In this document: piece by piece, positions 1 through 64,000 of the stretch
Layout: each line of letters opens with the position of its first letter
Numbering within the stretch: position 1 is the stretch's first letter
Assembly (NCBI GenBank): GCA_017853275.1
Contig: JAFMJV010000003.1
Coordinates: 1 to 64,000, forward strand
Reading direction: 5' to 3'
Source of the DNA: Chloroflexota bacterium
GTDB lineage: Bacteria > Chloroflexota > Limnocylindria > Limnocylindrales > CSP1-4
Length of the DNA: 64,000 nt
Program-made: the position numbers and the translations under genes
The notes under the pieces: model-generated
What the model was told of the DNA's origin: nothing
What the model saw: only the letters and a program-made list of their open reading frames with translations
Databases searched by the model: none

Positions 1-152
1 GTCGGCTCGGGCGTGGGGGCGGCCGTCGGGACGGCGGTCGGGACCGGGGTCGCCGGCACCGGGGTCGCGCCGCCACCCGAGCAGGCGGACAGGAGCATCG
101 CGGCCAGGACGGCCGCCGTGCCGATCGACGCGACGCGTCGGTTGCGGGACAT
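1..152 (-). CDS. Lipoprotein, N-terminal part only (gene runs off the window)
   Basis: The first 50 codons of a minus-strand gene are visible. They encode a basic start (MSRNRRVASIG), a hydrophobic stretch and the lipobox LLSAC, so Cys24 is probably lipidated and the protein anchored on the outer face of the membrane. After the Cys comes a Gly-rich then Thr/Pro/Val/Ala linker typical of bacterial lipoprotein tethers. A strong GAGGAGGAG ribosome binding site lies just upstream of the ATG at 152. The functional domain is outside the window, so the substrate or role cannot be named; solute-binding proteins often look like this. Confidence 0.7.
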   Translation of the reverse strand, partial: MSRNRRVASIGTAAVLAAMLLSACSGGGATPVPATPVPTAVPTAAPTPEP

Positions 153-301
153 CGGGCTTCTCCTCCTCGGACGGCGCGTCCGCTCGTGCCGCCTCTCCCG
201 GTGCGGCAGAGCGCGTTTGTACCACGCGCGCGCCCCGGGGACAAGATGCAGGAAGGGTGCGCGCGCATCGGGGAGCGGGTGCGGTCCCGTCCGGCCGGTC
301 C

Positions 302-307
302 TAGACT
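302..307 (+). promoter_or_regulatory. -10 box (TAGACT) of a probable leaderless transcript
   Basis: TAGACT matches the TANNNT form of a -10 element and ends six bases before the ATG at 314. No Shine-Dalgarno sequence precedes that ATG, so transcription probably starts at or next to the start codon. The same layout recurs at several genes in this window. No clear -35 box is seen. Confidence 0.4.
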
Positions 308-313
308 GTGGTC

Positions 314-667
314 ATGGAGCGCGCCGACTGGTTGCGGGACCGGATGCGGTCGTACGGGTGCGGATCGTGCGGATGGGGCTTCGAGCCCGAGCAGGTCCGG
401 ATCCTTGCCGAGCGCGACGACCTCTTCTTCCTCGAGCTCGGGTGCGCGATGTGCGGCGACGCGACGAACGCGATCGTCTCCGTCGTGGCGGACCCCGCGG
501 ACGACCCGGTGCTGGACGCCCCGGAGCTCCGTGAGCGCACCGGGACGGGAGCGCCCGTGGATGCGGATGACCTCCTCCGGGTCCACGCGATCCTCGCCGA
601 CCTGGATGGCGGCGTGGACGAGCTCCTCCGCCGACTGGATGGGGCCGGCGACGCGGTGAGCCGGTGA
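314..667 (+). CDS. Small protein with two CxxC pairs (zinc-ribbon-like), unknown function
   Basis: This is a 117-residue soluble protein. It has one CxxC pair at Cys16/Cys19 and a second at Cys44/Cys47, the spacing of a zinc ribbon, then an acidic C-terminal half with a predicted helix (residues about 80-112). I do not recognise a named family. I chose ATG 314 over the GTG two codons earlier because the -10 box sits exactly one leaderless distance away. Its stop overlaps the next start (GTGA), so it is translationally coupled to the nuclease-like protein downstream. A nucleic-acid-related job is possible but unproven. Confidence 0.6.
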   Translation: MERADWLRDRMRSYGCGSCGWGFEPEQVRILAERDDLFFLELGCAMCGDATNAIVSVVADPADDPVLDAPELRERTGTGAPVDADDLLRVHAILADLDGGVDELLRRLDGAGDAVSR

Positions 668-1098
668 CGCGCGCCCCGCGCTTCGCGCACGCGAGCGAGG
701 AGGAGCTCGCCCGGATCCTGGACTACTACCGCCTGGCGTGGGAGTACGAGCCGCGGACCTTCCCCCTCCTCTGGGACCGGGACGGGACCGCGACGGAATG
801 CTTCACGCCGGACTTCTACCTCCCGGAGCTCGACCTCTACCTGGAGCTGACCACGCTCCGCCAGTCGCTCGTGCGGCGCAAGAACCGGAAGCTCCGGCTC
901 CTCCGGGAGCTCTATCCCATGGTCCGGGTGAAGATCCTCTACGCGCGGGACTTCCGCGAGCTTCTCCTCAAGTACGGCCGGCTCGATGCCGCGCCCGCGC
1001 TGCTGGGGACCGATGGCCAGCTCGGTGGCGAGCCGGCGACCGGTCCCGTCTCCCCCACCCCGCTCCCGATCGCGGCTGTCCGCAGCCCGGCCGCCTAG
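664..1098 (+). CDS. Conserved hypothetical protein with a PD-(D/E)XK-nuclease-like core
   Basis: The product is 144 residues. The central segment has a beta-strand pattern with an Asp in PDFYLPELDLYLELTT followed by a Glu-Leu-Thr, then a basic stretch (RRKNRKLRLL) and a strand MVRVKILYARDF. That order, acid then strand acid then Lys/Arg helix, resembles the PD-(D/E)XK endonuclease fold seen in many small hypothetical proteins. The catalytic Lys is not in the classical ExK position, so activity is uncertain. It is coupled to the CxxC protein upstream by a GTGA overlap. The last 30 residues look disordered and Pro-rich. Confidence 0.55.
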   Translation: MTRAPRFAHASEEELARILDYYRLAWEYEPRTFPLLWDRDGTATECFTPDFYLPELDLYLELTTLRQSLVRRKNRKLRLLRELYPMVRVKILYARDFRELLLKYGRLDAAPALLGTDGQLGGEPATGPVSPTPLPIAAVRSPAA

Positions 1099-1113
1099 CT
1101 CCCGGAGGTCCCG

Positions 1114-1674
1114 ATGCGCACACCGAACCATGCCGCCGACGTCGCCGAGGTCCTCCTCGCCGAGGACGCCATCCGGGCGAAGGTGGCGGAGCTCGGCGCG
1201 CGGCTCTCCGCGGACTACGCCGGGAAGCCGCTCGTCCTCGTGAGCGTGATGAAGGGCTCGCTGCCCTTCATGGCGGACCTGATGCGGGCGATGACGATCC
1301 CGCTCCAGATCGACCTCATGGAGGTCTCCTCGTACGGTGGCGCCACCACGGAGACCTCCGGGCTGGTGCGCATCCTGAAGGACCTCTCCGCGTCGATCGA
1401 GGGGAAGGACGTCCTCATCGTCGAGGACATCATCGATACCGGCCTCACCCTCAACTACCTCGTCCGGTACCTGCGCGGCAAGAACCCGGCGAGCCTCCGG
1501 ATCTGCACGCTCCTGGACAAGCCCGCGCGCCGGATCGTGGAGATCCCCATCGACTACCGCGGCTTCCAGATCCCGGACCGGTTCGTGGTGGGCTACGGGC
1601 TGGACTACGGCGAGCACTACCGGAACCTCCCCTATATCGGGGTCCTGAAGCCCGAGGTCTACGGCGCCGGATGA
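1114..1674 (+). CDS. hpt: Hypoxanthine phosphoribosyltransferase
   Basis: This cytosolic enzyme converts hypoxanthine (and usually guanine) plus PRPP to the nucleotide in purine salvage. The 186-residue protein has the family length. It shows the PPi-binding loop SVMKGSLPF (residues 44-52) and the PRPP-binding motif VLIVEDIIDTG (100-110) with the two acidic residues, and ends with the purine-binding segment ending in the Asp-Tyr-Gly-Glu-Tyr/His region (VGYGLDYGEHYRNLPYIG). A GGAGG site sits eight bases before the ATG. The stop overlaps the following membrane-protein start. In many bacteria hpt lies near tilS and ftsH; that neighbourhood is not present here. Confidence 0.95.
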   Translation: MRTPNHAADVAEVLLAEDAIRAKVAELGARLSADYAGKPLVLVSVMKGSLPFMADLMRAMTIPLQIDLMEVSSYGGATTETSGLVRILKDLSASIEGKDVLIVEDIIDTGLTLNYLVRYLRGKNPASLRICTLLDKPARRIVEIPIDYRGFQIPDRFVVGYGLDYGEHYRNLPYIGVLKPEVYGAG

Positions 1675-2111
1675 GCCGGCGGCTGGGCCGGGGGCGGCCG
1701 ATCATCGCGGTCGGCGGTGTCCTCGCCCTCATCGGCTCCTTCCTGCCCTGGGTCTCGGCGGGGGAGATCACCGGGCAGGTCGTGACGGGGAACGGTCTCT
1801 CGGGGACGGGGATCCTCGTCTTCGTGGCCGCGGTCGGGGTCCTCATGCTCATCCTCCTCCCCTACGCGGCGGCGAGCGGTCGCTCCGGCCTGGACCAGCC
1901 GCCCGCCTACGCGATCCTCGGCCTCATCGCCGTGGTGGGGATGGTCCTCTCGCTCGCCCAGCTCCTCACCGCCGATGCGCTCCAGCTCTGGCCGCCGGAC
2001 AAGGCGCCGGGGCTCGTCCTGGCCGTGGCGGGGACCCTCCTCATCGCGGTGGGGGTCGCGGAGCTGATCGGCGAGGGACGCTCCGAGCCACCCCTCCGGC
2101 CGCGCCGCTGA
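1671..2111 (+). CDS. Four-helix integral membrane protein, unknown function
   Basis: The 146-residue protein begins at an ATG that overlaps the hpt stop (ATGA). It has four hydrophobic segments at about residues 9-26, 43-62, 80-98 and 115-134, with an Arg-rich N-terminus and C-terminus that would both lie in the cytoplasm. The first helix ends in FLPWVSAGE, like small four-helix membrane proteins of unknown function common in Actinobacteria and Chloroflexota. No catalytic motif is visible. Co-translation with hpt suggests co-expression but not a shared pathway. Confidence 0.7.
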   Translation: MSRRLGRGRPIIAVGGVLALIGSFLPWVSAGEITGQVVTGNGLSGTGILVFVAAVGVLMLILLPYAAASGRSGLDQPPAYAILGLIAVVGMVLSLAQLLTADALQLWPPDKAPGLVLAVAGTLLIAVGVAELIGEGRSEPPLRPRR

Positions 2112-2199
2112 GCGCCTCGCAGGGGCACGGCCCGGCGGCCGCTATCCTCCCGGGGAGTATCCGGAGCCCCGGGGCCCGGCGAGCAGGAGGTGCCGCGCG

Positions 2200-2556
2200 A
2201 TGACGAACGAGCCGGTCCAGCGCGGGCGCGTGCCTGCACCCCCGGAGCGCCGCGACCAGGGCCGCCTCCTGCGCCGGCTCGCCCGGATCGAGGGCCAGGT
2301 GCGGGGCGTGGCGCGGATGGTGGAGCGCGGCGAGCCGGTGGCGGAGATCCTCCAGCAGACGGCGGCGCTCCGTGCGGCGCTCGATGCGGCGACCCTCCTG
2401 CTCCTGGAGGAGCACGTGGCGAGCTGCGTGGCGAACGCGGCCCGGACACGCAAGGCCGGCCCCTGGACGGACGAGGTCGTGGACGTGGTCCGGCGGAGCA
2501 TGGGGCGACCCGCCCGGAGCGGCCGACCCGCAGCCGAGGAGGCGCCGGCGGGCTGA
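2200..2556 (+). CDS. CsoR/FrmR/RcnR-family (DUF156) transcriptional regulator
   Basis: The 118-residue all-helical protein carries the family signature RRLARIEGQVRGVARMV (residues 25-41). This family forms tetramers that bind operator DNA and release it on sensing Cu(I), Ni(II), formaldehyde or sulfur species. In copper-type CsoR the ligands are Cys, His and Cys. Here the second helix keeps His72 and Cys76 (EEHVASC), but the first ligand position is Val47 (EPVAEIL), so the classical Cu(I) site is incomplete. No metal transporter is adjacent. An AGGAGG site precedes ATG 2200, and TATCCT about 55 bases upstream could be the -10 box. The signal sensed is unknown. Confidence 0.85.
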   Translation: MTNEPVQRGRVPAPPERRDQGRLLRRLARIEGQVRGVARMVERGEPVAEILQQTAALRAALDAATLLLLEEHVASCVANAARTRKAGPWTDEVVDVVRRSMGRPARSGRPAAEEAPAG

Positions 2557-2581
2557 CCCCCGTCCGGCCACGACCCCGCGC

Positions 2582-3430
2582 ATGGAGCGCCCCGACCCCG
2601 TCCAGCCCCCCGCGCGCCCCGAGCGGGCGCCCCTCCCGCGCGATCCATGGTCGCTGCCGCCCCTCGGGCCGGCATGGGAGGAGGCGCTCGATGCCGGCTG
2701 CGCCGCGCTCGGCCTCGTCCTCCCGCCGGCGGTCCGCCGCGCGCTCGACGCCCAGAGCCGGCTCCTCGTGGCCTGGACCGCGGCGATCAACCTGACCGCG
2801 CTCCGCGAGCCGGAGCAGGTGGGACGGCTCCACCTCGTGGATAGCCTCTCGGCCGTCGCGCTCGTGCGCCGGATCGCCCCGAGCGACGCCACGATCCTCG
2901 ACCTCGGCTCCGGCGGCGGGATGCCCGGTCTCCCGCTCGCCGCGGCGCTCCCCGCCGGGCGCTGCCTGCTCGTCGATTCGGTGGCCAAGAAGGTGGCCTT
3001 CCTGGAGGTCGCGGCGGCAGCGGTCAGCGCGGCGCTCGCGGAAGGGCCGGCCCCGGTGCCGGATCTCGGGGCGGTCGCCGCGCGGGCGGAGGAGATCGCG
3101 GCGGACCCCGCGCTGCGCGGCGAGATCGACGTGGTGACGGCGCGCGCCGTGGGCCCGCTCGCGGAGCTCGTGGAGCTCGCGATGCCGCTCCTCCGGATCG
3201 GCGGCCACCTCGTGGCCTGGAAGCGCGATGACGGGAGCGGCGCGCTCACCGCGGAGATCGCGGAGGCGGGGATGATCGGGCGGGAGACCGGTGCGGGCCG
3301 CGTCCGCGTCCATGACGACCCGGAGCCGGCGATCCCGGGCCACCGGCTCGTCGTCCTGCGCAAGGAACGCCCCACGCCGGATCGCTACCCGCGCGACCCG
3401 TCCATGCGCCGCCGCACCGCGGGCCGCTGA
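2582..3430 (+). CDS. rsmG: 16S rRNA (guanine-527-N7)-methyltransferase RsmG
   Basis: RsmG (GidB) transfers a methyl group from SAM to N7 of G527 in 16S rRNA. The 282-residue protein contains the family markers INLTAL, the SAM-binding DLGSGGGMPGLPLA, the DSVAKKVAFL segment and VTARAV, in the usual order. It is longer than the typical 210-240 residues because of a Pro/Arg-rich N-terminal extension of about 35 residues and a basic tail. A later start would remove the extension, so the N-terminus is uncertain; ATG 2582 is the first ATG after the CsoR-like gene. No mnmG or parAB neighbours are present. Confidence 0.9.
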   Translation: MERPDPVQPPARPERAPLPRDPWSLPPLGPAWEEALDAGCAALGLVLPPAVRRALDAQSRLLVAWTAAINLTALREPEQVGRLHLVDSLSAVALVRRIAPSDATILDLGSGGGMPGLPLAAALPAGRCLLVDSVAKKVAFLEVAAAAVSAALAEGPAPVPDLGAVAARAEEIAADPALRGEIDVVTARAVGPLAELVELAMPLLRIGGHLVAWKRDDGSGALTAEIAEAGMIGRETGAGRVRVHDDPEPAIPGHRLVVLRKERPTPDRYPRDPSMRRRTAGR

Positions 3431-3476
3431 CCGGTCGCGCCGCCCGGCACGGTCCGGAGCGCCGCACCCCCTGTGC

Positions 3477-3482
3477 TAGGCT
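3477..3482 (+). promoter_or_regulatory. -10 box (TAGGCT) of a probable leaderless transcript
   Basis: TAGGCT ends eight bases before ATG 3491, and no Shine-Dalgarno sequence is present between them. The expected transcription start therefore falls at the start codon. The identical hexamer precedes the starts at 4264 and 37490. Confidence 0.45.
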
Positions 3483-3490
3483 CGGCCGCG

Positions 3491-4213
3491 ATGCGGGTCG
3501 CCTGCCTCACCGATCTCCACGCCAACCTCGCCGCGCTCGATGCGGTCCTCGCCGCGCTCGGGCCGGTCGATGCCGTCTGGGTGATGGGCGACATCGTGGG
3601 CTACGGGCCGGACCCGGATGCGGTCGTGGCACGGCTCCGGGAGATCGATGCCATCGCCGTGCGCGGGAACCATGACGCGGCGGCGCTCGGCCTGATCGAC
3701 GTGCACGACTTCAACGACGACGCGGCCCGGGCGGCGCTCTGGACCCACGGGCGGATCTCCCCGGAGACCCGCGACTGGCTCGCGGCGCTGCCGGAGCGGC
3801 GCGAGATCGGCGACTTCACGCTCGTCCACGGCTCGCCGCGGGACCCCACCTGGGAGTACCTCTGGTCTCCGGCCGCCGCGGCCGCGAACCTGGGCGCCTT
3901 CACGACCCGCCACTGCCTCGTGGGCCACACCCACGTCCCGCTCGTCTTCCGCCTGGACGGCGGGCGGATGGAGACGATCGAGCCGGTGGACGGGACGGAG
4001 CTCGTCCTGGACGCGCGCCGGACCTTCCTCAACCCGGGCGGGGTGGGACAGCCGCGGGATGGGGATCCGCGCGCCTGCGCGATGCTCCTGGAGACGGAGA
4101 CCGGCAGGCTCACCTGGCGGCGGATCCCGTGGCCGATCGCCGAGACCCAGGCGCGGATGCGGGAGGCCGGCCTGCCGCCGCGGCTCGTGGAGCGGCTCTC
4201 CGCCGGCGTCTGA
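3491..4213 (+). CDS. Calcineurin-like metallophosphoesterase (YfcE/MJ0936-like)
   Basis: The 240-residue cytosolic protein contains the complete two-metal phosphoesterase set in order: DLHAN (residues 7-11), GDIVGYG, GNHD, VHGSP and GHTHVP. The His in DLH and the last GHTH are the usual metal and catalytic residues, so the enzyme should be active. Family members hydrolyse phosphodiesters such as cyclic dinucleotides or di-nucleoside polyphosphates; the substrate cannot be told from sequence. It starts at ATG 3491 directly behind a -10 box rather than a ribosome binding site. It stands alone between rsmG and the stress-protein cluster. Confidence 0.85.
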   Translation: MRVACLTDLHANLAALDAVLAALGPVDAVWVMGDIVGYGPDPDAVVARLREIDAIAVRGNHDAAALGLIDVHDFNDDAARAALWTHGRISPETRDWLAALPERREIGDFTLVHGSPRDPTWEYLWSPAAAAANLGAFTTRHCLVGHTHVPLVFRLDGGRMETIEPVDGTELVLDARRTFLNPGGVGQPRDGDPRACAMLLETETGRLTWRRIPWPIAETQARMREAGLPPRLVERLSAGV

Positions 4214-4250
4214 GCGGATCTGGGCCGGCTCGTGCCGGTCCGCCCGGTGG

Positions 4251-4256
4251 TAGGCT
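4251..4256 (+). promoter_or_regulatory. -10 box (TAGGCT) of a probable leaderless transcript
   Basis: TAGGCT ends seven bases before GTG 4264, with no purine-rich ribosome binding site between. This would start the usp-trkA transcript at or beside the start codon. Confidence 0.45.
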
Positions 4257-4263
4257 TCGGGAC

Positions 4264-4749
4264 GTGTCCACGGGTCGTGTCCAGCAACGCTATCGCCGGG
4301 CTGTCCTCGGTCTGAACGGCGGCAGCACGGACGACCTCGTCATCGCGGCGGGGCTCGAGATGGCGAAGGCGCATGAGACCGAGCTCGTCGCCCTCCACGT
4401 GGTGGAGGTGGACTGGCGGCACGACCTGGACGACGTGATCCCCGGCAGCCGCGAGCTCGCCTCCACCGTCCTGGACCGCGCGGAGGGCGCCGCGGAACGC
4501 GCGGACATCCGGATCGCCACGGAGCTCCTCCAGGCCCGCGAGATCGGCGCCGCCCTCGTGGACGAGGCGGTCTCGCTGGAGGCGGACGTCATCATCCTCG
4601 GCCTCCCGTACCGGAAGAAGCGCGGCGGGGACTTCGCGCTCGGCCGGACGATCCCCTACGTCTTCGAGAACGCACCGAGCGCCGTCGTCGTCATCCGGGA
4701 GCCGCTCCCGGAACCCGCCGACGCCGCCGCGACCGAGAGGAAGGACTGA
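4264..4749 (+). CDS. Universal stress protein (UspA family)
   Basis: The single-domain 161-residue protein has the UspA alpha/beta layout: an N-terminal strand (RRAVLGLNGGSTDDLVIAAG), a middle LVALHVVEV strand, and a C-terminal VIILGLPYRKKRGG region ahead of the VFENAPSAVVVIRE strand. The C-terminal nucleotide loop of ATP-binding members (G2xG9xGS/T) is only partly recognisable, so ATP binding is uncertain. It is followed within five bases by two TrkA-type proteins. UspA domains are often linked with potassium-uptake regulators, so a role in the same ion-stress response is likely but inferred. Confidence 0.85.
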   Translation: MSTGRVQQRYRRAVLGLNGGSTDDLVIAAGLEMAKAHETELVALHVVEVDWRHDLDDVIPGSRELASTVLDRAEGAAERADIRIATELLQAREIGAALVDEAVSLEADVIILGLPYRKKRGGDFALGRTIPYVFENAPSAVVVIREPLPEPADAAATERKD

Positions 4750-4754
4750 CCAGG

Positions 4755-5222
4755 ATGCGCACGATCATCGTCGGCTGCGGCCGCGTGGGAGCGGCGATGG
4801 CGGAACGGCTGGCTGCGGCCGGGGACGAGGTGACGATCCTCGATACCCGGACGGAGGCCTTCGACCGCCTCGCGGATGACTTCCCGGGCAAGGCCGTCCG
4901 CGGCGACGGCACGGACGAGGACGTCCTCCGGCGTGCCGGGGCGGAGGGTGCGGGGCGCTTCCTCGCCCTCACGGAGGGGGACAACCGGAACATCCTCGCC
5001 GCGCAGCTCGCGGTGCGCCACTTCCGGATCCCCACCGTGGTGGCCAAGATCAACGACCCGGTCCGCGCGGACGCCTACCGGGCGCTCGGGATCGCCGTCA
5101 TCTGCCGCACCTCGATGATGGTCGAGGCGCTGGCGGGCTTCGTGGGGGTCCCCGCGGACGACGACGCCTGCCAGGTCCTGGCGCCGGTCGCGCCGGTGGA
5201 GACGACGGACGAGGAGGCCTGA
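4755..5222 (+). CDS. TrkA-N (RCK) potassium transport regulatory protein, short form
   Basis: The 155-residue protein is a Rossmann-fold RCK N-domain with the dinucleotide-binding start MRTIIVGCGRVGAAMAERL, Asp30 at the end of strand two for adenosine ribose, and GDGTDEDVLRRAG. It lacks a full TrkA-C domain, so it resembles KtrA/CglK-like gating rings and probably pairs with the next protein. These cytosolic subunits bind NAD(H) or ATP/ADP and control a membrane K+ transporter. No trkH/ktrB or channel gene is in the window. An AGGA site lies just upstream of the ATG. Confidence 0.85.
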   Translation: MRTIIVGCGRVGAAMAERLAAAGDEVTILDTRTEAFDRLADDFPGKAVRGDGTDEDVLRRAGAEGAGRFLALTEGDNRNILAAQLAVRHFRIPTVVAKINDPVRADAYRALGIAVICRTSMMVEALAGFVGVPADDDACQVLAPVAPVETTDEEA

Positions 5223-5225
5223 GCG

Positions 5226-5909
5226 ATGTACGTGATCGTCGTCGGCGGCGGCAAGGTCGGCTACTACCTGACGAAGGAGCTCCTGGCGGCGGGCCATGAG
5301 CTCGTCCTCCTGGAGAAGGATCCGCGGCGGGCGCGCCAGATCGCGGACGAGATCGGCTCGGTCGTCCTCGGCCGGGACGGCTGCGAGGGGTCGCACCTCG
5401 AGGAGGCCGGGGCGGCGCGGGCGGCGATCGTCGCCGCCGTCACGGGGGATGACGAGGACAACCTCGTCGTCTGCCAGATGGCGAAGCACCACTTCGCGGT
5501 CCCGCGCACGATCGCCCGGGTGAACAACCCGGCGAACGAGGCGCTCTTCCGCGAGCTCGGGGTGGACGAGATCATCAGCCCCACCCGCACGGCGCTCGCC
5601 GCGATCGAGCAGGACATCCCGGTCCATGAGCTCCTCCATCTCGCGCAGCTCGAGGGCGGGGAGCTGGAGCTCGTGGAGGCGCTCGTGGAAGCCGGCGCGC
5701 CGGCGATCGGGCGGACCGCGATGGATGTCCACTCCGGCGACTGCTGCACGCTCTTCTCGATCATCCGCGGCGACCGCGTCCTGCGCATCCGCCCGGACAC
5801 CCTCTTCCTCGAGGGCGACAAGGTCCTCGCGCTCGCGCGCCTGGACTGCGAGGGCGAGCTGCGCAACCAGCTGATCGGGAGCGGGACGGGAGAGCCCTCC
5901 GCCGCCTGA
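5226..5909 (+). CDS. TrkA-family protein with RCK N- and C-domains
   Basis: The 227-residue product has an N-terminal RCK domain (MYVIVVGGGKVGYYLTKEL, Glu at the end of strand two, GDGCEG-like segment) and a C-terminal TrkA-C domain from about residue 140 (LLHLAQLEGGELELVEALV to the end). It starts three bases after the stop of the shorter TrkA protein, so the two are almost certainly co-translated and could form a mixed gating ring. Function: cytosolic regulation of a K+ uptake system located elsewhere in the genome. After it comes 260 bases with no gene, containing the hsp20 promoter. Confidence 0.88.
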   Translation: MYVIVVGGGKVGYYLTKELLAAGHELVLLEKDPRRARQIADEIGSVVLGRDGCEGSHLEEAGAARAAIVAAVTGDDEDNLVVCQMAKHHFAVPRTIARVNNPANEALFRELGVDEIISPTRTALAAIEQDIPVHELLHLAQLEGGELELVEALVEAGAPAIGRTAMDVHSGDCCTLFSIIRGDRVLRIRPDTLFLEGDKVLALARLDCEGELRNQLIGSGTGEPSAA

Positions 5910-6078
5910 CCCCGCCGGGCGCGTCGGTGCCCGGTCGTCGCCCCCGCGCACGTCCCATCCCCATTCGTCCGTCGCGTGCCGTCCGCGGGCGTCCCCCCGG
6001 GGGCTCTGCCTGCCTGTGAGGCCGCCCCACTTCCTGACCTTGCGTTGTCATGGTGTCGCCGGTGTGGGGAAGAAGAGA

Positions 6079-6109
6079 CTTGACAACATGATTGTCAGGG
6101 TTCTAGGAT
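6079..6109 (+). promoter_or_regulatory. Promoter (TTGACA, 18 bp, TAGGAT) overlapped by a HAIR-like inverted repeat
   Basis: The -35 box TTGACA is at 6080-6085 and the -10 box TAGGAT at 6104-6109. Covering the -35 box is an inverted repeat CTTGACA (6079-6085), seven spacer bases, TGTCAGG (6093-6099), with six of seven arm positions complementary. The known HspR site HAIR is CTTGAGT-N7-ACTCAAG, so arm start, arm length and spacer all match, while the inner arm bases differ. An HspR homologue is encoded two genes downstream, which makes autoregulated heat-shock repression likely. The rest of 5910-6170 holds no gene that I can support. Confidence 0.65.
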
Positions 6110-6170
6110 GCACATCGTTCGCCGGGGGAGCCCCGGCGGGAGCCTTCACCGGAGACCAGGAGGTGGCACG

Positions 6171-6674
6171 ATGACCCTCATGCGACGCCCATCCCCCCTC
6201 GGGGACCTGCTTGCGCTGCGCACGGCGATGGACCGGTTCCTGGACGAGCCCTTCTTCCGGCCGGTCATCGGGACGAGCGAGGAGACCCTCGCGATGCCGA
6301 TGGATATCCGGACCGTGGATGACGCCCTCGTCATCGAGGCCGCCCTTCCCGGCGTTCGCCCGGAGGACGTGGAGATCTCCGTCCTCGGGGACGCGCTCAC
6401 CCTGACGGCATCGAGCGGGACGGACGAGCGGACCGAGACGACGGGCTTCCACCTCCGGGAGATCCGCCGCGGCCGCTTCCGCCGGAGCGTCGCCCTCCCC
6501 TCGGGGCTCCGGACGGATGCCGCCCGGGCCACCTTCGAGAACGGCGTCCTGCGCCTCTCGATCCCCCGGGCGGAGCAGGCCCGGCCGCACCGGATCCCCG
6601 TCGCCGTCCCCGCCGAGGGGCCGGCCGCGGAGCCCGGGAGCGAGGCCGGCACCACCGCCGGCACGGCCGGCTGA
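6171..6674 (+). CDS. Small heat shock protein, Hsp20/alpha-crystallin family
   Basis: The 167-residue cytosolic chaperone holds unfolding proteins in an ATP-independent way. The alpha-crystallin domain spans about residues 43-140, from [20 protein letters not shown] through the conserved A-x-x-x-n-G-V-L stretch ([13 protein letters not shown]). A short C-terminal extension has the IPV assembly motif. I chose ATG 6171 because AGGAGGTGG lies seven bases upstream; an earlier in-frame ATG at 6108 would lie inside the promoter. It is the first gene of the heat-shock island and is driven by the HAIR-like promoter. Confidence 0.92.
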
Positions 6675-6699
6675 CGGCCCCGCGAGCGGAGCGCGAGCG

Positions 6700-7077
6700 A
6701 TGAGCGCGATGCGGGACCGGCCCGCGGAGGCGGAGCGTCCGGGGCGTGACCCCGGACGGCCGGTCTACGTCATCAGCGTCGCCGCGGAGCTCGTCCGGGT
6801 CCACCCGCGGACCCTCCGGATCTACGAGGTCGAGGGGCTCATCGCCCCCGCCCGGACCCGGACGAACATCCGGCTCTACTCGGAGAACGACATCCGGCGG
6901 GTCCTCTGGATCCGCCACCTCACCCAGAACCTGGGCGTGAACCTGGCCGGGGTCCGCGTCCTCTTCGCGCTCGAGGAACGCCTCGGGATGCGCATCCTCG
7001 AGCAGCTCTATTCCGAAGGACCGGATGAGCGGAGCGCCACGGACGACACCGCTCGTCCCGAGCGACCCGCCCGCTAG
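6700..7077 (+). CDS. hspR: HspR-like MerR-family heat shock repressor
   Basis: The 125-residue DNA-binding protein has the HspR signature: [21 protein letters not shown] (helix-turn-helix, residues about 24-44), a wing with [14 protein letters not shown], and [21 protein letters not shown]. HspR normally represses chaperone and clpB/lon genes by binding HAIR sites, with DnaK as co-repressor in actinobacteria. Here it lies between hsp20 and lon, and the candidate site is at 6079-6099. No dnaK or grpE is nearby. ATG 6700 or 6709 could be the start; the ribosome binding site is weak for both. Confidence 0.88.
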
Positions 7078-7092
7078 CACCCAGGAGGCCCG

Positions 7093-9621
7093 ATGGCACC
7101 GCGAACCCGCACTCCCAAGCCCCCGGCGGAGCCGCCCGCCGAGCGACCCACCCCGATCGCGGGCGGGACCGAGCAGGTCCTCCCGCTCGTCGCGCTCCGT
7201 GAGACCGTCATCTTCCCGGAGATGATCGTCCCCCTCCAGGTGGGGCGCATCAAGTCCGTGGAGGCGCTCAACCGCGCCGTCGCCGGCGATTCCCTCATCG
7301 CGCTCGTCACGCAGCGTCAGGCGGAGCGCGAGGAGATCTCCGACCCCGCCGAGCTCTACCCGGTGGGGACGCTCGCGAAGATCGCCCAGGTCGTCCAGCT
7401 CCAGGACGGGACGGTCCGGGCGATCGTCCAGGGCCAGCAGCGCCTGGAGCTCCTCGGCTTCGAATCGACGGAGCCCGCGCTCACCGCGCGCGTCCGTCTC
7501 ATCGAGGACGAGCGGCCGGAAGGCGTCCAGGTGCAGGCGCTCGTGCGCACCGTCCAGGGCCAGATCGAGCAGTACGTCCAGTCCGGGGCCCCGGTGCCCC
7601 CGGAGGCGGCCGTCGCGGCGCGCAACATCAGCGAGCCGGGCCTCCTCGCGGACATGGTCGCCTACAGCCCGGACATGACCACGGCGCAGCGCCAGGAGCT
7701 CCTCGAGACGATCGACGTCATCGAGCGCCTGAAGCTCGTCTCCGGCTTCCTCGCGCGCCAGATCGAGATCCTGGAGCTGAAGGGGAAGATCCAGTCCGAG
7801 GTCAAGTCCGAGATGGACAAGACCCAGCGGGAGTACATCCTCCGCGAGCAGCTCAAGGCGATCCAGCGCGAGCTCGGCGAGGACGACCCGCAGCAGGCGG
7901 AGATCGCCGAGCTGCGCGAGAAGGTGGACGCGTCCGGGATGCCGGACGAGGTGAAGGCCCGGGCGACCAAGGAGATCGACCGGATGAGCCGGATCCCCTC
8001 CGCCTCGCCCGAGGTCGGGGTGATCCGGACCTACGTGGACTGGCTCGTGGGGCTTCCCTGGAACGTCACCACGGACGACATCATCGACATCCGCGAGGCG
8101 GCCCGGATCCTGGACGAGGACCACTACGGCCTGGAGAAGGTGAAGGAGCGGATCCTCGAGTACCTCGCGGTCCGCTCGCTCGCGGACACGATCCGCTCGC
8201 CCATCCTCGCCCTCGTGGGCCCGCCCGGCGTGGGCAAGACGAGCCTGGGCAAGAGCGTCGCCAAGGCGATGGGCCGGAAGTTCGTCCGGATGAGCCTCGG
8301 CGGCATCCACGACGAGGCGGAGATCCGTGGCCACCGGCGCACCTATATCGGCGCGCTCCCGGGCCGGATCATCCAGAACGTCAAGCAGGCCGGCACCGCG
8401 AACCCGGTCTTCATGCTGGACGAGATCGACAAGATCGGGATGGACTTCCGGGGTGACCCCTCGTCCGCCCTCCTCGAGGTCCTCGACCCCGAGCAGAACG
8501 ACTCCTTCCAGGACAACTACCTCGAGGTGCCCTTCGATCTCTCGAAGGTCCTCTTCATCGCGACCGGGAACCTCCAGGACCCGATCCCCGCGCCGCTCCG
8601 CGACCGGATGGAGATCATCCAGCTGCCGGGCTACACGCACCGGGAGAAGGTGGAGATCGCGAAGCGCTTCCTCGTCCCCAAGCAGATGGAGCTGCACGGG
8701 CTGAAGGAGAAGCACGTCGAGATCACGGACGCGGCAGTGGAGCTCCTCGTCCAGGCGTACACCCGCGAGGCGGGCGTGCGGAACCTGGAGCGCGAGATCG
8801 CGAACCTGATGCGCAAGGTCGCGCGGACGGTGGCGGAAGGCCGGCGCCGGAAGACGACGATCGACCCGCGGAAGGTCGCCGAGCTCCTCGGGCCCCAGCG
8901 CTACGACTTCGGCGAGCTGGAGCCGGAGGACCAGGTCGGCGCAGCCACGGGCCTCGTGGTCACGGAGGTCGGCGGCGATGTCATCGCGGTCGAGGTGACC
9001 CGGATGGAGGGGAAGGAGGACTTCATCCTCACCGGGCAGCTCGGCGAGGTGATGCGCGAATCGGCGCGTGCCGCCCTCTCCTGGATCCGGGCCCACGCCG
9101 AGGAGCTGGGGATCGCGCGGGAGGTCTTCGAGAAGAACACCCTCCATATCCACGTGCCGGCCGGGGCGATCCCCAAGGACGGGCCCTCCGCCGGCGTGAC
9201 GATGGCCACCGCGATGGTGAGCGCGCTCACCGGGATCCCCGTCCGCAAGGACGTGGCGATGACCGGCGAGATCACCCTCCGCGGCCGGGTCCTCCCGATC
9301 GGCGGGTTGAAGAGCAAGATCCTCGCCGCCCACCGGTCCGGCGCCCGGATCGTGATCCTCCCGCAGAAGAACGAGAAGGACCTCCGGGAGATCCCGGAGG
9401 ACGTCCGGAAGCAGCTGAAGCTCGTGATCGCCGAGACGATGGACCAGGTCCTGGACGCGGCGCTCCGGCGGAAGCCGCAGCCGATCCGGCCCCCGCGCAC
9501 GCCGGTCGGCGGGACGGGGACACGCCGGGAGCATGTTCCGGCAGCGGGCCGGACGGTCCGGGGCGGCTTCCCGCCCGCGGATCAGCCGCCCGCCGTGGCA
9601 GGCCCGCCGGACCGGGCCTGA
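7093..9621 (+). CDS. lon: ATP-dependent Lon protease
   Basis: Lon is a cytosolic homohexamer that unfolds and degrades damaged and regulatory proteins. The 842-residue protein has the usual order: LON substrate-binding domain (about residues 35-230), coiled-coil helical region, AAA+ domain with Walker [10 protein letters not shown] starting at residue 376 and Walker B VFMLDEID, then the Ser-Lys protease domain with Ser699 in PKDGPSAGV and Lys742 in GLKSKILAA. The 43-residue spacing between these equals that in E. coli Lon. GGAGG precedes the ATG. The tail after residue 800 is Pro/Arg-rich and probably disordered. Confidence 0.97.
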
Positions 9622-9644
9622 CGGAGAGCAGCCACCAGGGCGCA

Positions 9645-9680
9645 GGAGGGCCCGGTCCGGATGATCGGGCCGGGCCCTCC
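9645..9680 (+). terminator. GC-rich hairpin after lon
   Basis: GGAGGGCCCGG (9645-9655) pairs perfectly with CCGGGCCCTCC (9670-9680) around a 14-base loop that can pair further. It lies between the lon stop and the dnaJ start. There is no T tract, so it could be a weak terminator or an mRNA-processing hairpin. Confidence 0.55.
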
Positions 9681-9706
9681 GGCATCCCGGGGCGGGGGAC
9701 GGATGG

Positions 9707-10714
9707 ATGGAGTACCGCGACTACTACGCAACGCTCGGGGTCCCGCGGACGGCGACCCAGCCGGAGATCCGGAAGGCATTCCGGTCGCTGGCGCGCGCCC
9801 ATCACCCGGACGTCAACCCGGACGATGCCGCCGCGGAGGCACGCTTCAAGGAGCTGAACGAGGCATACGACGTCCTCTCCGATCCCGAGAAGCGGAAGCG
9901 CTATGACGCGCTCGGCGCGGACTGGGAGCGCTACCGGGAGGCTGGGGCGCCGGGCGGCGCCGGGGGTCCCTTCGCGGGCGCGAGCGGGTTCCCGGGCGGG
10001 ATGCGCTTCGAGTACCGGGGGGACCCGGAGGACCTGGCGGGCTTCTCCGACTTCTTCCGCACCTACTTCGGCGGGGGCGGCGGGGACGAGACCGCGGACC
10101 CCTCCCCGCGGCGCGGCGGCCGCACCCGGCGCTCGATGGGCGGGTTCGGCGATCTCTTCGGCGGGGGTGGCGGGGAGACGGGTGCGAGCAGCACCACGCA
10201 CCGCGGCTCGGTGACGATCTCCCTGGAAGAGGTCGCCACCGGCTCCCAGGCGATCGTCCAGGCCGGCGAGCGACGCCTGGAGGTGAAGATCCCCGCGGGG
10301 ATCGAGGACGGGAAGACGATCCGCATCGGCGGTGATGACGGCCCGATCCTCCTCGCGGTCCACGTCCGTCCGCACGCGGTCTACACGCGGGAGGGCGCGG
10401 ACCTCCAGCGCGAGCTCCCCGTCACGCTCGGCGAGGCGCTCCTTGGCGGGGAGGTCCCCGTGGGGACGCTCGCGGGGCGGACGCTCATGCTCACCCTCCC
10501 GGCGGGGACCCAGCCCGGGCGGACCTTCCGCCTCCGCGGGCAAGGCCTCCCCCGCTTCCGGGCGGAGGGGCGCGGCGACCTCCTCGTGACGGTCCGCGTC
10601 CGGATCCCCGAGCACCTGGACGCGGAGGGCCGGCGGCTCGCCGAGGCGTTCCTGGAGCACGCGGCCCAGCCGGACCCCCGCGGCGGGCGACCCGCCCCCA
10701 CGCACGCGGGATGA
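9707..10714 (+). CDS. DnaJ/CbpA-type J-domain co-chaperone (no zinc finger)
   Basis: The 335-residue protein has an N-terminal J domain (residues 1-70, with the HPD motif that stimulates DnaK ATPase), a Gly/Phe-rich linker (about 75-160), and C-terminal substrate-binding domains (about 165-310) that include VEVKIPAGI-like and LRGQGLP segments. The four CxxCxGxG repeats of classical DnaJ are absent, which places it with CbpA or the short DnaJ2 type. The partner DnaK is not in this window. It probably continues the heat-shock unit after a hairpin. Confidence 0.9.
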
Positions 10715-10814
10715 GGCCGCGCATGGTCCCACGACCCACCCACCGATCCCTGCACCCGACCCGTTCCCGGGCGCGTCCGCACGGCGCGCCATCGTCCACG
10801 GAGGACCCGAACCG

Positions 10815-13552
<2,738 letters not shown>

Positions 13553-13556
<4 letters not shown>

Positions 13557-14353
13557 GGGACGGGGGCCCAGACGAGCGCCTGGAGCTCGGCGTCCACGCA
13601 GTGGGTCCCGGAGCCGACGAGCCAGAAGGAGCCGACCTCGCCGAGCACCAGGCCCCTCAGCGTGCGGGCGGTGCCGCCCACGCCCTTCGGGAGCTCGACG
13701 GTCGCGAGCGGCTCGCCACCGCCCGCGGAGCACGGGGCATCCCCGAGGATCACCCAGCCGGTCTCCGGCGAGACCCGGTGGATGACGATCCGGGGCGGCT
13801 CGCCGTCACGCTGCGTGACCCGGGCGAGGATCCCGCGGAGCACCTTCCCGTCCATCCGCTCCGGAAGGACCATCTCCCCGTAGCAGGCGTCCGGGACGGT
13901 CTCGCAGACATCCGCGTCCTCCTGGCCATGGATCGTGTTCGCGCACGCGATGAGCCCGCTGCGCCCCACGAGCCGGAGCGATCCGATCGGATCGACCGCG
14001 TCGGCCTGCGTGGTCACCCAGATCGCGGCGAAGCGGCCGGCGATCGGGCGGATGATCCCGAGCCGGACCGACGACCCTCCGACCTGGCCGCAGCGGGCCG
14101 TGGCGGCGACGATCCGGACCACGGTGGAGGGGAGCCCGGAGAGCTGGACCGCGACCCGGATCCCATCGGGACGCTCGTCGAGGAGGAAGAGCCCTTCCAC
14201 CTCGCCGCGGAGGACGGCCCCCGCGTACTCCGGCTGCGTCGTGGTGACGAGGCTCGGCGTCATCGCCCCCGCCGGGGCCGCGGCGAGCGGGAGGAGGGTC
14301 GCCGCAAGGAAGAGCGCGGCGGCGAGCCTGCGGGCGGGCGATCGGTCGGGCAT
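13553..14353 (-). CDS. Secreted protein of unknown function (paralogue of the gene at 27803)
   Basis: The 266-residue protein starts with a classical Sec signal ([19 protein letters not shown], cleavage probably after AGA near residue 30). The mature part has paired cysteines, including [21 protein letters not shown] and GDAPC, that could form disulfides outside the cell. I recognise no family. It shares a cysteine layout and local motifs (xRI(V/I)xxATxCGQ; a PI.S.R strand; a (V/I)LRG/IRG strand; a (G)(D/E)xPC near the C-terminus) with the protein at 27803-28624. I chose ATG 14353 because a GGAAGGAT-like site precedes it. Its stop overlaps that of clpB tail to tail. Confidence 0.65.
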
Positions 14354-14519
14354 GGATCCTTCCTCGTGGTGGCGTGGGCCGGGGGACGATCCCCGCTGGA
14401 CGCGGACGATAGCGGCTCCGCGCCCGGACGGGGACGAGACGCGCCGGCAGGAAGGCCCCGGCGCGTTCTCCCGCCCGTGCCCTACCATCGGCGGCACCCG
14501 CACGGAGCCTGCCCTGCCC
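14354..14519. promoter_or_regulatory. Divergent promoter region
   Basis: This 166-base gap separates two genes that read away from each other. TACCAT at 14483-14488 could be the -10 box for the isomerase gene, and TATCGT on the minus strand (14406-14411) for the secreted protein. No convincing -35 boxes or operator palindrome are seen. Confidence 0.3.
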
Positions 14520-15509
14520 ATGAGCCGCTACCGCTACGCCGCCCGCCTCAACTCGTTCGCCGCCCTGCGCGACCGGTTCTGGCCGGGACGGACCACCCCG
14601 CTCAGCACCCTCGACCTCATCGACCGTGCCGCGACCGTCCCCGGCCTCACCGCCGTGGACGTGAACTTCCCGCAGCAGACGGAGGGGATCCCGGTCGCGG
14701 AGCTGCGCGCGCGGATCGAGGGCCACGGGCTTCACCTCAACGGATACGCGATGCGCTACGGCGGCGACCCCGCCTTCCGCTCGGGTGCCTTCACGAACGC
14801 GGATCCCGCGATCCGCCGGCGCGCGATCGACCTCACGAAGCGCGCCGTGGACGAGACGCGTGCGGCGGGCGGCCGGATGCTCACGATCTGGCCGGGCCAG
14901 GACGGCTTCGACCACCCGTTCCAGGTGGACTACGCGCAGCTCTGGGACTGGGAGGTGGAGGGGATCCGGGCGGTCGCCGAGCACGACCCGTCCTTCCCGG
15001 TCTCGATCGAGTACAAGCCGAACGAGCCGCGCTCCGTCTTCATCCTCCCGAACGTCCACGCCACGCTCCTCGCGATCGCGGAGGCGGGCGCGAAGAACCT
15101 GGGCGTCACCCTGGACGTGGCCCACGTCTTCGAGGCGGACACGAACCCCGCGCTCGCGGCCGCGCTCGTGGGCCGCCGCAGCAAGCTGCTCGGGCTCCAC
15201 ATCAACGATGCCTACGGGCGCCGCGACGACGGCCTGATGGTGGGCGCCGTCCACACGGTCCAGACGATCGAGCTCCTGCGCCGGATGCGCCTCGATGGCT
15301 TCGACGGGACGATCTACCTGGACACCTTCCCGGACACCGCCGCGCTCGACCCGGTGGACGAGGCACGCACGGGGATCGCGGTCATCGAGGCGATGCTCGA
15401 CCTCCTCGACCGGCTCCCGGAGGCGGAGCTCCAGGCCGCGCTCACGCGCCACGATGCGATCGCCGCCCACCGGATCGTCCAGTCGGCGATCCTCGGCCGC
15501 GCGATCTGA
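14520..15509 (+). CDS. Sugar isomerase/epimerase, xylose-isomerase-like TIM barrel
   Basis: The 329-residue protein fits the AP-endonuclease-2/xylose-isomerase-like superfamily. Metal-ligand segments occur in the expected order: Glu in VSIEYKPNEPR, Asp/His in VTLDVAHVFEA, Asp in LHINDAYGRRDDG, and a final acidic strand in GTIYLDTFP. Such enzymes interconvert aldo- and keto-sugars or epimerise them in the cytosol. The exact sugar is unknown; L-rhamnose-isomerase-type members look most similar in the LHINDAYG segment. It opens a run of sugar-metabolism genes and is 17 bases ahead of a PfkB kinase, so the kinase probably acts on its product. Confidence 0.75.
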   Translation: MSRYRYAARLNSFAALRDRFWPGRTTPLSTLDLIDRAATVPGLTAVDVNFPQQTEGIPVAELRARIEGHGLHLNGYAMRYGGDPAFRSGAFTNADPAIRRRAIDLTKRAVDETRAAGGRMLTIWPGQDGFDHPFQVDYAQLWDWEVEGIRAVAEHDPSFPVSIEYKPNEPRSVFILPNVHATLLAIAEAGAKNLGVTLDVAHVFEADTNPALAAALVGRRSKLLGLHINDAYGRRDDGLMVGAVHTVQTIELLRRMRLDGFDGTIYLDTFPDTAALDPVDEARTGIAVIEAMLDLLDRLPEAELQAALTRHDAIAAHRIVQSAILGRAI

Positions 15510-15526
15510 CGCCGGCCCGGCGCGCC

Positions 15527-16453
15527 GTGACCACCCCCGATCCGCGGCCGCGCGTGGCGGTCGTGGGGAGCCTCCACTTCGACATCATGGTCGGCACCCC
15601 GGTCCTGCCGCGCCTCGGCGAGACGGTGATCGGCGACGCGTGGTGGTGGAAGCCGGGCGGCAAGGGCGGCAACCAGGCGATGGCCGCGGCGCGCCACGGC
15701 GCGGCGACCGTGATGATCGGCGCGCTCGGCGAGGACGGCTTCGGTGAGCGGCTCCGGGAGCGGCTCGCGGCCGCCGGGGTGAGCCTCGCGGCGATCCGGA
15801 CGGTGGATGCGGGCTCCGGGATGAGCGTCGCGATCCAGGAGGCGGCCGGGGACTACGCCGCGATCGTGGTCTCCGGCGCGAACCGGCGGATCGACCCGGA
15901 CCAGGTGGCGGCGAGCGCGGACGCGATCCGCACAGCCGCGATCCTCGTCCTCCAGGACGAGGTGGGCGAGGCCGCGAACGCCGCGGCGGCACGGATCGCA
16001 CGCACGGCCGGCGTCCCGGTCCTCCTCAACGCGGCACCCGCCCGGCCGCTCGGTACGCTCGCCGGGCTCGTGGACCTGCTCGTCGTGAACGCGGTGGAGG
16101 CCGAGCAGCTCGGCGCGGCGCCGGTGTCCGACCTCGCGAGCGCGGAGGCGGCGGCGGAGACGCTCCGCCGGCTCGCGCCCGCGGTCGTGGTGACGGCCGG
16201 GGCTGCGGGCGTGGCCGCCGTCTCGGCCACGGAGCGGGTGGCGCTCCCGGCGCATCCGGTGACGAAGCCCGAGACGCACGGCGCCGGCGACCTCTTCGTG
16301 GGTGCGCTCGCGGTGCGGCTCGCGGAAGGCGATCCGCTCGCCACGGCGCTCCGCTACGCGAACGCGGCGGCTGCGCTCCACGTGGGGACACCGGAGGCGG
16401 CGCGCGACACGCTCGGCCCGGCCGCGGTGCACGCGCTCCTCGCCCAGGGCTGA
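15527..16453 (+). CDS. PfkB-family carbohydrate kinase (ribokinase-like)
   Basis: The 308-residue cytosolic kinase phosphorylates a sugar with ATP. It has the N-terminal PfkB signature region (GGKGGNQAMAAARHGA, residues about 44-59) and the C-terminal signature with the catalytic Asp in THGAGDLFVGALAVRL. In ribokinase the second motif is usually DTTGAGD; here it is ETHGAGD, so one anion-hole neighbour is changed but the base Asp is kept. GTG 15527 has no good ribosome binding site, suggesting coupling to the isomerase stop at 15509. A second member of the family lies at 25726. Confidence 0.85.
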   Translation: MTTPDPRPRVAVVGSLHFDIMVGTPVLPRLGETVIGDAWWWKPGGKGGNQAMAAARHGAATVMIGALGEDGFGERLRERLAAAGVSLAAIRTVDAGSGMSVAIQEAAGDYAAIVVSGANRRIDPDQVAASADAIRTAAILVLQDEVGEAANAAAARIARTAGVPVLLNAAPARPLGTLAGLVDLLVVNAVEAEQLGAAPVSDLASAEAAAETLRRLAPAVVVTAGAAGVAAVSATERVALPAHPVTKPETHGAGDLFVGALAVRLAEGDPLATALRYANAAAALHVGTPEAARDTLGPAAVHALLAQG

Positions 16454-16490
16454 CCGCGCACCCGGGATGGCGCGCCCGCGCGTGCGCCCG

Positions 16491-16508
16491 TAGGATGAGC
16501 AGCGCTCA
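16491..16508 (+). promoter_or_regulatory. Possible -10 box (TAGGAT) with a small palindrome at the start point
   Basis: TAGGAT at 16491-16496 precedes the btpA-like gene by about 30 bases. The palindrome TGAGC-AGC-GCTCA (16496-16508) lies over the predicted transcription start, where a repressor could act. The site is short, so chance is a real alternative. Confidence 0.3.
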
Positions 16509-16525
16509 GCCACGAGGGAGGTCAC

Positions 16526-17338
16526 GTGTCGCGGTTCACCCAGCTCTTCGGCGATCGCAAGCCGATCATCGCCATGGTCCATCTCGGCGCGATGCCCGGG
16601 ACGCCGCTCCATGACGCCGCCGGTGGCGTGGAGGGGATCCTCCGCGCGGCGCGGGCGGACCTCCGGGCGCTCCAGGCAGCGGGCTTCGATGCGGTCATGT
16701 TCGGCAACGAGAACGATCGCCCCTACGAGCTGAACGTGGACATCGCCTCCACCGCGACGATGGCCTACGTGATCGGCCGGCTGCGCGAGGAGATCACGGT
16801 CCCCTTCGGCGTGAACGTCCTCTGGGACCCGCGCTCCACGATGGCGCTCGCCGCCGCGACCGGCGCCCGCTTCGTGCGCGAGATCTTCACCGGGACCTAC
16901 GCCTCGGATATGGGGATCTGGGCGCCGGACGCAGGCGCCGCGCGGCGCTACGCGGCCCGCCTGGGCGCCGGCGACGTGGTCACGCTCTACAACGTCTCGG
17001 CCGAGTTCGCGCACTCCCTGGACGGGCGGAGCCTCCCGGACCGCGCCCGCTCCGCCGTCTTCTCGTCCGTGCCGGACGCGGTCCTCGTCTCCGGCACGAT
17101 CACCGGCGAGGCGGCCGCGATGAGCGACCTCGCGGCGGTCAAGCAGGTCCTGCCCACCACCCCCGTCCTCGCGAACACGGGCGTGAAGCACGCCACGGTG
17201 GCGGATGTCCTCGCGGTCGCGGACGGCGCGATCGTGGGCTCGGCGCTCAAGGTGGGCGGCGACACGTGGGCGGCCGTGGACCCCGATCGCGCGAAGGACT
17301 TCATGGACAAGGTCCGCGCGGCGCGAGGCGGCCGGTGA
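16526..17338 (+). CDS. BtpA/SgcQ-family TIM-barrel protein
   Basis: The 270-residue protein matches the BtpA family: IIAMVHLGAMPGTP near the N-terminus, DAVMFGNENDRPY, FGVNVLWDP, FVREIFTG and a C-terminal TGVKHATVADVLAVADGAIVGSALK, which resembles a phosphate-binding barrel end. The family includes cyanobacterial BtpA (named for photosystem I assembly) and E. coli SgcQ, found in a sugar operon. With no photosynthesis genes here, the SgcQ type applies: probably an enzyme on a phosphorylated sugar or glycoside. GAGGGAGG precedes the GTG. The stop overlaps the following M42 gene, the partner seen as SgcX in E. coli. Confidence 0.8.
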   Translation: MSRFTQLFGDRKPIIAMVHLGAMPGTPLHDAAGGVEGILRAARADLRALQAAGFDAVMFGNENDRPYELNVDIASTATMAYVIGRLREEITVPFGVNVLWDPRSTMALAAATGARFVREIFTGTYASDMGIWAPDAGAARRYAARLGAGDVVTLYNVSAEFAHSLDGRSLPDRARSAVFSSVPDAVLVSGTITGEAAAMSDLAAVKQVLPTTPVLANTGVKHATVADVLAVADGAIVGSALKVGGDTWAAVDPDRAKDFMDKVRAARGGR

Positions 17339-18420
17339 ACGTCCGGGGGCTCCTCATCGAGCTGATGCGGATCCCCGGCCTCGCGGGCTACGAGGAGCGC
17401 GTCGCACGCGCGGTCGCCACCCACCTGGACGAGCTCGGCCTCGCGCATCGCTCGGACCGGCTCGGCAACCTCGTGGTCACGATCCCCGGCGACCCCGCAC
17501 GCCCCTCCGTCATGGTCTTCGCGCACCTCGACCAGATGGGCCTGATCGTGCGCAAGATCGAGCCGTCCGGGCTGATCCGCGTGGAGCGCCAGGGCGGCGT
17601 TCCGGAGCGGGCCCTCCCCGCCCACGCGGTGATCCTCGCCACGGAGCAGGGCGACATCCCCGCCGTGATCGGGATCAAGAGCCACCACGCGACGACGCCG
17701 GAGGAGAAGTACAAGGTCGTCCCCTACCAGGACCTCCTCCTCGATGCGGGCTTCGCCTCGAAGGCGGAGGCGGAGGCGGCGGGCGTCCGGATCGGGACGC
17801 CGGTGACGTATGCGCCTCGCGCGATCGAGCTCGCGAACGGGCGGGTCGCGGGGACCGCGGTGGACGACCGGGCCGGCTGCGCCGGGCTCCTCGCCCTCGC
17901 CGCGGCCCGGAAGGGGAAGCCCGGCCCCACGCTCCACCTCGTCTGGTCCGTCCAGGAGGAGCACAACCTGCGCGGGATCCTTCCCGCGGCCACCTCGCTC
18001 GCGCCGGATATCGCGGTCTCCGTGGACCTCATGCTCGCCTGTGACACGCCGGAGATGGCTGCGCGCGGGGATGTCGCGCTCGGCGGCGGGCCGGTGATGG
18101 GCCTCTTCTCGTTCCACGGCCGCGGCACGCTGAACGGGGTCATCCCGCATCCCGCGCTCGTCCGGCTCATGGATGAGGCGGCAGCCGGCGCAGGCGTGCC
18201 GCTCCAGCGCTCCGCCCACACCGGTGCCCTGACGGAGCTCTCGTACGTGCAGCTCCAGGGCGAGGAGGGGGTCGCGAGCATCGACCTGGGGATCCCCGTC
18301 CGCTACTCGCACACCGCCGCGGAGACGGTGGACCCGCGCGACATCGAGGGGCTCGTCCGGCTCCTGGACGGCGCGCTGGACCGGATCCCGGCCGGGATGG
18401 AGCTGCGCCGCCTGCCATGA
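17335..18420 (+). CDS. M42-family metallo-hydrolase (SgcX/FrvX-like)
   Basis: The 361-residue cytosolic protein has the di-metal ligands of the M42 aminopeptidase/endoglucanase family in order: His and Asp in FAHLDQMG, Asp in GTAVDDRAGC, Glu-Glu in VQEEHNLRG, Asp in VDLMLACDTPE and His in VRYSHTAAETV. In M42 proteins these bind two zinc or cobalt ions and the Glu is the general base. Members in sugar operons (SgcX, FrvX) have no known substrate. Translational coupling to the SgcQ homologue upstream (GTGA) and the FGGY kinase downstream (ATGA) argues for a step in sugar-conjugate breakdown rather than general peptide digestion. Confidence 0.85.
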   Translation: MNVRGLLIELMRIPGLAGYEERVARAVATHLDELGLAHRSDRLGNLVVTIPGDPARPSVMVFAHLDQMGLIVRKIEPSGLIRVERQGGVPERALPAHAVILATEQGDIPAVIGIKSHHATTPEEKYKVVPYQDLLLDAGFASKAEAEAAGVRIGTPVTYAPRAIELANGRVAGTAVDDRAGCAGLLALAAARKGKPGPTLHLVWSVQEEHNLRGILPAATSLAPDIAVSVDLMLACDTPEMAARGDVALGGGPVMGLFSFHGRGTLNGVIPHPALVRLMDEAAAGAGVPLQRSAHTGALTELSYVQLQGEEGVASIDLGIPVRYSHTAAETVDPRDIEGLVRLLDGALDRIPAGMELRRLP

Positions 18421-19901
18421 GGGTCACGCTCGGCGTCGATATCGGGACCTTCGAATCGAAGGGCGTGATCGCCGACGAGCAGGGGTCGGTGCTCGCGCTC
18501 GCCACGCGCCCCCACGAGATGCTCGTGCCGCAGCCCGGCTGGGCGGAGCACCGCCCGGACCAGGACTGGTGGGGCGACTTCGTGGCGATCGTGCGCGAGC
18601 TCCTCGCGACCTCCGGCGTGGACCCGGCGGCGATCGCCGCGGTCGCCACGAGCGCGATCGGCCCGTGCATGCTCCCCGTGGATGCGGATGGGCGACCGCT
18701 GATGAACGGCGTCCTCTACGGCGTGGATACGCGCGCCTCGGCGCAGATCGCCGCCCTGAACGCCCGCTGGGGCGAGGAGCGGATCGTCCGGATCTCCGGG
18801 AACGCGCTCACCTCCCAGATGGTGGGGCCCAAGATCCTGTGGCTGCGCGAGACGCACCCGGAGCTCTTCGCGCGGACCGCCACGGTGATGAGCTCCACCT
18901 CGTATCTCGTCCTGCGGCTCACCGGCGAGCGGACGATCGACCACTACACCGCCGCGAACTACGCGCCGCTCTATGACGTCGCGCAGCTCGGCTGGTCGGA
19001 CGAGCTGGCGGACGGGATCATCCCGCGCGACCGGCTGCCGCGGATCGGCTGGGCCACGGAGATCGCGGGCCACGTGACGCCGGCGGCGGCCGCGGAGACC
19101 GGCCTCGCGGTGGGGACACCGGTCACCTTCGGGACGATCGATGCGGCCGCGGAGGCGGTGAGCGTGGGCGTCCGCGAGCCGGGCGAGATGATGCTCATGT
19201 ACGGCTCCACGATCTTCATCATCGAGGTGACCGCGAGCGCCGTCCGCGACCCGCGCCTGTGGTACGCGCCGTGGCTCACGCCCGGGCTCCACGCCTCCAT
19301 GTCCGGCCTCTCCACCTCGGGGACCCTCACCCGCTGGTTCCGGGACCGCTTCGCGCCGGATGCCCCGTGGGAGACGCTCGTGGCGGAGGCGGCGGCGAGC
19401 CCCGCGGGGGCGAACGGGATCCTCTGCCTCCCCCACTTCTCCGGCGAGCGGACGCCGATCCACGACCCGCAGGCGAAGGGGCTCTTCGCGGGCCTGGACC
19501 TGACGCACACGCGCGGCGACCTCTTCCGCTCCGTCCTCGAGGGGATCGCGTCCGGCACGGCCCACGTCCTGGATACCTACCGTGAGGCGGGTGCGCCGCC
19601 GCGGACGATCTTCGCGGTCGGCGGCGGCACGAAGAACCCGGTCTGGCTCCAGGCCACCTCGGACCTCGGCGGGGTCCCCCAGGTCGTGCGCGAGAAGACG
19701 GTCGGCGCGAGCTACGGCGATGCCTTCCTCGCTGCGGTCGCGGTGGGGATCGCGGAGCCCGCGGAGATCGAGCGCTGGAACCCGGCGTCACGGCGGGTGA
19801 CCCCGCAGGCGATCCCCGCCTATGCCCGGCAGTACCCCCTCTGGAAGGAGCTCTACCTCCGGACGCGCGAGATCTCCCACGCGCTCGGTGCCGGCCGGTG
19901 A
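18417..19901 (+). CDS. FGGY-family carbohydrate kinase
   Basis: The 494-residue protein has the two actin-fold domains of the FGGY family. The N-terminal phosphate loop is GVDIGTFESKGVIAD (residues 4-18), the catalytic Asp is in GTIDAAAEA (canonical GxxD), and the C-terminal adenosine loop is GGGTKNPVWLQATSD. Members phosphorylate xylulose, ribulose, glycerol, gluconate or similar polyols and ketoses. It most resembles xylulokinase-type members in its GVDTRAxxQ segment, but the substrate cannot be fixed. It sits in an ATGA/GTGA-coupled chain with the M42 protein and the SIS protein. Confidence 0.88.
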   Translation: MRVTLGVDIGTFESKGVIADEQGSVLALATRPHEMLVPQPGWAEHRPDQDWWGDFVAIVRELLATSGVDPAAIAAVATSAIGPCMLPVDADGRPLMNGVLYGVDTRASAQIAALNARWGEERIVRISGNALTSQMVGPKILWLRETHPELFARTATVMSSTSYLVLRLTGERTIDHYTAANYAPLYDVAQLGWSDELADGIIPRDRLPRIGWATEIAGHVTPAAAAETGLAVGTPVTFGTIDAAAEAVSVGVREPGEMMLMYGSTIFIIEVTASAVRDPRLWYAPWLTPGLHASMSGLSTSGTLTRWFRDRFAPDAPWETLVAEAAASPAGANGILCLPHFSGERTPIHDPQAKGLFAGLDLTHTRGDLFRSVLEGIASGTAHVLDTYREAGAPPRTIFAVGGGTKNPVWLQATSDLGGVPQVVREKTVGASYGDAFLAAVAVGIAEPAEIERWNPASRRVTPQAIPAYARQYPLWKELYLRTREISHALGAGR

Positions 19902-20443
19902 GCCTCCTCGCGGGGGCTGCCGCGGAGCTCGCCGGGGTCGCGGCGGCGCTGGATGACGCGGCGCTCGAGCCGGTGGTGGCGGAGATCGCGGACGCGCGGC
20001 GCGTGATGGTCTACGGCTGCGGGCGCGAGGGGCTGATGATGCGCGCGCTCGCGATGCGCCTCTTCCACCTCGGGGTGGAGGTCTCCGTCCAGGGCGAGAT
20101 GAGCGCCCCGCCGCTCGGCCCGGGCGACCTCTTCCTGTGCGCCGCCGGACCCGGCGTCCTCTCCACCGCCTCCGCGCTGTGCGGAGTGGCCCGGGCAGCC
20201 GGTGCGCGCGTCCTCGTGGTCACCGCGGAGCCCGATGGCGCCACCTCCCGGATGGCGGACCGCCTCCTCGTCATCCCCGCCCAGACGATGGCGCGGGACG
20301 TGGGCGGGAGCTCCGTCCTCCCGATGGGCTCGCTCTTCGAGGGTGCGCTCTTCCTCGCCTTCGAGGTCCTCGTCCTCCGGCTGCGTGACCGGCTCGGCGA
20401 GACGCCGGCGACGATGCGCGCCCGCCACACGAACATGGAGTAG
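19898..20443 (+). CDS. SIS-domain sugar isomerase (hexuloisomerase-like)
   Basis: The 181-residue single-domain protein has a SIS fold: RRVMVYGCGREGLMMRALAMRLFHLG (residues 34-59), then GPGDLFLCAAGPGVLSTA and ARVLVVTAEPDG, a late Ser/Thr loop that binds sugar phosphate, and a C-terminal LFEGALFLAFEVLVL helix with the Glu expected as catalytic base. Length and layout match 6-phospho-3-hexuloisomerase, which converts a ketose phosphate to fructose 6-phosphate. It starts at a GTG overlapping the kinase stop, so it probably acts directly on the product of that kinase. Confidence 0.82.
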   Translation: MSLLAGAAAELAGVAAALDDAALEPVVAEIADARRVMVYGCGREGLMMRALAMRLFHLGVEVSVQGEMSAPPLGPGDLFLCAAGPGVLSTASALCGVARAAGARVLVVTAEPDGATSRMADRLLVIPAQTMARDVGGSSVLPMGSLFEGALFLAFEVLVLRLRDRLGETPATMRARHTNME

Positions 20444-20447
20444 CGGC

Positions 20448-21194
20448 ATGCGCTTCGAACGGATGCGGCCGGAGGAGCTGCGGGCGGCGATCGCGGCGGG
20501 GACGCCGGTCGTGCTGCCGATCGGCGTGATGGAGTACCACGGCGGCCACCTCCCCGCCGGGACCGACCTGCTCGTGGTGACGGAGACGCTCGCCCGGCTG
20601 GAGGCGGAGGCGGAGATCGTCCTCCTGCCCCCCTTCGCCTACGGCGCCGCCAGCCACGCGGTGATCGGGCCGGAGGGGACGGGGACCCTCCACGTGGAGA
20701 CGGAGGCCTTCCTCCCCTTCGCGGAGGGGATCTTCCGGGCGCTCCTCCGGGCCGGCTTCCGGAACATCCACGGGGTCGTCCACCACCAGACGGAGAACTT
20801 CGCCCAGGGGATGCCCACCGACCTCACCTTCCGCCTGGCGGCGCGGAACGCGACCTTCGCCCACCTGGAGGCCGAGCGCGGCAGCGGCTGGTGGGGGAGC
20901 AACGAGCAGCGCGACTACTACGCGCGCCACGCGGCAGGGGAGAACCCCTTCAACTGGATCCGCATCCACCCCTCGCTGCCGCCGGGGGCACCCTTCCCGT
21001 TCGATCACGCGGGGGAGGGCGAGACCGCGCTCATCCAGGCCCTCGCCCCCGAGACGGTGCGCATGGAGCGCGCGCCGGACGGCGGCCACTGGTACACGGA
21101 GACCGCCGCGCGCGCGTCCGCCGCACGGGGCGAGGAGGGGGTGGCGCTCGCGCTCGCCCACCTGCGGCGCTGCCTGGGGCTGCCGGAGGCCTGA
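20448..21194 (+). CDS. Creatininase-family amidohydrolase
   Basis: The 248-residue cytosolic enzyme has the creatininase metal-binding core LPIGVMEYHGGHLPAGTD (residues 22-39) with Glu, His, His and Asp ligands, followed by GIFRALLRAGFRNIHGVVHH and an acidic segment HAGEGETALIQAL that holds the C-terminal Glu ligand. Family members cleave C-N bonds (creatinine, FAPy deformylation, MftE peptidase). Placed at the end of the sugar chain four bases after the SIS gene, it may remove an amide-linked group from the imported compound; that is inference. A short tail-to-tail gap separates it from the ABC permease gene. Confidence 0.8.
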   Translation: MRFERMRPEELRAAIAAGTPVVLPIGVMEYHGGHLPAGTDLLVVTETLARLEAEAEIVLLPPFAYGAASHAVIGPEGTGTLHVETEAFLPFAEGIFRALLRAGFRNIHGVVHHQTENFAQGMPTDLTFRLAARNATFAHLEAERGSGWWGSNEQRDYYARHAAGENPFNWIRIHPSLPPGAPFPFDHAGEGETALIQALAPETVRMERAPDGGHWYTETAARASAARGEEGVALALAHLRRCLGLPEA

Positions 21195-21246
21195 CCGGCG
21201 GCCGCGGACGAGCGGCCTGGCGCCGGGGCGAGCGCCGCCCCGCGGA

Positions 21247-22170
21247 TCAGCCCTTGGTGGCGCCGGCGGCCATCCCCTTGATGATGAAGCGCTCCAGGAG
21301 CACGCCGATGATGAGGAGCGGCAGGATCGCGGCGAAGGAGATCGCGGCCATGTTCGCCCATGCCACGCCCTGGCTCCCGATCTGGCTCGCGACCATCGCC
21401 GGCAACGTGGCGGCGCTCGAGCTCGTGAGGAGCGAGGCGAGGAAGTACTCGTTCCAGGTGAGGACGAGCGCGAGGACGAAGGCGGCGACCATCCCGGGCG
21501 CGGCGATCGGCAGGATGATCCGCACGAAGGCGCCCCAGACCCCCTGGCCGTCCACGAGGGCGGCCTCCTCCAGCTCCGGCGGGATCGCGATGAACTGGTC
21601 ACGCATGATCCAGATGACGATCGGCAGCACGGAGAGCGTGTAGAGCAGGATGAGCCCGAGGTGCGTGTCCAGGAGCGCGAGCTCCTTGTAGAGGATGAGG
21701 AACGGGAGCGCCAGGACGACGGGCGGCAGGATCAGCTGGCTGATGAAGAAGAAGCCGATGTCGTTGTTCTTCATCCACGCGAAGCGGTAGCCGAAGCGCG
21801 AGAGGCCGTAGCCGGTCATCGAGCCGAGGAAGACCGCCAGGGCGGACGAGCAGAAGGCGACGATCGCCGTGTTCGTGAAGCGCCCGAGGAACTGGTCACG
21901 GGCGGTGCTGGACGCCCCGATCGTCTCCGGCGAGAGGCCGAGCGAGCGCCAGCCGTTCCAGACCGGGTCGAACTCGAGCCACGGGATGATCGAGCCCTTC
22001 ATCACGTCCGCCTGGAGCTTGAAGCTCGTGGTGATCGTCCAGTAGATCGGGAAGATGCACACGATCGCCCAGAAGATGAGGATCGTGTAGATGACGGCCC
22101 GGCTCGTCCACCACTTCGCCTTGTGGCCGAGGTCCGATTCCTTGTCCTGGAAGATCGGCTGCGTGCTCAT
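21247..22170 (-). CDS. Carbohydrate ABC transporter permease (MalG type)
   Basis: The 307-residue inner-membrane protein has six predicted helices and the EAA loop EEAALVDGQGVWGAFVRIIL, which docks onto the ATPase. The N-terminal 20 residues are polar and cytoplasmic. The long periplasmic loop after helix 1 (residues about 50-95) is larger than in most MalG proteins. Its ATG overlaps the stop of the MalF-type permease (ATGA). No ATPase gene accompanies it, so the transporter must use a shared MalK/MsiK-like ATPase from elsewhere. The substrate is presumably the sugar handled by the flanking catabolic genes. Confidence 0.9.
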   Translation of the reverse strand: MSTQPIFQDKESDLGHKAKWWTSRAVIYTILIFWAIVCIFPIYWTITTSFKLQADVMKGSIIPWLEFDPVWNGWRSLGLSPETIGASSTARDQFLGRFTNTAIVAFCSSALAVFLGSMTGYGLSRFGYRFAWMKNNDIGFFFISQLILPPVVLALPFLILYKELALLDTHLGLILLYTLSVLPIVIWIMRDQFIAIPPELEEAALVDGQGVWGAFVRIILPIAAPGMVAAFVLALVLTWNEYFLASLLTSSSAATLPAMVASQIGSQGVAWANMAAISFAAILPLLIIGVLLERFIIKGMAAGATKG

Positions 22171-23270
22171 GCGTAGGGCCGCATCCAGCGGTTGAGGCCG
22201 CGCATCAGGAGGGTCAGCCCGACGACGATGATCACCAGGTAGAACATCGCGAGCAGCGTCCCGTAGCCCACGTTGGATCGGTCGCGGTACTCGCGGTAGA
22301 TGAAGCTGGTGACGGTGTCCGTGGCGCCACCCGGGCCGCCGGAGGTGATCGTGATCACGAGGTCGGCGAGCTTGAGCTTGAAGATCAGGCGCACCACGAA
22401 CGCGGTGAGGACGACCGGCAGCATGAGCGGGAAGAGGATCTTCCGGAACGCCTGCCAGGCGGTGGCGCCGTCCACCTTGGCCGCCTCGATCACCTCACCG
22501 GGAAGCCCCTGGAGGCCGGCGAGGAGCATGATCATCATGAACGGGATGTAGATCCACGCGTCCAGGACGCTCATCGTGATCTTGGCCAGCTCGGGGCTGG
22601 CGAAGAAGGCGGGGTCCTGCCAGCCGAGCGCGCGCATGAGGTCCGCCACCGGTCCGGCGCGGAAGTCGAGGAGCGAGCGGCCGATCATCCACGAGACCGC
22701 GACCGGCGAGAGCATGAGCGGCAGGAGGAAGGCGACCCGGAAGAAGCGCCGGGCGCGGATCTGCGCGTTGAGAAGGAGCGCGAGCCCGAAGGCCACGGCG
22801 AGCTCCAGCGCGATCGCGAGGCAGTACCAGACCATGTTCCCGAGCGCGTTCCAGTAGAACGGGTCGGAGAGCATCCGCTCGATGTTCGCGGTGCCGGCGA
22901 ACTTGGGGCCGGTCGGCGAGGAGAGGTTCCAGTCGGCGAACGCGATCGCGATGCCGAGGATGAGCGGGATGACGGTGAGCGAGACGACGAAGAGCGCGGA
23001 CGGCAGGACGAAGAGGATCCGCTTGCCGGTCTCGCCGCGGATGAGGACCTGTCCCACGCAGAGGGCGACGCACCACGCCACGTACGCGATCGCGGTCGGC
23101 TGCCAGTCCGTGAAGCCGAGGGCCGCGAGGCCCAGGGCGTTGACGATCTGGAGCAGCGCGACGACGACGAGCACGAGGAACGAGCCGCGGATGAGGATCC
23201 GCCCTGCGCGGATCCGTCGCTCGGAGAGGCTCTCGCCGCTGACGACGTGGATGAGGTCGCCGGTGCTCAC
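22167..23270 (-). CDS. Carbohydrate ABC transporter permease (MalF type)
   Basis: The 367-residue membrane protein has about eight hydrophobic segments, including two extra N-terminal helices before the six-helix core, as in MalF. The EAA motif is IEAAKVDGATAWQAFRKILFPLMLP (cytoplasmic coupling helix). It forms the translocation pore with the MalG-type partner encoded immediately downstream. Two long hairpins in the 149-base gap separate it from the binding-protein gene upstream in the same operon. Confidence 0.9.
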   Translation of the reverse strand: MSTGDLIHVVSGESLSERRIRAGRILIRGSFLVLVVVALLQIVNALGLAALGFTDWQPTAIAYVAWCVALCVGQVLIRGETGKRILFVLPSALFVVSLTVIPLILGIAIAFADWNLSSPTGPKFAGTANIERMLSDPFYWNALGNMVWYCLAIALELAVAFGLALLLNAQIRARRFFRVAFLLPLMLSPVAVSWMIGRSLLDFRAGPVADLMRALGWQDPAFFASPELAKITMSVLDAWIYIPFMMIMLLAGLQGLPGEVIEAAKVDGATAWQAFRKILFPLMLPVVLTAFVVRLIFKLKLADLVITITSGGPGGATDTVTSFIYREYRDRSNVGYGTLLAMFYLVIIVVGLTLLMRGLNRWMRPYA

Positions 23271-23327
23271 GTAGGTATCCCCAGTGGGGTCAGGAGGGGG
23301 CGAGCCGGGGGCTCACCGGGAAACGAT

Positions 23328-23356
23328 CCGGGGTGCGCGGAGACCGCGCACCCCGG
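23328..23356 (-). terminator. Perfect 13-bp hairpin between binding-protein and permease genes
   Basis: CCGGGGTGCGCGG (23328-23340), loop AGA, CCGCGCACCCCGG (23344-23356) forms an uninterrupted stem. Its position just after a solute-binding-protein gene and before the permeases, without a T tract, fits an attenuating or RNA-stabilising hairpin that keeps binding protein in excess, as in malE-malF. Confidence 0.65.
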
Positions 23357-23382
23357 CAGGACCTGCCTGGGCAGGCCGGGTT

Positions 23383-23414
23383 CCCGGGGTGGCGGCTCGC
23401 ACCGCCACCCCGGG
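23383..23414 (-). terminator. Second perfect 13-bp hairpin after the binding-protein gene
   Basis: CCCGGGGTGGCGG (23383-23395), loop CTCGCA, CCGCCACCCCGGG (23402-23414). It begins five bases after the binding-protein stop. A third small stem, CCTGCC/GGCAGG at 23362-23375, lies between the two large ones. Confidence 0.65.
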
Positions 23415-23419
23415 GCCGG

Positions 23420-25033
23420 TCACATGCCGAGCGAGGCCCGGTACAGCTCGAGCTGGCTCTCGCGACCGATCTGGTCGGTGATGCCTTCCCAGGCCGCGGC
23501 GATCGCGTCCGCGATCTCCTGGGCCGTGGCGCCGCTGCCGATGCCCTTGACGAGCTCGTCCTCGGCGACCGAGTAGTACTGGAAGATGCCCGGGATCCGC
23601 GGCTCGTTCGCCGCGTTCGGGTGGTTGTACGAGTCGGCGTTCGAGGAGAGGTAGTCCTCCACGAACTCGGCGTCGTAGCCCGCCGCGACCCACTCCTCAT
23701 AGTTGAAGTGCGAGTTGCGGTACGGCTGGAAGCCGGACGGGTAGGCGGCCATCCACAGGGAGAGGTCCTTGCCACCGAGGTGCGCCGCGGCGGACCAGGC
23801 GCACTTGCGCTTGAGCTCGTCGCCCGAGACGCGGTTGGTGACGTAGATGCCCCAGCCGATGTAGGCGTTCATCGGGGACCGGTTCGCGGTCTCCTCCCAC
23901 TCGCCGGTGCCCCAGTTGTAGACCTTGTTCGCGCCGGGGTTGATGTCGAAGCCGACGACGTCACCGACGATCGACGTGTCCGACGTGCGGGCGTTCGAGC
24001 CGATGTCGCCCCACCAGAGGACGGACGAGCCGGTGCCCTGGAGGAACTGCGAGAAGCCCGTGGTGTTCGGGTCCGCGTTCAGCTGGTCCGGCGGGTAGGC
24101 GCCGGCCGCGTTGAGGTCGATGACGTCCTGGATCGCCTGCACCCAGCCGGGGGTGTTGACGAGCGGGGTCATGTCCTCGGGGTTGAAGAGCCACGCCGGG
24201 CTGGAGGGGTGCTTCGCGTACGCGACCGCGCGGTCCGCGAGGAAGTAGAAGCCGAAGCCGCCCCACTGGTACTTCAGCGGGTCGACGACGCCGTAGGCCG
24301 GGCCGCCGGTGAGCGGGTCGGTCTTCCCCTTGAGGAACATCGCCTGCTCGTTCATCTGCTCCCAGGTGGTCGGCGGAGCCCACTCACCCTCGTGACCCTC
24401 GGCCGCCCACGCGTCCTTGAGCGCCTGGTCCTCGAAGTAGTCCTTGCGGTACGCCATCGTGTGCGTATCGCCGTCGATGGAGATCCGGTACGTCTCGCCG
24501 CCCCAGGTGCCGATCGGCGCCTTGAGGTAGCCCACGTAGTCCTCCATGTCGATCTGCTCGGCGACCCAGTCGGGCATCGGGTCGAGGAGACCCTTGCCGG
24601 CCGTATCACCCTCGAAGGGCGCGCCCATCTCGGTGATATCGAAGTCGACCGTGCCGGTCGCGATCGCCTGCTGGAGGCGGGCGTTGTAGTCCGCCTGCGC
24701 GAGGTCGATCCACTCGATCGTGGCGCCGGTGTAGGCCTCCCACGGGCGAAGGAAGCCGCGGAAGAGGTTGTTGTGCAGGTTCTGGTTGTTCAGACCCATG
24801 AACGTCAGGTTGACGCCCGCGCACTCACCCTCGGCGATATTCGCCTTCGTGGGGCCAAGGGTCATCTCGCCGACCTTCTGCCAATCGGCATCCGTCGGGC
24901 TCCCCTTGCCGACACCCGGGATCTGGAGCAGCTCTGCGCGAAGCGCGGCCGCATCGTCCTGGGCTGCCGCGGGGAGGGCCCCCGCGACGACCATCGCCGC
25001 CGTCGCAACGACGACAGCACTCTTGAACCTCAC
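23420..25033 (-). CDS. Carbohydrate ABC transporter substrate-binding protein
   Basis: The 537-residue protein has a Sec signal (VRFKSAVVVATAAMVVAGALPAAA) without a lipobox Cys, so it is exported and either free or held by its transporter. The mature part looks like a large type 1 solute-binding protein: an early EWID-like segment (ATIEWIDLAQADYNARL), a WGG/GTWGG hinge strand, and many Trp and Tyr residues for sugar stacking. It is longer than MalE-type proteins (about 400). GTG 25033 is preceded by GGAGGAGG at ideal spacing. It is read toward the two permeases from the promoter at 25099-25127. Confidence 0.88.
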   Translation of the reverse strand: MRFKSAVVVATAAMVVAGALPAAAQDDAAALRAELLQIPGVGKGSPTDADWQKVGEMTLGPTKANIAEGECAGVNLTFMGLNNQNLHNNLFRGFLRPWEAYTGATIEWIDLAQADYNARLQQAIATGTVDFDITEMGAPFEGDTAGKGLLDPMPDWVAEQIDMEDYVGYLKAPIGTWGGETYRISIDGDTHTMAYRKDYFEDQALKDAWAAEGHEGEWAPPTTWEQMNEQAMFLKGKTDPLTGGPAYGVVDPLKYQWGGFGFYFLADRAVAYAKHPSSPAWLFNPEDMTPLVNTPGWVQAIQDVIDLNAAGAYPPDQLNADPNTTGFSQFLQGTGSSVLWWGDIGSNARTSDTSIVGDVVGFDINPGANKVYNWGTGEWEETANRSPMNAYIGWGIYVTNRVSGDELKRKCAWSAAAHLGGKDLSLWMAAYPSGFQPYRNSHFNYEEWVAAGYDAEFVEDYLSSNADSYNHPNAANEPRIPGIFQYYSVAEDELVKGIGSGATAQEIADAIAAAWEGITDQIGRESQLELYRASLGM

Positions 25034-25098
25034 TCTTGAGTCCTCCTCCGTGAGTGGTGGATACCGGGCCGAAGCCCCGTGCCTTTGTGGCTCGGCGG

Positions 25099-25127
25099 AG
25101 CATCGCAACGCCGAACGGGCCTGTCAA
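25099..25127 (-). promoter_or_regulatory. Promoter of the ABC importer operon
   Basis: On the minus strand TTGACA (complement of 25122-25127), 17 bases, then GATGCT (complement of 25099-25104) form a sigma-70-like promoter with a perfect -35 and a weak -10. The predicted leader is about 60 bases. The region 25034-25239 also must hold the promoter of the divergent fucU-rbsK pair, so both may share one regulator. No clear operator palindrome is seen. Confidence 0.5.
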
Positions 25128-25239
25128 CCCGTGCCGCTTCTTCGCGGCCGGCCGCGCGACGGATTGCCCGGCGCCCGGCGGACCGTGGCCGTGGCATCCT
25201 GTGGGCCGCGCACGAGCGCGGACCGACGGGAGGATGACG

Positions 25240-25692
25240 ATGCTCAAGGGGATCGACCACCGGCTGAACGCGGAGGTGCTCGCGTGCCTGCGCGCGATGG
25301 GCCACGGCGACGTGCTCATCGTGGCGGACACGAACTTCCCCTCCGATTCCGTCGCGCGCGCCACGGTGACCGGGCAGCTCCTGCGGATGGAGAATCTGAG
25401 CGCCGGCGAGGCCGTGGGGGCGATCCTTTCCGTCCTTCCGCTGGACACCTTCGTGGATGATTTCGCGGGCCGGATGGAGATCGTGGGCAAGCCGGGCGAG
25501 ATCCCGCCGGTCCAGCAGGAGGTCCAGGCCGCGATCGATGCGGCCGAGGGGCGCCACCGGCCGATGGTCTCGATCGAGCGCTTCGCGTTCTACGACCTGG
25601 CCCGGAACGCGTATGCGGTGATCCAGACCGGCGAGCGGCGCTTCTACGGCTGCTTCATGTTCCGGAAGGGCGTCATCCCGCCGGACGCCTAG
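25240..25692 (+). CDS. fucU: RbsD/FucU-family sugar mutarotase (FucU type)
   Basis: The 150-residue protein begins MLKGIDHRLNAEVLACLRAMGHGD, the typical FucU start with the His of GHGD that binds substrate, and continues with VADTNFPSDS. FucU and RbsD convert between anomers of fucose or ribose so that the correct form reaches the next enzyme. ATG 25240 is preferred over the ATG two codons earlier because GGGAGG lies six bases upstream. It is divergent from the importer and followed by a ribokinase-like gene, so both probably prepare the imported sugar for phosphorylation. Confidence 0.88.
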   Translation: MLKGIDHRLNAEVLACLRAMGHGDVLIVADTNFPSDSVARATVTGQLLRMENLSAGEAVGAILSVLPLDTFVDDFAGRMEIVGKPGEIPPVQQEVQAAIDAAEGRHRPMVSIERFAFYDLARNAYAVIQTGERRFYGCFMFRKGVIPPDA

Positions 25693-25725
25693 GCGGACGC
25701 GGACGAGCGGAAGGAAGGCCGGCGG

Positions 25726-26652
25726 ATGGAAGCACGGATCCTCGTCGTGGGCTCCACGATGATCGACCTCATCGCCTATGCGCGGCGGCTGCCGGAGGCG
25801 GGCGAGACGCTCGTGGGGGAGCGCTTCGCGAGCGGCTTCGGCGGCAAGGGGGCGAACCAGGCGGTGATGGCGGCGCGCTTCGGCGCACCCGTCGCGATGG
25901 TCAACGCGGTCGGTGACGACTCCTACGGCGCCACCCACTACGAGAACTTCCGTTCCGAGGGGATCGACGTCACCTGGATGCGCACGGTCCCGGGGAGCAG
26001 CGGTGTGGCCCCGATCTGGGTGGACGGGAACGGCGTGAACCGGATCATCATCATCCCCGGCGCGAACGAGCGGACCGATCCGGCGGTCGCGGTGGAGGCG
26101 GTCGGCGCCTTCCGGCCCACCGTCGTGGTCGCCCAGTTCGAGATCCCCCAGGCCACGACCCTCGCCGCCTTCCGCGCCGCCCGCGCGGCGGGGGCGACCA
26201 CCCTTCTCAACCCGGCCCCGGCCGCGCCGATCGACCCCGCGCTCCTCGCGCTCACCGACTGGCTCGCCCCCAACGAGACGGAGTTCGCCACGATCTTCGG
26301 CGGCAGCGCGGTCGGCGACGGTGCGGACGCCCGGATCTCCGCCGCCGCCGCATCGGCCGGCGTGCGGCTCGCCGTCACCCTCGGCGAGCGGGGGGTCGTC
26401 CTCGCGCTCCCCGGCGCGCCGCTCGTGCGCGTGCCGGCACCGATGGTGGAGGCGGTGGATACCACCGGGGCGGGCGATGCCTTCATCGGGGCCTTCGCGT
26501 TCGGCCTCGGGAGCGGCCTCGCGCCGGAGGCCGCGGCGCGGCTCGCGGTCGCCTGCGCCTCCGAGAGCGTCCGCGGCCACGGGACCCAGACGAGCTTCCT
26601 CGGCCGTGACGCGGCGCGGGCGCTCGCCGCCCCCTACCTGGGCGGCTCCTGA
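25726..26652 (+). CDS. Ribokinase-like PfkB-family sugar kinase
   Basis: The 308-residue protein shows both PfkB signatures intact: GGKGANQAVMAARFGAPV (residues 42-59) and DTTGAGDAFIGAFAFGLGSG with the catalytic Asp. Between them are the ribokinase-like NxAPA strand (TLLNPAPAAP) and WLAPNETE. It is closer to canonical ribokinase than the kinase at 15527. It follows fucU by 33 bases with an AGGAAGG site. Ribose is the simplest substrate guess, but the linked importer and FucU-type mutarotase leave other pentoses or deoxy-hexoses open. Confidence 0.88.
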   Translation: MEARILVVGSTMIDLIAYARRLPEAGETLVGERFASGFGGKGANQAVMAARFGAPVAMVNAVGDDSYGATHYENFRSEGIDVTWMRTVPGSSGVAPIWVDGNGVNRIIIIPGANERTDPAVAVEAVGAFRPTVVVAQFEIPQATTLAAFRAARAAGATTLLNPAPAAPIDPALLALTDWLAPNETEFATIFGGSAVGDGADARISAAAASAGVRLAVTLGERGVVLALPGAPLVRVPAPMVEAVDTTGAGDAFIGAFAFGLGSGLAPEAAARLAVACASESVRGHGTQTSFLGRDAARALAAPYLGGS

Positions 26653-26671
26653 TCCCGGGTCCCGGCGCGCG

Positions 26672-27799
26672 GTGAGCGAGCCCGTCCCGGACCCGCGCGC
26701 GGAGGCGAGCGAGCCCGCGCTCGTGGCGGCGATCCGCGACGAGATCGCGGCCGCGCCCGGCGAACGGATCACCTTCGCGCGCTTCATGGAGCGGGCGCTC
26801 ACGGAGCCCGGGCTCGGCTACTACGCCACGAGCCCGCTCCGGCCCACCCGGGAGGGCGACTTCCTCACCGCGCCGGAGCTCCACCCCTTCTTCGGGCGCT
26901 GCGTGGGGCGGCAGCTGACGGAGGCGTGGGAGCGTCTCGGCCGGCCGGAGCGCTTCACGGTCCGGGAGTGGGGTGCGGGGCGCGGGACCCTGGCACGCGG
27001 GGTGACGGACGGGCTCCGGGCGGACGGATCGGCGCTCGCCGAGGCGCTCGCCTGGGAGCCGATCGACCTGCCGGGGCGGCATCCGGAGCCGCCGTCCGGT
27101 CCCTTCACCGGCGCGGTCCTCGCGAACGAGTACCTGGACGCGCTCCCCGTCCACCGCGTGGAGCGGGTCCGGGGCGAGATCCTGGAGCGCTGGGTGATCT
27201 GGCGCGATGGCTGGTTCGCGGAGGAGGCCGGCGCGCTCTCCTCGCCCGCGATCCTCGCGGAGCTCGCCGCCTCCGGCGCGGACCTGCGCGAGGGGCAGCT
27301 GGCGGAGGTGCGGCCGGGGCTCGCCGCGCGGGTCGCCGGGATGGTGGCCGGGATGGAGGCCGGGCTCCTCCTCGTCATCGACTACGGCCACGAGGCCTCC
27401 GTCCTCTACGGCCCGCGGCGGATGGCGGGGACGCTCGTCACCTACCGCGGCCACGTGGCGGGAGAGGATCCCTTCGCGGCGGTGGGGCGCGAGGACATCA
27501 CCGCGCACGTGGATCTCGATGCGGTCGTGCGGGGGGCGAGCGCCGCCGGCCTCACCGAGCTGGGGCGGACGAGCCAGGCGGAGTTCCTCATCGGGCTCGG
27601 GCTCGGCGACCTGCTCGGCCGCATGGGCCTGGACCCGGAGACGGATGGGGGCGCCTACCGGCTCGCCCGCGCCTCCGTCCTCCGCCTCCTCGACCCGCGC
27701 GCGCTCGGTGGCTTCCGCGTCCTCGTCTTCGGCCGTGGGATCGCCGAGACCCCGGCCCTCTCCGGCCTCACCTTCCGGTCTGGCCGGCCCGGAGCCTGA
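26672..27799 (+). CDS. SAM-dependent methyltransferase, MidA/NDUFAF7 family
   Basis: The 375-residue protein belongs to the DUF185 class I methyltransferases: an N-terminal segment ITFARFMERALTEPGLGYYA, the SAM motif VREWGAGRGTLARGV, GAVLANEYLDALPVHRV and LLVIDYGHEAS. In mitochondria NDUFAF7 dimethylates an arginine of NDUFS2, the homologue of NuoD, during complex I assembly. A nuoD gene lies about 13 kb downstream in the same window, so a complex I maturation role is plausible. GTG 26672 follows the kinase stop by 19 bases. It is tail to tail, with three bases between stops, with a secreted-protein gene. Confidence 0.85.
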   Translation: MSEPVPDPRAEASEPALVAAIRDEIAAAPGERITFARFMERALTEPGLGYYATSPLRPTREGDFLTAPELHPFFGRCVGRQLTEAWERLGRPERFTVREWGAGRGTLARGVTDGLRADGSALAEALAWEPIDLPGRHPEPPSGPFTGAVLANEYLDALPVHRVERVRGEILERWVIWRDGWFAEEAGALSSPAILAELAASGADLREGQLAEVRPGLAARVAGMVAGMEAGLLLVIDYGHEASVLYGPRRMAGTLVTYRGHVAGEDPFAAVGREDITAHVDLDAVVRGASAAGLTELGRTSQAEFLIGLGLGDLLGRMGLDPETDGGAYRLARASVLRLLDPRALGGFRVLVFGRGIAETPALSGLTFRSGRPGA

Positions 27800-27802
27800 G
27801 CG

Positions 27803-28624
27803 TCAGGGGACCATCACCCAGCGCGAGGCGCTCGTGGTGCGGCGGACCTGAAGGCCGGAGGCGCCCTTGAGGATCGCGTGGCAGCGGACCTCTCCGTCCC
27901 GCTCGTCGGACTGCTGCGGGTCGACCGCGTTGGCGATCCCGAGGACCCCAGCGGCGTCCGCGGTGCCCTGCCGGCGGGCGATCACCTCCTCGGCCGAGGT
28001 GAGCGGGGTCTCGCACGGCTCGCCGATCGCCGCGATCCGCGAGACGCTCCCGGCGGGAAGCCCGCGCAGGACCGCGTTGAACGTGTGCGCGCGGTCCCCG
28101 TGGATGAAGAGCGTCATCCCCCGGATCGTCCCGGACCGGTGCTCGCCGAGGGAGGCGCTGAGGTCCGTGAAGAGGGAGGGGTCGGCCTCCGCGTAGGCGC
28201 GGGCGGAGAGGCAGCGGAGCGTCGTCCCCGGGCGCGAGGGGACGCCGAGGTGGATCGAGCGGGTGGAGGCGATCGGGAGGATCGCGGTGCTCCCCACCCG
28301 GTCCCAGGCGAGGAGGACGCCGTCCGTCCCCGGGATGCCGACATCGACGCTGAAGGTCCGGGAGAGGGCCGTGGTCTCCTGCCCGCACTGGGTGGCGTTC
28401 CCGATGATCCGGTAGCCGGTGCGGGTGACGAAGCCGGCGCCGGCGAAGGAGGCGACCACCGTTCCGGCCTCCGTCCCCGGGCGGACGCTCACGATCGTCG
28501 CGCTCCCGCCACCGGAGTAGCCGATGACGCGCTCCGGCACGGCCGCGTGCGCCGGCGACGGTCCGGCGAGGCCCGCGACGAGGAGGAGGCCGAGGGCGAG
28601 CGGGCGGAGAAGGGGACGGCGCAT
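27803..28624 (-). CDS. Secreted protein of unknown function (paralogue of the gene at 13553)
   Basis: The 273-residue protein has a Sec signal (RPLALGLLLVAGLAGPSPAHA, cleavage near residue 27). The mature domain carries Cys pairs in ATQCGQ, TLRCLS, GEPCET and VRCHAI, and ends in a Trp-Val-Met-Val-Pro strand. It has the same overall length, cysteine order and several local motifs as the protein at 13553-14353, so the two are probably distant paralogues. No catalytic motif or named family is recognised. A surface or extracellular role is the most that can be said. Confidence 0.65.
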   Translation of the reverse strand: MRRPLLRPLALGLLLVAGLAGPSPAHAAVPERVIGYSGGGSATIVSVRPGTEAGTVVASFAGAGFVTRTGYRIIGNATQCGQETTALSRTFSVDVGIPGTDGVLLAWDRVGSTAILPIASTRSIHLGVPSRPGTTLRCLSARAYAEADPSLFTDLSASLGEHRSGTIRGMTLFIHGDRAHTFNAVLRGLPAGSVSRIAAIGEPCETPLTSAEEVIARRQGTADAAGVLGIANAVDPQQSDERDGEVRCHAILKGASGLQVRRTTSASRWVMVP

Positions 28625-28705
28625 CGTGGCTCCCGTGGGTCGCGGACGTCCGGCGCCGCGTCCCGGTGATGATGGGCGCCGGGCGACCCGGGGGCAAGGG
28701 CGGGC

Positions 28706-28711
28706 TACGAT
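28706..28711 (+). promoter_or_regulatory. -10 box (TACGAT) of a probable leaderless transcript
   Basis: TACGAT ends six bases before GTG 28718, with only a G run between. The G run could alternatively act as a poor ribosome binding site, so leaderless initiation is probable rather than certain. Confidence 0.35.
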
Positions 28712-28717
28712 CGGGGG

Positions 28718-29368
28718 GTGCTGCTCACCGAGGCCGTCGCCCGGCTCGCCGATCCGCCGCGCCCCCTCCCGGAAGGGCCCGCGATCCTCGATCCGCGCGT
28801 CCTCGCGCGGGCCCCGGATCCGCCCGGGTGGGTCGTCCCGCCCGGGATCCCGCCCGCGCGGGACGCGGCCGGGCTCGTCCTCCTCTACCCGGACCCCGCC
28901 GGCGAAGCGCACCTCATCCTCACCGTCCGTCATCCGGGCGCCCACCGGCACGCCGGCCAGGTGAGCCTCCCCGGTGGCCGGCGCGACCCGGGGGACGACT
29001 TCCCGGCCGGGACCGCGCTGCGGGAGGCGGAGGAGGAGATCGGGCTCGACCGCGCCCGCCATCCGGTGCGCATCCTCGGCACGCTCGATCCGATCGACGT
29101 GCGCGTCTCGGGCTTCCTCCTTGTCCCGGTCGTCGGTGTGACGGAGCGGGAGCCGGAGCTGGTCCCCGATCCGCACGAGGTGGCGCGGATCCTCCACGTT
29201 CCGCTGCGGGTCTTCCTCCCCGGCGCGCCGATCGAGGTCGTGGAGGAGGAGTGGGAGGGCCGGCGGCTCCGCTACGGCGCCTTCCCGGTGGACGGGTACC
29301 GGGTCTGGGGGGCGACCGGCCGCCTGCTCGGCCAGCTCGGCGCGCTCCTGGGGTCCGCTCCCGGCTGA
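28718..29368 (+). CDS. Nudix hydrolase, CoA pyrophosphatase-like
   Basis: The 216-residue protein contains the Nudix box G-x5-E-x7-REUxEExGU in the form GGRRDPGDDFPAGTALREAEEEIGL, with the catalytic REAEEE metal-binding core. Ahead of it is the CoA-family motif LILTVRHPGAHRHAGQVSLPGG, which marks enzymes that hydrolyse coenzyme A and its derivatives to 3',5'-ADP and 4'-phosphopantetheine. An N-terminal extension of about 45 residues is Pro-rich. It overlaps no neighbour and stops 13 bases before a convergent cupin gene. Confidence 0.85.
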   Translation: MLLTEAVARLADPPRPLPEGPAILDPRVLARAPDPPGWVVPPGIPPARDAAGLVLLYPDPAGEAHLILTVRHPGAHRHAGQVSLPGGRRDPGDDFPAGTALREAEEEIGLDRARHPVRILGTLDPIDVRVSGFLLVPVVGVTEREPELVPDPHEVARILHVPLRVFLPGAPIEVVEEEWEGRRLRYGAFPVDGYRVWGATGRLLGQLGALLGSAPG

Positions 29369-29381
29369 TCGGGGACAGGAC

Positions 29382-29855
29382 CTACCAGGGCTCCCCTTCC
29401 GTCTCGTCGTGCTCGTCGCGGCGGACCGGCCGCTCGGCGAGGGCGCCATCCGCGGGCGTCACGGACGGCGCCGGGTCCTCTGCCACGATCGGCTCCGCGA
29501 GGCCGTCCAGGACCGTGGCGGTGGCCGCGGCCGCCTCCGCGAGCTCCACGACGAGGAGACGCATCTCCGAGCCGTCCGTCCATGCGCCGTGCGGGACGCC
29601 CGGAGGGATGGAGACGGCCTCGCCGTGGGAGATGCGGATCCGCTCGTCCCCCACCTGGATCCAGCCGCCGCCGCTCACCACGACGAGGAGGGTCGTCCCG
29701 GTGGCGGTGTGGGGCGGGACGAGGGCGCGGCGGGCGAGGGCGAGCTCGGAGACGTTCGCGCGCGGGTCATCCCAGATCGTCTGGCCGGCCGCTCCCTGGC
29801 TGCCGGGGGTGCCGAGGGCGCGCCGATGCCCGGGACCGAAGCGATGGATCTCCAC
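29382..29855 (-). CDS. Cupin-domain protein
   Basis: The 157-residue protein has one cupin barrel. Motif 1 is VPPHTATGTTLLVVVSGGGWIQVGDE and motif 2 is AVSIPPGVPHGAWTD. The first motif retains only one His (PPHTATGTT rather than HxH), so metal binding may be weaker or different from canonical cupins, and an enzyme role is unproven. The tail after residue 115 is acidic and probably disordered. It is the second gene of a minus-strand pair with the membrane protein at 29883. Confidence 0.75.
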   Translation of the reverse strand: MEIHRFGPGHRRALGTPGSQGAAGQTIWDDPRANVSELALARRALVPPHTATGTTLLVVVSGGGWIQVGDERIRISHGEAVSIPPGVPHGAWTDGSEMRLLVVELAEAAAATATVLDGLAEPIVAEDPAPSVTPADGALAERPVRRDEHDETEGEPW

Positions 29856-29882
29856 CGGGGCGGGCCGGCGCGGTCGGGGCCG

Positions 29883-30371
29883 CTAGCCGCGGCGGCGCTT
29901 GCGGATCGTGGAGGCGCCGCGCTGTGCCGGCCGGCCGGAGGCGGTCCGGCTGCCACTGGAGCGGCTGCGCACGGTGGCCTCCGGGTCCTTGTACTTCTGG
30001 GCGCTGAAGGAGCGCGCGCGGCGGAGCTGCTCGTTGTACGCGTCGATGAGCGGCGGGAAGCGGACGAAGCGGATCCAGATGAAGGTGGCGCAGCCGATGA
30101 CGATCGTGGCGATCACGAAGGCGAAGTAGAAGCTGAAGATCGCCTCCACGAGGACGAGCCCGAAGACGCAGATCCCCGTCCACAGAAGCCACTCGTGGAG
30201 GTCCACGAGGACCGGGTGGCGATGGAGGCGCCGGGTCTGGACGTTGTAGAGGACGACCGCCCCGATGAGCAGCACGAAGGCGCCGATCGAGATCGGGTAG
30301 AAGATGTCCTGGAAGTTGCCGGCGTTGAAGCCGCCCTTCCGGAAGAGCGCATCGAGAATGTCGATCTTCAC
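29883..30371 (-). CDS. Three-helix membrane protein, unknown function
   Basis: The 162-residue protein has three hydrophobic segments (about residues 27-43, 62-78 and 80-100) and a highly basic, Arg/Ser-rich C-terminus of about 45 residues that should face the cytoplasm. Its N-terminus (MKIDILDALFRKGGFNAGNF) is amphipathic. I do not recognise a family. GTG 30371 has no ribosome binding site, but a -10 box sits seven bases upstream. It is divergent from the purH-like gene and followed by the cupin gene 27 bases on. Confidence 0.6.
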   Translation of the reverse strand: MKIDILDALFRKGGFNAGNFQDIFYPISIGAFVLLIGAVVLYNVQTRRLHRHPVLVDLHEWLLWTGICVFGLVLVEAIFSFYFAFVIATIVIGCATFIWIRFVRFPPLIDAYNEQLRRARSFSAQKYKDPEATVRSRSSGSRTASGRPAQRGASTIRKRRRG

Positions 30372-30378
30372 GGGCGGG

Positions 30379-30384
30379 AGGATA
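30379..30384 (-). promoter_or_regulatory. -10 box (TATCCT) of a probable leaderless transcript
   Basis: On the minus strand TATCCT ends seven bases before GTG 30371 with no Shine-Dalgarno sequence. It is a minus-strand copy of the pattern seen at plus-strand genes in this window. Confidence 0.4.
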
Positions 30385-30475
30385 GCAGAGGGCGGGCAGG
30401 GCCCTGTGCGATACTCGGCGCAGGCGGGACCCCCGGCGACGCGGCCGGCGCAGCGGTCCCGGGGACGGAGGGTTC

Positions 30476-31912
30476 GTGCGCGTCCTGCTCTCGGTCGCCG
30501 ATCGCAGCGGGCTCGTGGATCTCGTCCACGCGCTCCGGGAGCGGGGCGCCGAGATCCTCGCGGATGAGCCCACCCGGGCGGCCCTCGCCGAGGATGGTCT
30601 CCAGGTCACGCAGGCGCCCCGTCCGCTCCCCGCGCTGCACGAGGCGGGGGTCGATCTCCTCATCGCGAACCTCCCGGCGCTCCCCGCCGGTCCGGGCGTC
30701 CTCCCCGTGGACGAGCTCGCGGGACGGATCGACCCGGAGCGCGTGGCGCTCATCGTGGCCGCGGCGCGCGACCTGCCGGGCGTAGCCGTGGTGACCGAGC
30801 CGCGCCGCTACCGGGAGCTCCTGGACGAGCTGGCCCGCCACGACACGGTCTCCTCCGAGCTCCGCGTCCGGCTCGCCGCCGAGGCGCTCGCCCACGTGGC
30901 GGAGCGGACCGCGGAGGCAGCCGCCGTCCTCCAGCGCCTCGCGGGCGGCCGCTTCCCGGAGCGGCTCCCGATCGTCCTCCATCGGGAGCGCGCCCTCGCC
31001 TACGGCCAGAACCCGCACCAGGAGGCTGCGCTCTACCGGGTCGGGGAGCGCCAGGCCGGGACGCTCGTGGGGGCGACCCTCCTCCAGGGCGGGGCGCCCA
31101 CCTTCAACGACCTCCTCGACCTGGACGCCGCGTGGCGCATCGCGCGCGACTTCGGTGGACCCACCTGCGCGATCGTGAAGCAGCAGGACCCGGTCGGCCT
31201 GGCCACGAACGAGACGGCGGTCGTCGCGTACCGCCGCGCCGTGGAGGGTGACCCGGTGGGCGCGATCGGCGCGGTCCTTGCGCTCAACCGGATCGTGGAC
31301 GCGGAGACGGCCGGGGAGGTCGCGCTCGGCAGCTACGAGGCGCTCCTCGCCCCCGGCTTCGCGCCGGAGGCCCGGGCGATCCTCGCCGAGCGGCCGCAGC
31401 TCGCGCTCCTCGCCCTCGGCGAGCCCGCCGGTCCGGCGGCCGAGCATCCCGCCGCGGAGCTGGAGCTGCGCCGGATCGACGGCGGGATCCTCGTGGAGAC
31501 ACGGGACCGGCTGGAGATGGAGCACGACGCCCTCCGGGTCGTCACCCAGCGGCGCCCCACGCTGGAAGAGCTGACGGACCTCCTCTTCGCGTGGCGCGCG
31601 GTCCGCCATGCACGGAGCACGGCGGTCGTCCTCGCGCGCCACGCCGCGCTCGTCGGGGTGGGGGCCGGGCAGGCGAGCCGGCTCGCGGCCACGGAGCTCG
31701 CCCTCCACCGGGCGGGCGAGCGGGCGGACCACGCGGCGCTCGCAGCGGATGCCTACTTCCCCTTCGCGGACGCGATCGTCCTCGCCGCGGAGCGGGGCGT
31801 GACGGCGATCATCCAGCCCGGTGGATCGGTGCGCGACGAGATGGCGGTGGAGGTCGCCGACCGTCATCATCTGGCTATGGTCTTCACCGGCCGCCGGCAC
31901 TACCGCCGCTGA
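30476..31912 (+). CDS. purH: PurH-like protein (AICAR transformylase/IMP cyclohydrolase family) with altered active-site residues
   Basis: The 478-residue protein aligns along its whole length with PurH, the bifunctional enzyme of the last two steps of IMP synthesis. Family landmarks kept are [39 protein letters not shown] and the C-terminal [12 protein letters not shown]...[10 protein letters not shown]. Changed positions are striking. The catalytic KHxNPCG of the transformylase is KQQDPVG (Lys235, Gln236). In the cyclohydrolase half the STGGTA loop is ADEPTR, the GRVKTLHP motif is missing, and DIGGPxMxRAAAKN is only vaguely recognisable. It is about 40 residues short of usual. Either activity is altered, or this is a paralogue. 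GTG start; no other pur gene is adjacent. Confidence 0.8.
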
Positions 31913-32010
31913 GGCGCGCGGTCCCCATCGCCGGCCCCCCGGCCCGGTCAGGACCCGCTCATGCTCCCGCGGCTCCGGTGCGAGCCGCCCGATCCTGGAG
32001 GTCCTGTCCC

Positions 32011-32988
32011 ATGGAATCGCTCTTCGCCCTGGAGATGGTCCGCGTCACGGAGGCGGCCGCGATCGCGTCGGCGCGGCTGATGGGGCGGGGTGACCGGATG
32101 GGGGCCGATCACGCCGCCGTGGAGGCGATGCGCGCCGCGATGGACGCGGTGGAGATGCACGGGACGATCGTCATCGGCGAGGGGGAGCGGGACGAGGCGC
32201 CGATGCTCTGGATCGGGGAGCCGGTGGGTGCGCGCGGGGAGGGCCACCAGGAGGTCGATATCGCGGTGGACCCGCTCGAGGGGACGAACCTCGTGGCGCA
32301 CGGCCAGCCGAACGCGGTCACCGTCCTTGCGGCGTCCGAGCGCGGCGGCCTCCTCCACGCCCCGGACACCTACCTCGAGAAGCTGTGCGTGGGTCCGGTC
32401 GCGGCAGGCCACGTGGATATCACCGCGACCCCCACGGAGAACGTGCGGGCGATCGCGTCCGCGCTCCGGCGCGACGTCCGGGATATCACCGTGATCATCC
32501 TCGAGCGGCCGCGCCACGAGGCGCTCATCGACGAGGTCCGGGCGACCGGTGCCCGGATCAAGCTGATCAGCGACGGCGACATGGCGGCGGCGATCTCGTG
32601 TGCGGTCTCGGGGACGGGTGTCCACGCGGTGATGGGGATCGGCGGCGCGCCGGAGGGCGTGATCACGGCCGCGGCGCTGAAGTGCCTGGGCGGTGAGATC
32701 CAGGCGCGCTTCCGCTTCCGCAACGACGAGGAGCGCGCACGCGCGGAGAAGATGGGGACGACCGCGGACGAGACGCGCGTCCTGCGCACGGACGACCTCG
32801 CCCCGGGGGAGCGGCTCGTCTTCGCGGCCTCCGGCGTGACGAGCGGCGACCTCCTCCACGGCGTCCGCTTCTTCGGCGGCGGCGCGCGGACGCACTCGCT
32901 CGTCATGGACTACCGCGGCCAGCAGGTCCGCTTCGTGGACACCGTCCACATGTTCGACCGGAGCAAGCCCCCGGCGGTCCGGCTCTAG
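32011..32988 (+). CDS. glpX: Class II fructose-1,6-bisphosphatase GlpX
   Basis: This cytosolic enzyme removes the 1-phosphate of fructose 1,6-bisphosphate in gluconeogenesis; related proteins also act on sedoheptulose bisphosphate. The 325-residue protein has the lithium-sensitive phosphatase motifs: [16 protein letters not shown] with the metal-binding Glu, [13 protein letters not shown] (Asp-Pro-Leu-Glu-Gly-Thr) and [18 protein letters not shown] lies ten bases before ATG 32011. It stands alone between purH and folK. Length and motifs match family norms, so normal function is expected. Confidence 0.95.
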
Positions 32989-32992
32989 GCGC

Positions 32993-33592
32993 TCAGCCCG
33001 CCGCGACCCAGCCGCCGCGCCGCGCATCCCACGCGCCGGCCCGGCGGATCGCATCCGGACCCTCCGCCACCTCCTGGCGGTCCCGGAGCGTGGCGGTGGT
33101 CGCACCCCACCCGGGCGGGACGAGCCCGGGCGCCAGATCGGCGAGCGGCGCGAGGACGAAGAGCCGCTGGGCGGCGGATGCGTGCGGGACCTGGAGCCAC
33201 TGGACGGCGCCCTTCGCGGGATCGTCGCTCCGTGCAGCGGGCGCGCGCTCCACGCGGAGGCGGGCACGGCCGAAGACGAGGAGGTCGAGATCGAGCTCCC
33301 GCGGCCCCCAGCGGAACCGCTCCTGCCGGCCGAAGCCGCGCTCCAGGCCCTTGAGGAGGACGAGAAGGTCCATCGCGCCGGTCGCGGGATCGGGACCCGC
33401 GGGGACGTCCACGGCGACGACCGCGTTGTGGAAATCGGGCTGGTCCGTCACCCCCACCGGCCGCGTGACGTAGAGCGGCGAGACGGCGCGCAGGCGGACC
33501 CCGGGGAGCTCCGCGAGCGCGTGGACGGCCGCCTCCAGGGTGGCCCGCGCGTCGCCCAGGTTCGCGCCGATCCCGATGTAGGCGCGGACCAT
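32993..33592 (-). CDS. folK: 2-Amino-4-hydroxy-6-hydroxymethyldihydropteridine pyrophosphokinase
   Basis: HPPK transfers pyrophosphate from ATP to the pterin alcohol in folate synthesis. The 199-residue protein has IGIGANLGDARATL at the N-terminus, YVTRPVGVTDQPDFHNAVV, and the signature FRWGPRELDLDLLVFG with the two metal-binding Asp residues. It is longer than E. coli FolK (159) by a C-terminal extension of about 35 residues. ATG 33592 was chosen because it places the start right before the conserved first strand. folP and folB are not adjacent. It may be co-transcribed with the binding-protein genes upstream (23-base gap). Confidence 0.92.
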   Translation of the reverse strand: MVRAYIGIGANLGDARATLEAAVHALAELPGVRLRAVSPLYVTRPVGVTDQPDFHNAVVAVDVPAGPDPATGAMDLLVLLKGLERGFGRQERFRWGPRELDLDLLVFGRARLRVERAPAARSDDPAKGAVQWLQVPHASAAQRLFVLAPLADLAPGLVPPGWGATTATLRDRQEVAEGPDAIRRAGAWDARRGGWVAAG

Positions 33593-33615
33593 CCGGCCGG
33601 TGCCGGCAGACGCGC

Positions 33616-34899
33616 TCAGCCGCCCGCCTCGATCCGCTCCACGAAGAGCCAATCACCGGTCCCCGGCCGCGCGGGGTCCGCGTCGATCGTGAGGTCGGCA
33701 CGGTAGAGCGAGGCGGCCCGGACCGACAGGTCGCCGTGGGCGTCGAAGGAGATCGGGCCGAGGACGGTGGGGAAGACCATGGCGGGGTCCGTGACCGTGG
33801 CGCGGACCGCCTCCCGGGTCACCGGTCCCCCGGCCGCGACGCGTTCGATCGCCGCCACGATGATCTCTGCGCAGGCGTAGGCGTTCTGCGCGTAGGCGGC
33901 AGGGTCGGCTCCGGTCCGCTCACGGTAGGCGCGCTGGAACGCGTCCCCGCCGGGACCGTCCGGGAGCGCCGCGTCGGCACTCCAGCTGTTCGCGGCGGCC
34001 GCGCCGGCCGCGCCGAGGAAGGAGCCCGGGTCATCGCCGGTGCCGTCCACGAGACCGCCGGAGAGGAAGGGGAGATCGCCGAGACCCGCCTCGGCCATCG
34101 CCATGCGCAGGAGGGCGGCCCCCGTGGCGGTCGAGCCCCCGAAGAGGACCGCATCCGCCCCGGTGGCGGCGATCTCGGCCACGACGGCGGCATGATCGGC
34201 CGCGCTGCCGGGAAGGCTCCAGCGCCCGGCGACCGTCCCGCCGAGCGGCTCCCAGGCGGCCGTGAAGCCATCGGCGACGCCGACGCCGTAGGGATCGCTG
34301 TCATCCAGGACCGCGATGGCGCGGATCCCGAGGGCGTCCCACGCGTACCGGGCGAGCGCCACGGAGAGGAGATCGTCCGTGCCGATCACCCGGACGAAGG
34401 CGTTCCCGGGTGCCTGCGGGCTGCGCAGCGCCGCGGCCTCCGGGCCGACCGTCAGATCGGGGTTCGTGACGGTGACGGCGCACTGGACGAGACCGGCTTC
34501 GCTGGAGACCGGGATCTGGGCCTGAGCGTGCACCGTGTTGTAGGGACCGATGACCGCGACGACGGAGGGATCGGCCACGAAGGCCGCGATGTCCCGTGCG
34601 CCCTTCGCTGGATCCGGGACGCCGTCGACCGCGCCGTCGAGCGGAACGAGCTCGAGCTCGATCCCGGGCACCTCGAGCGTTGCGAGACCGAGCTCGGCCG
34701 CCGTCTGCCCGGAGGTCGCGATCGTGCCGAACGAGCCCGTGAGGGGGGCCGTGAAGCCGATGCGCAGGGTCCGGACCTCCTCGGCGAGGGCGGCGGCGCC
34801 AAGCGCGAGGGATGCCACGACGACCGCGCCGGCGATCGCGGCCCCGCGGCGGACGAGGTGGCGGGGCGTGCGCGGGGAGGGGGTCGCTCGGCCCGTCAT
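33616..34899 (-). CDS. LivJ-type periplasmic binding protein (third of three)
   Basis: The 427-residue protein has an Arg-rich Sec signal (residues 1-40, ending AALA) and a mature type 1 periplasmic-binding fold: RIGFTAPLTGSFGTIATSG, VAVIGPYNTVHAQAQIPVSSEAGL, a LDDSDPYGVGVADGF interdomain region, and VLGPISFDAHGD near the C-terminus. This family binds branched-chain amino acids, amides or aromatic acids. There is no lipobox. It follows the second paralogue with a 3-base gap and shares with it the ending GDW(L/I)F(V/I)E. Ligand unknown. Confidence 0.82.
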   Translation of the reverse strand: MTGRATPSPRTPRHLVRRGAAIAGAVVVASLALGAAALAEEVRTLRIGFTAPLTGSFGTIATSGQTAAELGLATLEVPGIELELVPLDGAVDGVPDPAKGARDIAAFVADPSVVAVIGPYNTVHAQAQIPVSSEAGLVQCAVTVTNPDLTVGPEAAALRSPQAPGNAFVRVIGTDDLLSVALARYAWDALGIRAIAVLDDSDPYGVGVADGFTAAWEPLGGTVAGRWSLPGSAADHAAVVAEIAATGADAVLFGGSTATGAALLRMAMAEAGLGDLPFLSGGLVDGTGDDPGSFLGAAGAAAANSWSADAALPDGPGGDAFQRAYRERTGADPAAYAQNAYACAEIIVAAIERVAAGGPVTREAVRATVTDPAMVFPTVLGPISFDAHGDLSVRAASLYRADLTIDADPARPGTGDWLFVERIEAGG

Positions 34900-34902
34900 C
34901 GC

Positions 34903-36165
34903 TCAGCCCTCCTCGGAAAGGTCGACCTGCTCGATGAAGATCCAGTCGCCCACACCGGGCGTCGCGGGATCGGCATCGATCGCGAGGTCCGGCCGGTAGA
35001 ACGAGACGACGCGCAGGAGCGTGTCCCCGACGGCATCGAAGCGGATCGGCCCGAGGACGGAGAGGACCACTCCGTTGCCGGCGGTGGCCGCGGCGCGCAC
35101 CGTCTCCCGGTCGAGCGATCCACGCGCGGCGGCCTCGGCGATCGCCGCGATCACGACCTCGGCGCAGGCTGCCGCCGAGCCGCTGTAGGCGGCGACCCCG
35201 CCGAGCCCCGCATCACGAAGGAGAGCGTCGAGGTCCGCCCGGCCGGGGTAGTCATGCATCGCGGATTGGGAGGTCCACGTCCCGGCGGCGTCCGGACCGG
35301 TGAGGGCGAGGTAGGAGTCGGGCGTGTCCGCGGAGCCGTCCGCCACGCCTTCCGCCACGAGGAATGGCTTCTCGCCGAGTCCGGCAGCGACGAGCGCGAG
35401 GCGGAGCGCCGGGGCACCGGTGGCGGTCACCCCGCCGAAGTAGACGGCATCCGGCCCGGTCGCCGCGACCTCGGAGGCGATCGTCTCCAGGTCCGCCGAC
35501 CCGACCGGTGCGGTCCAGCGACCGGTGACGGTTCCGCCGAGCGCAGCAAGCTCGGCTGCGAAGGTATCCGCGATCCCCGAGCCATAGCCCTCGCCATCGT
35601 CCACCACGGCGACGTCGCGAAGCCCGAGCGTCCCGGTCGCGTAGCGCGCCATCGCCGGCCCCTGGAGGTCGTCGGTGGCCTGGACCCGCACGTAGTTGAT
35701 CCGGTCCGGGGCAGCGGCGCGCAGGGCGCGGCCCGCATCACCCTGGGTGAGCGACGGGTCGGTGTTCGCGGGCGAGCACTGGAGGAGCCCGGCCGCGTTC
35801 GAGATCGGGATCTGGCGCTCGGCCACGGAGGAGTTGAAGGGACCGACGACGGCGAGCACCGCGGGATCCGCGACGAGAGCCTCCATGTCCGCGGCACCCC
35901 TGGCGGGGTCGTGGACCCCGTTCACGGCGTGATCGAGGACGACCGGCTCGAGGCGGACCCCGGGGATCTGCGTGGTCCCGAGGAGGAGCTCCACGGCATC
36001 CCGGATCGGCCCGCTCGAGGCGAGCCCGGAGCCGGAGAGGGGAAGGGTGATCCCCACCCGGACGAGCGTCTCGTCCTGCGCGCCGACCGGTCCCGCGATC
36101 GCTCCGCCCAGCGACGCCACGAGGATCGCGGTGGCGATCCGGCTCCTGCGGCTCATCCTCGTCAT
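34903..36165 (-). CDS. LivJ-type periplasmic binding protein (second of three)
   Basis: The 420-residue protein has a Sec signal (RRSRIATAILVASLGGAIAG) and the LivJ-like order VRVGITLPLSGSGLASSG, VVGPFNSSVAERQIPISNAAG, VVDDGEGYGSGIADTF and VLGPIRFDAVGD. The residue in the ligand loop (VIGPYN in its neighbours) is VVGPFN here. Its start overlaps the stop of the first paralogue (ATGA), so the three are co-translated in a chain. Local divergence in the cleft suggests each paralogue binds a different ligand. No permease or ATPase genes are present. Confidence 0.82.
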   Translation of the reverse strand: MTRMSRRSRIATAILVASLGGAIAGPVGAQDETLVRVGITLPLSGSGLASSGPIRDAVELLLGTTQIPGVRLEPVVLDHAVNGVHDPARGAADMEALVADPAVLAVVGPFNSSVAERQIPISNAAGLLQCSPANTDPSLTQGDAGRALRAAAPDRINYVRVQATDDLQGPAMARYATGTLGLRDVAVVDDGEGYGSGIADTFAAELAALGGTVTGRWTAPVGSADLETIASEVAATGPDAVYFGGVTATGAPALRLALVAAGLGEKPFLVAEGVADGSADTPDSYLALTGPDAAGTWTSQSAMHDYPGRADLDALLRDAGLGGVAAYSGSAAACAEVVIAAIAEAAARGSLDRETVRAAATAGNGVVLSVLGPIRFDAVGDTLLRVVSFYRPDLAIDADPATPGVGDWIFIEQVDLSEEG

Positions 36166-37385
36166 CCCTCTCCCTCGATCGCGATCTGCTCGACGAACTC
36201 CCAGGTCCCGCTCCCCTCGGCGGCCGGATCCGCCGGCGCGGAGCGGAAGAGCGAGACCCAGCGCTGAACGATATCGCCGTTGGCGTCGAAGGAGATGGGA
36301 CCGAAGACCGACGCGAAGGTCCGGCCGGGGTCGGTGGCGAAGGCCCGGACCGCCTCGCGCTGCGGGTCGGACCCGCCGGCGGCGATCGCCTCGAGGACGA
36401 CATCCGCACAGGCGCTCGCCGTCGCGGCATAGGGCGGCGGCTCGCTGCCGTAGGCGGCGGCGAAGGCTTCCCGGCCCGGGTAGTCGTGGGGCGCCGCCCC
36501 CGCCGACCAGATCTCGCCGCTGCCAGGGCCCGCGGCGTCGAGGAAGGTCCCGGGCATGGAGGCCGGGCCATCGTTCGCGCCCTCGGCCACGAGGTAGGGG
36601 AGTTCCCCGAGCCCGAGCTCCACGAGGGCGCTCCGGAAGGCGCCGGCACCGGTCGCGGGGAGACCCCCGAAGTAGAACGCCTCGGGATCGGTCGCCGCGA
36701 GGCGTTCCGCGATCGCCCGCGGGTCCGCGCTGCCCACCGGCGCGGTCTCGCGCCCGGTGACCTCCCCGCCGAGCTCCATCCAGGCTGCGCTGAAGAGGTC
36801 CGCGATCGTCCGGCCGTAGACGTCGCCGTCATCCACGACCGCGATCCGGGTGAGACCGAGCCGCTCGCGCCCGAGGCGGGCCATCACCGGTGCCTGGACG
36901 GCATCGGTGGCGGAGGTGCGGATGTAGGCCGGCCGGTCCGGCCGGGCGGCGCGGAGCTCGGCAGCGCGCGGCCCCACGGTGAGCTCCGGGAGGGTGTTGC
37001 TCGGGGAACAGAGGAGGAGCCCTGCCTCCGTGGCGATCGGGATGAGGACCTCGGCCACGGACGAGTTGTAGGGGCCGATGACCGCGACCACGGACGGGTC
37101 GGCGACGAGCGCCGCGAGGTCCTCCGCCGCCTTCTCCGGGCTCCGGACCCCGTCCACGGCGTGGTCGAGGACGACGGGCTCGATCCGCACGCCGGGGATC
37201 GCAGCCCCGGCGAGGGTGAGGAGCGCACCCTCGCGGATCGGTCCGGTCGTGGCGAGGATCTCCCCGTTCAGCGGCAGGAGGATGCCGACGCGGACCACGG
37301 TCTCCTCGGCCGCCGCTGCCGGAGTCACGCCGGCGGCCGCGATGAGGAGGGCAAGGGCGATCGTGTGGATCCGGAGCCGGCTCAC
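36162..37385 (-). CDS. LivJ-type periplasmic binding protein (first of three)
   Basis: The product is 407 residues from GTG 37385, which has GAGGA five bases upstream; an in-frame GTG at 37415 would add ten residues and sits leaderless distance from a -10 box at 37421-37426, so the start is open. A Sec signal (RLRIHTIALALLIAAAG...AAAA) is followed by VRVGILLPLNGEILATTG, VIGPYNSSVAEVLIPIATEAGL and VFGPISFDANGD. It is the first gene of the tandem set. The missing transporter genes suggest the set feeds a system elsewhere or works in sensing. Confidence 0.8.
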   Translation of the reverse strand: MSRLRIHTIALALLIAAAGVTPAAAAEETVVRVGILLPLNGEILATTGPIREGALLTLAGAAIPGVRIEPVVLDHAVDGVRSPEKAAEDLAALVADPSVVAVIGPYNSSVAEVLIPIATEAGLLLCSPSNTLPELTVGPRAAELRAARPDRPAYIRTSATDAVQAPVMARLGRERLGLTRIAVVDDGDVYGRTIADLFSAAWMELGGEVTGRETAPVGSADPRAIAERLAATDPEAFYFGGLPATGAGAFRSALVELGLGELPYLVAEGANDGPASMPGTFLDAAGPGSGEIWSAGAAPHDYPGREAFAAAYGSEPPPYAATASACADVVLEAIAAGGSDPQREAVRAFATDPGRTFASVFGPISFDANGDIVQRWVSLFRSAPADPAAEGSGTWEFVEQIAIEGEG

Positions 37386-37420
37386 GGTGGTCCTCGCGGG
37401 CGGGGAGGTCGACACGGGTG

Positions 37421-37426
37421 AGGATA
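37421..37426 (-). promoter_or_regulatory. -10 box (TATCCT) for the binding-protein operon
   Basis: On the minus strand TATCCT lies five bases before GTG 37415 and 35 bases before GTG 37385. It could drive either a leaderless transcript or one with a short leader carrying the GAGGA site. It forms a divergent promoter pair with the box at 37477. Confidence 0.35.
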
Positions 37427-37476
37427 CCCGTCGGGAGCGGAGACCCGGCCGGGGGCCGAGCGGGTCCGGCCGCTGC

Positions 37477-37482
37477 TAGGCT
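37477..37482 (+). promoter_or_regulatory. -10 box (TAGGCT) of a probable leaderless transcript
   Basis: TAGGCT ends seven bases before ATG 37490. It is the same hexamer at nearly the same distance as at 3477 and 4251. Confidence 0.4.
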
Positions 37483-37489
37483 CGGCGGG

Positions 37490-38539
37490 ATGCCCGCCCC
37501 CCTCGCGCTCATCCTCCACCGGGCCGCGCGGCCCACCGACCCGCCGCTCACCCGCCTGCTGGGGGCGGCGCGTGCGGTGCTCGCAGAGCGGCACCGGGGG
37601 CTCCTCGCGCGCGCGGGCGCGGATGCCTCCGTCCTCGAGCTCGCCGGCCCCTTCGCCGCAGGCCTCGCGGAGCGGCTCGCGGGCGCGCACGGCGCGATCG
37701 TCCTGGGGAGCGGATCGGTCCCGCTCCTCCGGCCCGCGGACGCCCGGCGGCTCGTGGCGGGGGCGGCGAGCGGCGAGCGGCGGGTCCTCACGAACAACCG
37801 CTGGTCCTCGGACGTGCTCGCCACCGGCGATGCGGCCGGTCTGGCGGCGCTTCTCCGCGAGGACGCCGGGATCGCCGCGGACAACGCCCTCCCGCGCCTT
37901 CTTGCGGAGCGGCGCGGTGCCGTGATCGCGGAGCTTCCCGGGCGCGACCGGCTCGCGCTGGACGTGGACACCCCCCTCGACCTCGCCCTCGTGGCGGGGA
38001 TGCGCGGCGCCCCGTCCGGGCTGCGGCGCCTTCTCGCGCAGCACCCCGAGGTCACGGTCCCCCGGCTTGCCGCGCTCCGGGGCGTCGCCCATGACCCGCG
38101 CGCGGAGCTCCTCGTGGCGGGCCGGAGCGGCGCGGCCACGCTGCGCCGCCTGGAGCGGGAGCTCCCCTGCCGGATCCGCTTCCTCGCCGAGGAGCGCGGC
38201 CTCCGGGCGGCGGCGGGGAGCCCGGGGCAGCGGCCGCCCCGGAGCACGCTCGGCCGGCTCCTCGCCCTGCGCGGGCCGGAGGCGCTCGGCGCGATCGTCG
38301 CGGAGCTCGCCGAGGGGGCGGTCATCGATACCCGCGTCCTCCTCGCCGACCGGCTCGGCGCGGACGAGGCGGCGTGGCCCTCCGCGGAGGACCGCTACGC
38401 CTCGGACCTCCTCCTCGCGGAACGGGTGACGGACCCGTGGCTCCGGGCGCTCACCGCGTCCGCGGAGGCGGCGCCGGTCCCGATCCTCCTCGGCAGCCAC
38501 ACCCTCGTGGGGCCCGCGGTGGGACCCCTGCTCCGCTGA
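37490..38539 (+). CDS. Nucleotidyltransferase-like protein, unknown function
   Basis: The 349-residue protein resembles a GT-A-fold NTP transferase (MobA/CofC type) in its first 190 residues: GAIVLGSGSVPLLRP, a middle LTNNRWSSDVLA segment, and LALDVDTPLDLALV, the acidic D-x-D-T-P-x-D-L motif that follows the nucleotide strand. It lacks the N-terminal LAGGxSxRMG signature. The C-terminal half (about 195-349) is Arg/Leu/Ala-rich and matches nothing I know. Whether it makes a nucleotide-linked cofactor is unknown. It sits alone between the binding proteins and the complex I operon. Confidence 0.55.
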   Translation: MPAPLALILHRAARPTDPPLTRLLGAARAVLAERHRGLLARAGADASVLELAGPFAAGLAERLAGAHGAIVLGSGSVPLLRPADARRLVAGAASGERRVLTNNRWSSDVLATGDAAGLAALLREDAGIAADNALPRLLAERRGAVIAELPGRDRLALDVDTPLDLALVAGMRGAPSGLRRLLAQHPEVTVPRLAALRGVAHDPRAELLVAGRSGAATLRRLERELPCRIRFLAEERGLRAAAGSPGQRPPRSTLGRLLALRGPEALGAIVAELAEGAVIDTRVLLADRLGADEAAWPSAEDRYASDLLLAERVTDPWLRALTASAEAAPVPILLGSHTLVGPAVGPLLR

Positions 38540-38565
38540 CGGGAAGAAGGCGCGCCCGGCTGCGC

Positions 38566-38571
38566 TAGAAT
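38566..38571 (+). promoter_or_regulatory. -10 box (TAGAAT) of the nuo operon
   Basis: TAGAAT matches the -10 consensus in five of six positions and lies about 75 bases before the nuoA start. No recognisable -35 box is seen 16-18 bases upstream, so an activator or extended contact could be needed. It is the only promoter candidate between 38539 and nuoA. Confidence 0.4.
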
Positions 38572-38646
38572 GTCGCGGCGACCGATGGTCGCGCCTTGCC
38601 GGTGGCTGCCCAGCCTCCGGCGCACGATCGGATCTCGAGGTACAGG

Positions 38647-39006
38647 TTGACCAGCGCCCTCTGGTACGTGCTCGGCTTCGCGTTCGCGGGGTTCACGTTC
38701 GTCTTCCTCACGGTGGGCATCTCGTGGCTCATCAGCCACCGCCACCGGAGCGACCGGCACAAGGGCCTCCCGTATGAGTCGGGGATCGACACCTTCGGCG
38801 ACACGTGGGGCCGCTTCGGCCTTTCCTTCTACATCTACGCGCTGCTCTTCGTCGCGTTCGACATCGAGATCATCTTCATCGTGCTCTGGGCGCTGGTCTA
38901 TGGGGATCTTCTCCTCGGCGGCTTCATCAGCATGCTGCTCTTCGTCCTCGTCCTCCTCGTGGGGCTCGGCTACGCCTGGCGCAAGGGGGTCCTCACGTGG
39001 AAGTAG
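38647..39006 (+). CDS. nuoA: NADH-quinone oxidoreductase subunit A
   Basis: NuoA is a small membrane subunit at the join of the membrane arm and the quinone module. The 119-residue protein has three helices, a cytoplasmic loop with YESGIDTFGDTWGRF and the conserved acidic FDIEIIFIVLW helix. I chose TTG 38647 because GAGG lies six bases upstream and this gives the family length; in-frame TTG 38596 and GTG 38602 would add 15-17 polar residues. It is the first gene of an operon of at least 13 coupled genes. Confidence 0.9.
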   Translation: MTSALWYVLGFAFAGFTFVFLTVGISWLISHRHRSDRHKGLPYESGIDTFGDTWGRFGLSFYIYALLFVAFDIEIIFIVLWALVYGDLLLGGFISMLLFVLVLLVGLGYAWRKGVLTWK

Positions 39007-39698
39007 GCAAGCCCGGCGCCCTGGCGGCCGCCACCGGGGCGCTCGTCCCCGCGGATGACGCGTCCGTGAGCACCCCGATCGTCATCCCCAACACCGGCTG
39101 GAGCGCCGCGGACCCCACCGCCTACAACGGCGGCCGTGCCGCCACGGTCGCCCACCTCCACGAGCTGGAGACGATCGGCAAGGGAGACGACGCCCGCTGG
39201 GGTGCCCTGGACGTCATCCCCGCCAAGGCGGACCTCCTCCTGGACTACCTCCGCGCGAACAGCCTCTGGCCGCTCCTCTCGGGGCTCGCCTGCTGCGCGA
39301 TGGAGATGATGTCCGCGGCCACCTCCGTGAACGACATGGACCGCTTCAACATGTTCCCCTTCCGCGCCAGCCCGCGGCAGGCGGACGTGCTCATCGTGGC
39401 GGGGACCCTCTCCACGAAGATGGCCGGTCCCCTCATCCGCCTCTGGGAGCAGATGCCGGAGCCCAAGTGGTGCGTCGCGATGGGCGACTGCACCTGCTCG
39501 GGCGGCCGCTACAAGCGCTCCTACGCCACGGTCCAGGGGATCGACCGCGTGATGCCCGTGGACGTCTACATCCCCGGCTGCCCGCCGCGTCCGGAGGGGC
39601 TGATCTACGGGATGCTGAAGCTCCAGCAGCTCGTCGTCGAGCGGCGCGGCCGGTGGGCCGAGCGGCGCGTCGGCCCCACCGTCCCGGACGGCCTCTAG
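38997..39698 (+). CDS. nuoB: NADH-quinone oxidoreductase subunit B
   Basis: NuoB carries the N2 [4Fe-4S] cluster that passes electrons to quinone. The 233-residue protein has the four ligands: Cys99 and Cys100 (LACCAMEM), Cys165 ([11 protein letters not shown]) and Cys195 (PGCPPRPE). The GTG start overlaps the end of nuoA by ten bases. It has a polar N-terminal extension of about 80 residues before the conserved [12 protein letters not shown] start, longer than most NuoB proteins. No key residue is lost, so quinone reduction should be normal. Confidence 0.95.
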
Positions 39699-39726
39699 GC
39701 CCCGCGGACCAGCGACCGGATCGGAG

Positions 39727-40365
39727 ATGGCTACGGACAGCGCACTCAAGCGACGCCTCGAGGAGCGGCTCGGTGACCGCCTCGCCGGGCCCGTCCGCGC
39801 GCGCCACGACACGACCGAGATCGTGATCGGCCCGGGCGCCGTGACGGACGTCATGCGCACGCTCCGCGAGGACCCCGCCTTCCGCTTCGAGATCCTCGCC
39901 GACCTCGCGGGCGTGGATACGGGGAGCGTCCTCCAGGTCGTCTACCACCTCTGGTCGCCCCTCTCCTCGGACTGGCTGCGCGTCATCGCGGACGGCCTCA
40001 CACGGGAGGACCCGCGGCTCCCGTCGGTCACCTTCCTGTGGAAGGGCGCCGAGTGGGCGGAGCGCGAGGCGTACGACATGTTCGGGATCGTCTTCGAGGG
40101 GAACCGGGACCTGCGCCGCATCTACATGCCGCCGGACTACAAGGGCTTCCCGCTGCGCAAGGACTTCCTCCTGCCGGACGACTCCGCCCGCTCGCCGGGG
40201 ATGGGGATCCGCTACATGGAGCAGCCCGTCCCCACCGCGGAGAGCGGACGGCGGCCGGTGCTCCGCAGCAGCCCCGGGACCGGGAGCCTCGCCGCCGGGA
40301 GCGGCCGGACGGAGATCGGCGCCGGCGGGACGCGCGCGATCGGGAGCGGGGAGGCCGGGTCATGA
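39727..40365 (+). CDS. nuoC: NADH-quinone oxidoreductase subunit C
   Basis: NuoC is a soluble subunit of the connecting (Q) module. The 212-residue protein has the family signature [31 protein letters not shown] (split here for length: [13 protein letters not shown] followed by MFGIVFEGN and [10 protein letters not shown]) and a disordered Ser/Gly/Thr-rich C-terminus of about 40 residues. AGAT precedes the ATG only weakly. It overlaps nuoD by ATGA, which keeps the two subunits in one-to-one amounts. Confidence 0.93.
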
Positions 40366-41585
40366 CCGAGGCACGCACGCGGATCCCCTCGCTGGACGAT
40401 CCGGAGATCATCGTCGACACCCCCGCGACGATCTACGACGCGATCCCGCCCTACCCGCCGACCACGGAGCGCGAGGCCGAGTTCTACTCGCTGAAGGACG
40501 GCGAGATGCTCATCAACCTCGGGCCCCAGCACCCGTCCACGCACGGCGTCCTCCGGGTCGTGATGAAGATCGACGGCGAGAAGGTCGTGGACCTGGACCC
40601 CGTCCTCGGCTACCTCCACCGCGGCGTGGAGAAGATCTGCGAGAACGGCGACTGGCACCACGCGATCAGCAACTGCGACCCGCTCGAGTACATCGCCTCG
40701 ATGTTCTCGGAGGCGATGCCCGTGATGGTCGCGGAGAAGCTCCTCGACCTCGAGGTCCCGCGCCGCGCGGAGTACATCCGCGTCCTCGCCTGGGAGCTGA
40801 ACCGGATCTCCAGCCACGCGCTCTTCATCGGCTGGCTCGCCCTGGACCTCGGCGCGGTCACCCCGATCCTCTACGGCTTCATCGAGCGCGACGAGATCGT
40901 GGAGATGCTGGCGGCGCTCACCGGCCAGAAGCTCCTCTTCAACTACCTCCGGATCGGCGGCGTGAACGGGGACCTGAACCACGAGTTCCTCAGCCGGCTC
41001 GGTACCTGGATGAGCCACGCGGCGCAGCGGATCGAGGACCAGCAGACGCTCATCAACGAGAACGAGATCTTCATCCGCCGCACCCGCGGCCTGGGTGTGA
41101 TCGACCGCGAGATGGCGCTGAAGATGTGCCTCTCCGGCCCGCCGCTGCGCGCCACCGGGATCCCCTACGACGTCCGCCGCGCGCACCCGTACAGCGTCTA
41201 CCCCGAGCTCGAGTTCGACATCCCCACCCGGACGGAGGGGGACAGCTGGGCGCGCTACTGGCTCCACCTCGAGGAGATCAAGCAGAGCCTCCGGATCATC
41301 GACCAGGTCCTCCACCGGATGCCGGACGGCCCGGTGATGACGAAGCTGCCGCGCCTCCTGCGCGTGCCGCCCGGGCGCGCCTGGGTCGCCTTCGAGAGCC
41401 CGCGCGGCCAGTACGGCGCCTACGGCATCAGCGACGGCACGGACCAGCCCTTCCGGCTGCGCATCCATGACCCGTCCTACTTCAACCTGCAGACCGTCGG
41501 CCTGATGATGCCCGGCCACCTGATCGCGGACACGATGGCGATCATGTCCAGCCTGGACCCGATCATGGGCGGGATCGACAAGTGA
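40362..41585 (+). CDS. nuoD: NADH-quinone oxidoreductase subunit D
   Basis: NuoD forms the quinone pocket with NuoB. The 407-residue protein contains [15 protein letters not shown] with the quinone-site His, the [14 protein letters not shown] segment and the C-terminal DPIMGGIDK. There is a 45-residue N-terminal lead before the conserved core. The ATG overlaps the nuoC stop. The MidA-family methyltransferase at 26672 could modify this subunit, by analogy to NDUFAF7 and NDUFS2. Confidence 0.96.
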
Positions 41586-42979
41586 CCTCGCTGAGCAACC
41601 CCTGGAACCGCCTGACCCTCGCGGGGAAGGTGATCGTCCCGCTCGTCATCGCCCTCATCGGCGTCACGATCGCGCTCGCCGCGGTCTGGCTCTCCGGCTT
41701 CGGCCCGTGGCTCATCCAGTGGCTCCTGGACACGCTCGGCGCGAACATCGGGATCGTCCGCTTCCTCATCGCGACCACGGTGATCCTGCTCATCACCGTC
41801 CCGATCGCCTTCCTGAACATCTTCTTCGAGATGAAGATCATCGCCTTCGTCAACCTGCGGGTGGGCCCCAACCGGACCGGCCCGTGGGGGACGCTGGCCT
41901 CCGTGGTCCACGGCCTGAAGGTGCTCGCCAAGGAGGACTTCACGCCCACCGGCGCGGATGTCCCGGTCTTCACCCTCGCCCCCGCGGTGATCTTCCTCGC
42001 GGCGGTGATGACGCTCCTCGTCGTCCCCTTCGCGCCCGGCCTCTTCGCCTTCGACATGGAGATCGGGCTGATCTACTTCTTCGCGGTCGGCGGCCTCTCC
42101 GTGATCGGCCTGATGATGGCCGGCTGGGCGAGCTTCAACAAGTACTCGCTCCTCGGCGGCCTGCGTGCCGCGGCGGGGATGATCAGCTACGAGCTGCCGC
42201 TCATCCTCTCGGTCGTGGGGATCGTCCTCCTCACCGGCTCGCTCAACCTGACCACGATCGTGGAGGACCAGTCGGGGAGCTTCCTGGACTGGAACATCTT
42301 CCGCCAGCCGCTCGGCGCGATGATCTTCTTCATCGCCGCCACCGCGGAGGGGAGCCGCACCCCGTTCGACCTCACGGAGGCGGACAGCGAGATCGTGGCG
42401 GGCTTCGCCACGGAGTACTCGGGGATGCGCTTCGGCTTCCTCTTCTTCGCCGAGTACGTGAACGTCTTCATCCTCTCGGCGATGACCACGGTCCTCTTCC
42501 TCGGCGGCTGGAACGCGCCGCTGGATATCGACCCGCTGCTGAACTTCTTCGGCATCGCCACCCCGGTGACCGTGGTCCTCGACCCGGGGAGCCTCGGCTT
42601 CGGCCTCCTCGGCGTCATCGCGATCGTGCCGCCGGTCATCACGCTCATCCTCGCCGTCGCGATCCGGATGCTCATCCCCACCTGGGGCTTCCTCCGCTCG
42701 CTCGTCGTCGCCTTCGTCCTCCTGAACATGCTCGTCGTGGGGCTCCTCCTCGGCTGGCTGGCGATCAACCTCGACTGGGTCCTCGGCCTCCTCTGGTTCC
42801 TCATCAAGGCGATCGGCCTCTCCGCCTTCTTCGTCCTCCTCCGCGCCACCCTGCCGCGCGTCCGCGTGGACGAGCTGATGGGCTTCGCCTGGAAGTGGCT
42901 CACCCCTGCCGCGCTGATCAACATCTTCGTGACGGCCGCGGCGCTGATCGTCGTGAAGTCGATGGAGGGCGGCCTGTGA
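41582..42979 (+). CDS. nuoH: NADH-quinone oxidoreductase subunit H
   Basis: NuoH links the quinone pocket to the first proton channel. The 465-residue membrane protein is longer than usual (about 330-420), with an extra hydrophobic N-terminal segment before IAFVNLRVGPNRTGPWG. The loop TPFDLTEADSEIVAGFATEY carries the acidic residues of the quinone-to-channel path, and ATLPRVRVDELMGFAWKW closes the family match. It starts by GTGA overlap with nuoD. In most nuo operons H follows G; here it precedes the rebuilt electron-input genes. Confidence 0.94.
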   Translation: MTSLSNPWNRLTLAGKVIVPLVIALIGVTIALAAVWLSGFGPWLIQWLLDTLGANIGIVRFLIATTVILLITVPIAFLNIFFEMKIIAFVNLRVGPNRTGPWGTLASVVHGLKVLAKEDFTPTGADVPVFTLAPAVIFLAAVMTLLVVPFAPGLFAFDMEIGLIYFFAVGGLSVIGLMMAGWASFNKYSLLGGLRAAAGMISYELPLILSVVGIVLLTGSLNLTTIVEDQSGSFLDWNIFRQPLGAMIFFIAATAEGSRTPFDLTEADSEIVAGFATEYSGMRFGFLFFAEYVNVFILSAMTTVLFLGGWNAPLDIDPLLNFFGIATPVTVVLDPGSLGFGLLGVIAIVPPVITLILAVAIRMLIPTWGFLRSLVVAFVLLNMLVVGLLLGWLAINLDWVLGLLWFLIKAIGLSAFFVLLRATLPRVRVDELMGFAWKWLTPAALINIFVTAAALIVVKSMEGGL

Positions 42980-43815
42980 GGACCGACCGGATCCCCGGCC
43001 TCGGCGTCGTCCGCGGCCTTGTCTTCGCCTTCCGCCAGGCGCTGAAGCCGAAGTACACCGTCCAGTACCCCGAGGTCGTCCAGGAGATCGCGCCGCGCCA
43101 CCGCGGCCGGCTGATCCTCCTCTACGACGAGTACGGCACGCTGAAGTGCGAGACCTGCTTCCAGTGCGCGGCCGCTTGCCCGATCGAGTGCATCGACATG
43201 GGCGGTGTGGACACGAAGAACCGCTTCCACGTCCACTGGGGCCCCGCCGAGCAGTACGCGGAGCGGCGCGAGGAATCCGCCCTCCGGCGCTCCGGCCGCC
43301 CGGTCCCGGACCGGACCTTCTCGGCCTTCGATGCCATCGACCTCGCCCCCCTGGACGCGATCCTCGAGGAGGAGGAGCACCGGCCCCGCCACGCGCTCCG
43401 GATCCTCGAGAAGGCGCAGGCGGCCTATGGCTACCTCCCCGTCGCCGCCCTCCAGCACATCGCCCACCACACCGGCGCCTGGTACAGCGAGCTCTACGGG
43501 ATCGCCACCAGCTACCCGCACCTCCGATTCGAGCCCCCCACCACGCACACGGTGGAGCTCTGCCGCTGCACCGCCTGCCTCCTCGCGGGTGGCGGGCGCG
43601 TCCTCGCCGCCTTCCAGGCCCACCTGGGGACGGAGATCGGCGGCGTGAGCCCGGATGGCGCAGTGCGCCTGGACTCCGCGGACTGCGGCGGCGCCGCACG
43701 CGGCGTCCCGTGGGTGCGCGTGGACGGGAACGTCCTCCCCCGGATCGACGAGAAGGACGCGGCGACGATCGCCGCCCAGGTGCGCGCCACCGTGGCGCAG
43801 GGACGGGTCGCCTGA
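42976..43815 (+). CDS. Fused NuoI(half)-NuoE subunit of complex I
   Basis: The 279-residue protein joins two complex I subunits. Residues 1-75 are NuoI-like (KPKYTVQYPEVV, HRGRLILLYDEYGTLKC) but carry only one [4Fe-4S] motif, Cys58, 61, 64 and 68; the second NuoI motif is absent. Residues 120-279 are the thioredoxin-like NuoE domain (ALRILEKAQAAYGYLP). Its [2Fe-2S] ligands should be CxxxxC and CxxxC: Cys196 and Cys201 are present (plus an extra Cys198), and Cys237 is present, but the fourth position is Ala241. The cluster may be lost or bound with Cys198. GTGA overlap with nuoH and TGATG overlap with nuoF leave no room for a frameshift artefact. Confidence 0.85.
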   Translation: MRTDRIPGLGVVRGLVFAFRQALKPKYTVQYPEVVQEIAPRHRGRLILLYDEYGTLKCETCFQCAAACPIECIDMGGVDTKNRFHVHWGPAEQYAERREESALRRSGRPVPDRTFSAFDAIDLAPLDAILEEEEHRPRHALRILEKAQAAYGYLPVAALQHIAHHTGAWYSELYGIATSYPHLRFEPPTTHTVELCRCTACLLAGGGRVLAAFQAHLGTEIGGVSPDGAVRLDSADCGGAARGVPWVRVDGNVLPRIDEKDAATIAAQVRATVAQGRVA

Positions 43816-45122
43816 TGGAGCTCCTCGCCGGACGGTCGGGCTGGCCGTCCATCCTCCTCGGCCGCGCGGCCACCCTCGCCCCGGACGCGGGCATCGAGGC
43901 CGCGGAAGCAGCCGGCGCCTGGAGCGCCTGGAAGAACGCCGTCGCCTCGATCGCCCCGGATGCGCTCATCGCCTCGGTGGAGCGCTCCGGCCTCCGCGGC
44001 CGCGGAGGCGCCGGCTTCCCGGCCGGCCGGAAGTGGCGCGCGGTCGCGAACGCGGACCGCGGCCAGCGCTACCTGGTCGCCAACGGCTTCGGCGCGGACC
44101 CCGGCGCGCACGCGGAGCGGCTCCTCCTGGAGCGTGACCCGCACGGCGTCCTGGAAGGTCTCGCCCTCGCCGCCTATGCCGTGGGTGCCACGGAGGCCAC
44201 GATCGTCGTCCGGGCCGGCTCCGGATCCGCCGCCGCACGTCTGCGTGCCGCGCTCGCCGCCGCGGAGGAGAAGGGCTACCTCGGGAGCGCCGTCCTCGGC
44301 ACGAGCATCCGCCTCTCCGTCACCGTCCGCGAGCTCGCGGGCTCCTTCGTGACCGGCGAGGAGACCGTCCTCCTCCGCGCGCTGGAGGACCGCCGCGCCC
44401 AGCCGGACCAGCGGCCGCCCTACCCCGCCACCAAGGGCCTCTGGGGCCGCCCCACCCTCGTCCAGAACGTCCAGACGCTCGCCGCCGTCCCGTGGATCGT
44501 GACCCACGGTGCAGAGGCCTTCGCCGCCACGGGGACCCCGGACGCGCCGGGGACGATCCTCCTCTCCCTCTCCGGCGCGCTCGGCCGGCCGGGGATCGTG
44601 GAGGCCCCCATGGGGACGACCCTGCGCGACCTCCTCGACCTCGCGGGCGGCGCCACCGGCACCCTGAAGGCGCTCCTCGTCGGCGGGCCCACCGGCGGCT
44701 TCCTCCCGGCGGCGTCGCTCGACCTTCCGCTCGGCTACGGGACGCTCACCGAGGCGGGCGCGCTCGTCGGCTCCGGGTCGATCCTCGCGGTCGGGTCGGA
44801 GACGAGCATCGTGGAGCTCGCCACCCTCCTCACCCGCTACCTCTCGGACGAATCGTGCGGCAAGTCGATCCCCTGCCGGATCGGCCTGCGCCGCCTTGCG
44901 GAGCTCGGGGATGGCCTGTGCACCGGTCTCTGCCGGCCCACGGACGAGGCGCTCATCCGCTCCCTCTCCGCGGACGTCCGGGATGCCGCCCTGTGCGGCC
45001 TGGAGGCCGGCGCTCCCAACCCCCTCCTCTCCGGGATGCGATACTTCGCGGACGAGTTCGCCGCCGCTTCGGCGGGGGGCTCGGCACCCGCGGCCGCTGC
45101 TCGGCCGGGGGTATCCGCGTGA
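43815..45122 (+). CDS. nuoF: NuoF-like subunit with altered NADH/flavin and cluster residues
   Basis: NuoF normally oxidises NADH with FMN and passes electrons through [4Fe-4S] cluster N3. The 435-residue protein keeps GLRGRGGAGFPAGRKW (59-74), GEE at 181-183, and the late Cys394. Two sets of residues have changed. The NADExEPG segment contacting FMN and NADH is NGFGADPG (90-97), losing two acids. The N3 motif CxxCxxC is Cys348-Gly-Lys-Ser351-Ile-Pro-Cys354, so one ligand is Ser. Ser can ligate iron, so a cluster is still possible. The reading frame is open with normal codon use, so this is a maintained gene, not a pseudogene. Confidence 0.85.
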   Translation: MELLAGRSGWPSILLGRAATLAPDAGIEAAEAAGAWSAWKNAVASIAPDALIASVERSGLRGRGGAGFPAGRKWRAVANADRGQRYLVANGFGADPGAHAERLLLERDPHGVLEGLALAAYAVGATEATIVVRAGSGSAAARLRAALAAAEEKGYLGSAVLGTSIRLSVTVRELAGSFVTGEETVLLRALEDRRAQPDQRPPYPATKGLWGRPTLVQNVQTLAAVPWIVTHGAEAFAATGTPDAPGTILLSLSGALGRPGIVEAPMGTTLRDLLDLAGGATGTLKALLVGGPTGGFLPAASLDLPLGYGTLTEAGALVGSGSILAVGSETSIVELATLLTRYLSDESCGKSIPCRIGLRRLAELGDGLCTGLCRPTDEALIRSLSADVRDAALCGLEAGAPNPLLSGMRYFADEFAAASAGGSAPAAAARPGVSA

Positions 45123-45176
45123 GCCGGACCCACCGCCTGCATAGCGCCGGGACGCGCGCAGAGGACTGCTGACGCC

Positions 45177-47765
45177 ATGACCGACACGCTCCCCGCCAAG
45201 GCCGACCCCTCCCTGGACGCCGTCACCGAGCGCCTGCTGACCACGCAGAGCCCGCAGCGGCCGCTCGTCACGCCCGCCTTCGATGTCGAGATCGACGGCC
45301 GGACCCTGAGCGCGCGCGCCGGCCAGACGATCCTCGAGGTCTGCCGCGAGAACGGCATCGAGGTCCCCACCCTGTGCTACGAGCCCAAGCTCCCGGGCTT
45401 CGGTGCCTGCCGGATGTGCGTCGTGGACGTGGAGGGCGAGGCGAGCCCCCCGATCTCCTGCTCCCGCGAGGCGGAGCCGGGGATGACGGTGCAGACGCAG
45501 ACCCCGCGCCTGCGCCAGATCCGGAAGACGAACCTGGAGCTGATCTTCAGCGACCACAACGCCTACTGCCTGCCGCCCTGCCAGAACCGCTGCCCGTCGC
45601 ACATCGATATCCCGGGCTTCCTGAAGGCGAACACGGAAGGCAACTTCATCGAGTCGGCGCGGATCTTCAAGCGCACGATCCCCTTCCCCTCCGTCCTCGG
45701 CCGCGTCTGCCCCGCCCCGTGCGAGGAGCACTGCCGCCGGGACGAGGTCGAGGAGGCGATCGCGATCCGCGACAGCCATCGCTACGCCGGCGACCAGGTC
45801 CTGAAGGCGCAGGCGGCGGGCATGAAGGCGCCCGTCCCCTTCGAGGTCCAGCCCGCCTCGGGCAAGCGCGTCGCGGTCATCGGCTCCGGCCCGGCCGGGA
45901 TGTCCAGCGCCTACTACCTCGCGATCGCCGGCCACGACGTCACCGTCTACGAGCGCGACCCCGCGCCGGGCGGGATGCTCCGCTACGGCATCCCCCAGTA
46001 CCGGCTCCCCAAGGTCGAGGTCCTCGAGGCCGAGTACCAGGGCGCCTGGGACCTCGGCGTGAAGCTCGTCACGAACGCCGAGCTGGGCAAGGACTTCACC
46101 GTCTCGGACCTCCAGAACCAGGGCTTCGATGCCGTCGTGGTGGCGATCGGCTGCTACGACACGAACCGCCTCGGGATCCCCGGCGAGGACGCGGATGGCG
46201 TGATCGACGGCCTCGAGTACCTCCGGATCGCCACCCTCGGCCTCCCCTATCCGGGCCACGCGGGGACGCGCGTCGTCGTCGTGGGCGGCGGCTTCTCCTC
46301 GATGGACTGCTCGCGCACCTCGGTCCGCCAGGGCGCCGCGGAGGTCACCCTCGTCTACCGCCGGGACATGAAGGACATGCCCGCGGCCTCCGAGGTCCAC
46401 GAGATGCTCGAGGAGGGCGCCCGCGCGATCTTCCAGGCGGCGCCCGTGCGCGTCGTGACGGATGCCGCGAACAAGGTGACCGGGATGGAGTTCATCCGGA
46501 TGGCGCTCGGCGCTCCGGACGCCTCCGGCCGGCGCCGCCCGGAGCCGGTCCCGGGGACCGAGTTCATCATCGAGTGCGACCGCGTCCTCCTCGCGATCGG
46601 CCAGGGGCCGGAGCTCTCCTGGACCTCGCGCGGCGCGGATGGCGTCAACGCGAGCAAGCAGAAGCGCCTCGCGGCGGATGCGATCACCTTCTCCACCGGA
46701 CGCCCCGGCGTCTTCGGCACGGGGGACGTGCGCACGGGTGCCGCCACGGTCGTCGCCTCCGTCGCGGAGGGCCGCCGTTGCGCCTACGCGGTGGACGCCT
46801 ATCTCCAGGGGATGGACCTGGAGGCGATCCGCACGCGCCAGACGCTCGCGGAGCCGCAGCCCGAGTTCCTCTCCATCGTCCCCTACACCGGCGAGACGAA
46901 GCAGCCCCGGATCCGCCTCAAGGGGATGCCCATCGAGGTCCGCAAGGCGAGCTACGTCGAGTACGAGATCCCCTACACGCAGGAAGAGGCGATGGCCGAA
47001 TCGGGCCGCTGCCTCCAGTGCACCTGCGAGGCGATCGGCTACTGCGACCTGCGCCGCCAGGGGATCGAGTACGGGACCACGCTGCGCAAGCTGGAGCCCG
47101 GCCGGGACGGCACCTCGTACCGGAGCGTGAACGAGAACCGCTTCACGGGGATCAACCACGACTACCTCCGGGATGACAGCCACGCCTTCATCCTCCGGGA
47201 GCCGGCCCGCTGCATCGACTGCGGCCGCTGCGCGAACGTGTGCAAGGAGGTCGTGGGGGCCGCCTGCTACGACTTCATGCGCACCGGCTTCGACACGCTC
47301 GTGACGACGCCCCTGGACATGAGCCTGAACACGACGCCCTGCGTCTCCTGCGGACGCTGTGCGGAGACCTGCCCCACGGGGGCGCTCATGCCCAAGCCGC
47401 GCGTCCTCGAGAAGTACGAGGTGGACGAGAGCCGCTGCATCCTGTGCGGGATCTGCGTGGACGCCTGTCCGTACGACGCGCTCCGCTGCGGCCCGGACTT
47501 CGAGCTCGCTCACGAGAGCCGCGAGGAGCCGATGATCGACCTCCTCGCGATCAGCTCCATCGAGCGGGACAGCGAGCTGAGCTACGTGCGTCGCGAGCGC
47601 GACTGGCTTGCCCGCGCCCGCGCCCAGGGGCGCGATATCCCCGCCACCCGCCTCCTCCCGATGCTGCCCACGGGCGTCGCGAACGGGAACGGCAACGGCA
47701 CCTCGGCGAACGGCCACGGGCCGCGCCCGGGCGGTGGCGGCGGCACCCACGCCCACGCGAAGTAG
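45177..47765 (+). CDS. NuoG-like/GltD-like fusion: ferredoxin, FAD-NAD(P) oxidoreductase and polyferredoxin
   Basis: The 862-residue protein replaces NuoG. Residues 33-110 are a NuoG-type [2Fe-2S] domain (Cys67, 78, 81, 95). Residues 125-205 match the GltD/NfnB cluster domain (Cys131, 135, 139; CPAPCEEHC at 178-186). Residues 228-550 are the GltD-type flavoprotein: FAD loop VIGSGPAG (235-242), NAD(P) loop VVGGGFSSMD (368-377), and VYRR (393-396), which in GltD binds the NADPH 2'-phosphate. Then follow clusters at Cys612-623, Cys679-689, Cys722-732 and Cys754-764; the last two and the following FELAHESREE resemble NuoI. No molybdopterin-type domain exists. The tail (835-862) is Asn/Gly/His-rich. 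This points to a second, flavin-based electron entry. Confidence 0.85.
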   Translation: MTDTLPAKADPSLDAVTERLLTTQSPQRPLVTPAFDVEIDGRTLSARAGQTILEVCRENGIEVPTLCYEPKLPGFGACRMCVVDVEGEASPPISCSREAEPGMTVQTQTPRLRQIRKTNLELIFSDHNAYCLPPCQNRCPSHIDIPGFLKANTEGNFIESARIFKRTIPFPSVLGRVCPAPCEEHCRRDEVEEAIAIRDSHRYAGDQVLKAQAAGMKAPVPFEVQPASGKRVAVIGSGPAGMSSAYYLAIAGHDVTVYERDPAPGGMLRYGIPQYRLPKVEVLEAEYQGAWDLGVKLVTNAELGKDFTVSDLQNQGFDAVVVAIGCYDTNRLGIPGEDADGVIDGLEYLRIATLGLPYPGHAGTRVVVVGGGFSSMDCSRTSVRQGAAEVTLVYRRDMKDMPAASEVHEMLEEGARAIFQAAPVRVVTDAANKVTGMEFIRMALGAPDASGRRRPEPVPGTEFIIECDRVLLAIGQGPELSWTSRGADGVNASKQKRLAADAITFSTGRPGVFGTGDVRTGAATVVASVAEGRRCAYAVDAYLQGMDLEAIRTRQTLAEPQPEFLSIVPYTGETKQPRIRLKGMPIEVRKASYVEYEIPYTQEEAMAESGRCLQCTCEAIGYCDLRRQGIEYGTTLRKLEPGRDGTSYRSVNENRFTGINHDYLRDDSHAFILREPARCIDCGRCANVCKEVVGAACYDFMRTGFDTLVTTPLDMSLNTTPCVSCGRCAETCPTGALMPKPRVLEKYEVDESRCILCGICVDACPYDALRCGPDFELAHESREEPMIDLLAISSIERDSELSYVRRERDWLARARAQGRDIPATRLLPMLPTGVANGNGNGTSANGHGPRPGGGGGTHAHAK

Positions 47766-47777
47766 CCGGACGCACGG

Positions 47778-48326
47778 ATGAGCCTCCCCGAGACGATGCC
47801 CTACACCGGTTGGCGCTGGGATGACCTTGTCTTCCTCGCGCTCGCCGGCGTGATGCTCGGCTCCGCGCTCCTCGTCGTCCTCAGCAGGAACATCATCCGG
47901 TCCGGCCTCTTCATGGTCCTCTCGTTCCTCGGGCTCGCGGGCATCTACGCGCTCGCGGGGTCGCCGATCGTGGCGGCCGCCCAGGTCCTCGTCTACATCG
48001 GCGCGATCAGCGTCCTCATCCTCTTCGCGGTCATGCTCACCCAGAGCAAGGCCGGACCGGCCGCGCTCGTCTTCCAGCGCCAGGCGTGGATCGCGGCGAT
48101 CGCCTCGGTCGTCCTCCTCGGCCTGATCGGCGCCTCGATCCTGCTCACCGACTTCCCTGCCGCAGAGGCGCTCCCCACCGTCCACGAGACGCGGGAGGTC
48201 GCCTTCCTGATCTTCGACGCGAACGTCTTCGCCTTCGAGGTCGTCAGCCTCCTCCTGCTCGCGGCGGTCGTGGGCGGGATCTTCATCGCACGCCGCGACG
48301 AGAGCGCGGACGAGGAGGGCGCGTGA
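47778..48326 (+). CDS. nuoJ: NADH-quinone oxidoreductase subunit J
   Basis: NuoJ is a five-helix membrane subunit next to the first antiporter-like subunit. The 182-residue protein has [25 protein letters not shown] with the conserved early helix and [21 protein letters not shown], the broken helix that undergoes the pi-to-alpha change in the proton path. The last ten residues are acidic. It overlaps nuoK by GTGA. Confidence 0.93.
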
Positions 48327-48634
48327 GCCAGTCCCTGGACGCGTACCTGCTCCTCGCGGCGGGGCTCTTCGCGATCGGCACCTTCGGCTTCCTCGCGAAG
48401 CGGAACGCGATCGCGATGCTCATGTCGATCGAGCTGATGCTCAACGCGGTGAACCTCGCGATCGTCGCCTTCGCCCTCTTCACCCCCTCGCTCGGTGCGC
48501 AGGGGTCGGTCATCGCGCTCTTCGTCATGGCGGTCGCGGCCGCGGAGGCGACGGTGGGGCTCGCGATCGTCATCGCGATCTACCGGAACCGCCGCACCCC
48601 GCTCGTGGACGAGTACGCCTCGATGCGGGAGTAG
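48323..48634 (+). CDS. nuoK: NADH-quinone oxidoreductase subunit K
   Basis: NuoK is a three-helix subunit that takes part in proton translocation. The 103-residue protein contains [18 protein letters not shown] with the essential membrane Glu and the later [11 protein letters not shown] with the second acidic position nearby ([10 protein letters not shown]). Length is normal. The GTG start overlaps the nuoJ stop; a 36-base gap leads to nuoL. Confidence 0.94.
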
Positions 48635-48670
48635 CGGGATGACGACGGGACGCATCGCAGAGGTGGCACG

Positions 48671-50707
48671 GTGAGCTTCTTCGCGGAGGCCGGCGGACAC
48701 GCCGGGCACGGGCCGGAGCTCGCCGACCCCACCGCCCAGCTCCTCATCACGCTCCTCATGGCGATCCCGCTGGCGGGCTTCGCCCTCAGCGTGATCCTCG
48801 GCCGCCGGCTCGGCTCGCGGCCGTGGGTGATCGCGGTCCCCGCGATCATCGCCACCTGGCTGATCGCCATGTTCCTCGTCTGGCAGACGCTCTTCGTGGG
48901 CGCCTACGGCGAGTACGGGATCACCTTCACGCTCTACGAGTGGATCCCCGCCGGCCAGTTCCGGGTGGACGCGAACTTCCTCATGGACAACCTGACCGCG
49001 GTGATGCTCATCGTGGTCACCACGATCGGCATGCTCGTCCACGTCTACTCGATCGGGTACATGTCCCACGACCCGTCGAAGTGGCGCTTCTTCGCCTACC
49101 TGAACCTCTTCATGTTCAGCATGCTCCTCCTCGTCCTGGCGGGGAACTACCTCCTCGTCTTCGCCGCGTGGGAGCTCGTCGGCCTCTCCTCCTACCTGCT
49201 CATCGGCTTCTGGTACCACAAGCGCTCCGCGGCGCTCGCGAACAAGAAGGCGTTCATCACGAACCGCGTGGGCGACGTCGGCTTCGCGCTCGGGATCATG
49301 GCCCTCTGGACCACGGTGGGGACGCTGAACTTCACCGAGGTCTTCACGCTCATCCCGGAGAAGGTGGCGGGCGGCGAGCTCGGCCCGGTCCTGATGGCCG
49401 GGATCTGCCTCCTCCTCTTCATGGGCGCGATGGGCAAGAGCGCCCAGTTCCCCCTCCACGTCTGGCTTCCGGACGCGATGGAGGGCCCCACCCCGGTCTC
49501 CGCGCTCATCCACGCGGCCACGATGGTCAACGCCGGCGTCTACCTCGTCGCGCGCAGCTCTCCGGTCTTCGCCCAGTCGGCCGGCGCGCTCCTCCTCATC
49601 GCCTGCCTGGGCGCCTTCACGGCGATCCTCGCGGCCTCGATCGCGCTCACCCAGAAGGACATCAAGCGCGTCCTCGCCTACTCCACGCTCTCGCAGCTGG
49701 GCTACATGTTCCTCGCGCTCGGCGTGGGCGCCTGGATCCCCGCGATCTTCCACCTCGTGACGCACGGCTTCTTCAAGGGCCTCCTCTTCCTCGGCTCGGG
49801 CTCCGTGATCCACGCCGTCCACGAGGAGCAGGACATGGACCGGATGGGCGGCCTGGCGGGGAAGATCAGGATCACCCACCTGACGATGCTCATCGGCACG
49901 ATCGCGATCGCCGGCATCCCGCCCCTCGCGGGCTTCTTCTCCAAGGACGAGATCCTCGGCGAGACCTTCAAGTTCGGCGTCTACGAGCAGGCCTTCTACG
50001 TCCTCTTCGTGGTCGGGATGATCGTGGCCGGGATGACCGCCTTCTACATGTGGCGCCTGATGGGCAAGACCTTCTACGGCAAGAGCCGGGTCGATCCGCA
50101 CGTGGAGCCGAAGATCCACGAGTCGCCGTGGACGATGACCCTTCCGCTGATCCTCCTCGCGATCCCCTCGATCGGGATCGGCCTCGCGCTCGGCTGGCCG
50201 CTCGGTGACAGCACGATCAAGCACTGGCTCGAGCCGGTCTTCCACGAAGCCGAGGTGACCCTCGGACGGGAGCTGCCCAAGGTCCAGCTCTTCGGGATCG
50301 ACGGCATCCTCATCGTCATCGCGGTCTCGGTCGCCACGCTCGGCATCGTCATCGCGGCGGCCCTCTTCGGGATCGGCCGGAAGGACGGCCGGAGCGAGAC
50401 GGTCCGCTCGCTCACCCAGCGGATCCCCTTCGGCCCGGCGCTCTACCGCGCCTCCTTCAACCGCTGGTACTTCGATGACCTCAACCACCTCCTCTTCGTC
50501 CGCTTCGGCGGCGTGGTGGCGGAGAGCGCGGCGATCTTCGACCGCGCGGTGATCGACGGGATCGTGAACGGGACCGCGAAGGTGACCCAGGGCGCGGGCG
50601 ACCGTATCCGCCGGATCCAGACCGGCAAGGTCCAGAACTACGCGCTCGGCATCGCGATCGGGCTGATCGTCATCTCGATCGTCCTCCTCTTCGTGGTGAC
50701 CCGCTGA
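48671..50707 (+). CDS. nuoL: NADH-quinone oxidoreductase subunit L
   Basis: NuoL is the distal antiporter-like proton channel with the long lateral helix. The 678-residue protein has about 16 helices, the conserved Glu in FAAWELVGLSSYLLIGFWY, the proton-path His/Lys region in PVSALIHAATMVNAGVYL, and a C-terminal amphipathic stretch (about residues 560-640) followed by a final helix. GTG 48671 has an AGAGGTGG site. All known key residues appear present, so proton pumping should be intact. Confidence 0.95.
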   Translation: MSFFAEAGGHAGHGPELADPTAQLLITLLMAIPLAGFALSVILGRRLGSRPWVIAVPAIIATWLIAMFLVWQTLFVGAYGEYGITFTLYEWIPAGQFRVDANFLMDNLTAVMLIVVTTIGMLVHVYSIGYMSHDPSKWRFFAYLNLFMFSMLLLVLAGNYLLVFAAWELVGLSSYLLIGFWYHKRSAALANKKAFITNRVGDVGFALGIMALWTTVGTLNFTEVFTLIPEKVAGGELGPVLMAGICLLLFMGAMGKSAQFPLHVWLPDAMEGPTPVSALIHAATMVNAGVYLVARSSPVFAQSAGALLLIACLGAFTAILAASIALTQKDIKRVLAYSTLSQLGYMFLALGVGAWIPAIFHLVTHGFFKGLLFLGSGSVIHAVHEEQDMDRMGGLAGKIRITHLTMLIGTIAIAGIPPLAGFFSKDEILGETFKFGVYEQAFYVLFVVGMIVAGMTAFYMWRLMGKTFYGKSRVDPHVEPKIHESPWTMTLPLILLAIPSIGIGLALGWPLGDSTIKHWLEPVFHEAEVTLGRELPKVQLFGIDGILIVIAVSVATLGIVIAAALFGIGRKDGRSETVRSLTQRIPFGPALYRASFNRWYFDDLNHLLFVRFGGVVAESAAIFDRAVIDGIVNGTAKVTQGAGDRIRRIQTGKVQNYALGIAIGLIVISIVLLFVVTR

Positions 50708-52236
50708 TGCTCGACCTCACCGGCGTGCCGGTCCTCTCGATCCTGCTCGCCGTCCCGCTCGTGGGTGCGATCCTCCTTGCATTCGTGCCCGGGGACCGCC
50801 CGCAGCTGGTCCGGCGTCTCGCGCTCCTCATCGCGCTCGTCACCTTCGGCATCTCGCTCGCCGCGGTCCTCGCCTTCGACCCGGCGCAGAGCGGCTACCA
50901 GCTCCGCGAGACGACCTCCTGGATCCCCTTCTTCGGCATCCAGTACGACCTGGGCGTGGACGGGATCAGCCTCGTCCTCGTCGTCCTCACCACGCTCCTC
51001 TCGTGGATCTCGATCCTCGCCAGCTTCGGGCCGATCCAGAGCCGGGTGAAGGAGTACATGATCTCCTTCCTCGTCCTCGAGGTCGGGATGCTCGGCGTCT
51101 TCCTCTCCCTCGACCTCTTCCTCTTCTACATCTTCTGGGAGATCGTCCTCGTCCCGATGTACCTGATCATCGGGATCTGGGGCGGCGCGAACCGGATCTA
51201 CGCCACGGTCAAGTTCGTCCTCTACACGCTCGTCGGCTCGCTCCTCATGCTCGTGGCGCTCGTGGCGACCGCCTTCAGCTACCAGGTGGCCACGGGAAGC
51301 TGGGACGGAGCCTTCTCGGTGGAGAAGCTGGTCGGCTTCGGCTTCGACCCCACGCTCCAGCTCTTCGCCTTCCTCGCCTTCTTCCTCGCCTTCGCGATCA
51401 AGGTCCCGATGTTCCCGTTCCACACCTGGCTGCCGGACGCGCACGTGGAAGCGCCCACGGCGGGCTCGGTGATCCTCGCGGGCGTCCTCCTGAAGCTCGG
51501 CGGCTACGGCTTCATCCGCTTCGCGATGCCGATCTTCCCGGACGCGGCGCGTGACCTGGCCGGCCCGATCATCGTGCTCAGCCTGATCGCGATCATCTAC
51601 GGCGCGATCGTGGCGATCGTCCAGCCGGACGTGAAGAAGCTGATCGCCTACTCATCGGTCAGCCATATGGGCTTCGTCACGCTCGGCCTCTTCGCCTTCC
51701 AGGAGCAGGCGATGCAGGGCGCGATCCTCCAGATGGTCAACCACGGCCTGATCACCGGCGGCCTCTTCCTGTGCGTCGGGATCATCTACGAGCGGACCCA
51801 TGACCGGACGATCGCCAAGATGGGCGGCCTCGCCGCGAAGACGCCCATCTGGGCCGCGGCCTTCGGCTTCTTCATCATGGCCAGCGTCGGCCTGCCGGGC
51901 CTGGCGGGCTTCGTGGGCGAGTTCCTCGTCTTCCTCGGGACCTTCGCGGTCGATCCGCTCGCTGCGGCGATCGCCAGCCTCGTCATGGTCCTCGGCGCCG
52001 TCTACCTGCTCTGGATGTTCCAGCGGGTGGCCTTCGGCGAGGTCTCCGACTTCCTCAAGGGGCTCGGGCACCACCTGACGGACATGACCCCCACGGAGGT
52101 CCTCACGCTCGCGCCGCTGGCGGCGCTCACGATCGTCATGGGCGTCTACCCGGCGCTCATCCTCGACCTGATCACCGGCCCGGTGAACGAGCTCCTCGCG
52201 GCGCTCGGACCGGCCACCACGGGGATGCTGCCGTGA
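50707..52236 (+). CDS. nuoM: NADH-quinone oxidoreductase subunit M
   Basis: NuoM is the middle antiporter-like subunit. The 509-residue protein has YDLGVDGISLVLVVLTTLL, the acidic residue in LFYIFWEIVLVPMYLIIGIWG, and TWLPDAHVEAPTAGSVILAG. It begins by TGATG overlap with nuoL. Fourteen hydrophobic helices are predicted by eye. Length is typical. Confidence 0.95.
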   Translation: MLDLTGVPVLSILLAVPLVGAILLAFVPGDRPQLVRRLALLIALVTFGISLAAVLAFDPAQSGYQLRETTSWIPFFGIQYDLGVDGISLVLVVLTTLLSWISILASFGPIQSRVKEYMISFLVLEVGMLGVFLSLDLFLFYIFWEIVLVPMYLIIGIWGGANRIYATVKFVLYTLVGSLLMLVALVATAFSYQVATGSWDGAFSVEKLVGFGFDPTLQLFAFLAFFLAFAIKVPMFPFHTWLPDAHVEAPTAGSVILAGVLLKLGGYGFIRFAMPIFPDAARDLAGPIIVLSLIAIIYGAIVAIVQPDVKKLIAYSSVSHMGFVTLGLFAFQEQAMQGAILQMVNHGLITGGLFLCVGIIYERTHDRTIAKMGGLAAKTPIWAAAFGFFIMASVGLPGLAGFVGEFLVFLGTFAVDPLAAAIASLVMVLGAVYLLWMFQRVAFGEVSDFLKGLGHHLTDMTPTEVLTLAPLAALTIVMGVYPALILDLITGPVNELLAALGPATTGMLP

Positions 52237-53753
52237 CCCAGAACGAGTGGCTCGCGCTCGCCCCCTTCATCATCGTCTCCACGCTCGCGATCCTGATCGT
52301 CGTCGTGGACATGATCCGGCCGGGCCGGGACCACCTGGCCGCGGTCATCGGTGCGGTCGGCGTCCTCGTGGCCATGGGTGCCACGATCGCCGCGGGCCCG
52401 ATCGGCGGCCTCGGCGGCCTCCCTCCGGAGGGGATGGCGCTCTTCGGCGGCGTCTACGTCCGGGACGGCATGACCGCCTTCCTCGACCTCCTCTTCCTTG
52501 GCATCGCCCTCCTCACGATCCTCTTCGCGCCGGACTACCTGATCCCCCGCAAGCTGCCGGTGCCGGAGTTCGTCTCCGTCCTCCTCTTCGCGGTCGCGGG
52601 CGCGATGCTCCTCGGCGGCGGACGGGATCTCCTCATCCTCTTCCTCGGCCTCGAGCTCCTCGTCCTCCCCGGCTACCTCCTCGCCGGCTTCAGCAAGCGC
52701 GACGGGCTCTCCACCGAGGGCGCGATCAAGTACTTCCTCCTCGGATCGTTCTCCAGCGCGATCCTCCTCTTCGGCCTCGTCTTCGTCTTCGGCTACACCG
52801 GGACCACGAACGTGGCGGAGATCGGCGACCGGCTCGCGGCGATCGCGAGCGGGGACGCCCCGCTCCCCGTGGCGCTCGGGATGGGGATGGCGCTCGTCCT
52901 CACCGGCGCCGCCTTCAAGATCGCGGCGGTCCCCTTCCACTACTGGACGCCGGACGCCTACCAGGGCTCCCCCACGCCGGTCACCGGCTACCTCTCCGTG
53001 GGCCCCAAGGTCGCGGCCTTCGCCCTCGTCCTGCGCCTCTTCATGGAGGCGCTCGGCCCGGTCCGCGCGGACTGGTGGGTCCTCATCGGCGTCCTCGCGG
53101 CGATCACGATGACCGTGGGCAACCTCGCGGCGCTCGGCCAGGACAACATCAAGCGGATGCTGGCGTACAGCTCGATCGCGCACACCGGCTACATCATGGT
53201 CGGGCTCGCGGTGGCGGGCGGGGCCACGGACCCGGAGGTCGCCGCCTCGGGCGTCCAGGGGATCCTCTTCTACGGCTTCGCGTACGCGGCGATGAACCTC
53301 GGTGCCTTCGCCGTCGTGGCGGCGCTCCAGCACCGCCCCGGCGTGACGAGCCAGATCTCCTCGTTCGCCGGGCTCGGCCGGCGCGCCCCGATCCTCGCGG
53401 TCGCGATGACCCTCTTCCTCCTCTCGCTCGTGGGGATCCCGCCCACCGCCGGCTTCTTCGGCAAGGCGGTCATCGTCATCGCTGCGGTGGAGGGCGGCGG
53501 GCTCCTCACCCTCCTCGCGGTCGTGATCATGCTCAACGCGGCGGCGGCGGCCTTCTACTACCTGCGCGTCGTCGTCGTCATGTACATGCGTGACCCGGCG
53601 GAGAACGCGAAGCCGGTGGACGTGGGCGGCTGGACCCGGCTGGGGCTCATCGTGGCGGGAGCCGCCACGATCGCGATCGGCCTCATCCCCGCCGTGACGG
53701 GCGCCGCGCTCGACTGGACCCTGGAGGCGGCGAAGACGATCGCGGGCCTCTAG
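52233..53753 (+). CDS. nuoN: NADH-quinone oxidoreductase subunit N
   Basis: NuoN is the antiporter-like subunit closest to NuoK. The 506-residue membrane protein has LLILFLGLELLVLPGYLLAGF with the conserved Glu, FHYWTPDAYQGSPTPVTGYLSVGPK, and AYSSIAHTGYIMVGLA. It begins at a GTG overlapping the nuoM stop and ends the operon, as a terminator hairpin follows within 30 bases. Confidence 0.95.
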   Translation: MTQNEWLALAPFIIVSTLAILIVVVDMIRPGRDHLAAVIGAVGVLVAMGATIAAGPIGGLGGLPPEGMALFGGVYVRDGMTAFLDLLFLGIALLTILFAPDYLIPRKLPVPEFVSVLLFAVAGAMLLGGGRDLLILFLGLELLVLPGYLLAGFSKRDGLSTEGAIKYFLLGSFSSAILLFGLVFVFGYTGTTNVAEIGDRLAAIASGDAPLPVALGMGMALVLTGAAFKIAAVPFHYWTPDAYQGSPTPVTGYLSVGPKVAAFALVLRLFMEALGPVRADWWVLIGVLAAITMTVGNLAALGQDNIKRMLAYSSIAHTGYIMVGLAVAGGATDPEVAASGVQGILFYGFAYAAMNLGAFAVVAALQHRPGVTSQISSFAGLGRRAPILAVAMTLFLLSLVGIPPTAGFFGKAVIVIAAVEGGGLLTLLAVVIMLNAAAAAFYYLRVVVVMYMRDPAENAKPVDVGGWTRLGLIVAGAATIAIGLIPAVTGAALDWTLEAAKTIAGL

Positions 53754-53780
53754 GAGGACCGCCGGACCGCCACCCCATCG

Positions 53781-53800
53781 CCCCGGCCGGACGGCCGGGG
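53781..53800 (+). terminator. Terminator hairpin at the end of the nuo operon
   Basis: CCCCGGCCG (53781-53789) pairs with CGGCCGGGG (53792-53800) around GA, followed by CTTCGTC rather than a full T run. It lies between convergent genes, so it may serve both strands. Confidence 0.6.
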
Positions 53801-53805
53801 CTTCG

Positions 53806-54321
53806 TCATCCCCCCGGGGTGATCCCGCGCTCGGCGTCGTCGTGCGACCAGACGTCCAGGTCATCCAGGGTGAGGCCGTCCACCCCGTGGGCGGTGAGGA
53901 TCGCGAAGACCTGCGCCCGGTGCTCCGTGGCGTGGTGGATCGCCTGGGCGAGGACGACGGAGCGCGGCACCACGCGTTGACCGGAGCCGTAGTCGTAGCG
54001 GAGGATCGGCTCGCCCCCCTCCGCGGCGAGCGCCCGGAGCCGGACCCCGTGCGCGGCCGCATCCGCGGCGAGCGCGCGGAGGGCGGCGTGGGTCGGCGCC
54101 TCCACGGGATCCGCGGGCCGCGGCTGCCCCGTGGCCCGGGCGACGTAGCCCGCGTGCCCGGCCACGAGGTGGTGGACCGTCTCCGCGATCGTCCCGAAGC
54201 TCCCCGGCGCCGTCCGCCCGAGGAGCTCCTCGGGGAGGGTGAGGAGGTGCGCGATCATCCGCTCCGTCGCCCAGGCGTCGTGGCGGAAGAGCCGGTCGAG
54301 GACCGGATCCGGCAGCGTCAC
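53806..54321 (-). CDS. DinB-family protein
   Basis: The 171-residue protein is a DinB-like four-helix bundle. The metal-binding His residues are present: one in IAETVHHLVAGH (about residue 45-56) and a pair in AIHHATEHRAQVF. Family members include thiol-dependent S-transferases (bacillithiol, mycothiol) and proteins of unknown role. GTG 54321 overlaps the stop of the secreted cupin protein upstream, so it is co-translated with it. No substrate can be assigned. Confidence 0.8.
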   Translation of the reverse strand: MTLPDPVLDRLFRHDAWATERMIAHLLTLPEELLGRTAPGSFGTIAETVHHLVAGHAGYVARATGQPRPADPVEAPTHAALRALAADAAAHGVRLRALAAEGGEPILRYDYGSGQRVVPRSVVLAQAIHHATEHRAQVFAILTAHGVDGLTLDDLDVWSHDDAERGITPGG

Positions 54322-55445
54322 GCGGCCGGGCTCGGCGAGGGGACGGGGATCGCGGCCGGCGAGCCCGCGGTGAAGAGGGTGGCCGTGTAGAGGACGACCA
54401 TCTCGTCCCCCTCGTTCGCGCCGAAGTGGACGAGGCCCGGGTTCTCGATCACCGCGTCGCCGGGGAAGAGCTGCCGGACATCGCCCGCCACGAGCGTCTC
54501 CGTGCTCCCGTCCGCGCGCGCGACCTCCGCCGTCCCCTCCACGACATGGAAGGTGAGGACGCCGCGGACGACCTGGGCGATCTGGTCGCCGGGGTGGTGG
54601 TGCGTCGGGAGCTGGAAGCCCGCCGGGATCTCGTAGTACCAGAGGGAGAGCTCCTCCCCGGGTGCGCCCGCCGGGGACGAGGCGCCGACCTGCTTGCGCA
54701 GGAACTCGCCGCCGCCGAGCGGGACGCTCCCCGCCGGCATGCCGGCGGTCGCCTCGCCGGCCTCGCCGTGCATCCCGGCGTGGGTGGCGTCGTCGTGGGC
54801 GTACGGCTCGTCCGGCATCCCGGCCCGCTCCCGGGGGAGGAGGACGTGGAAGGTGTGCCGCCACGAGCCGTCCTCGAGATGCTCGCTATCCGCCCAGCCG
54901 GTGGCACCCGCGAACTCCCCGGATCCGCCGGTGATCGTGCGGATGAGCGAGGTGCCCACGGCGAGCGTGCTCCCCTTGGCGGGGTAGTAGCCGCTCCCGC
55001 TCACGATCAGCTGGTCCGCGGAGCCGGCGAGCTGCGCGTCCTGCGCCTCCCCGAAGACGAAGTTCAGCTGGACCATCCGGACCTCGTCGCCCGGGTTCGG
55101 GTAGTCGATCGTCGTCGTGATGAGGACCGCGTCATAGCGGCCGGCGAGCTCGCCGTTCTCGTCGTAGGTGGGCGTGGCGACGTTCACCCGGACATCGCCG
55201 AGCTGGTGGCCGTCCGACGCGGGGTTGACGAGGTTCGTGGTCACCGCGGCATGGGTGACGAAGAAGACCCGCTCCTCGAAGAAGGCGCCGGGGTAGCCCG
55301 GCAGGACCGGCTCCCCGCTGGGGCGCGGGTATCCCTTGCCCGGATCCGCTCCGCCGTCCCCGGCGAGGACCGGGAGCGGGAGGGCGAGGAGGACGGCGGT
55401 CGCGAGGGCGGCGATGGCGCCGCGGCGGCGGGGGATCCGGGACAT
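54318..55445 (-). CDS. Secreted dirigent/allene-oxide-cyclase-like barrel fused to a cupin
   Basis: The 375-residue protein has a Sec signal (RRGAIAALATAVLLALPLPVLA), then an N-terminal domain (about 40-205) with SDGHQLGDVRVN, GSADQLIVSGSGYYP and TITGGSGEFAGATGWADSEH, the strand pattern of dirigent/AOC-type beta barrels. The C-terminal domain (about 245-360) is a cupin with HHHPGDQIAQVVRGVLTFHV, whose three His suit a metal ion. A His/Met-rich linker (HDDATHAGMHGEAG) could bind copper. The barrel half is repeated in the next gene. Function unknown; extracellular metal or ligand binding is suggested. Confidence 0.7.
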   Translation of the reverse strand: MSRIPRRRGAIAALATAVLLALPLPVLAGDGGADPGKGYPRPSGEPVLPGYPGAFFEERVFFVTHAAVTTNLVNPASDGHQLGDVRVNVATPTYDENGELAGRYDAVLITTTIDYPNPGDEVRMVQLNFVFGEAQDAQLAGSADQLIVSGSGYYPAKGSTLAVGTSLIRTITGGSGEFAGATGWADSEHLEDGSWRHTFHVLLPRERAGMPDEPYAHDDATHAGMHGEAGEATAGMPAGSVPLGGGEFLRKQVGASSPAGAPGEELSLWYYEIPAGFQLPTHHHPGDQIAQVVRGVLTFHVVEGTAEVARADGSTETLVAGDVRQLFPGDAVIENPGLVHFGANEGDEMVVLYTATLFTAGSPAAIPVPSPSPAA

Positions 55446-55474
55446 CGGCTGGTCTCCTTGGCTGGGGTGGTGCG

Positions 55475-56017
55475 TCAGGGGAGGTCGGACGGGAGGATGA
55501 GATGGAGCGTGTGGAGCCAGCGCCCATCCGCGAGGTGCTCGCTCTCCGCCCAGCCGGTCGCACCGGCGTAGACCCCGGAGCCGCCCACGATCGGGCGGTC
55601 GAGGATGGCACCGAGGGCGATCGTGCTCTCCTTGCCGGGATAGAAGCCGCTCCCCGAGACGACGACCTGGTCCGCGGAGCCCGCGCCGCCGCCGTGCTCG
55701 CCATCATCGAAGACGAAGTTCAGGACGCCCATCCGGACCTCGTCCCCGGGCCCCGGGAAGTCGACGGAGGTGGTCACCCACCAGGCGTCGATGCGTCCGA
55801 TGACCGCCCCCTCCGCATCCGCGACCGGGAGCGCCTCCAGGGTGCGCAGGTCGCCGAGCTGGTGGCCGTCCGATCCCGGTGTGACGAGGCCGATCCGGAC
55901 CTCCTCGCCGCCGTGGAAGACGGGCAGGACGAGGTTGACCGGGGGCTCGGAGGCGGCGGCCGGGACGGCAGAGAGGAGCAGGAGAAGGGTCGCAAGGAGG
56001 AGGCGCACGGAACGCAT
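55475..56017 (-). CDS. Secreted dirigent/allene-oxide-cyclase-like barrel protein
   Basis: The 180-residue protein has a Sec signal (MRSVRLLLATLLLLLSAVPA) and one barrel domain that repeats the N-terminal half of its neighbour: GSDGHQLGDLRTLEALPV, GSADQVVVSGSGFYPGK, PIVGGSGVYAGATGWAESEH and a C-terminal LHTLHLILP. It lacks the cupin. ATG 56017 gives a clean signal peptide. Together with the gene at 54318 it is a tandem duplication in which one copy gained or lost the cupin. Confidence 0.7.
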   Translation of the reverse strand: MRSVRLLLATLLLLLSAVPAAASEPPVNLVLPVFHGGEEVRIGLVTPGSDGHQLGDLRTLEALPVADAEGAVIGRIDAWWVTTSVDFPGPGDEVRMGVLNFVFDDGEHGGGAGSADQVVVSGSGFYPGKESTIALGAILDRPIVGGSGVYAGATGWAESEHLADGRWLHTLHLILPSDLP

Positions 56018-56018
56018 C

Positions 56019-56864
56019 CTAGCGAAGCGTCCGCTCGATGCGCCCGAGGAGTCCCGCGGTCTCCGCCGGGGAGGCGAGGAGGAGGTCCGCGTACGGGCCG
56101 ATCTCCTCCGGCGTGGCCGCGAGCGAGCGGACCCCGATCGTGCAGGCATCCAGCTCGCCGGCCGCCCGCGCGGCGCGGAGGAGCGCGAAGGCGCGCGCAT
56201 CGTGGCGGTCATCGCCGAGCATGATCGCGGCGGCGGGGCGGTGCTCGTCCAGGAGGGCGCGGACGGAATCGGCCTTCGCGGGGGCCCCCGGCGGCCGGAG
56301 CTCCAGGGCGCGCCGGCCGGGGAAGCGGGTCAGCTCGCCGGCCGGGTCCGCCGCCTCCACGACCGCGCCGATCCCTTCCGCGGCCAGGTCCAGGTCCGGG
56401 GCGGTCCGGTAGTGGAAGGTGACCGCAGGGAGCTTCCGTTCCACCACGAGCCAGGGCTCGGGGAAGGCGGCCTCCACGGCCTGCGCCACTCCCTCCGCGA
56501 GCGCGGTGAGGTGCGGCGGGAGCGGGGCGACCTCGATCGCGAGCCGCTCGGCACGGGCACCGCGGGGGAGACGGCCGCGCTCCGTGCCGTGATCGCCCAG
56601 GTAGAGCGCACCGCCGACCCGGACCCGGCCCACGAGATCGCCCGCGGTCCGTCCGGAGAGGAGCGCCACGTGGACATCCGGGAGCACAGCCATCCGCCGG
56701 AGCGCCCGCCGCGCACCGGGGAGGATCCGCGCGCCCCAGGGGTCCGACTCCAGGCGGGCGAGCGTCCCATCGAAGTCCGAGATGACGAGGAGCGGCCGCG
56801 CGGCGAGGAGGGGGCGGACGCGGGAGAAGGCCTCGGCCGCACCGAGGAGCGGCCAGGTCTCCAC
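56019..56864 (-). CDS. otsB: Trehalose-6-phosphatase-like HAD hydrolase
   Basis: The 281-residue cytosolic protein has HAD motif I DFDGTLARL (residues 30-38), motif II LLSGRTAGDL, a Lys in APAKADSVRALL and motif IV MLGDDRHDARAF. The order and cap size match OtsB, which dephosphorylates trehalose 6-phosphate. No otsA (trehalose-phosphate synthase) lies nearby, so a related sugar phosphate is also possible. GTG 56864 is one base after the corA stop, and the gene is translated in the same minus-strand run. Confidence 0.8.
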   Translation of the reverse strand: METWPLLGAAEAFSRVRPLLAARPLLVISDFDGTLARLESDPWGARILPGARRALRRMAVLPDVHVALLSGRTAGDLVGRVRVGGALYLGDHGTERGRLPRGARAERLAIEVAPLPPHLTALAEGVAQAVEAAFPEPWLVVERKLPAVTFHYRTAPDLDLAAEGIGAVVEAADPAGELTRFPGRRALELRPPGAPAKADSVRALLDEHRPAAAIMLGDDRHDARAFALLRAARAAGELDACTIGVRSLAATPEEIGPYADLLLASPAETAGLLGRIERTLR

Positions 56865-56865
56865 G

Positions 56866-57891
56866 CTAGATCCAGCCGATCCTGCGGAAGTAGGCGAAGA
56901 CCCCGCTGCCCACGGCGAGGACGAGGCCGGCGATGATCCAGAAGCCGAGCCCCTCGCGGAGGTCGAGCGCGGCGCCCGCCTCGCTCATCCCGAAGATCCC
57001 CGCCACGGCACCGGCGCCGGCGAGGACGGCGGTCACCGCGGTGAGCTTCTTCATCACCTCCGAGAGGCCGTTGTTGATCGTGGAGAGGTAGGCCTCGAGC
57101 GCGCCGGAGATCAGCTCCCGGTGGGTGTCCAGGTCGTCCGTGATCCGGATCAGGTGGTCGTAGATGTCGCGGAAATAGACGACGCGCTCCGGGGCGATGA
57201 TCGGGTTCTCGCGGTTCGTCAGCTGGTTCAGGATCTCCCGCTCCGGGCTCACCGTATGGCGGATCCGGAGGAGCTCGCGGCGGACGCGGAAGAGGCGCTC
57301 CAGGACCGGCTTGCGGGGGTCGCGCACCACCTCGTCCTCGATCCGGTCGATCTCGTCCGAGAAGCGGTCCATGACCGGGAAGTAGCCGTCCACGAGCGGG
57401 TCCATGATCGCGTAGAGGAGGTAGTCGATCCCGCCCGCGAGGTAGTGCTCCACGCCCCGCCGGTCCAGGTCGACCGTCTCGATCGGGCGCCACTCCGGCG
57501 GATGGGAGGAGAGAAGGAAGCGGGTACCCACCACGAGGTCGACCTCCCACGCGTGGAGCCGGCGCTCGTAGGAGAGGGCGTAGAGGACGATATGCATCGT
57601 CCCGTCCGTGTGCTCGATCTTCGCCCGCTGGTTCCGCTTCGTCATGTCCTCGATGACGAGCTCATGGATCCCGAGGAGGGTGCCCACCCGCTCGAGGGTC
57701 GGGTGGGGGACGTCCTCGAGGTCGACCCAGACGCGCACCGACGGGTCGCCGACGGCGGCCTCGACCGCGCGCAGAGCCTCCTCGTCCGCGAAGCGGCGGA
57801 GACCGTCCTGCTCGCTCCAGGTGTGGACGAGGAGCGTCCCGCCGTCCTCGCGCGCGGCGCGCCGGGCGGCATCGCTGCGGAGCATCGTCAT
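56866..57891 (-). CDS. corA: CorA-family divalent cation channel with GMS in place of GMN
   Basis: CorA is a pentameric membrane channel for Mg2+ or Co2+. The 341-residue protein has a large cytoplasmic domain (VWVDLEDVPHPTLERVG, then long charged helices such as RDIYDHLIRITDDLDTHRELISG) and two C-terminal helices. The selectivity motif at the end of helix 1 is GIFGMSEAG, residues 301-303 Gly-Met-Ser, whereas the family has GMN. ATG 57891 was chosen for its GGGAGG site. The basic tail FRRIGWI is normal. Transport of Mg2+ cannot be assumed with the changed motif. Confidence 0.85.
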   Translation of the reverse strand: MTMLRSDAARRAAREDGGTLLVHTWSEQDGLRRFADEEALRAVEAAVGDPSVRVWVDLEDVPHPTLERVGTLLGIHELVIEDMTKRNQRAKIEHTDGTMHIVLYALSYERRLHAWEVDLVVGTRFLLSSHPPEWRPIETVDLDRRGVEHYLAGGIDYLLYAIMDPLVDGYFPVMDRFSDEIDRIEDEVVRDPRKPVLERLFRVRRELLRIRHTVSPEREILNQLTNRENPIIAPERVVYFRDIYDHLIRITDDLDTHRELISGALEAYLSTINNGLSEVMKKLTAVTAVLAGAGAVAGIFGMSEAGAALDLREGLGFWIIAGLVLAVGSGVFAYFRRIGWI

Positions 57892-57977
57892 CGGCGTCCC
57901 TCCCGGAGGTCGGCGGGCTCCCCGGCGCGCGGGGATGGTCACCGGTACCCGGCGTCCGTCGCTATCCTCCCCCGGAG

Positions 57978-59207
57978 GTGGCCATCCCGTCCAGCACGCC
58001 GGCGATCCGGCATCCCTCCTCCTTCGCGGCGCTCGTCCTCCATGCGACGATCGTCAACGCGCTCGTCCTCGGGATCCGGCTCGTCGCCTCGTATCGCACG
58101 CTCGCGCTGGACGCGGATGCGCTCGCGCTGGGCATCGTGGCCTCCGCCTTCGCGATCCTCCCCGTCTTCGCCGCGGTCCCGCTCGGCCGCCTGACGGACC
58201 GCTACGGCGAGCCGATCTTCCTGACCCTGGGTGCGCTCCTCATGGGCGCCGGCGCCTTCCTCACCCTCGCCGCGCCCACGATCCCGCTCCTCGCCCTCTC
58301 CCAGGCGCTCCTCGGGATCGGCCAGCTGATGGCGGTCATCGGGAGCCAGACGCTCGTGGGGCGCTGGTTCCCCTCGCCCGCCGCACGGAGCGGCCGCTTC
58401 GGCCTCTACGCGGCGGGCGCGGCCGTGGGCCAGCTGCTCGGTCCGATCGCGGGCGCGATCGTCGTGGGCGCCGCCCTGAGCGGCCAGGAGGTCCTCCTCG
58501 GGGTCCCGCTCTTCGTCCTTCCGGCGATCGTCTCCGCGGGGCTTGCGCTCGGGATCCTTGCCCGGGAAGGCCGGCGAGCGCCCCGGAGCGGCGCGGACGG
58601 ACGTCCGGTGGCGCCCGTCCCGGCGATGACGATCCTGCGCTGGCCGGGGATGGGCCGGACGATGGTCGCGAGCCTCGCGATCAACCTCGGCGTGGATACG
58701 CTCGTCGTCTTCCTGCCTGCCTACGGCGAGGCGAACGGCCTCCCGGTGGAGGTGGTGGGCGCGCTCCTCGCGCTCCGCAGCGCGACCGCGATCGGGGCGC
58801 GGGTCCTCACCGGACGCGTCGTCCGGAAGCTGGGGGACGGCCCGGCGCTCCGGCTCGTCATCGTCATCGCGGCCGCCGCCTACCTCACGATCCCGCTCAC
58901 CGCGAACCCCTTCGTCCTCGGCATCCAGGTCATCCTCCTCGGGCTCGGGCTCGGGCTCGGGCAGCCGCTCACCCTGGCGTGGGTCGCGGCGACCTCGCCG
59001 CCGGCGGCGATGGGGACGGCGATCGCGGTCCGCCTGACGGGGAACCGGGTCGCCCAGCTCTTCGCGCCCGCCCTCCTCGGCGCCCTCGCCGGGCCGGCCG
59101 GTCTGGCGGCGGTCTTCCTCTCCCTCGGCGGGCTCCTTGGTGCGTCGGCGGCCCTCCTCGCGTGGCGGCCGATGCCGGCCGGGGAGCAACGGGAGAAGGA
59201 CGGCTGA
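57978..59207 (+). CDS. Major facilitator superfamily transporter
   Basis: The 409-residue membrane protein has about 12 helices. The MFS motif A appears as PLGRLTDRYGEPI after helix 2, and a weaker copy VLTGRVVRKLGD follows helix 8. A long polar loop lies near residue 195-220. It most resembles drug or sugar efflux permeases of YfcJ/arabinose-type, but the substrate is unknown. The start is uncertain: GTG 57978 is nine bases behind a TATCCT box and has no ribosome binding site. The C-terminus is charged (GEQREKDG). Confidence 0.75.
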   Translation: MAIPSSTPAIRHPSSFAALVLHATIVNALVLGIRLVASYRTLALDADALALGIVASAFAILPVFAAVPLGRLTDRYGEPIFLTLGALLMGAGAFLTLAAPTIPLLALSQALLGIGQLMAVIGSQTLVGRWFPSPAARSGRFGLYAAGAAVGQLLGPIAGAIVVGAALSGQEVLLGVPLFVLPAIVSAGLALGILAREGRRAPRSGADGRPVAPVPAMTILRWPGMGRTMVASLAINLGVDTLVVFLPAYGEANGLPVEVVGALLALRSATAIGARVLTGRVVRKLGDGPALRLVIVIAAAAYLTIPLTANPFVLGIQVILLGLGLGLGQPLTLAWVAATSPPAAMGTAIAVRLTGNRVAQLFAPALLGALAGPAGLAAVFLSLGGLLGASAALLAWRPMPAGEQREKDG

Positions 59208-59256
59208 CCCGCACGGACGCGTCACCCCGGCATGCTCGTTCTGGCATCCTCGCCGA

Positions 59257-60462
59257 ATGAGCGAAGCCACCCTCCCTGCCCTCTCCCGGCGGATGGCCGC
59301 CCTCGGGACCGAATCGGCGTTCGAGGTCGCGGCGCGGGCGCGGGCGCTCGAGGCGTCCGGCCGGTCCGTCATCCACCTCCACCTCGGCGAGCCGGACTTC
59401 GACACGCCGCCCCACGCCGTGGCGGCGGCGAAGGATGCGCTCGATGCGGGGCTCACCCATTACGGGCCCTTCGCGGGGCTCCCGGAGCTGCGCGCGGCGG
59501 TCGCCGAGGACGCCCTCCACCACAAGGGGGTGACGACCCGCCCGGAGGATGTCTTCATCACCGTGGGCGGGAAGGGCGTCATGGTCTACGCGATCCTCGC
59601 GCTCATCGACCCGGGCGACGAGGTGATCCTCCCCGACCCCACCTTCCCGATCTACGCCTCGCTCACCCGGACCTGCGGCGGGACGCCGGTCCCGATCCCG
59701 CTCCGGATGGAGGACGGCTTCGCCCTGGACCCGGAGCGCGTGGCGGCGGCGATCACGCCGCGCACGAAGATGCTCATCCTCAACTCGCCCGCCAACCCCA
59801 CCGGTGGCGTGATGGAGCGCGCCGCCGTGGAGCGGCTCGCGGAGCTCGCGATCGCGCACGGCCTGATCGTCCTCTCGGACGAGATCTACGGCCGGATCCT
59901 CTATGACGGCGCCGAGCACGTCTCGATCGCGAGCCTGCCCGGGATGACGGAGCGGACGGTCATCCTGGACGGGGTCTCCAAGGCGTACGCGATGACCGGC
60001 TGGCGGCTCGGCACGGCGGTCGTGCCATCGTGGCTCTCCCCCCACGTGGGCCGCCTGATCATCAACACGATCAGCTGCGTCCCGGCCTTCGTGCAGCTCG
60101 GGGCGCTCGCCGCGCTCACCGGGCCGCAGGACGGGGTGGAGGCGATGGTCGCGGAGTTCGCCGCGCGGCGGCGGCTCGTGGTGGATGGCCTGAACGCGAT
60201 CCCGGGGATCCGCTGCGCGGAGCCGCAGGGCGCCTTCTATGCGTTCCCGGAGGTGACCGGGACCGGGCTGGACGGCCGGACGATGGCGGATCGCCTGCTC
60301 GAGGAAGCGGGCGTCTCCACCGTGGCCGGGACGGCCTTCGGAGCCTCGGCGGAGGCCTTCCTCCGGATCTCCTACGCCACCAGCCGGGACCGCCTGACGG
60401 AGGGCCTGCGCCGGATCGCCGCCTTTGTGGACCAGCTCCCGGGAGACGCGGCGCGCGCTTGA
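59257..60462 (+). CDS. Class I/II PLP-dependent aminotransferase
   Basis: The 401-residue fold-type I enzyme has HLHLGEPDFDTP, TVGGKGVMVYAILALIDPGDEV, the NSPANPTGG substrate loop, LSDEIYGRILYD with the PLP-phenol contact, and the Schiff-base Lys in GVSKAYAMTGWRLG. Family members include aspartate aminotransferases that also accept prephenate or aromatic keto acids. The exact amino acid is not predictable. It is upstream of an ArsR-type gene; the latter's -35 box overlaps this stop codon. Confidence 0.88.
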   Translation: MSEATLPALSRRMAALGTESAFEVAARARALEASGRSVIHLHLGEPDFDTPPHAVAAAKDALDAGLTHYGPFAGLPELRAAVAEDALHHKGVTTRPEDVFITVGGKGVMVYAILALIDPGDEVILPDPTFPIYASLTRTCGGTPVPIPLRMEDGFALDPERVAAAITPRTKMLILNSPANPTGGVMERAAVERLAELAIAHGLIVLSDEIYGRILYDGAEHVSIASLPGMTERTVILDGVSKAYAMTGWRLGTAVVPSWLSPHVGRLIINTISCVPAFVQLGALAALTGPQDGVEAMVAEFAARRRLVVDGLNAIPGIRCAEPQGAFYAFPEVTGTGLDGRTMADRLLEEAGVSTVAGTAFGASAEAFLRISYATSRDRLTEGLRRIAAFVDQLPGDAARA

Positions 60463-60487
60463 CACCCGCCCCGGACGGCCATAGCCT
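60459..60487 (+). promoter_or_regulatory. Promoter (TTGACA, 17 bp, TAGCCT) of the arsR-like gene
   Basis: TTGACA at 60459-60464 overlaps the aminotransferase stop, and TAGCCT lies at 60482-60487 after 17 bases. The predicted leader is about 45 bases. Its spacing and TAGCxT form are the same as the promoter of the inositol-phosphate synthase gene at 61568. Confidence 0.5.
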
Positions 60488-60539
60488 CCCCGGGACCCCG
60501 CCGCCGGCGGGGCGCCCCTGACCGAGGACCCGCCCCGCC

Positions 60540-60875
60540 GTGCCCACGCCCGCCCGGATCCGCTCGACGATCGCGACGATCGCCGCACCCCCGGAGGATC
60601 TGCGCCAGGCCGCGCTCGTCCACAAGGCGCTCTCGGACCCGACCCGTCTCCGCCTCCTCATCCGCCTCGCGGAAGGGGAGGCGAGCGTCTCGGAGCTCGT
60701 GGCGCTCGTCGATCTCTCCCAGCCGCTCGTCTCGTGGCACCTTCGCCGGCTCCGGGTGGCCGGGGTCGTGCGCACGCGCCGGGCCGGCCGGGAGGTCATC
60801 TGCTCGCTCGACCGCGAAGCGCTCGGCGACCTCCACGCGAAGGAGCACGCGATGCTCGGGATCCCCGTCCGGTGA
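60540..60875 (+). CDS. ArsR-type winged-helix regulator
   Basis: The 111-residue protein has the ArsR helix-turn-helix: HKALSDPTRLRLLIRLAEGEASVSELV, then LSQPLVSWHLRRLRVAGVVRTRRAGREVICSL. It has only one Cys and no ELCVC metal motif, so it is not an arsenic- or cadmium-type sensor. It overlaps the CDP-alcohol phosphotransferase start (GTGA) and precedes inositol-phosphate synthase, so it probably regulates inositol-lipid genes. The palindrome at 61601-61620 is its best candidate target. Confidence 0.85.
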   Translation: MPTPARIRSTIATIAAPPEDLRQAALVHKALSDPTRLRLLIRLAEGEASVSELVALVDLSQPLVSWHLRRLRVAGVVRTRRAGREVICSLDREALGDLHAKEHAMLGIPVR

Positions 60876-61531
60876 GCGCACCGAGCCCCACCCCGCGCCG
60901 GGATGCGATCCGCGGCTCGATCGACCCGCTCGCGCGCGGGATGGCCCGGGTCGGGCTGAGCGCGAACCGCCTCACCGTCATCGGCTTCCTGATCGCCGCG
61001 GCGGGCGGTGCGCTCGCCGCCGGGGGTCTCTGGCTGGAGGCGGGGATCGTGGCCACGGCCGGGGCCGCCTTCGACATGTTCGACGGCGCGGTCGCCCGCG
61101 TGACCGGGACCACCTCGAAGCTCGGTGCCTTCCTCGACAGCTCCTTCGACCGCTGGGGGGAGACCACGGTCTATCTCGGCTGCGTCATCGGGTGCACCCA
61201 GGCGGACGTGGAGATCGGCGCGTGGCTGGCGGCCGCCGCGATGGGGAACGCCTTCATGGTCAGCTATACCCGGGCGCGCGCCGAATCGCTCGGCTACTCG
61301 AGCGGACGGGGGATGGCCGCGGTCGGTCTCGCCCCGCGCGAGGTGCGGACCGCGATCCTCGGCATCGGGCTCGTGGGCGCAGGGCTGGCCGGCGGGGTGA
61401 GCGCGGATCCCACCCTCTCCACCGGCGCGCTCATCCTCACCGCCGCGCTCGGGCTGATCGCCGTCCTCGCCGCGATCACCGCGCTCCAGCGGATCCTCTT
61501 CGTCGTCCGCCAGGGGCCCACGCCCCGCTGA
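60872..61531 (+). CDS. CDP-alcohol phosphatidyltransferase, probably phosphatidylinositol-phosphate synthase
   Basis: The 219-residue membrane enzyme has the family motif D-x2-D-G-x2-A-R-x8-G-x3-D-x3-D as FDMFDGAVARVTGTTSKLGA followed by FLDSSFD. All catalytic and metal-binding Asp residues are present. It swaps CMP of CDP-diacylglycerol for an alcohol. The next gene makes inositol 3-phosphate, so phosphatidylinositol-phosphate synthesis, as in mycobacteria, is the most likely reaction. Phosphatidylglycerol-phosphate synthase is the alternative. About six helices are visible. GTG start, coupled to the ArsR gene. Confidence 0.82.
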   Translation: MSAPSPTPRRDAIRGSIDPLARGMARVGLSANRLTVIGFLIAAAGGALAAGGLWLEAGIVATAGAAFDMFDGAVARVTGTTSKLGAFLDSSFDRWGETTVYLGCVIGCTQADVEIGAWLAAAAMGNAFMVSYTRARAESLGYSSGRGMAAVGLAPREVRTAILGIGLVGAGLAGGVSADPTLSTGALILTAALGLIAVLAAITALQRILFVVRQGPTPR

Positions 61532-61567
61532 AGCGCGGCGCCGCGCGCGCCGCCTCCTCTCCCCGGC

Positions 61568-61596
61568 TTGACGCCCGCTCCTCCCGCCCGTAGCAT
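61568..61596 (+). promoter_or_regulatory. Promoter (TTGACG, 17 bp, TAGCAT) of the inositol-phosphate synthase gene
   Basis: TTGACG at 61568-61573 and TAGCAT at 61591-61596, 17 bases apart, are a good sigma-70-like pair. The predicted transcription start is near 61603, which puts the palindrome at 61601-61620 over the start point. Confidence 0.55.
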
Positions 61597-61600
61597 GCAC

Positions 61601-61620
61601 GAGCCTTTATATAAAGACTC
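61601..61620. promoter_or_regulatory. AT-rich palindromic operator upstream of ino1
   Basis: The 20-base site GAGCCTTTATATAAAGACTC is an inverted repeat with one mismatched pair (9 of 10 pairs). It is 70% AT around its centre, in a region that is otherwise mostly GC, and covers the predicted transcription start. It is a probable repressor site; the ArsR-type protein of this cluster is the obvious candidate. The same sequence is not seen upstream of the arsR gene. Confidence 0.55.
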
Positions 61621-61644
61621 GTTGAATGATTGGAGCGGGACAGG

Positions 61645-62811
61645 ATGAGCAACATCGAGAGCGCAGCGCGCGGTGGTCCGATCCGGGTGGCGATCGTGGG
61701 CGTGGGCAACTGCGCGAGCAGCCTCGTCCAGGGGCGCTACCACTACGCGGATGCGGACCCGGGGGCGCAGGTCCCGGGCCTGATGCACGTGGAGCTCGGC
61801 GGCTACCACGTCCGGGACGTCGACTTCGTCGCGGCCTTCGACGTGAACGCCACGAAGGTGGGCCGGGACCTCGCGGATGCGGTGGTCGCCGGCCCGAACA
61901 ACACGGTCGTCTTCCACCCGGTGCCGCAGACCGGGGTCATCGTCCAGCGCGGCCCCACCCTGGACGGGATCGGGCGCTATCTCTCCGCGGTGATCGACGA
62001 GGCGCCCGAGCGCCCGGTGGACGTGGCGGCCATCCTCCGCGAGCGGCAGGTGGACGTCCTCGTCTCCTACCTCCCGGTGGGCAGCGAGGCCGCGACCCGC
62101 TGGTATGCGGAGCAGGCGCTCGCCGCCGGCACCGCCTTCGTCAACGCGATCCCCGTCTTCATCGGCCGCGAGCCGGAGTGGCAGCGGCGCTTCGCGGCCG
62201 CAGGGCTCCCGGTGATCGGGGACGACATCAAGAGCCAGGTCGGCGCCACGATCACCCATCGCGTCCTCACCCGCCTCTTCATGGACCGCGGCGTGCGCAT
62301 CGACCGGACCTACCAGCTGAACTTCGGCGGCAACACGGACTTCCTGAACATGCTCGAGCGGGAGCGACTGGAGTCCAAGAAGATCAGCAAGACGAACGCG
62401 GTCACCTCCATGCTCGACCACGAGCTGGCGGAGGAGGATATCCACGTGGGTCCCTCGGACCACGTGCCGTGGCTCCAGGACCGGAAGTGGTGCCATATCC
62501 GGATCGAGGGGACGACCTTCGGGGATGTCCCGCTGAACCTGGAGCTGAAGCTCGAGGTCTGGGACAGCCCGAACAGCGCAGGCGTGATCACGGATGCGAT
62601 CCGCTGCGCGAAGCTGGGCCTCGATCGCGGCCTGGCGGGGACGCTCGTGGCGCCCTCCGCCTACTTCATGAAGAGCCCGCCGCTCCAGATCCACGACGAC
62701 CTCGCGCGCGAGCGCGTGGAGGCGTTCATCCGGGGCGAGGACAACGAGACGCTCACGGGGGGCGAGGCCGTCGCGCGGGATGCGGCCGAGCCGATGGTCG
62801 CCGCACGCTGA
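61645..62811 (+). CDS. ino1: Inositol-3-phosphate synthase
   Basis: The enzyme converts glucose 6-phosphate to 1L-myo-inositol 1-phosphate (inositol 3-phosphate) with NAD+ as a recycled cofactor. The 388-residue protein, like actinobacterial and archaeal Ino1, has the short form: [16 protein letters not shown] (NAD loop), the central [15 protein letters not shown] with the catalytic Lys, [12 protein letters not shown] and the later [14 protein letters not shown]. It shares the pathway with the upstream phosphotransferase for inositol phospholipids. An AGCGGGACAGG stretch precedes ATG 61645. Expression is probably controlled at 61601-61620. Confidence 0.93.
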
Positions 62812-62830
62812 CCCACGCGGGGCCGGGGAA

Positions 62831-62858
62831 CGGCGGCGAGACCGCGGTCTCGCCGCCG
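62831..62858. terminator. Perfect 13-bp hairpin between convergent genes
   Basis: CGGCGGCGAGACC (62831-62843), GC, GGTCTCGCCGCCG (62846-62858). It lies between the ino1 stop and the permease stop and can serve transcripts from both sides. Confidence 0.65.
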
Positions 62859-62872
62859 GCGCGGTCCGTCCG

Positions 62873-64000
62873 CTAGTCGAGGAACTCGCAGGCGAAGCAG
62901 AAGATCCGCTTCGATTCCGGGTCGAAGGAGACCTCGGTCCCCGCCGCGAGCGGCGCACCGCAGGTGACGCAGGTGCCCGCGTGGCGGAGCTTCCGGCGGA
63001 CATGAAGGTCGCGCTCCACCGCCCAGCTGTTCCGGGTGTGGAAGCCGCTGTCCCGGAAGGCCCAGCGGACGAGCAGCCCGCCCGACGCCAGGGTGAGGAT
63101 GAGGACGATCACGGGCATCAGGTTGAAGGGGACCGTGAGCCCGACGACCGAAAGGTAGGGGATCGGGTCGGTCCCGTAGAGGCTCTCGTGCGGCACGAGC
63201 GCGATGACGCCGATGAGCACGACCGCAAGGGAGGCCGCGACCGCGATGGGGATCCCCATCCGGCCGAGCGTCCACGGCCCGGCGCGCCAGCTGCCGCGCT
63301 GCCGGGCGCGGATCCGCCCGATGATCGGGAAGAGGAAGGCGAGCATGAGCGGCGCGATCGAGGCGCCCACGAGGATGTAGGACGTCTGGCTCGTGAAGAG
63401 GAAGGGGAGGATCGCGGCGACGATGCCGGTCGCGATCACCGCGTTGCGGGGCACACGGTCCTCGCCGCTCACCTTCACGAGGACGCGCTCGAAGGGGACC
63501 TGGCGGTCGCGGGCAAGGGTCCAGATCGTGCGCGACGCGACGAGCTGGAAGATCGTCACGGCGGTGAACGTGGAGATGAACATGAGGAGGGCGGCGATCC
63601 ACGCCGCCTCATGACCGAGCGAGACCTGGATCGCGGCGCCGGTCGCCGAGGCATACGTGTTCTGGCTCGTCGCGTTCGCGAGCGAATCGGCGGCCGGCGC
63701 GGAGAGGAGGACGGCGATCCCCGCGTAGAGCCAGGCGGCACCGGCCGCCACGAGCGTCCAGGTCATGACCCGCGGCACCGTCCGGCGCGCATCGCGCACC
63801 TCCTCGGCGACGATCGTGGGGAACTCGAAGCCCTTCATCAGGAAGTGGGCGGCCCACAGGAGGGCGAGGAGGAAGGGCCCGGTCAGCCAGGCGAGGTCGA
63901 GCGGCGCGCCGTCCGCGTTGACGAAGAGGTCGCCGATCGAGCGCTGCTGATGGCCCACGAGCAGGATCGTCCCGAAGACGACGCACGCGATGAGCGAGGA
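62873..64000 (-). CDS. APC-family amino-acid permease with C-terminal zinc ribbon (5' end outside window)
   Basis: The visible 376 codons are open to the window edge, so the start lies beyond 64000. The protein has at least eight hydrophobic segments, with LMKGFEFPTIVAEEVRDARRTVPR (the APC consensus GFE...EE loop) near the visible N-terminal part. Such permeases import amino acids. The last 35 residues are unusual: CVTCGAPLAAGTEVSFDPES then FCFACEF, two CxxC pairs 29 residues apart that look like a zinc ribbon on a cytoplasmic tail after residues that are highly basic (HVRRKLRHAG). The tail may sense metal or redox state or bind a partner. Confidence 0.82.
   Translation of the reverse strand, partial: SSLIACVVFGTILLVGHQQRSIGDLFVNADGAPLDLAWLTGPFLLALLWAAHFLMKGFEFPTIVAEEVRDARRTVPRVMTWTLVAAGAAWLYAGIAVLLSAPAADSLANATSQNTYASATGAAIQVSLGHEAAWIAALLMFISTFTAVTIFQLVASRTIWTLARDRQVPFERVLVKVSGEDRVPRNAVIATGIVAAILPFLFTSQTSYILVGASIAPLMLAFLFPIIGRIRARQRGSWRAGPWTLGRMGIPIAVAASLAVVLIGVIALVPHESLYGTDPIPYLSVVGLTVPFNLMPVIVLILTLASGGLLVRWAFRDSGFHTRNSWAVERDLHVRRKLRHAGTCVTCGAPLAAGTEVSFDPESKRIFCFACEFLD

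Follow-up and report, generated by a model that had tools for sequence, protein, structure and literature searches.

Organisation of the operon

The window analysed here is a 64,000-nucleotide stretch of a draft Chloroflexota genome (119 contigs, estimated to be 93.8% complete). It carries, on the forward strand, a long nuo operon that opens with nuoA (38596–39006; PF00507, E=1.7e-30), nuoB (39048–39698; TIGR01957, 211.6 bits), nuoC (39727–40365; PF00329, E=5e-37) and nuoD (40362–41585; NCBIfam NuoD models, 418 bits). The start of nuoB is uncertain but its product has the N2 cysteines (in ACC, GDC and PGC). The next gene (41582–42979) matches the nuoH that canonical Chloroflexota operons have flanked by nuoG and nuoI. 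There follow a fusion of the N-terminal half of NuoI to a NuoE-like protein (42976–43815), a degenerate nuoF (43815–45122) and an uninterrupted frame of 862 amino acids (45177–47765), the product of which we call GltG, for GltD–NuoG fusion protein. The operon is completed by nuoJ (47778–48326), nuoK (48323–48634), nuoL (48671–50707), nuoM (50707–52236) and nuoN (52233–53753), all forward-strand ORFs in the order seen in relatives.

The order in the window is A-B-C-D-H-[I5':E]-F-[GltG:I3']-J-K-L-M-N, compared with B-C-D-E-F-G-H-I-J-K-L-M-N in five canonical Chloroflexota operons, and the E-F-GltG segment has the order found in three operons for Stn-type transhydrogenases. All components of the quinone/membrane core (NuoA, B, C, D, H and J–N, with the N2 cysteines) are present. 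Three complex I traits are missing from the operon: an intact one-chain NuoI, a molybdopterin-type NuoG and a NuoF with an NADE-type loop and four N3 cysteines.

An assembly artefact was considered and rejected, as the operon order recurs in independent metagenome-assembled genomes (MAGs) from many studies and a related four-gene cluster is found in complete genomes. Readthrough of TAG, considered for one family in which a TAG lies inside the matches, was rejected too, the codon being an ordinary stop that follows a conserved RERPTR. A scan of positions 34000–56000 gave no Rfam match. Adjoining the operon on the reverse strand (34903–37415) are two tandem genes that resemble, by eye, those for ABC-type branched-chain amino acid substrate-binding proteins.

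The GltG protein

GltG was identified from its ORF, from Pfam and NCBIfam matches and from structure matches. Pfam recognises Fer2_4 (residues 36–109), Fer4_20 (131–210), Pyr_redox_2 (231–532), Fer4_Nqo3 (672–737) and Fer4 (747–770), confirming an earlier sequence-only reading in which one frame of the nuo operon joined a NuoG-like [2Fe-2S] domain to a GltD-like FAD/NAD(P) module. The first of these, at 45282–45503 (PF13510), includes C67, C78, C81 and C95; the second, a GltD/NfnB module at 45567–46811, comprises an HxxxCxxxCxxxC motif and the FAD and NADP domains, and the VIGSGPAG, VVGGGFSSMD and VYRR motifs listed in that reading are all found in the protein. Further downstream lie a CLQCTC...C cluster motif (47010–47045; C612, C615, C617 and C623, kept in 115–116 of 116 homologues), a double ferredoxin motif of the NuoG/HydA type (47190–47396; C679–C732; PF22117, PF12838) and, at the C-terminus, the second half of NuoI. 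The reported absence of a molybdopterin-type domain also held up: Pfam finds no PF00384 in GltG, and the FdhF-like C-terminal domain of StnC thus has no counterpart in it.

Beyond the [2Fe-2S] ligands, GltG has 22 motif cysteines, each kept in 113–116 of the 116 homologues. Six are in the GltD part (131, 135, 139; 178, 182, 186) and the remainder in the C-terminal part (612, 615, 617, 623; 679, 682, 685, 689; 722, 725, 728, 732; 754, 757, 760, 764). Together with H127 and H201, these would fit about six [4Fe-4S] sites, so that the extra clusters proposed earlier stand whilst their number, given then as four, does not.

Among solved structures, 9bov, 8oh5 and 9n5u come nearest in sequence and, by fold, these are the third subunits of Nfn-ABC and StnABC. 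The closest kin of GltG is the GltD–NuoG fusion of the Stn/Nfn-ABC enzymes, rather than GltD or NfnB alone. AlphaFold models built from 21 and 63 sequences are confident for the GltD module, with pLDDT below 50 for residues 635–809.

StnC has been shown experimentally to oxidise NADPH, electrons passing from NADPH to FAD and then through a linear series of clusters into the NuoF-like subunit, and its cryo-EM structure identifies K170 as a ligand of the FAD-proximal cluster (PMC10482914). The cysteines that GltG shares with StnC-type proteins are invariant in a 42-sequence set. The equivalent of StnC R239, which is R276 in GltG, and the second arginine of VYRR are each present in 116/116 homologues; within the nucleotide fold, residue 373 has changed from Asn to Phe/Tyr. 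Judged by its residues, which match those of StnC, the GltD-type FAD/NADPH site of GltG is intact, and homology suggests a preference for NADPH. At the position of K170, all 116 GltG homologues have histidine (H201) and both Stn-type controls have lysine, and this substitution cleanly marks the complex-I-linked form.

A split NuoI

When the NuoI model TIGR01971 is searched against the whole genome, it returns two equal best matches and no intact NuoI over the cut-off. One match covers profile positions 1–67 (43015–43218, forward strand; 45.4 bits) and contains the first ferredoxin motif, CETCFQCAAACP, the four cysteines of which are kept in 56/56 sequences. The other covers positions 71–115 (47400–47534, forward strand; 45.5 bits) and contains the second, CILCGICVDACP. 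Only about four profile positions separate the two. Joined end to end, the halves reach 98.4 bits; singly they score 47.1 and 48.0 bits, and the cut-off is 113. The 5' half is fused to NuoE (42976–43815), NuoI models matching residues 9–80 of the product and PF01257 residues 125–267, with the thioredoxin-fold domain at 43354–43782; the 3' half is fused to the C-terminus of GltG. The sequence-only reading had described the last motifs of GltG as NuoI-like, and the complementary profile matches go further: the final motif is the other half of NuoI itself, the one missing from the NuoE fusion.

A cluster in a double-cluster ferredoxin is held by three cysteines of one motif plus a fourth that the other motif supplies. 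Should the two NuoI halves assemble in trans, as we infer that they do, this pattern means that clusters N6a and N6b would both be ligated across two polypeptides.

Distribution and origin

Relatives of GltG were found in 107 of 400 sampled Chloroflexota genomes (E<=1e-100), a figure that includes some true Stn or shorter GltD matches, and this recurrence is well beyond chance. A scan of named genomes, covering the best 80 loci, placed them in Candidatus Limnocylindrus, Candidatus Aquidulcis, Thermogemmatispora, Ktedonobacter robiniae, Dictyobacter vulcani and many Chloroflexota MAGs. These names suggest that the window genome is a member of the class Limnocylindria. One of these 80 loci is a Ktedonobacteria-like cluster in a MAG titled Proteobacteria, which is probably misassigned. 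The sequence-only reading had proposed looking for the same fusion in the nuo operons of other bacteria, where it does occur: the complete A–N order with a split nuoI is present in at least 22 named contigs of the Limnocylindria type, and each of the Limnocylindria-type loci listed has at least one nuo neighbour.

A canonical NuoG or NuoI encoded elsewhere in the window genome was considered and rejected, genome profile searches having found neither. A canonical nuoG of this kind had been named in the sequence-only reading as a finding that would count against it. The sole PF00384 match in the genome lies on another contig, in a formate-dehydrogenase-like gene, and no PF00384 match at E<=1e-10 is found in seven of the 24 genomes of the class, one of which is 99% complete in seven contigs. 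None of the 24 has a NuoI over the cut-off; in other Chloroflexota, such a NuoI is present. The single molybdopterin-family gene of the window genome (contig C83) has an in-frame TGA, between IDSCNRT and HAPSVAGL at position 1735 of locus L001, which several relatives share, and probably encodes a selenocysteine formate dehydrogenase.

A different arrangement is seen in Ktedonobacterales and other GltG-carrying Chloroflexota, which have an intact NuoI, a canonical nuo operon and a separate cluster, nuoB-[I5':E]-F-[GltG:I3']. At seven loci this four-gene cluster lies beside a full canonical nuo operon, and it could possibly be swapped in as a head on the same membrane arm. Cultured Thermogemmatispora and Dictyobacter are among the bacteria with this four-gene cluster. 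Three further loci, in some large Ktedonobacteria genomes, have lone GltG genes with no nuo neighbours detected. One more genome has an apparent A-B-C-D-H-[I:E]-F-GltG nuo operon with the beginning of another nuo A-B-C-D set nearby, and an intact NuoI elsewhere.

In a NuoF tree, all NuoF proteins of the GltG-operon type fall on one side of a branch that separates them from canonical NuoF and StnB (support 100/99), and in a GltG tree all GltG proteins with NuoI halves are similarly separated from Stn proteins (100/100). Since each tree sets this type apart by one branch, both are compatible with a single origin. Comparison of the gene order D-H-[I5':E]-F-[G:I3']-J with the canonical D-E-F-G-H-I-J suggests that a three-gene cassette was inserted into nuoI. 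The simplest history would be one in which the old nuoEFG genes were lost and an stnABC-like cassette entered nuoI, separating its two motifs and becoming fused in frame on either side.

Electron entry

The NuoF of the window scores 346 bits with TIGR01959, against a cut-off of 558, and has NGFGADP in place of an NADE-type flavin loop and CGKSIPC as its N3 motif. In canonical NuoF the loop reads N-x-D-E, with the Asp and the Glu each present in 6/6 proteins. The Asp has become Tyr in 84 of 98 proteins of the GltG-operon type, and the Glu is kept in 29 of 83 Limnocylindria-type proteins. The second N3 cysteine (Cys352) is replaced by Thr, Ser or Ala (Ala in nine) in 80 of these 83. The fourth N1a cysteine of NuoE is found in 0/56 sequences, the other N1a cysteines are usually lost too and, in deeper lineages, the [2Fe-2S] part of NuoE is truncated. 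Across the same set of GltG genomes, identity is 58% for NuoF, 77% for NuoD and 80% for GltG; between canonical operons it is 60% for NuoF and 59% for NuoD. These residue losses and the faster divergence of NuoF indicate that the NADH site is under relaxed constraint and the GltD module under strong constraint.

On the evidence of the sequences, we consider it rather better than an even chance that the operon's product is an NADPH:quinone oxidoreductase that pumps protons, in which an input head like that of the Stn and Nfn-ABC enzymes has been inserted into nuoI and NuoF is bypassed. The head would consist of the NuoE-like and NuoF-like proteins and the GltD–NuoG fusion, mounted on the membrane/quinone core of complex I. 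NADPH would reduce the FAD of the GltD module, from which electrons would pass to two proximal clusters and then, by homology with the chain of StnC, to a His/Cys-ligated N5-type cluster, the one that feeds N6a in complex I. From there, they would flow through N6a and N6b of the split NuoI, the two halves meeting as one double-cluster ferredoxin with cysteines of both polypeptides at each cluster, to N2 on NuoB and finally to quinone. NuoF and NuoE, with their degenerate flavin loop, N3 and N1a sites, would be retained mainly as structure. The sequence-only reading had electrons entering complex I from the GltD flavin, bypassing or adding to NuoF. Entry at that flavin is supported as an interpretation and, because NuoF is degenerate, bypassing is to be preferred to adding.

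Some flavin or NADH function may nevertheless remain in NuoF, most homologues of which retain GRGG, Lys74, GEE and three of the four N3 cysteines, and some of which also keep the loop Glu, as noted above. The remaining N3 cysteine is itself kept in three Limnocylindria-type proteins, as it is in all 15 deeper homologues and the six canonical ones. This would be expected of an enzyme with dual input, in which NADH reacts at the NuoF FMN and NADPH at a second site, the GltD FAD, giving a complex I with a built-in transhydrogenase. The prevalence of the Asp-to-Tyr change and of the N3 substitution, the loss of N1a and the faster evolution of NuoF make this unlikely, although it is the strongest of the alternatives.

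PntB is encoded in 17/17 genomes of the class, including those of 1.1–1.2 Mb, in 12 of 28 GltG-negative relatives and in one of 12 other GltG carriers. As the genomes are related, this count is only suggestive of an NADPH-fed complex. In the window genome, PntB is found on contig C38 with a 640-amino-acid GltD-like protein (34597–36000 and 52560–54209), about 17 kb apart. The C-terminal domain of NDH-2 was not found in the organism's own family and order, which is a weak test; as no NDH-2-type dehydrogenase was detected there, NADH is presumably oxidised in some other way. PntAB would make NADPH from NADH, and the GltG complex would then pass electrons from NADPH to quinone. In its fullest form, the NADPH:quinone oxidoreductase reading posits an obligately NADPH-driven pump with NuoE and NuoF as scaffolds, N6a and N6b each on two polypeptides, the whole NADH pool routed through PntAB and the cassette sited in nuoI. 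To this combination as a whole we give somewhat less than an even chance.

Both complex I and Stn-type modules can work in either direction, and the complex might instead run backwards, quinol and the proton-motive force driving NADP+ reduction. Stn activities have indeed been recorded in both directions (PMC10482914). We think this improbable here: PntB, a source of NADPH driven by the proton-motive force, is already present in every class genome tested, and since no other complex I was seen, nor any NDH-2 signature in the family or order, a forward route of respiratory entry is needed.

It is more doubtful still that the head bifurcates or confurcates electrons with ferredoxin in the flavin-based manner of Stn or the predicted Nuo-Bfu. 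The E-F-C gene trio and the domain order are those of Stn, and the clusters that serve bifurcation sit in the N- and C-terminal extensions of StnB (PMC10482914, PMC9304861). The NuoF of the window, at 436 amino acids, has neither extension (StnB frames of the Stn type are 598–624 amino acids long), and the NuoE cluster is lost as well. Finally, GltD family models match the central portion of GltG with good scores, but that it is an unrelated glutamate synthase or Nfn merely sited in the operon is scarcely credible, given that it holds the missing half of NuoI and that the operon order is kept across many genera.

Comparison with known systems

The usual description of complex I is of an NADH-oxidising enzyme whose N-module is conserved, the exceptions being forms that use ferredoxin or F420H2 and predicted bifurcating heads. 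If the NADPH:quinone oxidoreductase reading is correct, this pump accepts a different donor at a different entry point (N5, from an NADPH-type FAD), and the role of the N3-N1b-N4 arm becomes testable. A ferredoxin subunit split over two chains, with both clusters between subunits, would be architecturally rare. Freshwater and soil bacteria such as Candidatus Limnocylindrus and Candidatus Aquidulcis belong to the group, and annotating them with a standard NADH complex I would give a false account of their energy metabolism. The sequence-only reading knew of no described complex I with this subunit, and our search of the open-licence literature likewise found no description of one with a GltD-type subunit or a split NuoI.

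The StnABC transhydrogenase of Sporomusa ovata (8oh5/8oh9; PMC10482914) resembles the head described here in its trio of NuoE-like, NuoF-like and GltD–NuoG proteins, its FAD/NADPH site and the shared cluster cysteines. StnABC is a soluble, bifurcating enzyme in which StnC has an FdhF-like domain and Lys170 as a ligand (PMC10482914), whereas the present genes belong to a complex I operon and encode a GltG with His201, no FdhF domain and a fused NuoI half, and a NuoF without the extensions. The Nfn-ABC enzymes of Caldicellulosiruptor (9bov) and Thermococcus sibiricus (9n5u) are the best matches in sequence and fold (36–37% identity in the fold search) but, unlike GltG, these soluble transhydrogenases have no tie to the membrane subunits of complex I.

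The nearest published idea is the Nuo-Bfu predicted by Schut et al. (PMC9304861), in which complex I bears a bifurcating BfuABC head. There too, a trio from the bifurcation family replaces NuoEFG inside a nuo cluster, and Nuo-Bfu is reported in that account from Deferribacteres, Proteobacteria, Planctomycetes and Nitrospirae (PMC9304861). The description there mentions neither a GltD/NADP module nor a split NuoI, and its BfuB keeps the bifurcating clusters B2–B5 (PMC9304861), the extensions for which are absent from the NuoF here.

With the canonical 14-subunit complex I, represented by four Chloroflexota loci, the operon shares A, B, C, D, H and J–N and their order. It differs in every other respect compared: the canonical enzyme has an intact NuoI, a molybdopterin-type NuoG, canonical NuoF and NuoE and the order D-E-F-G-H-I-J. 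We class the product of the GltG operon as a variant of complex I, one that keeps the core of the enzyme and departs from the canonical N-module, from Stn and from Nuo-Bfu alike.
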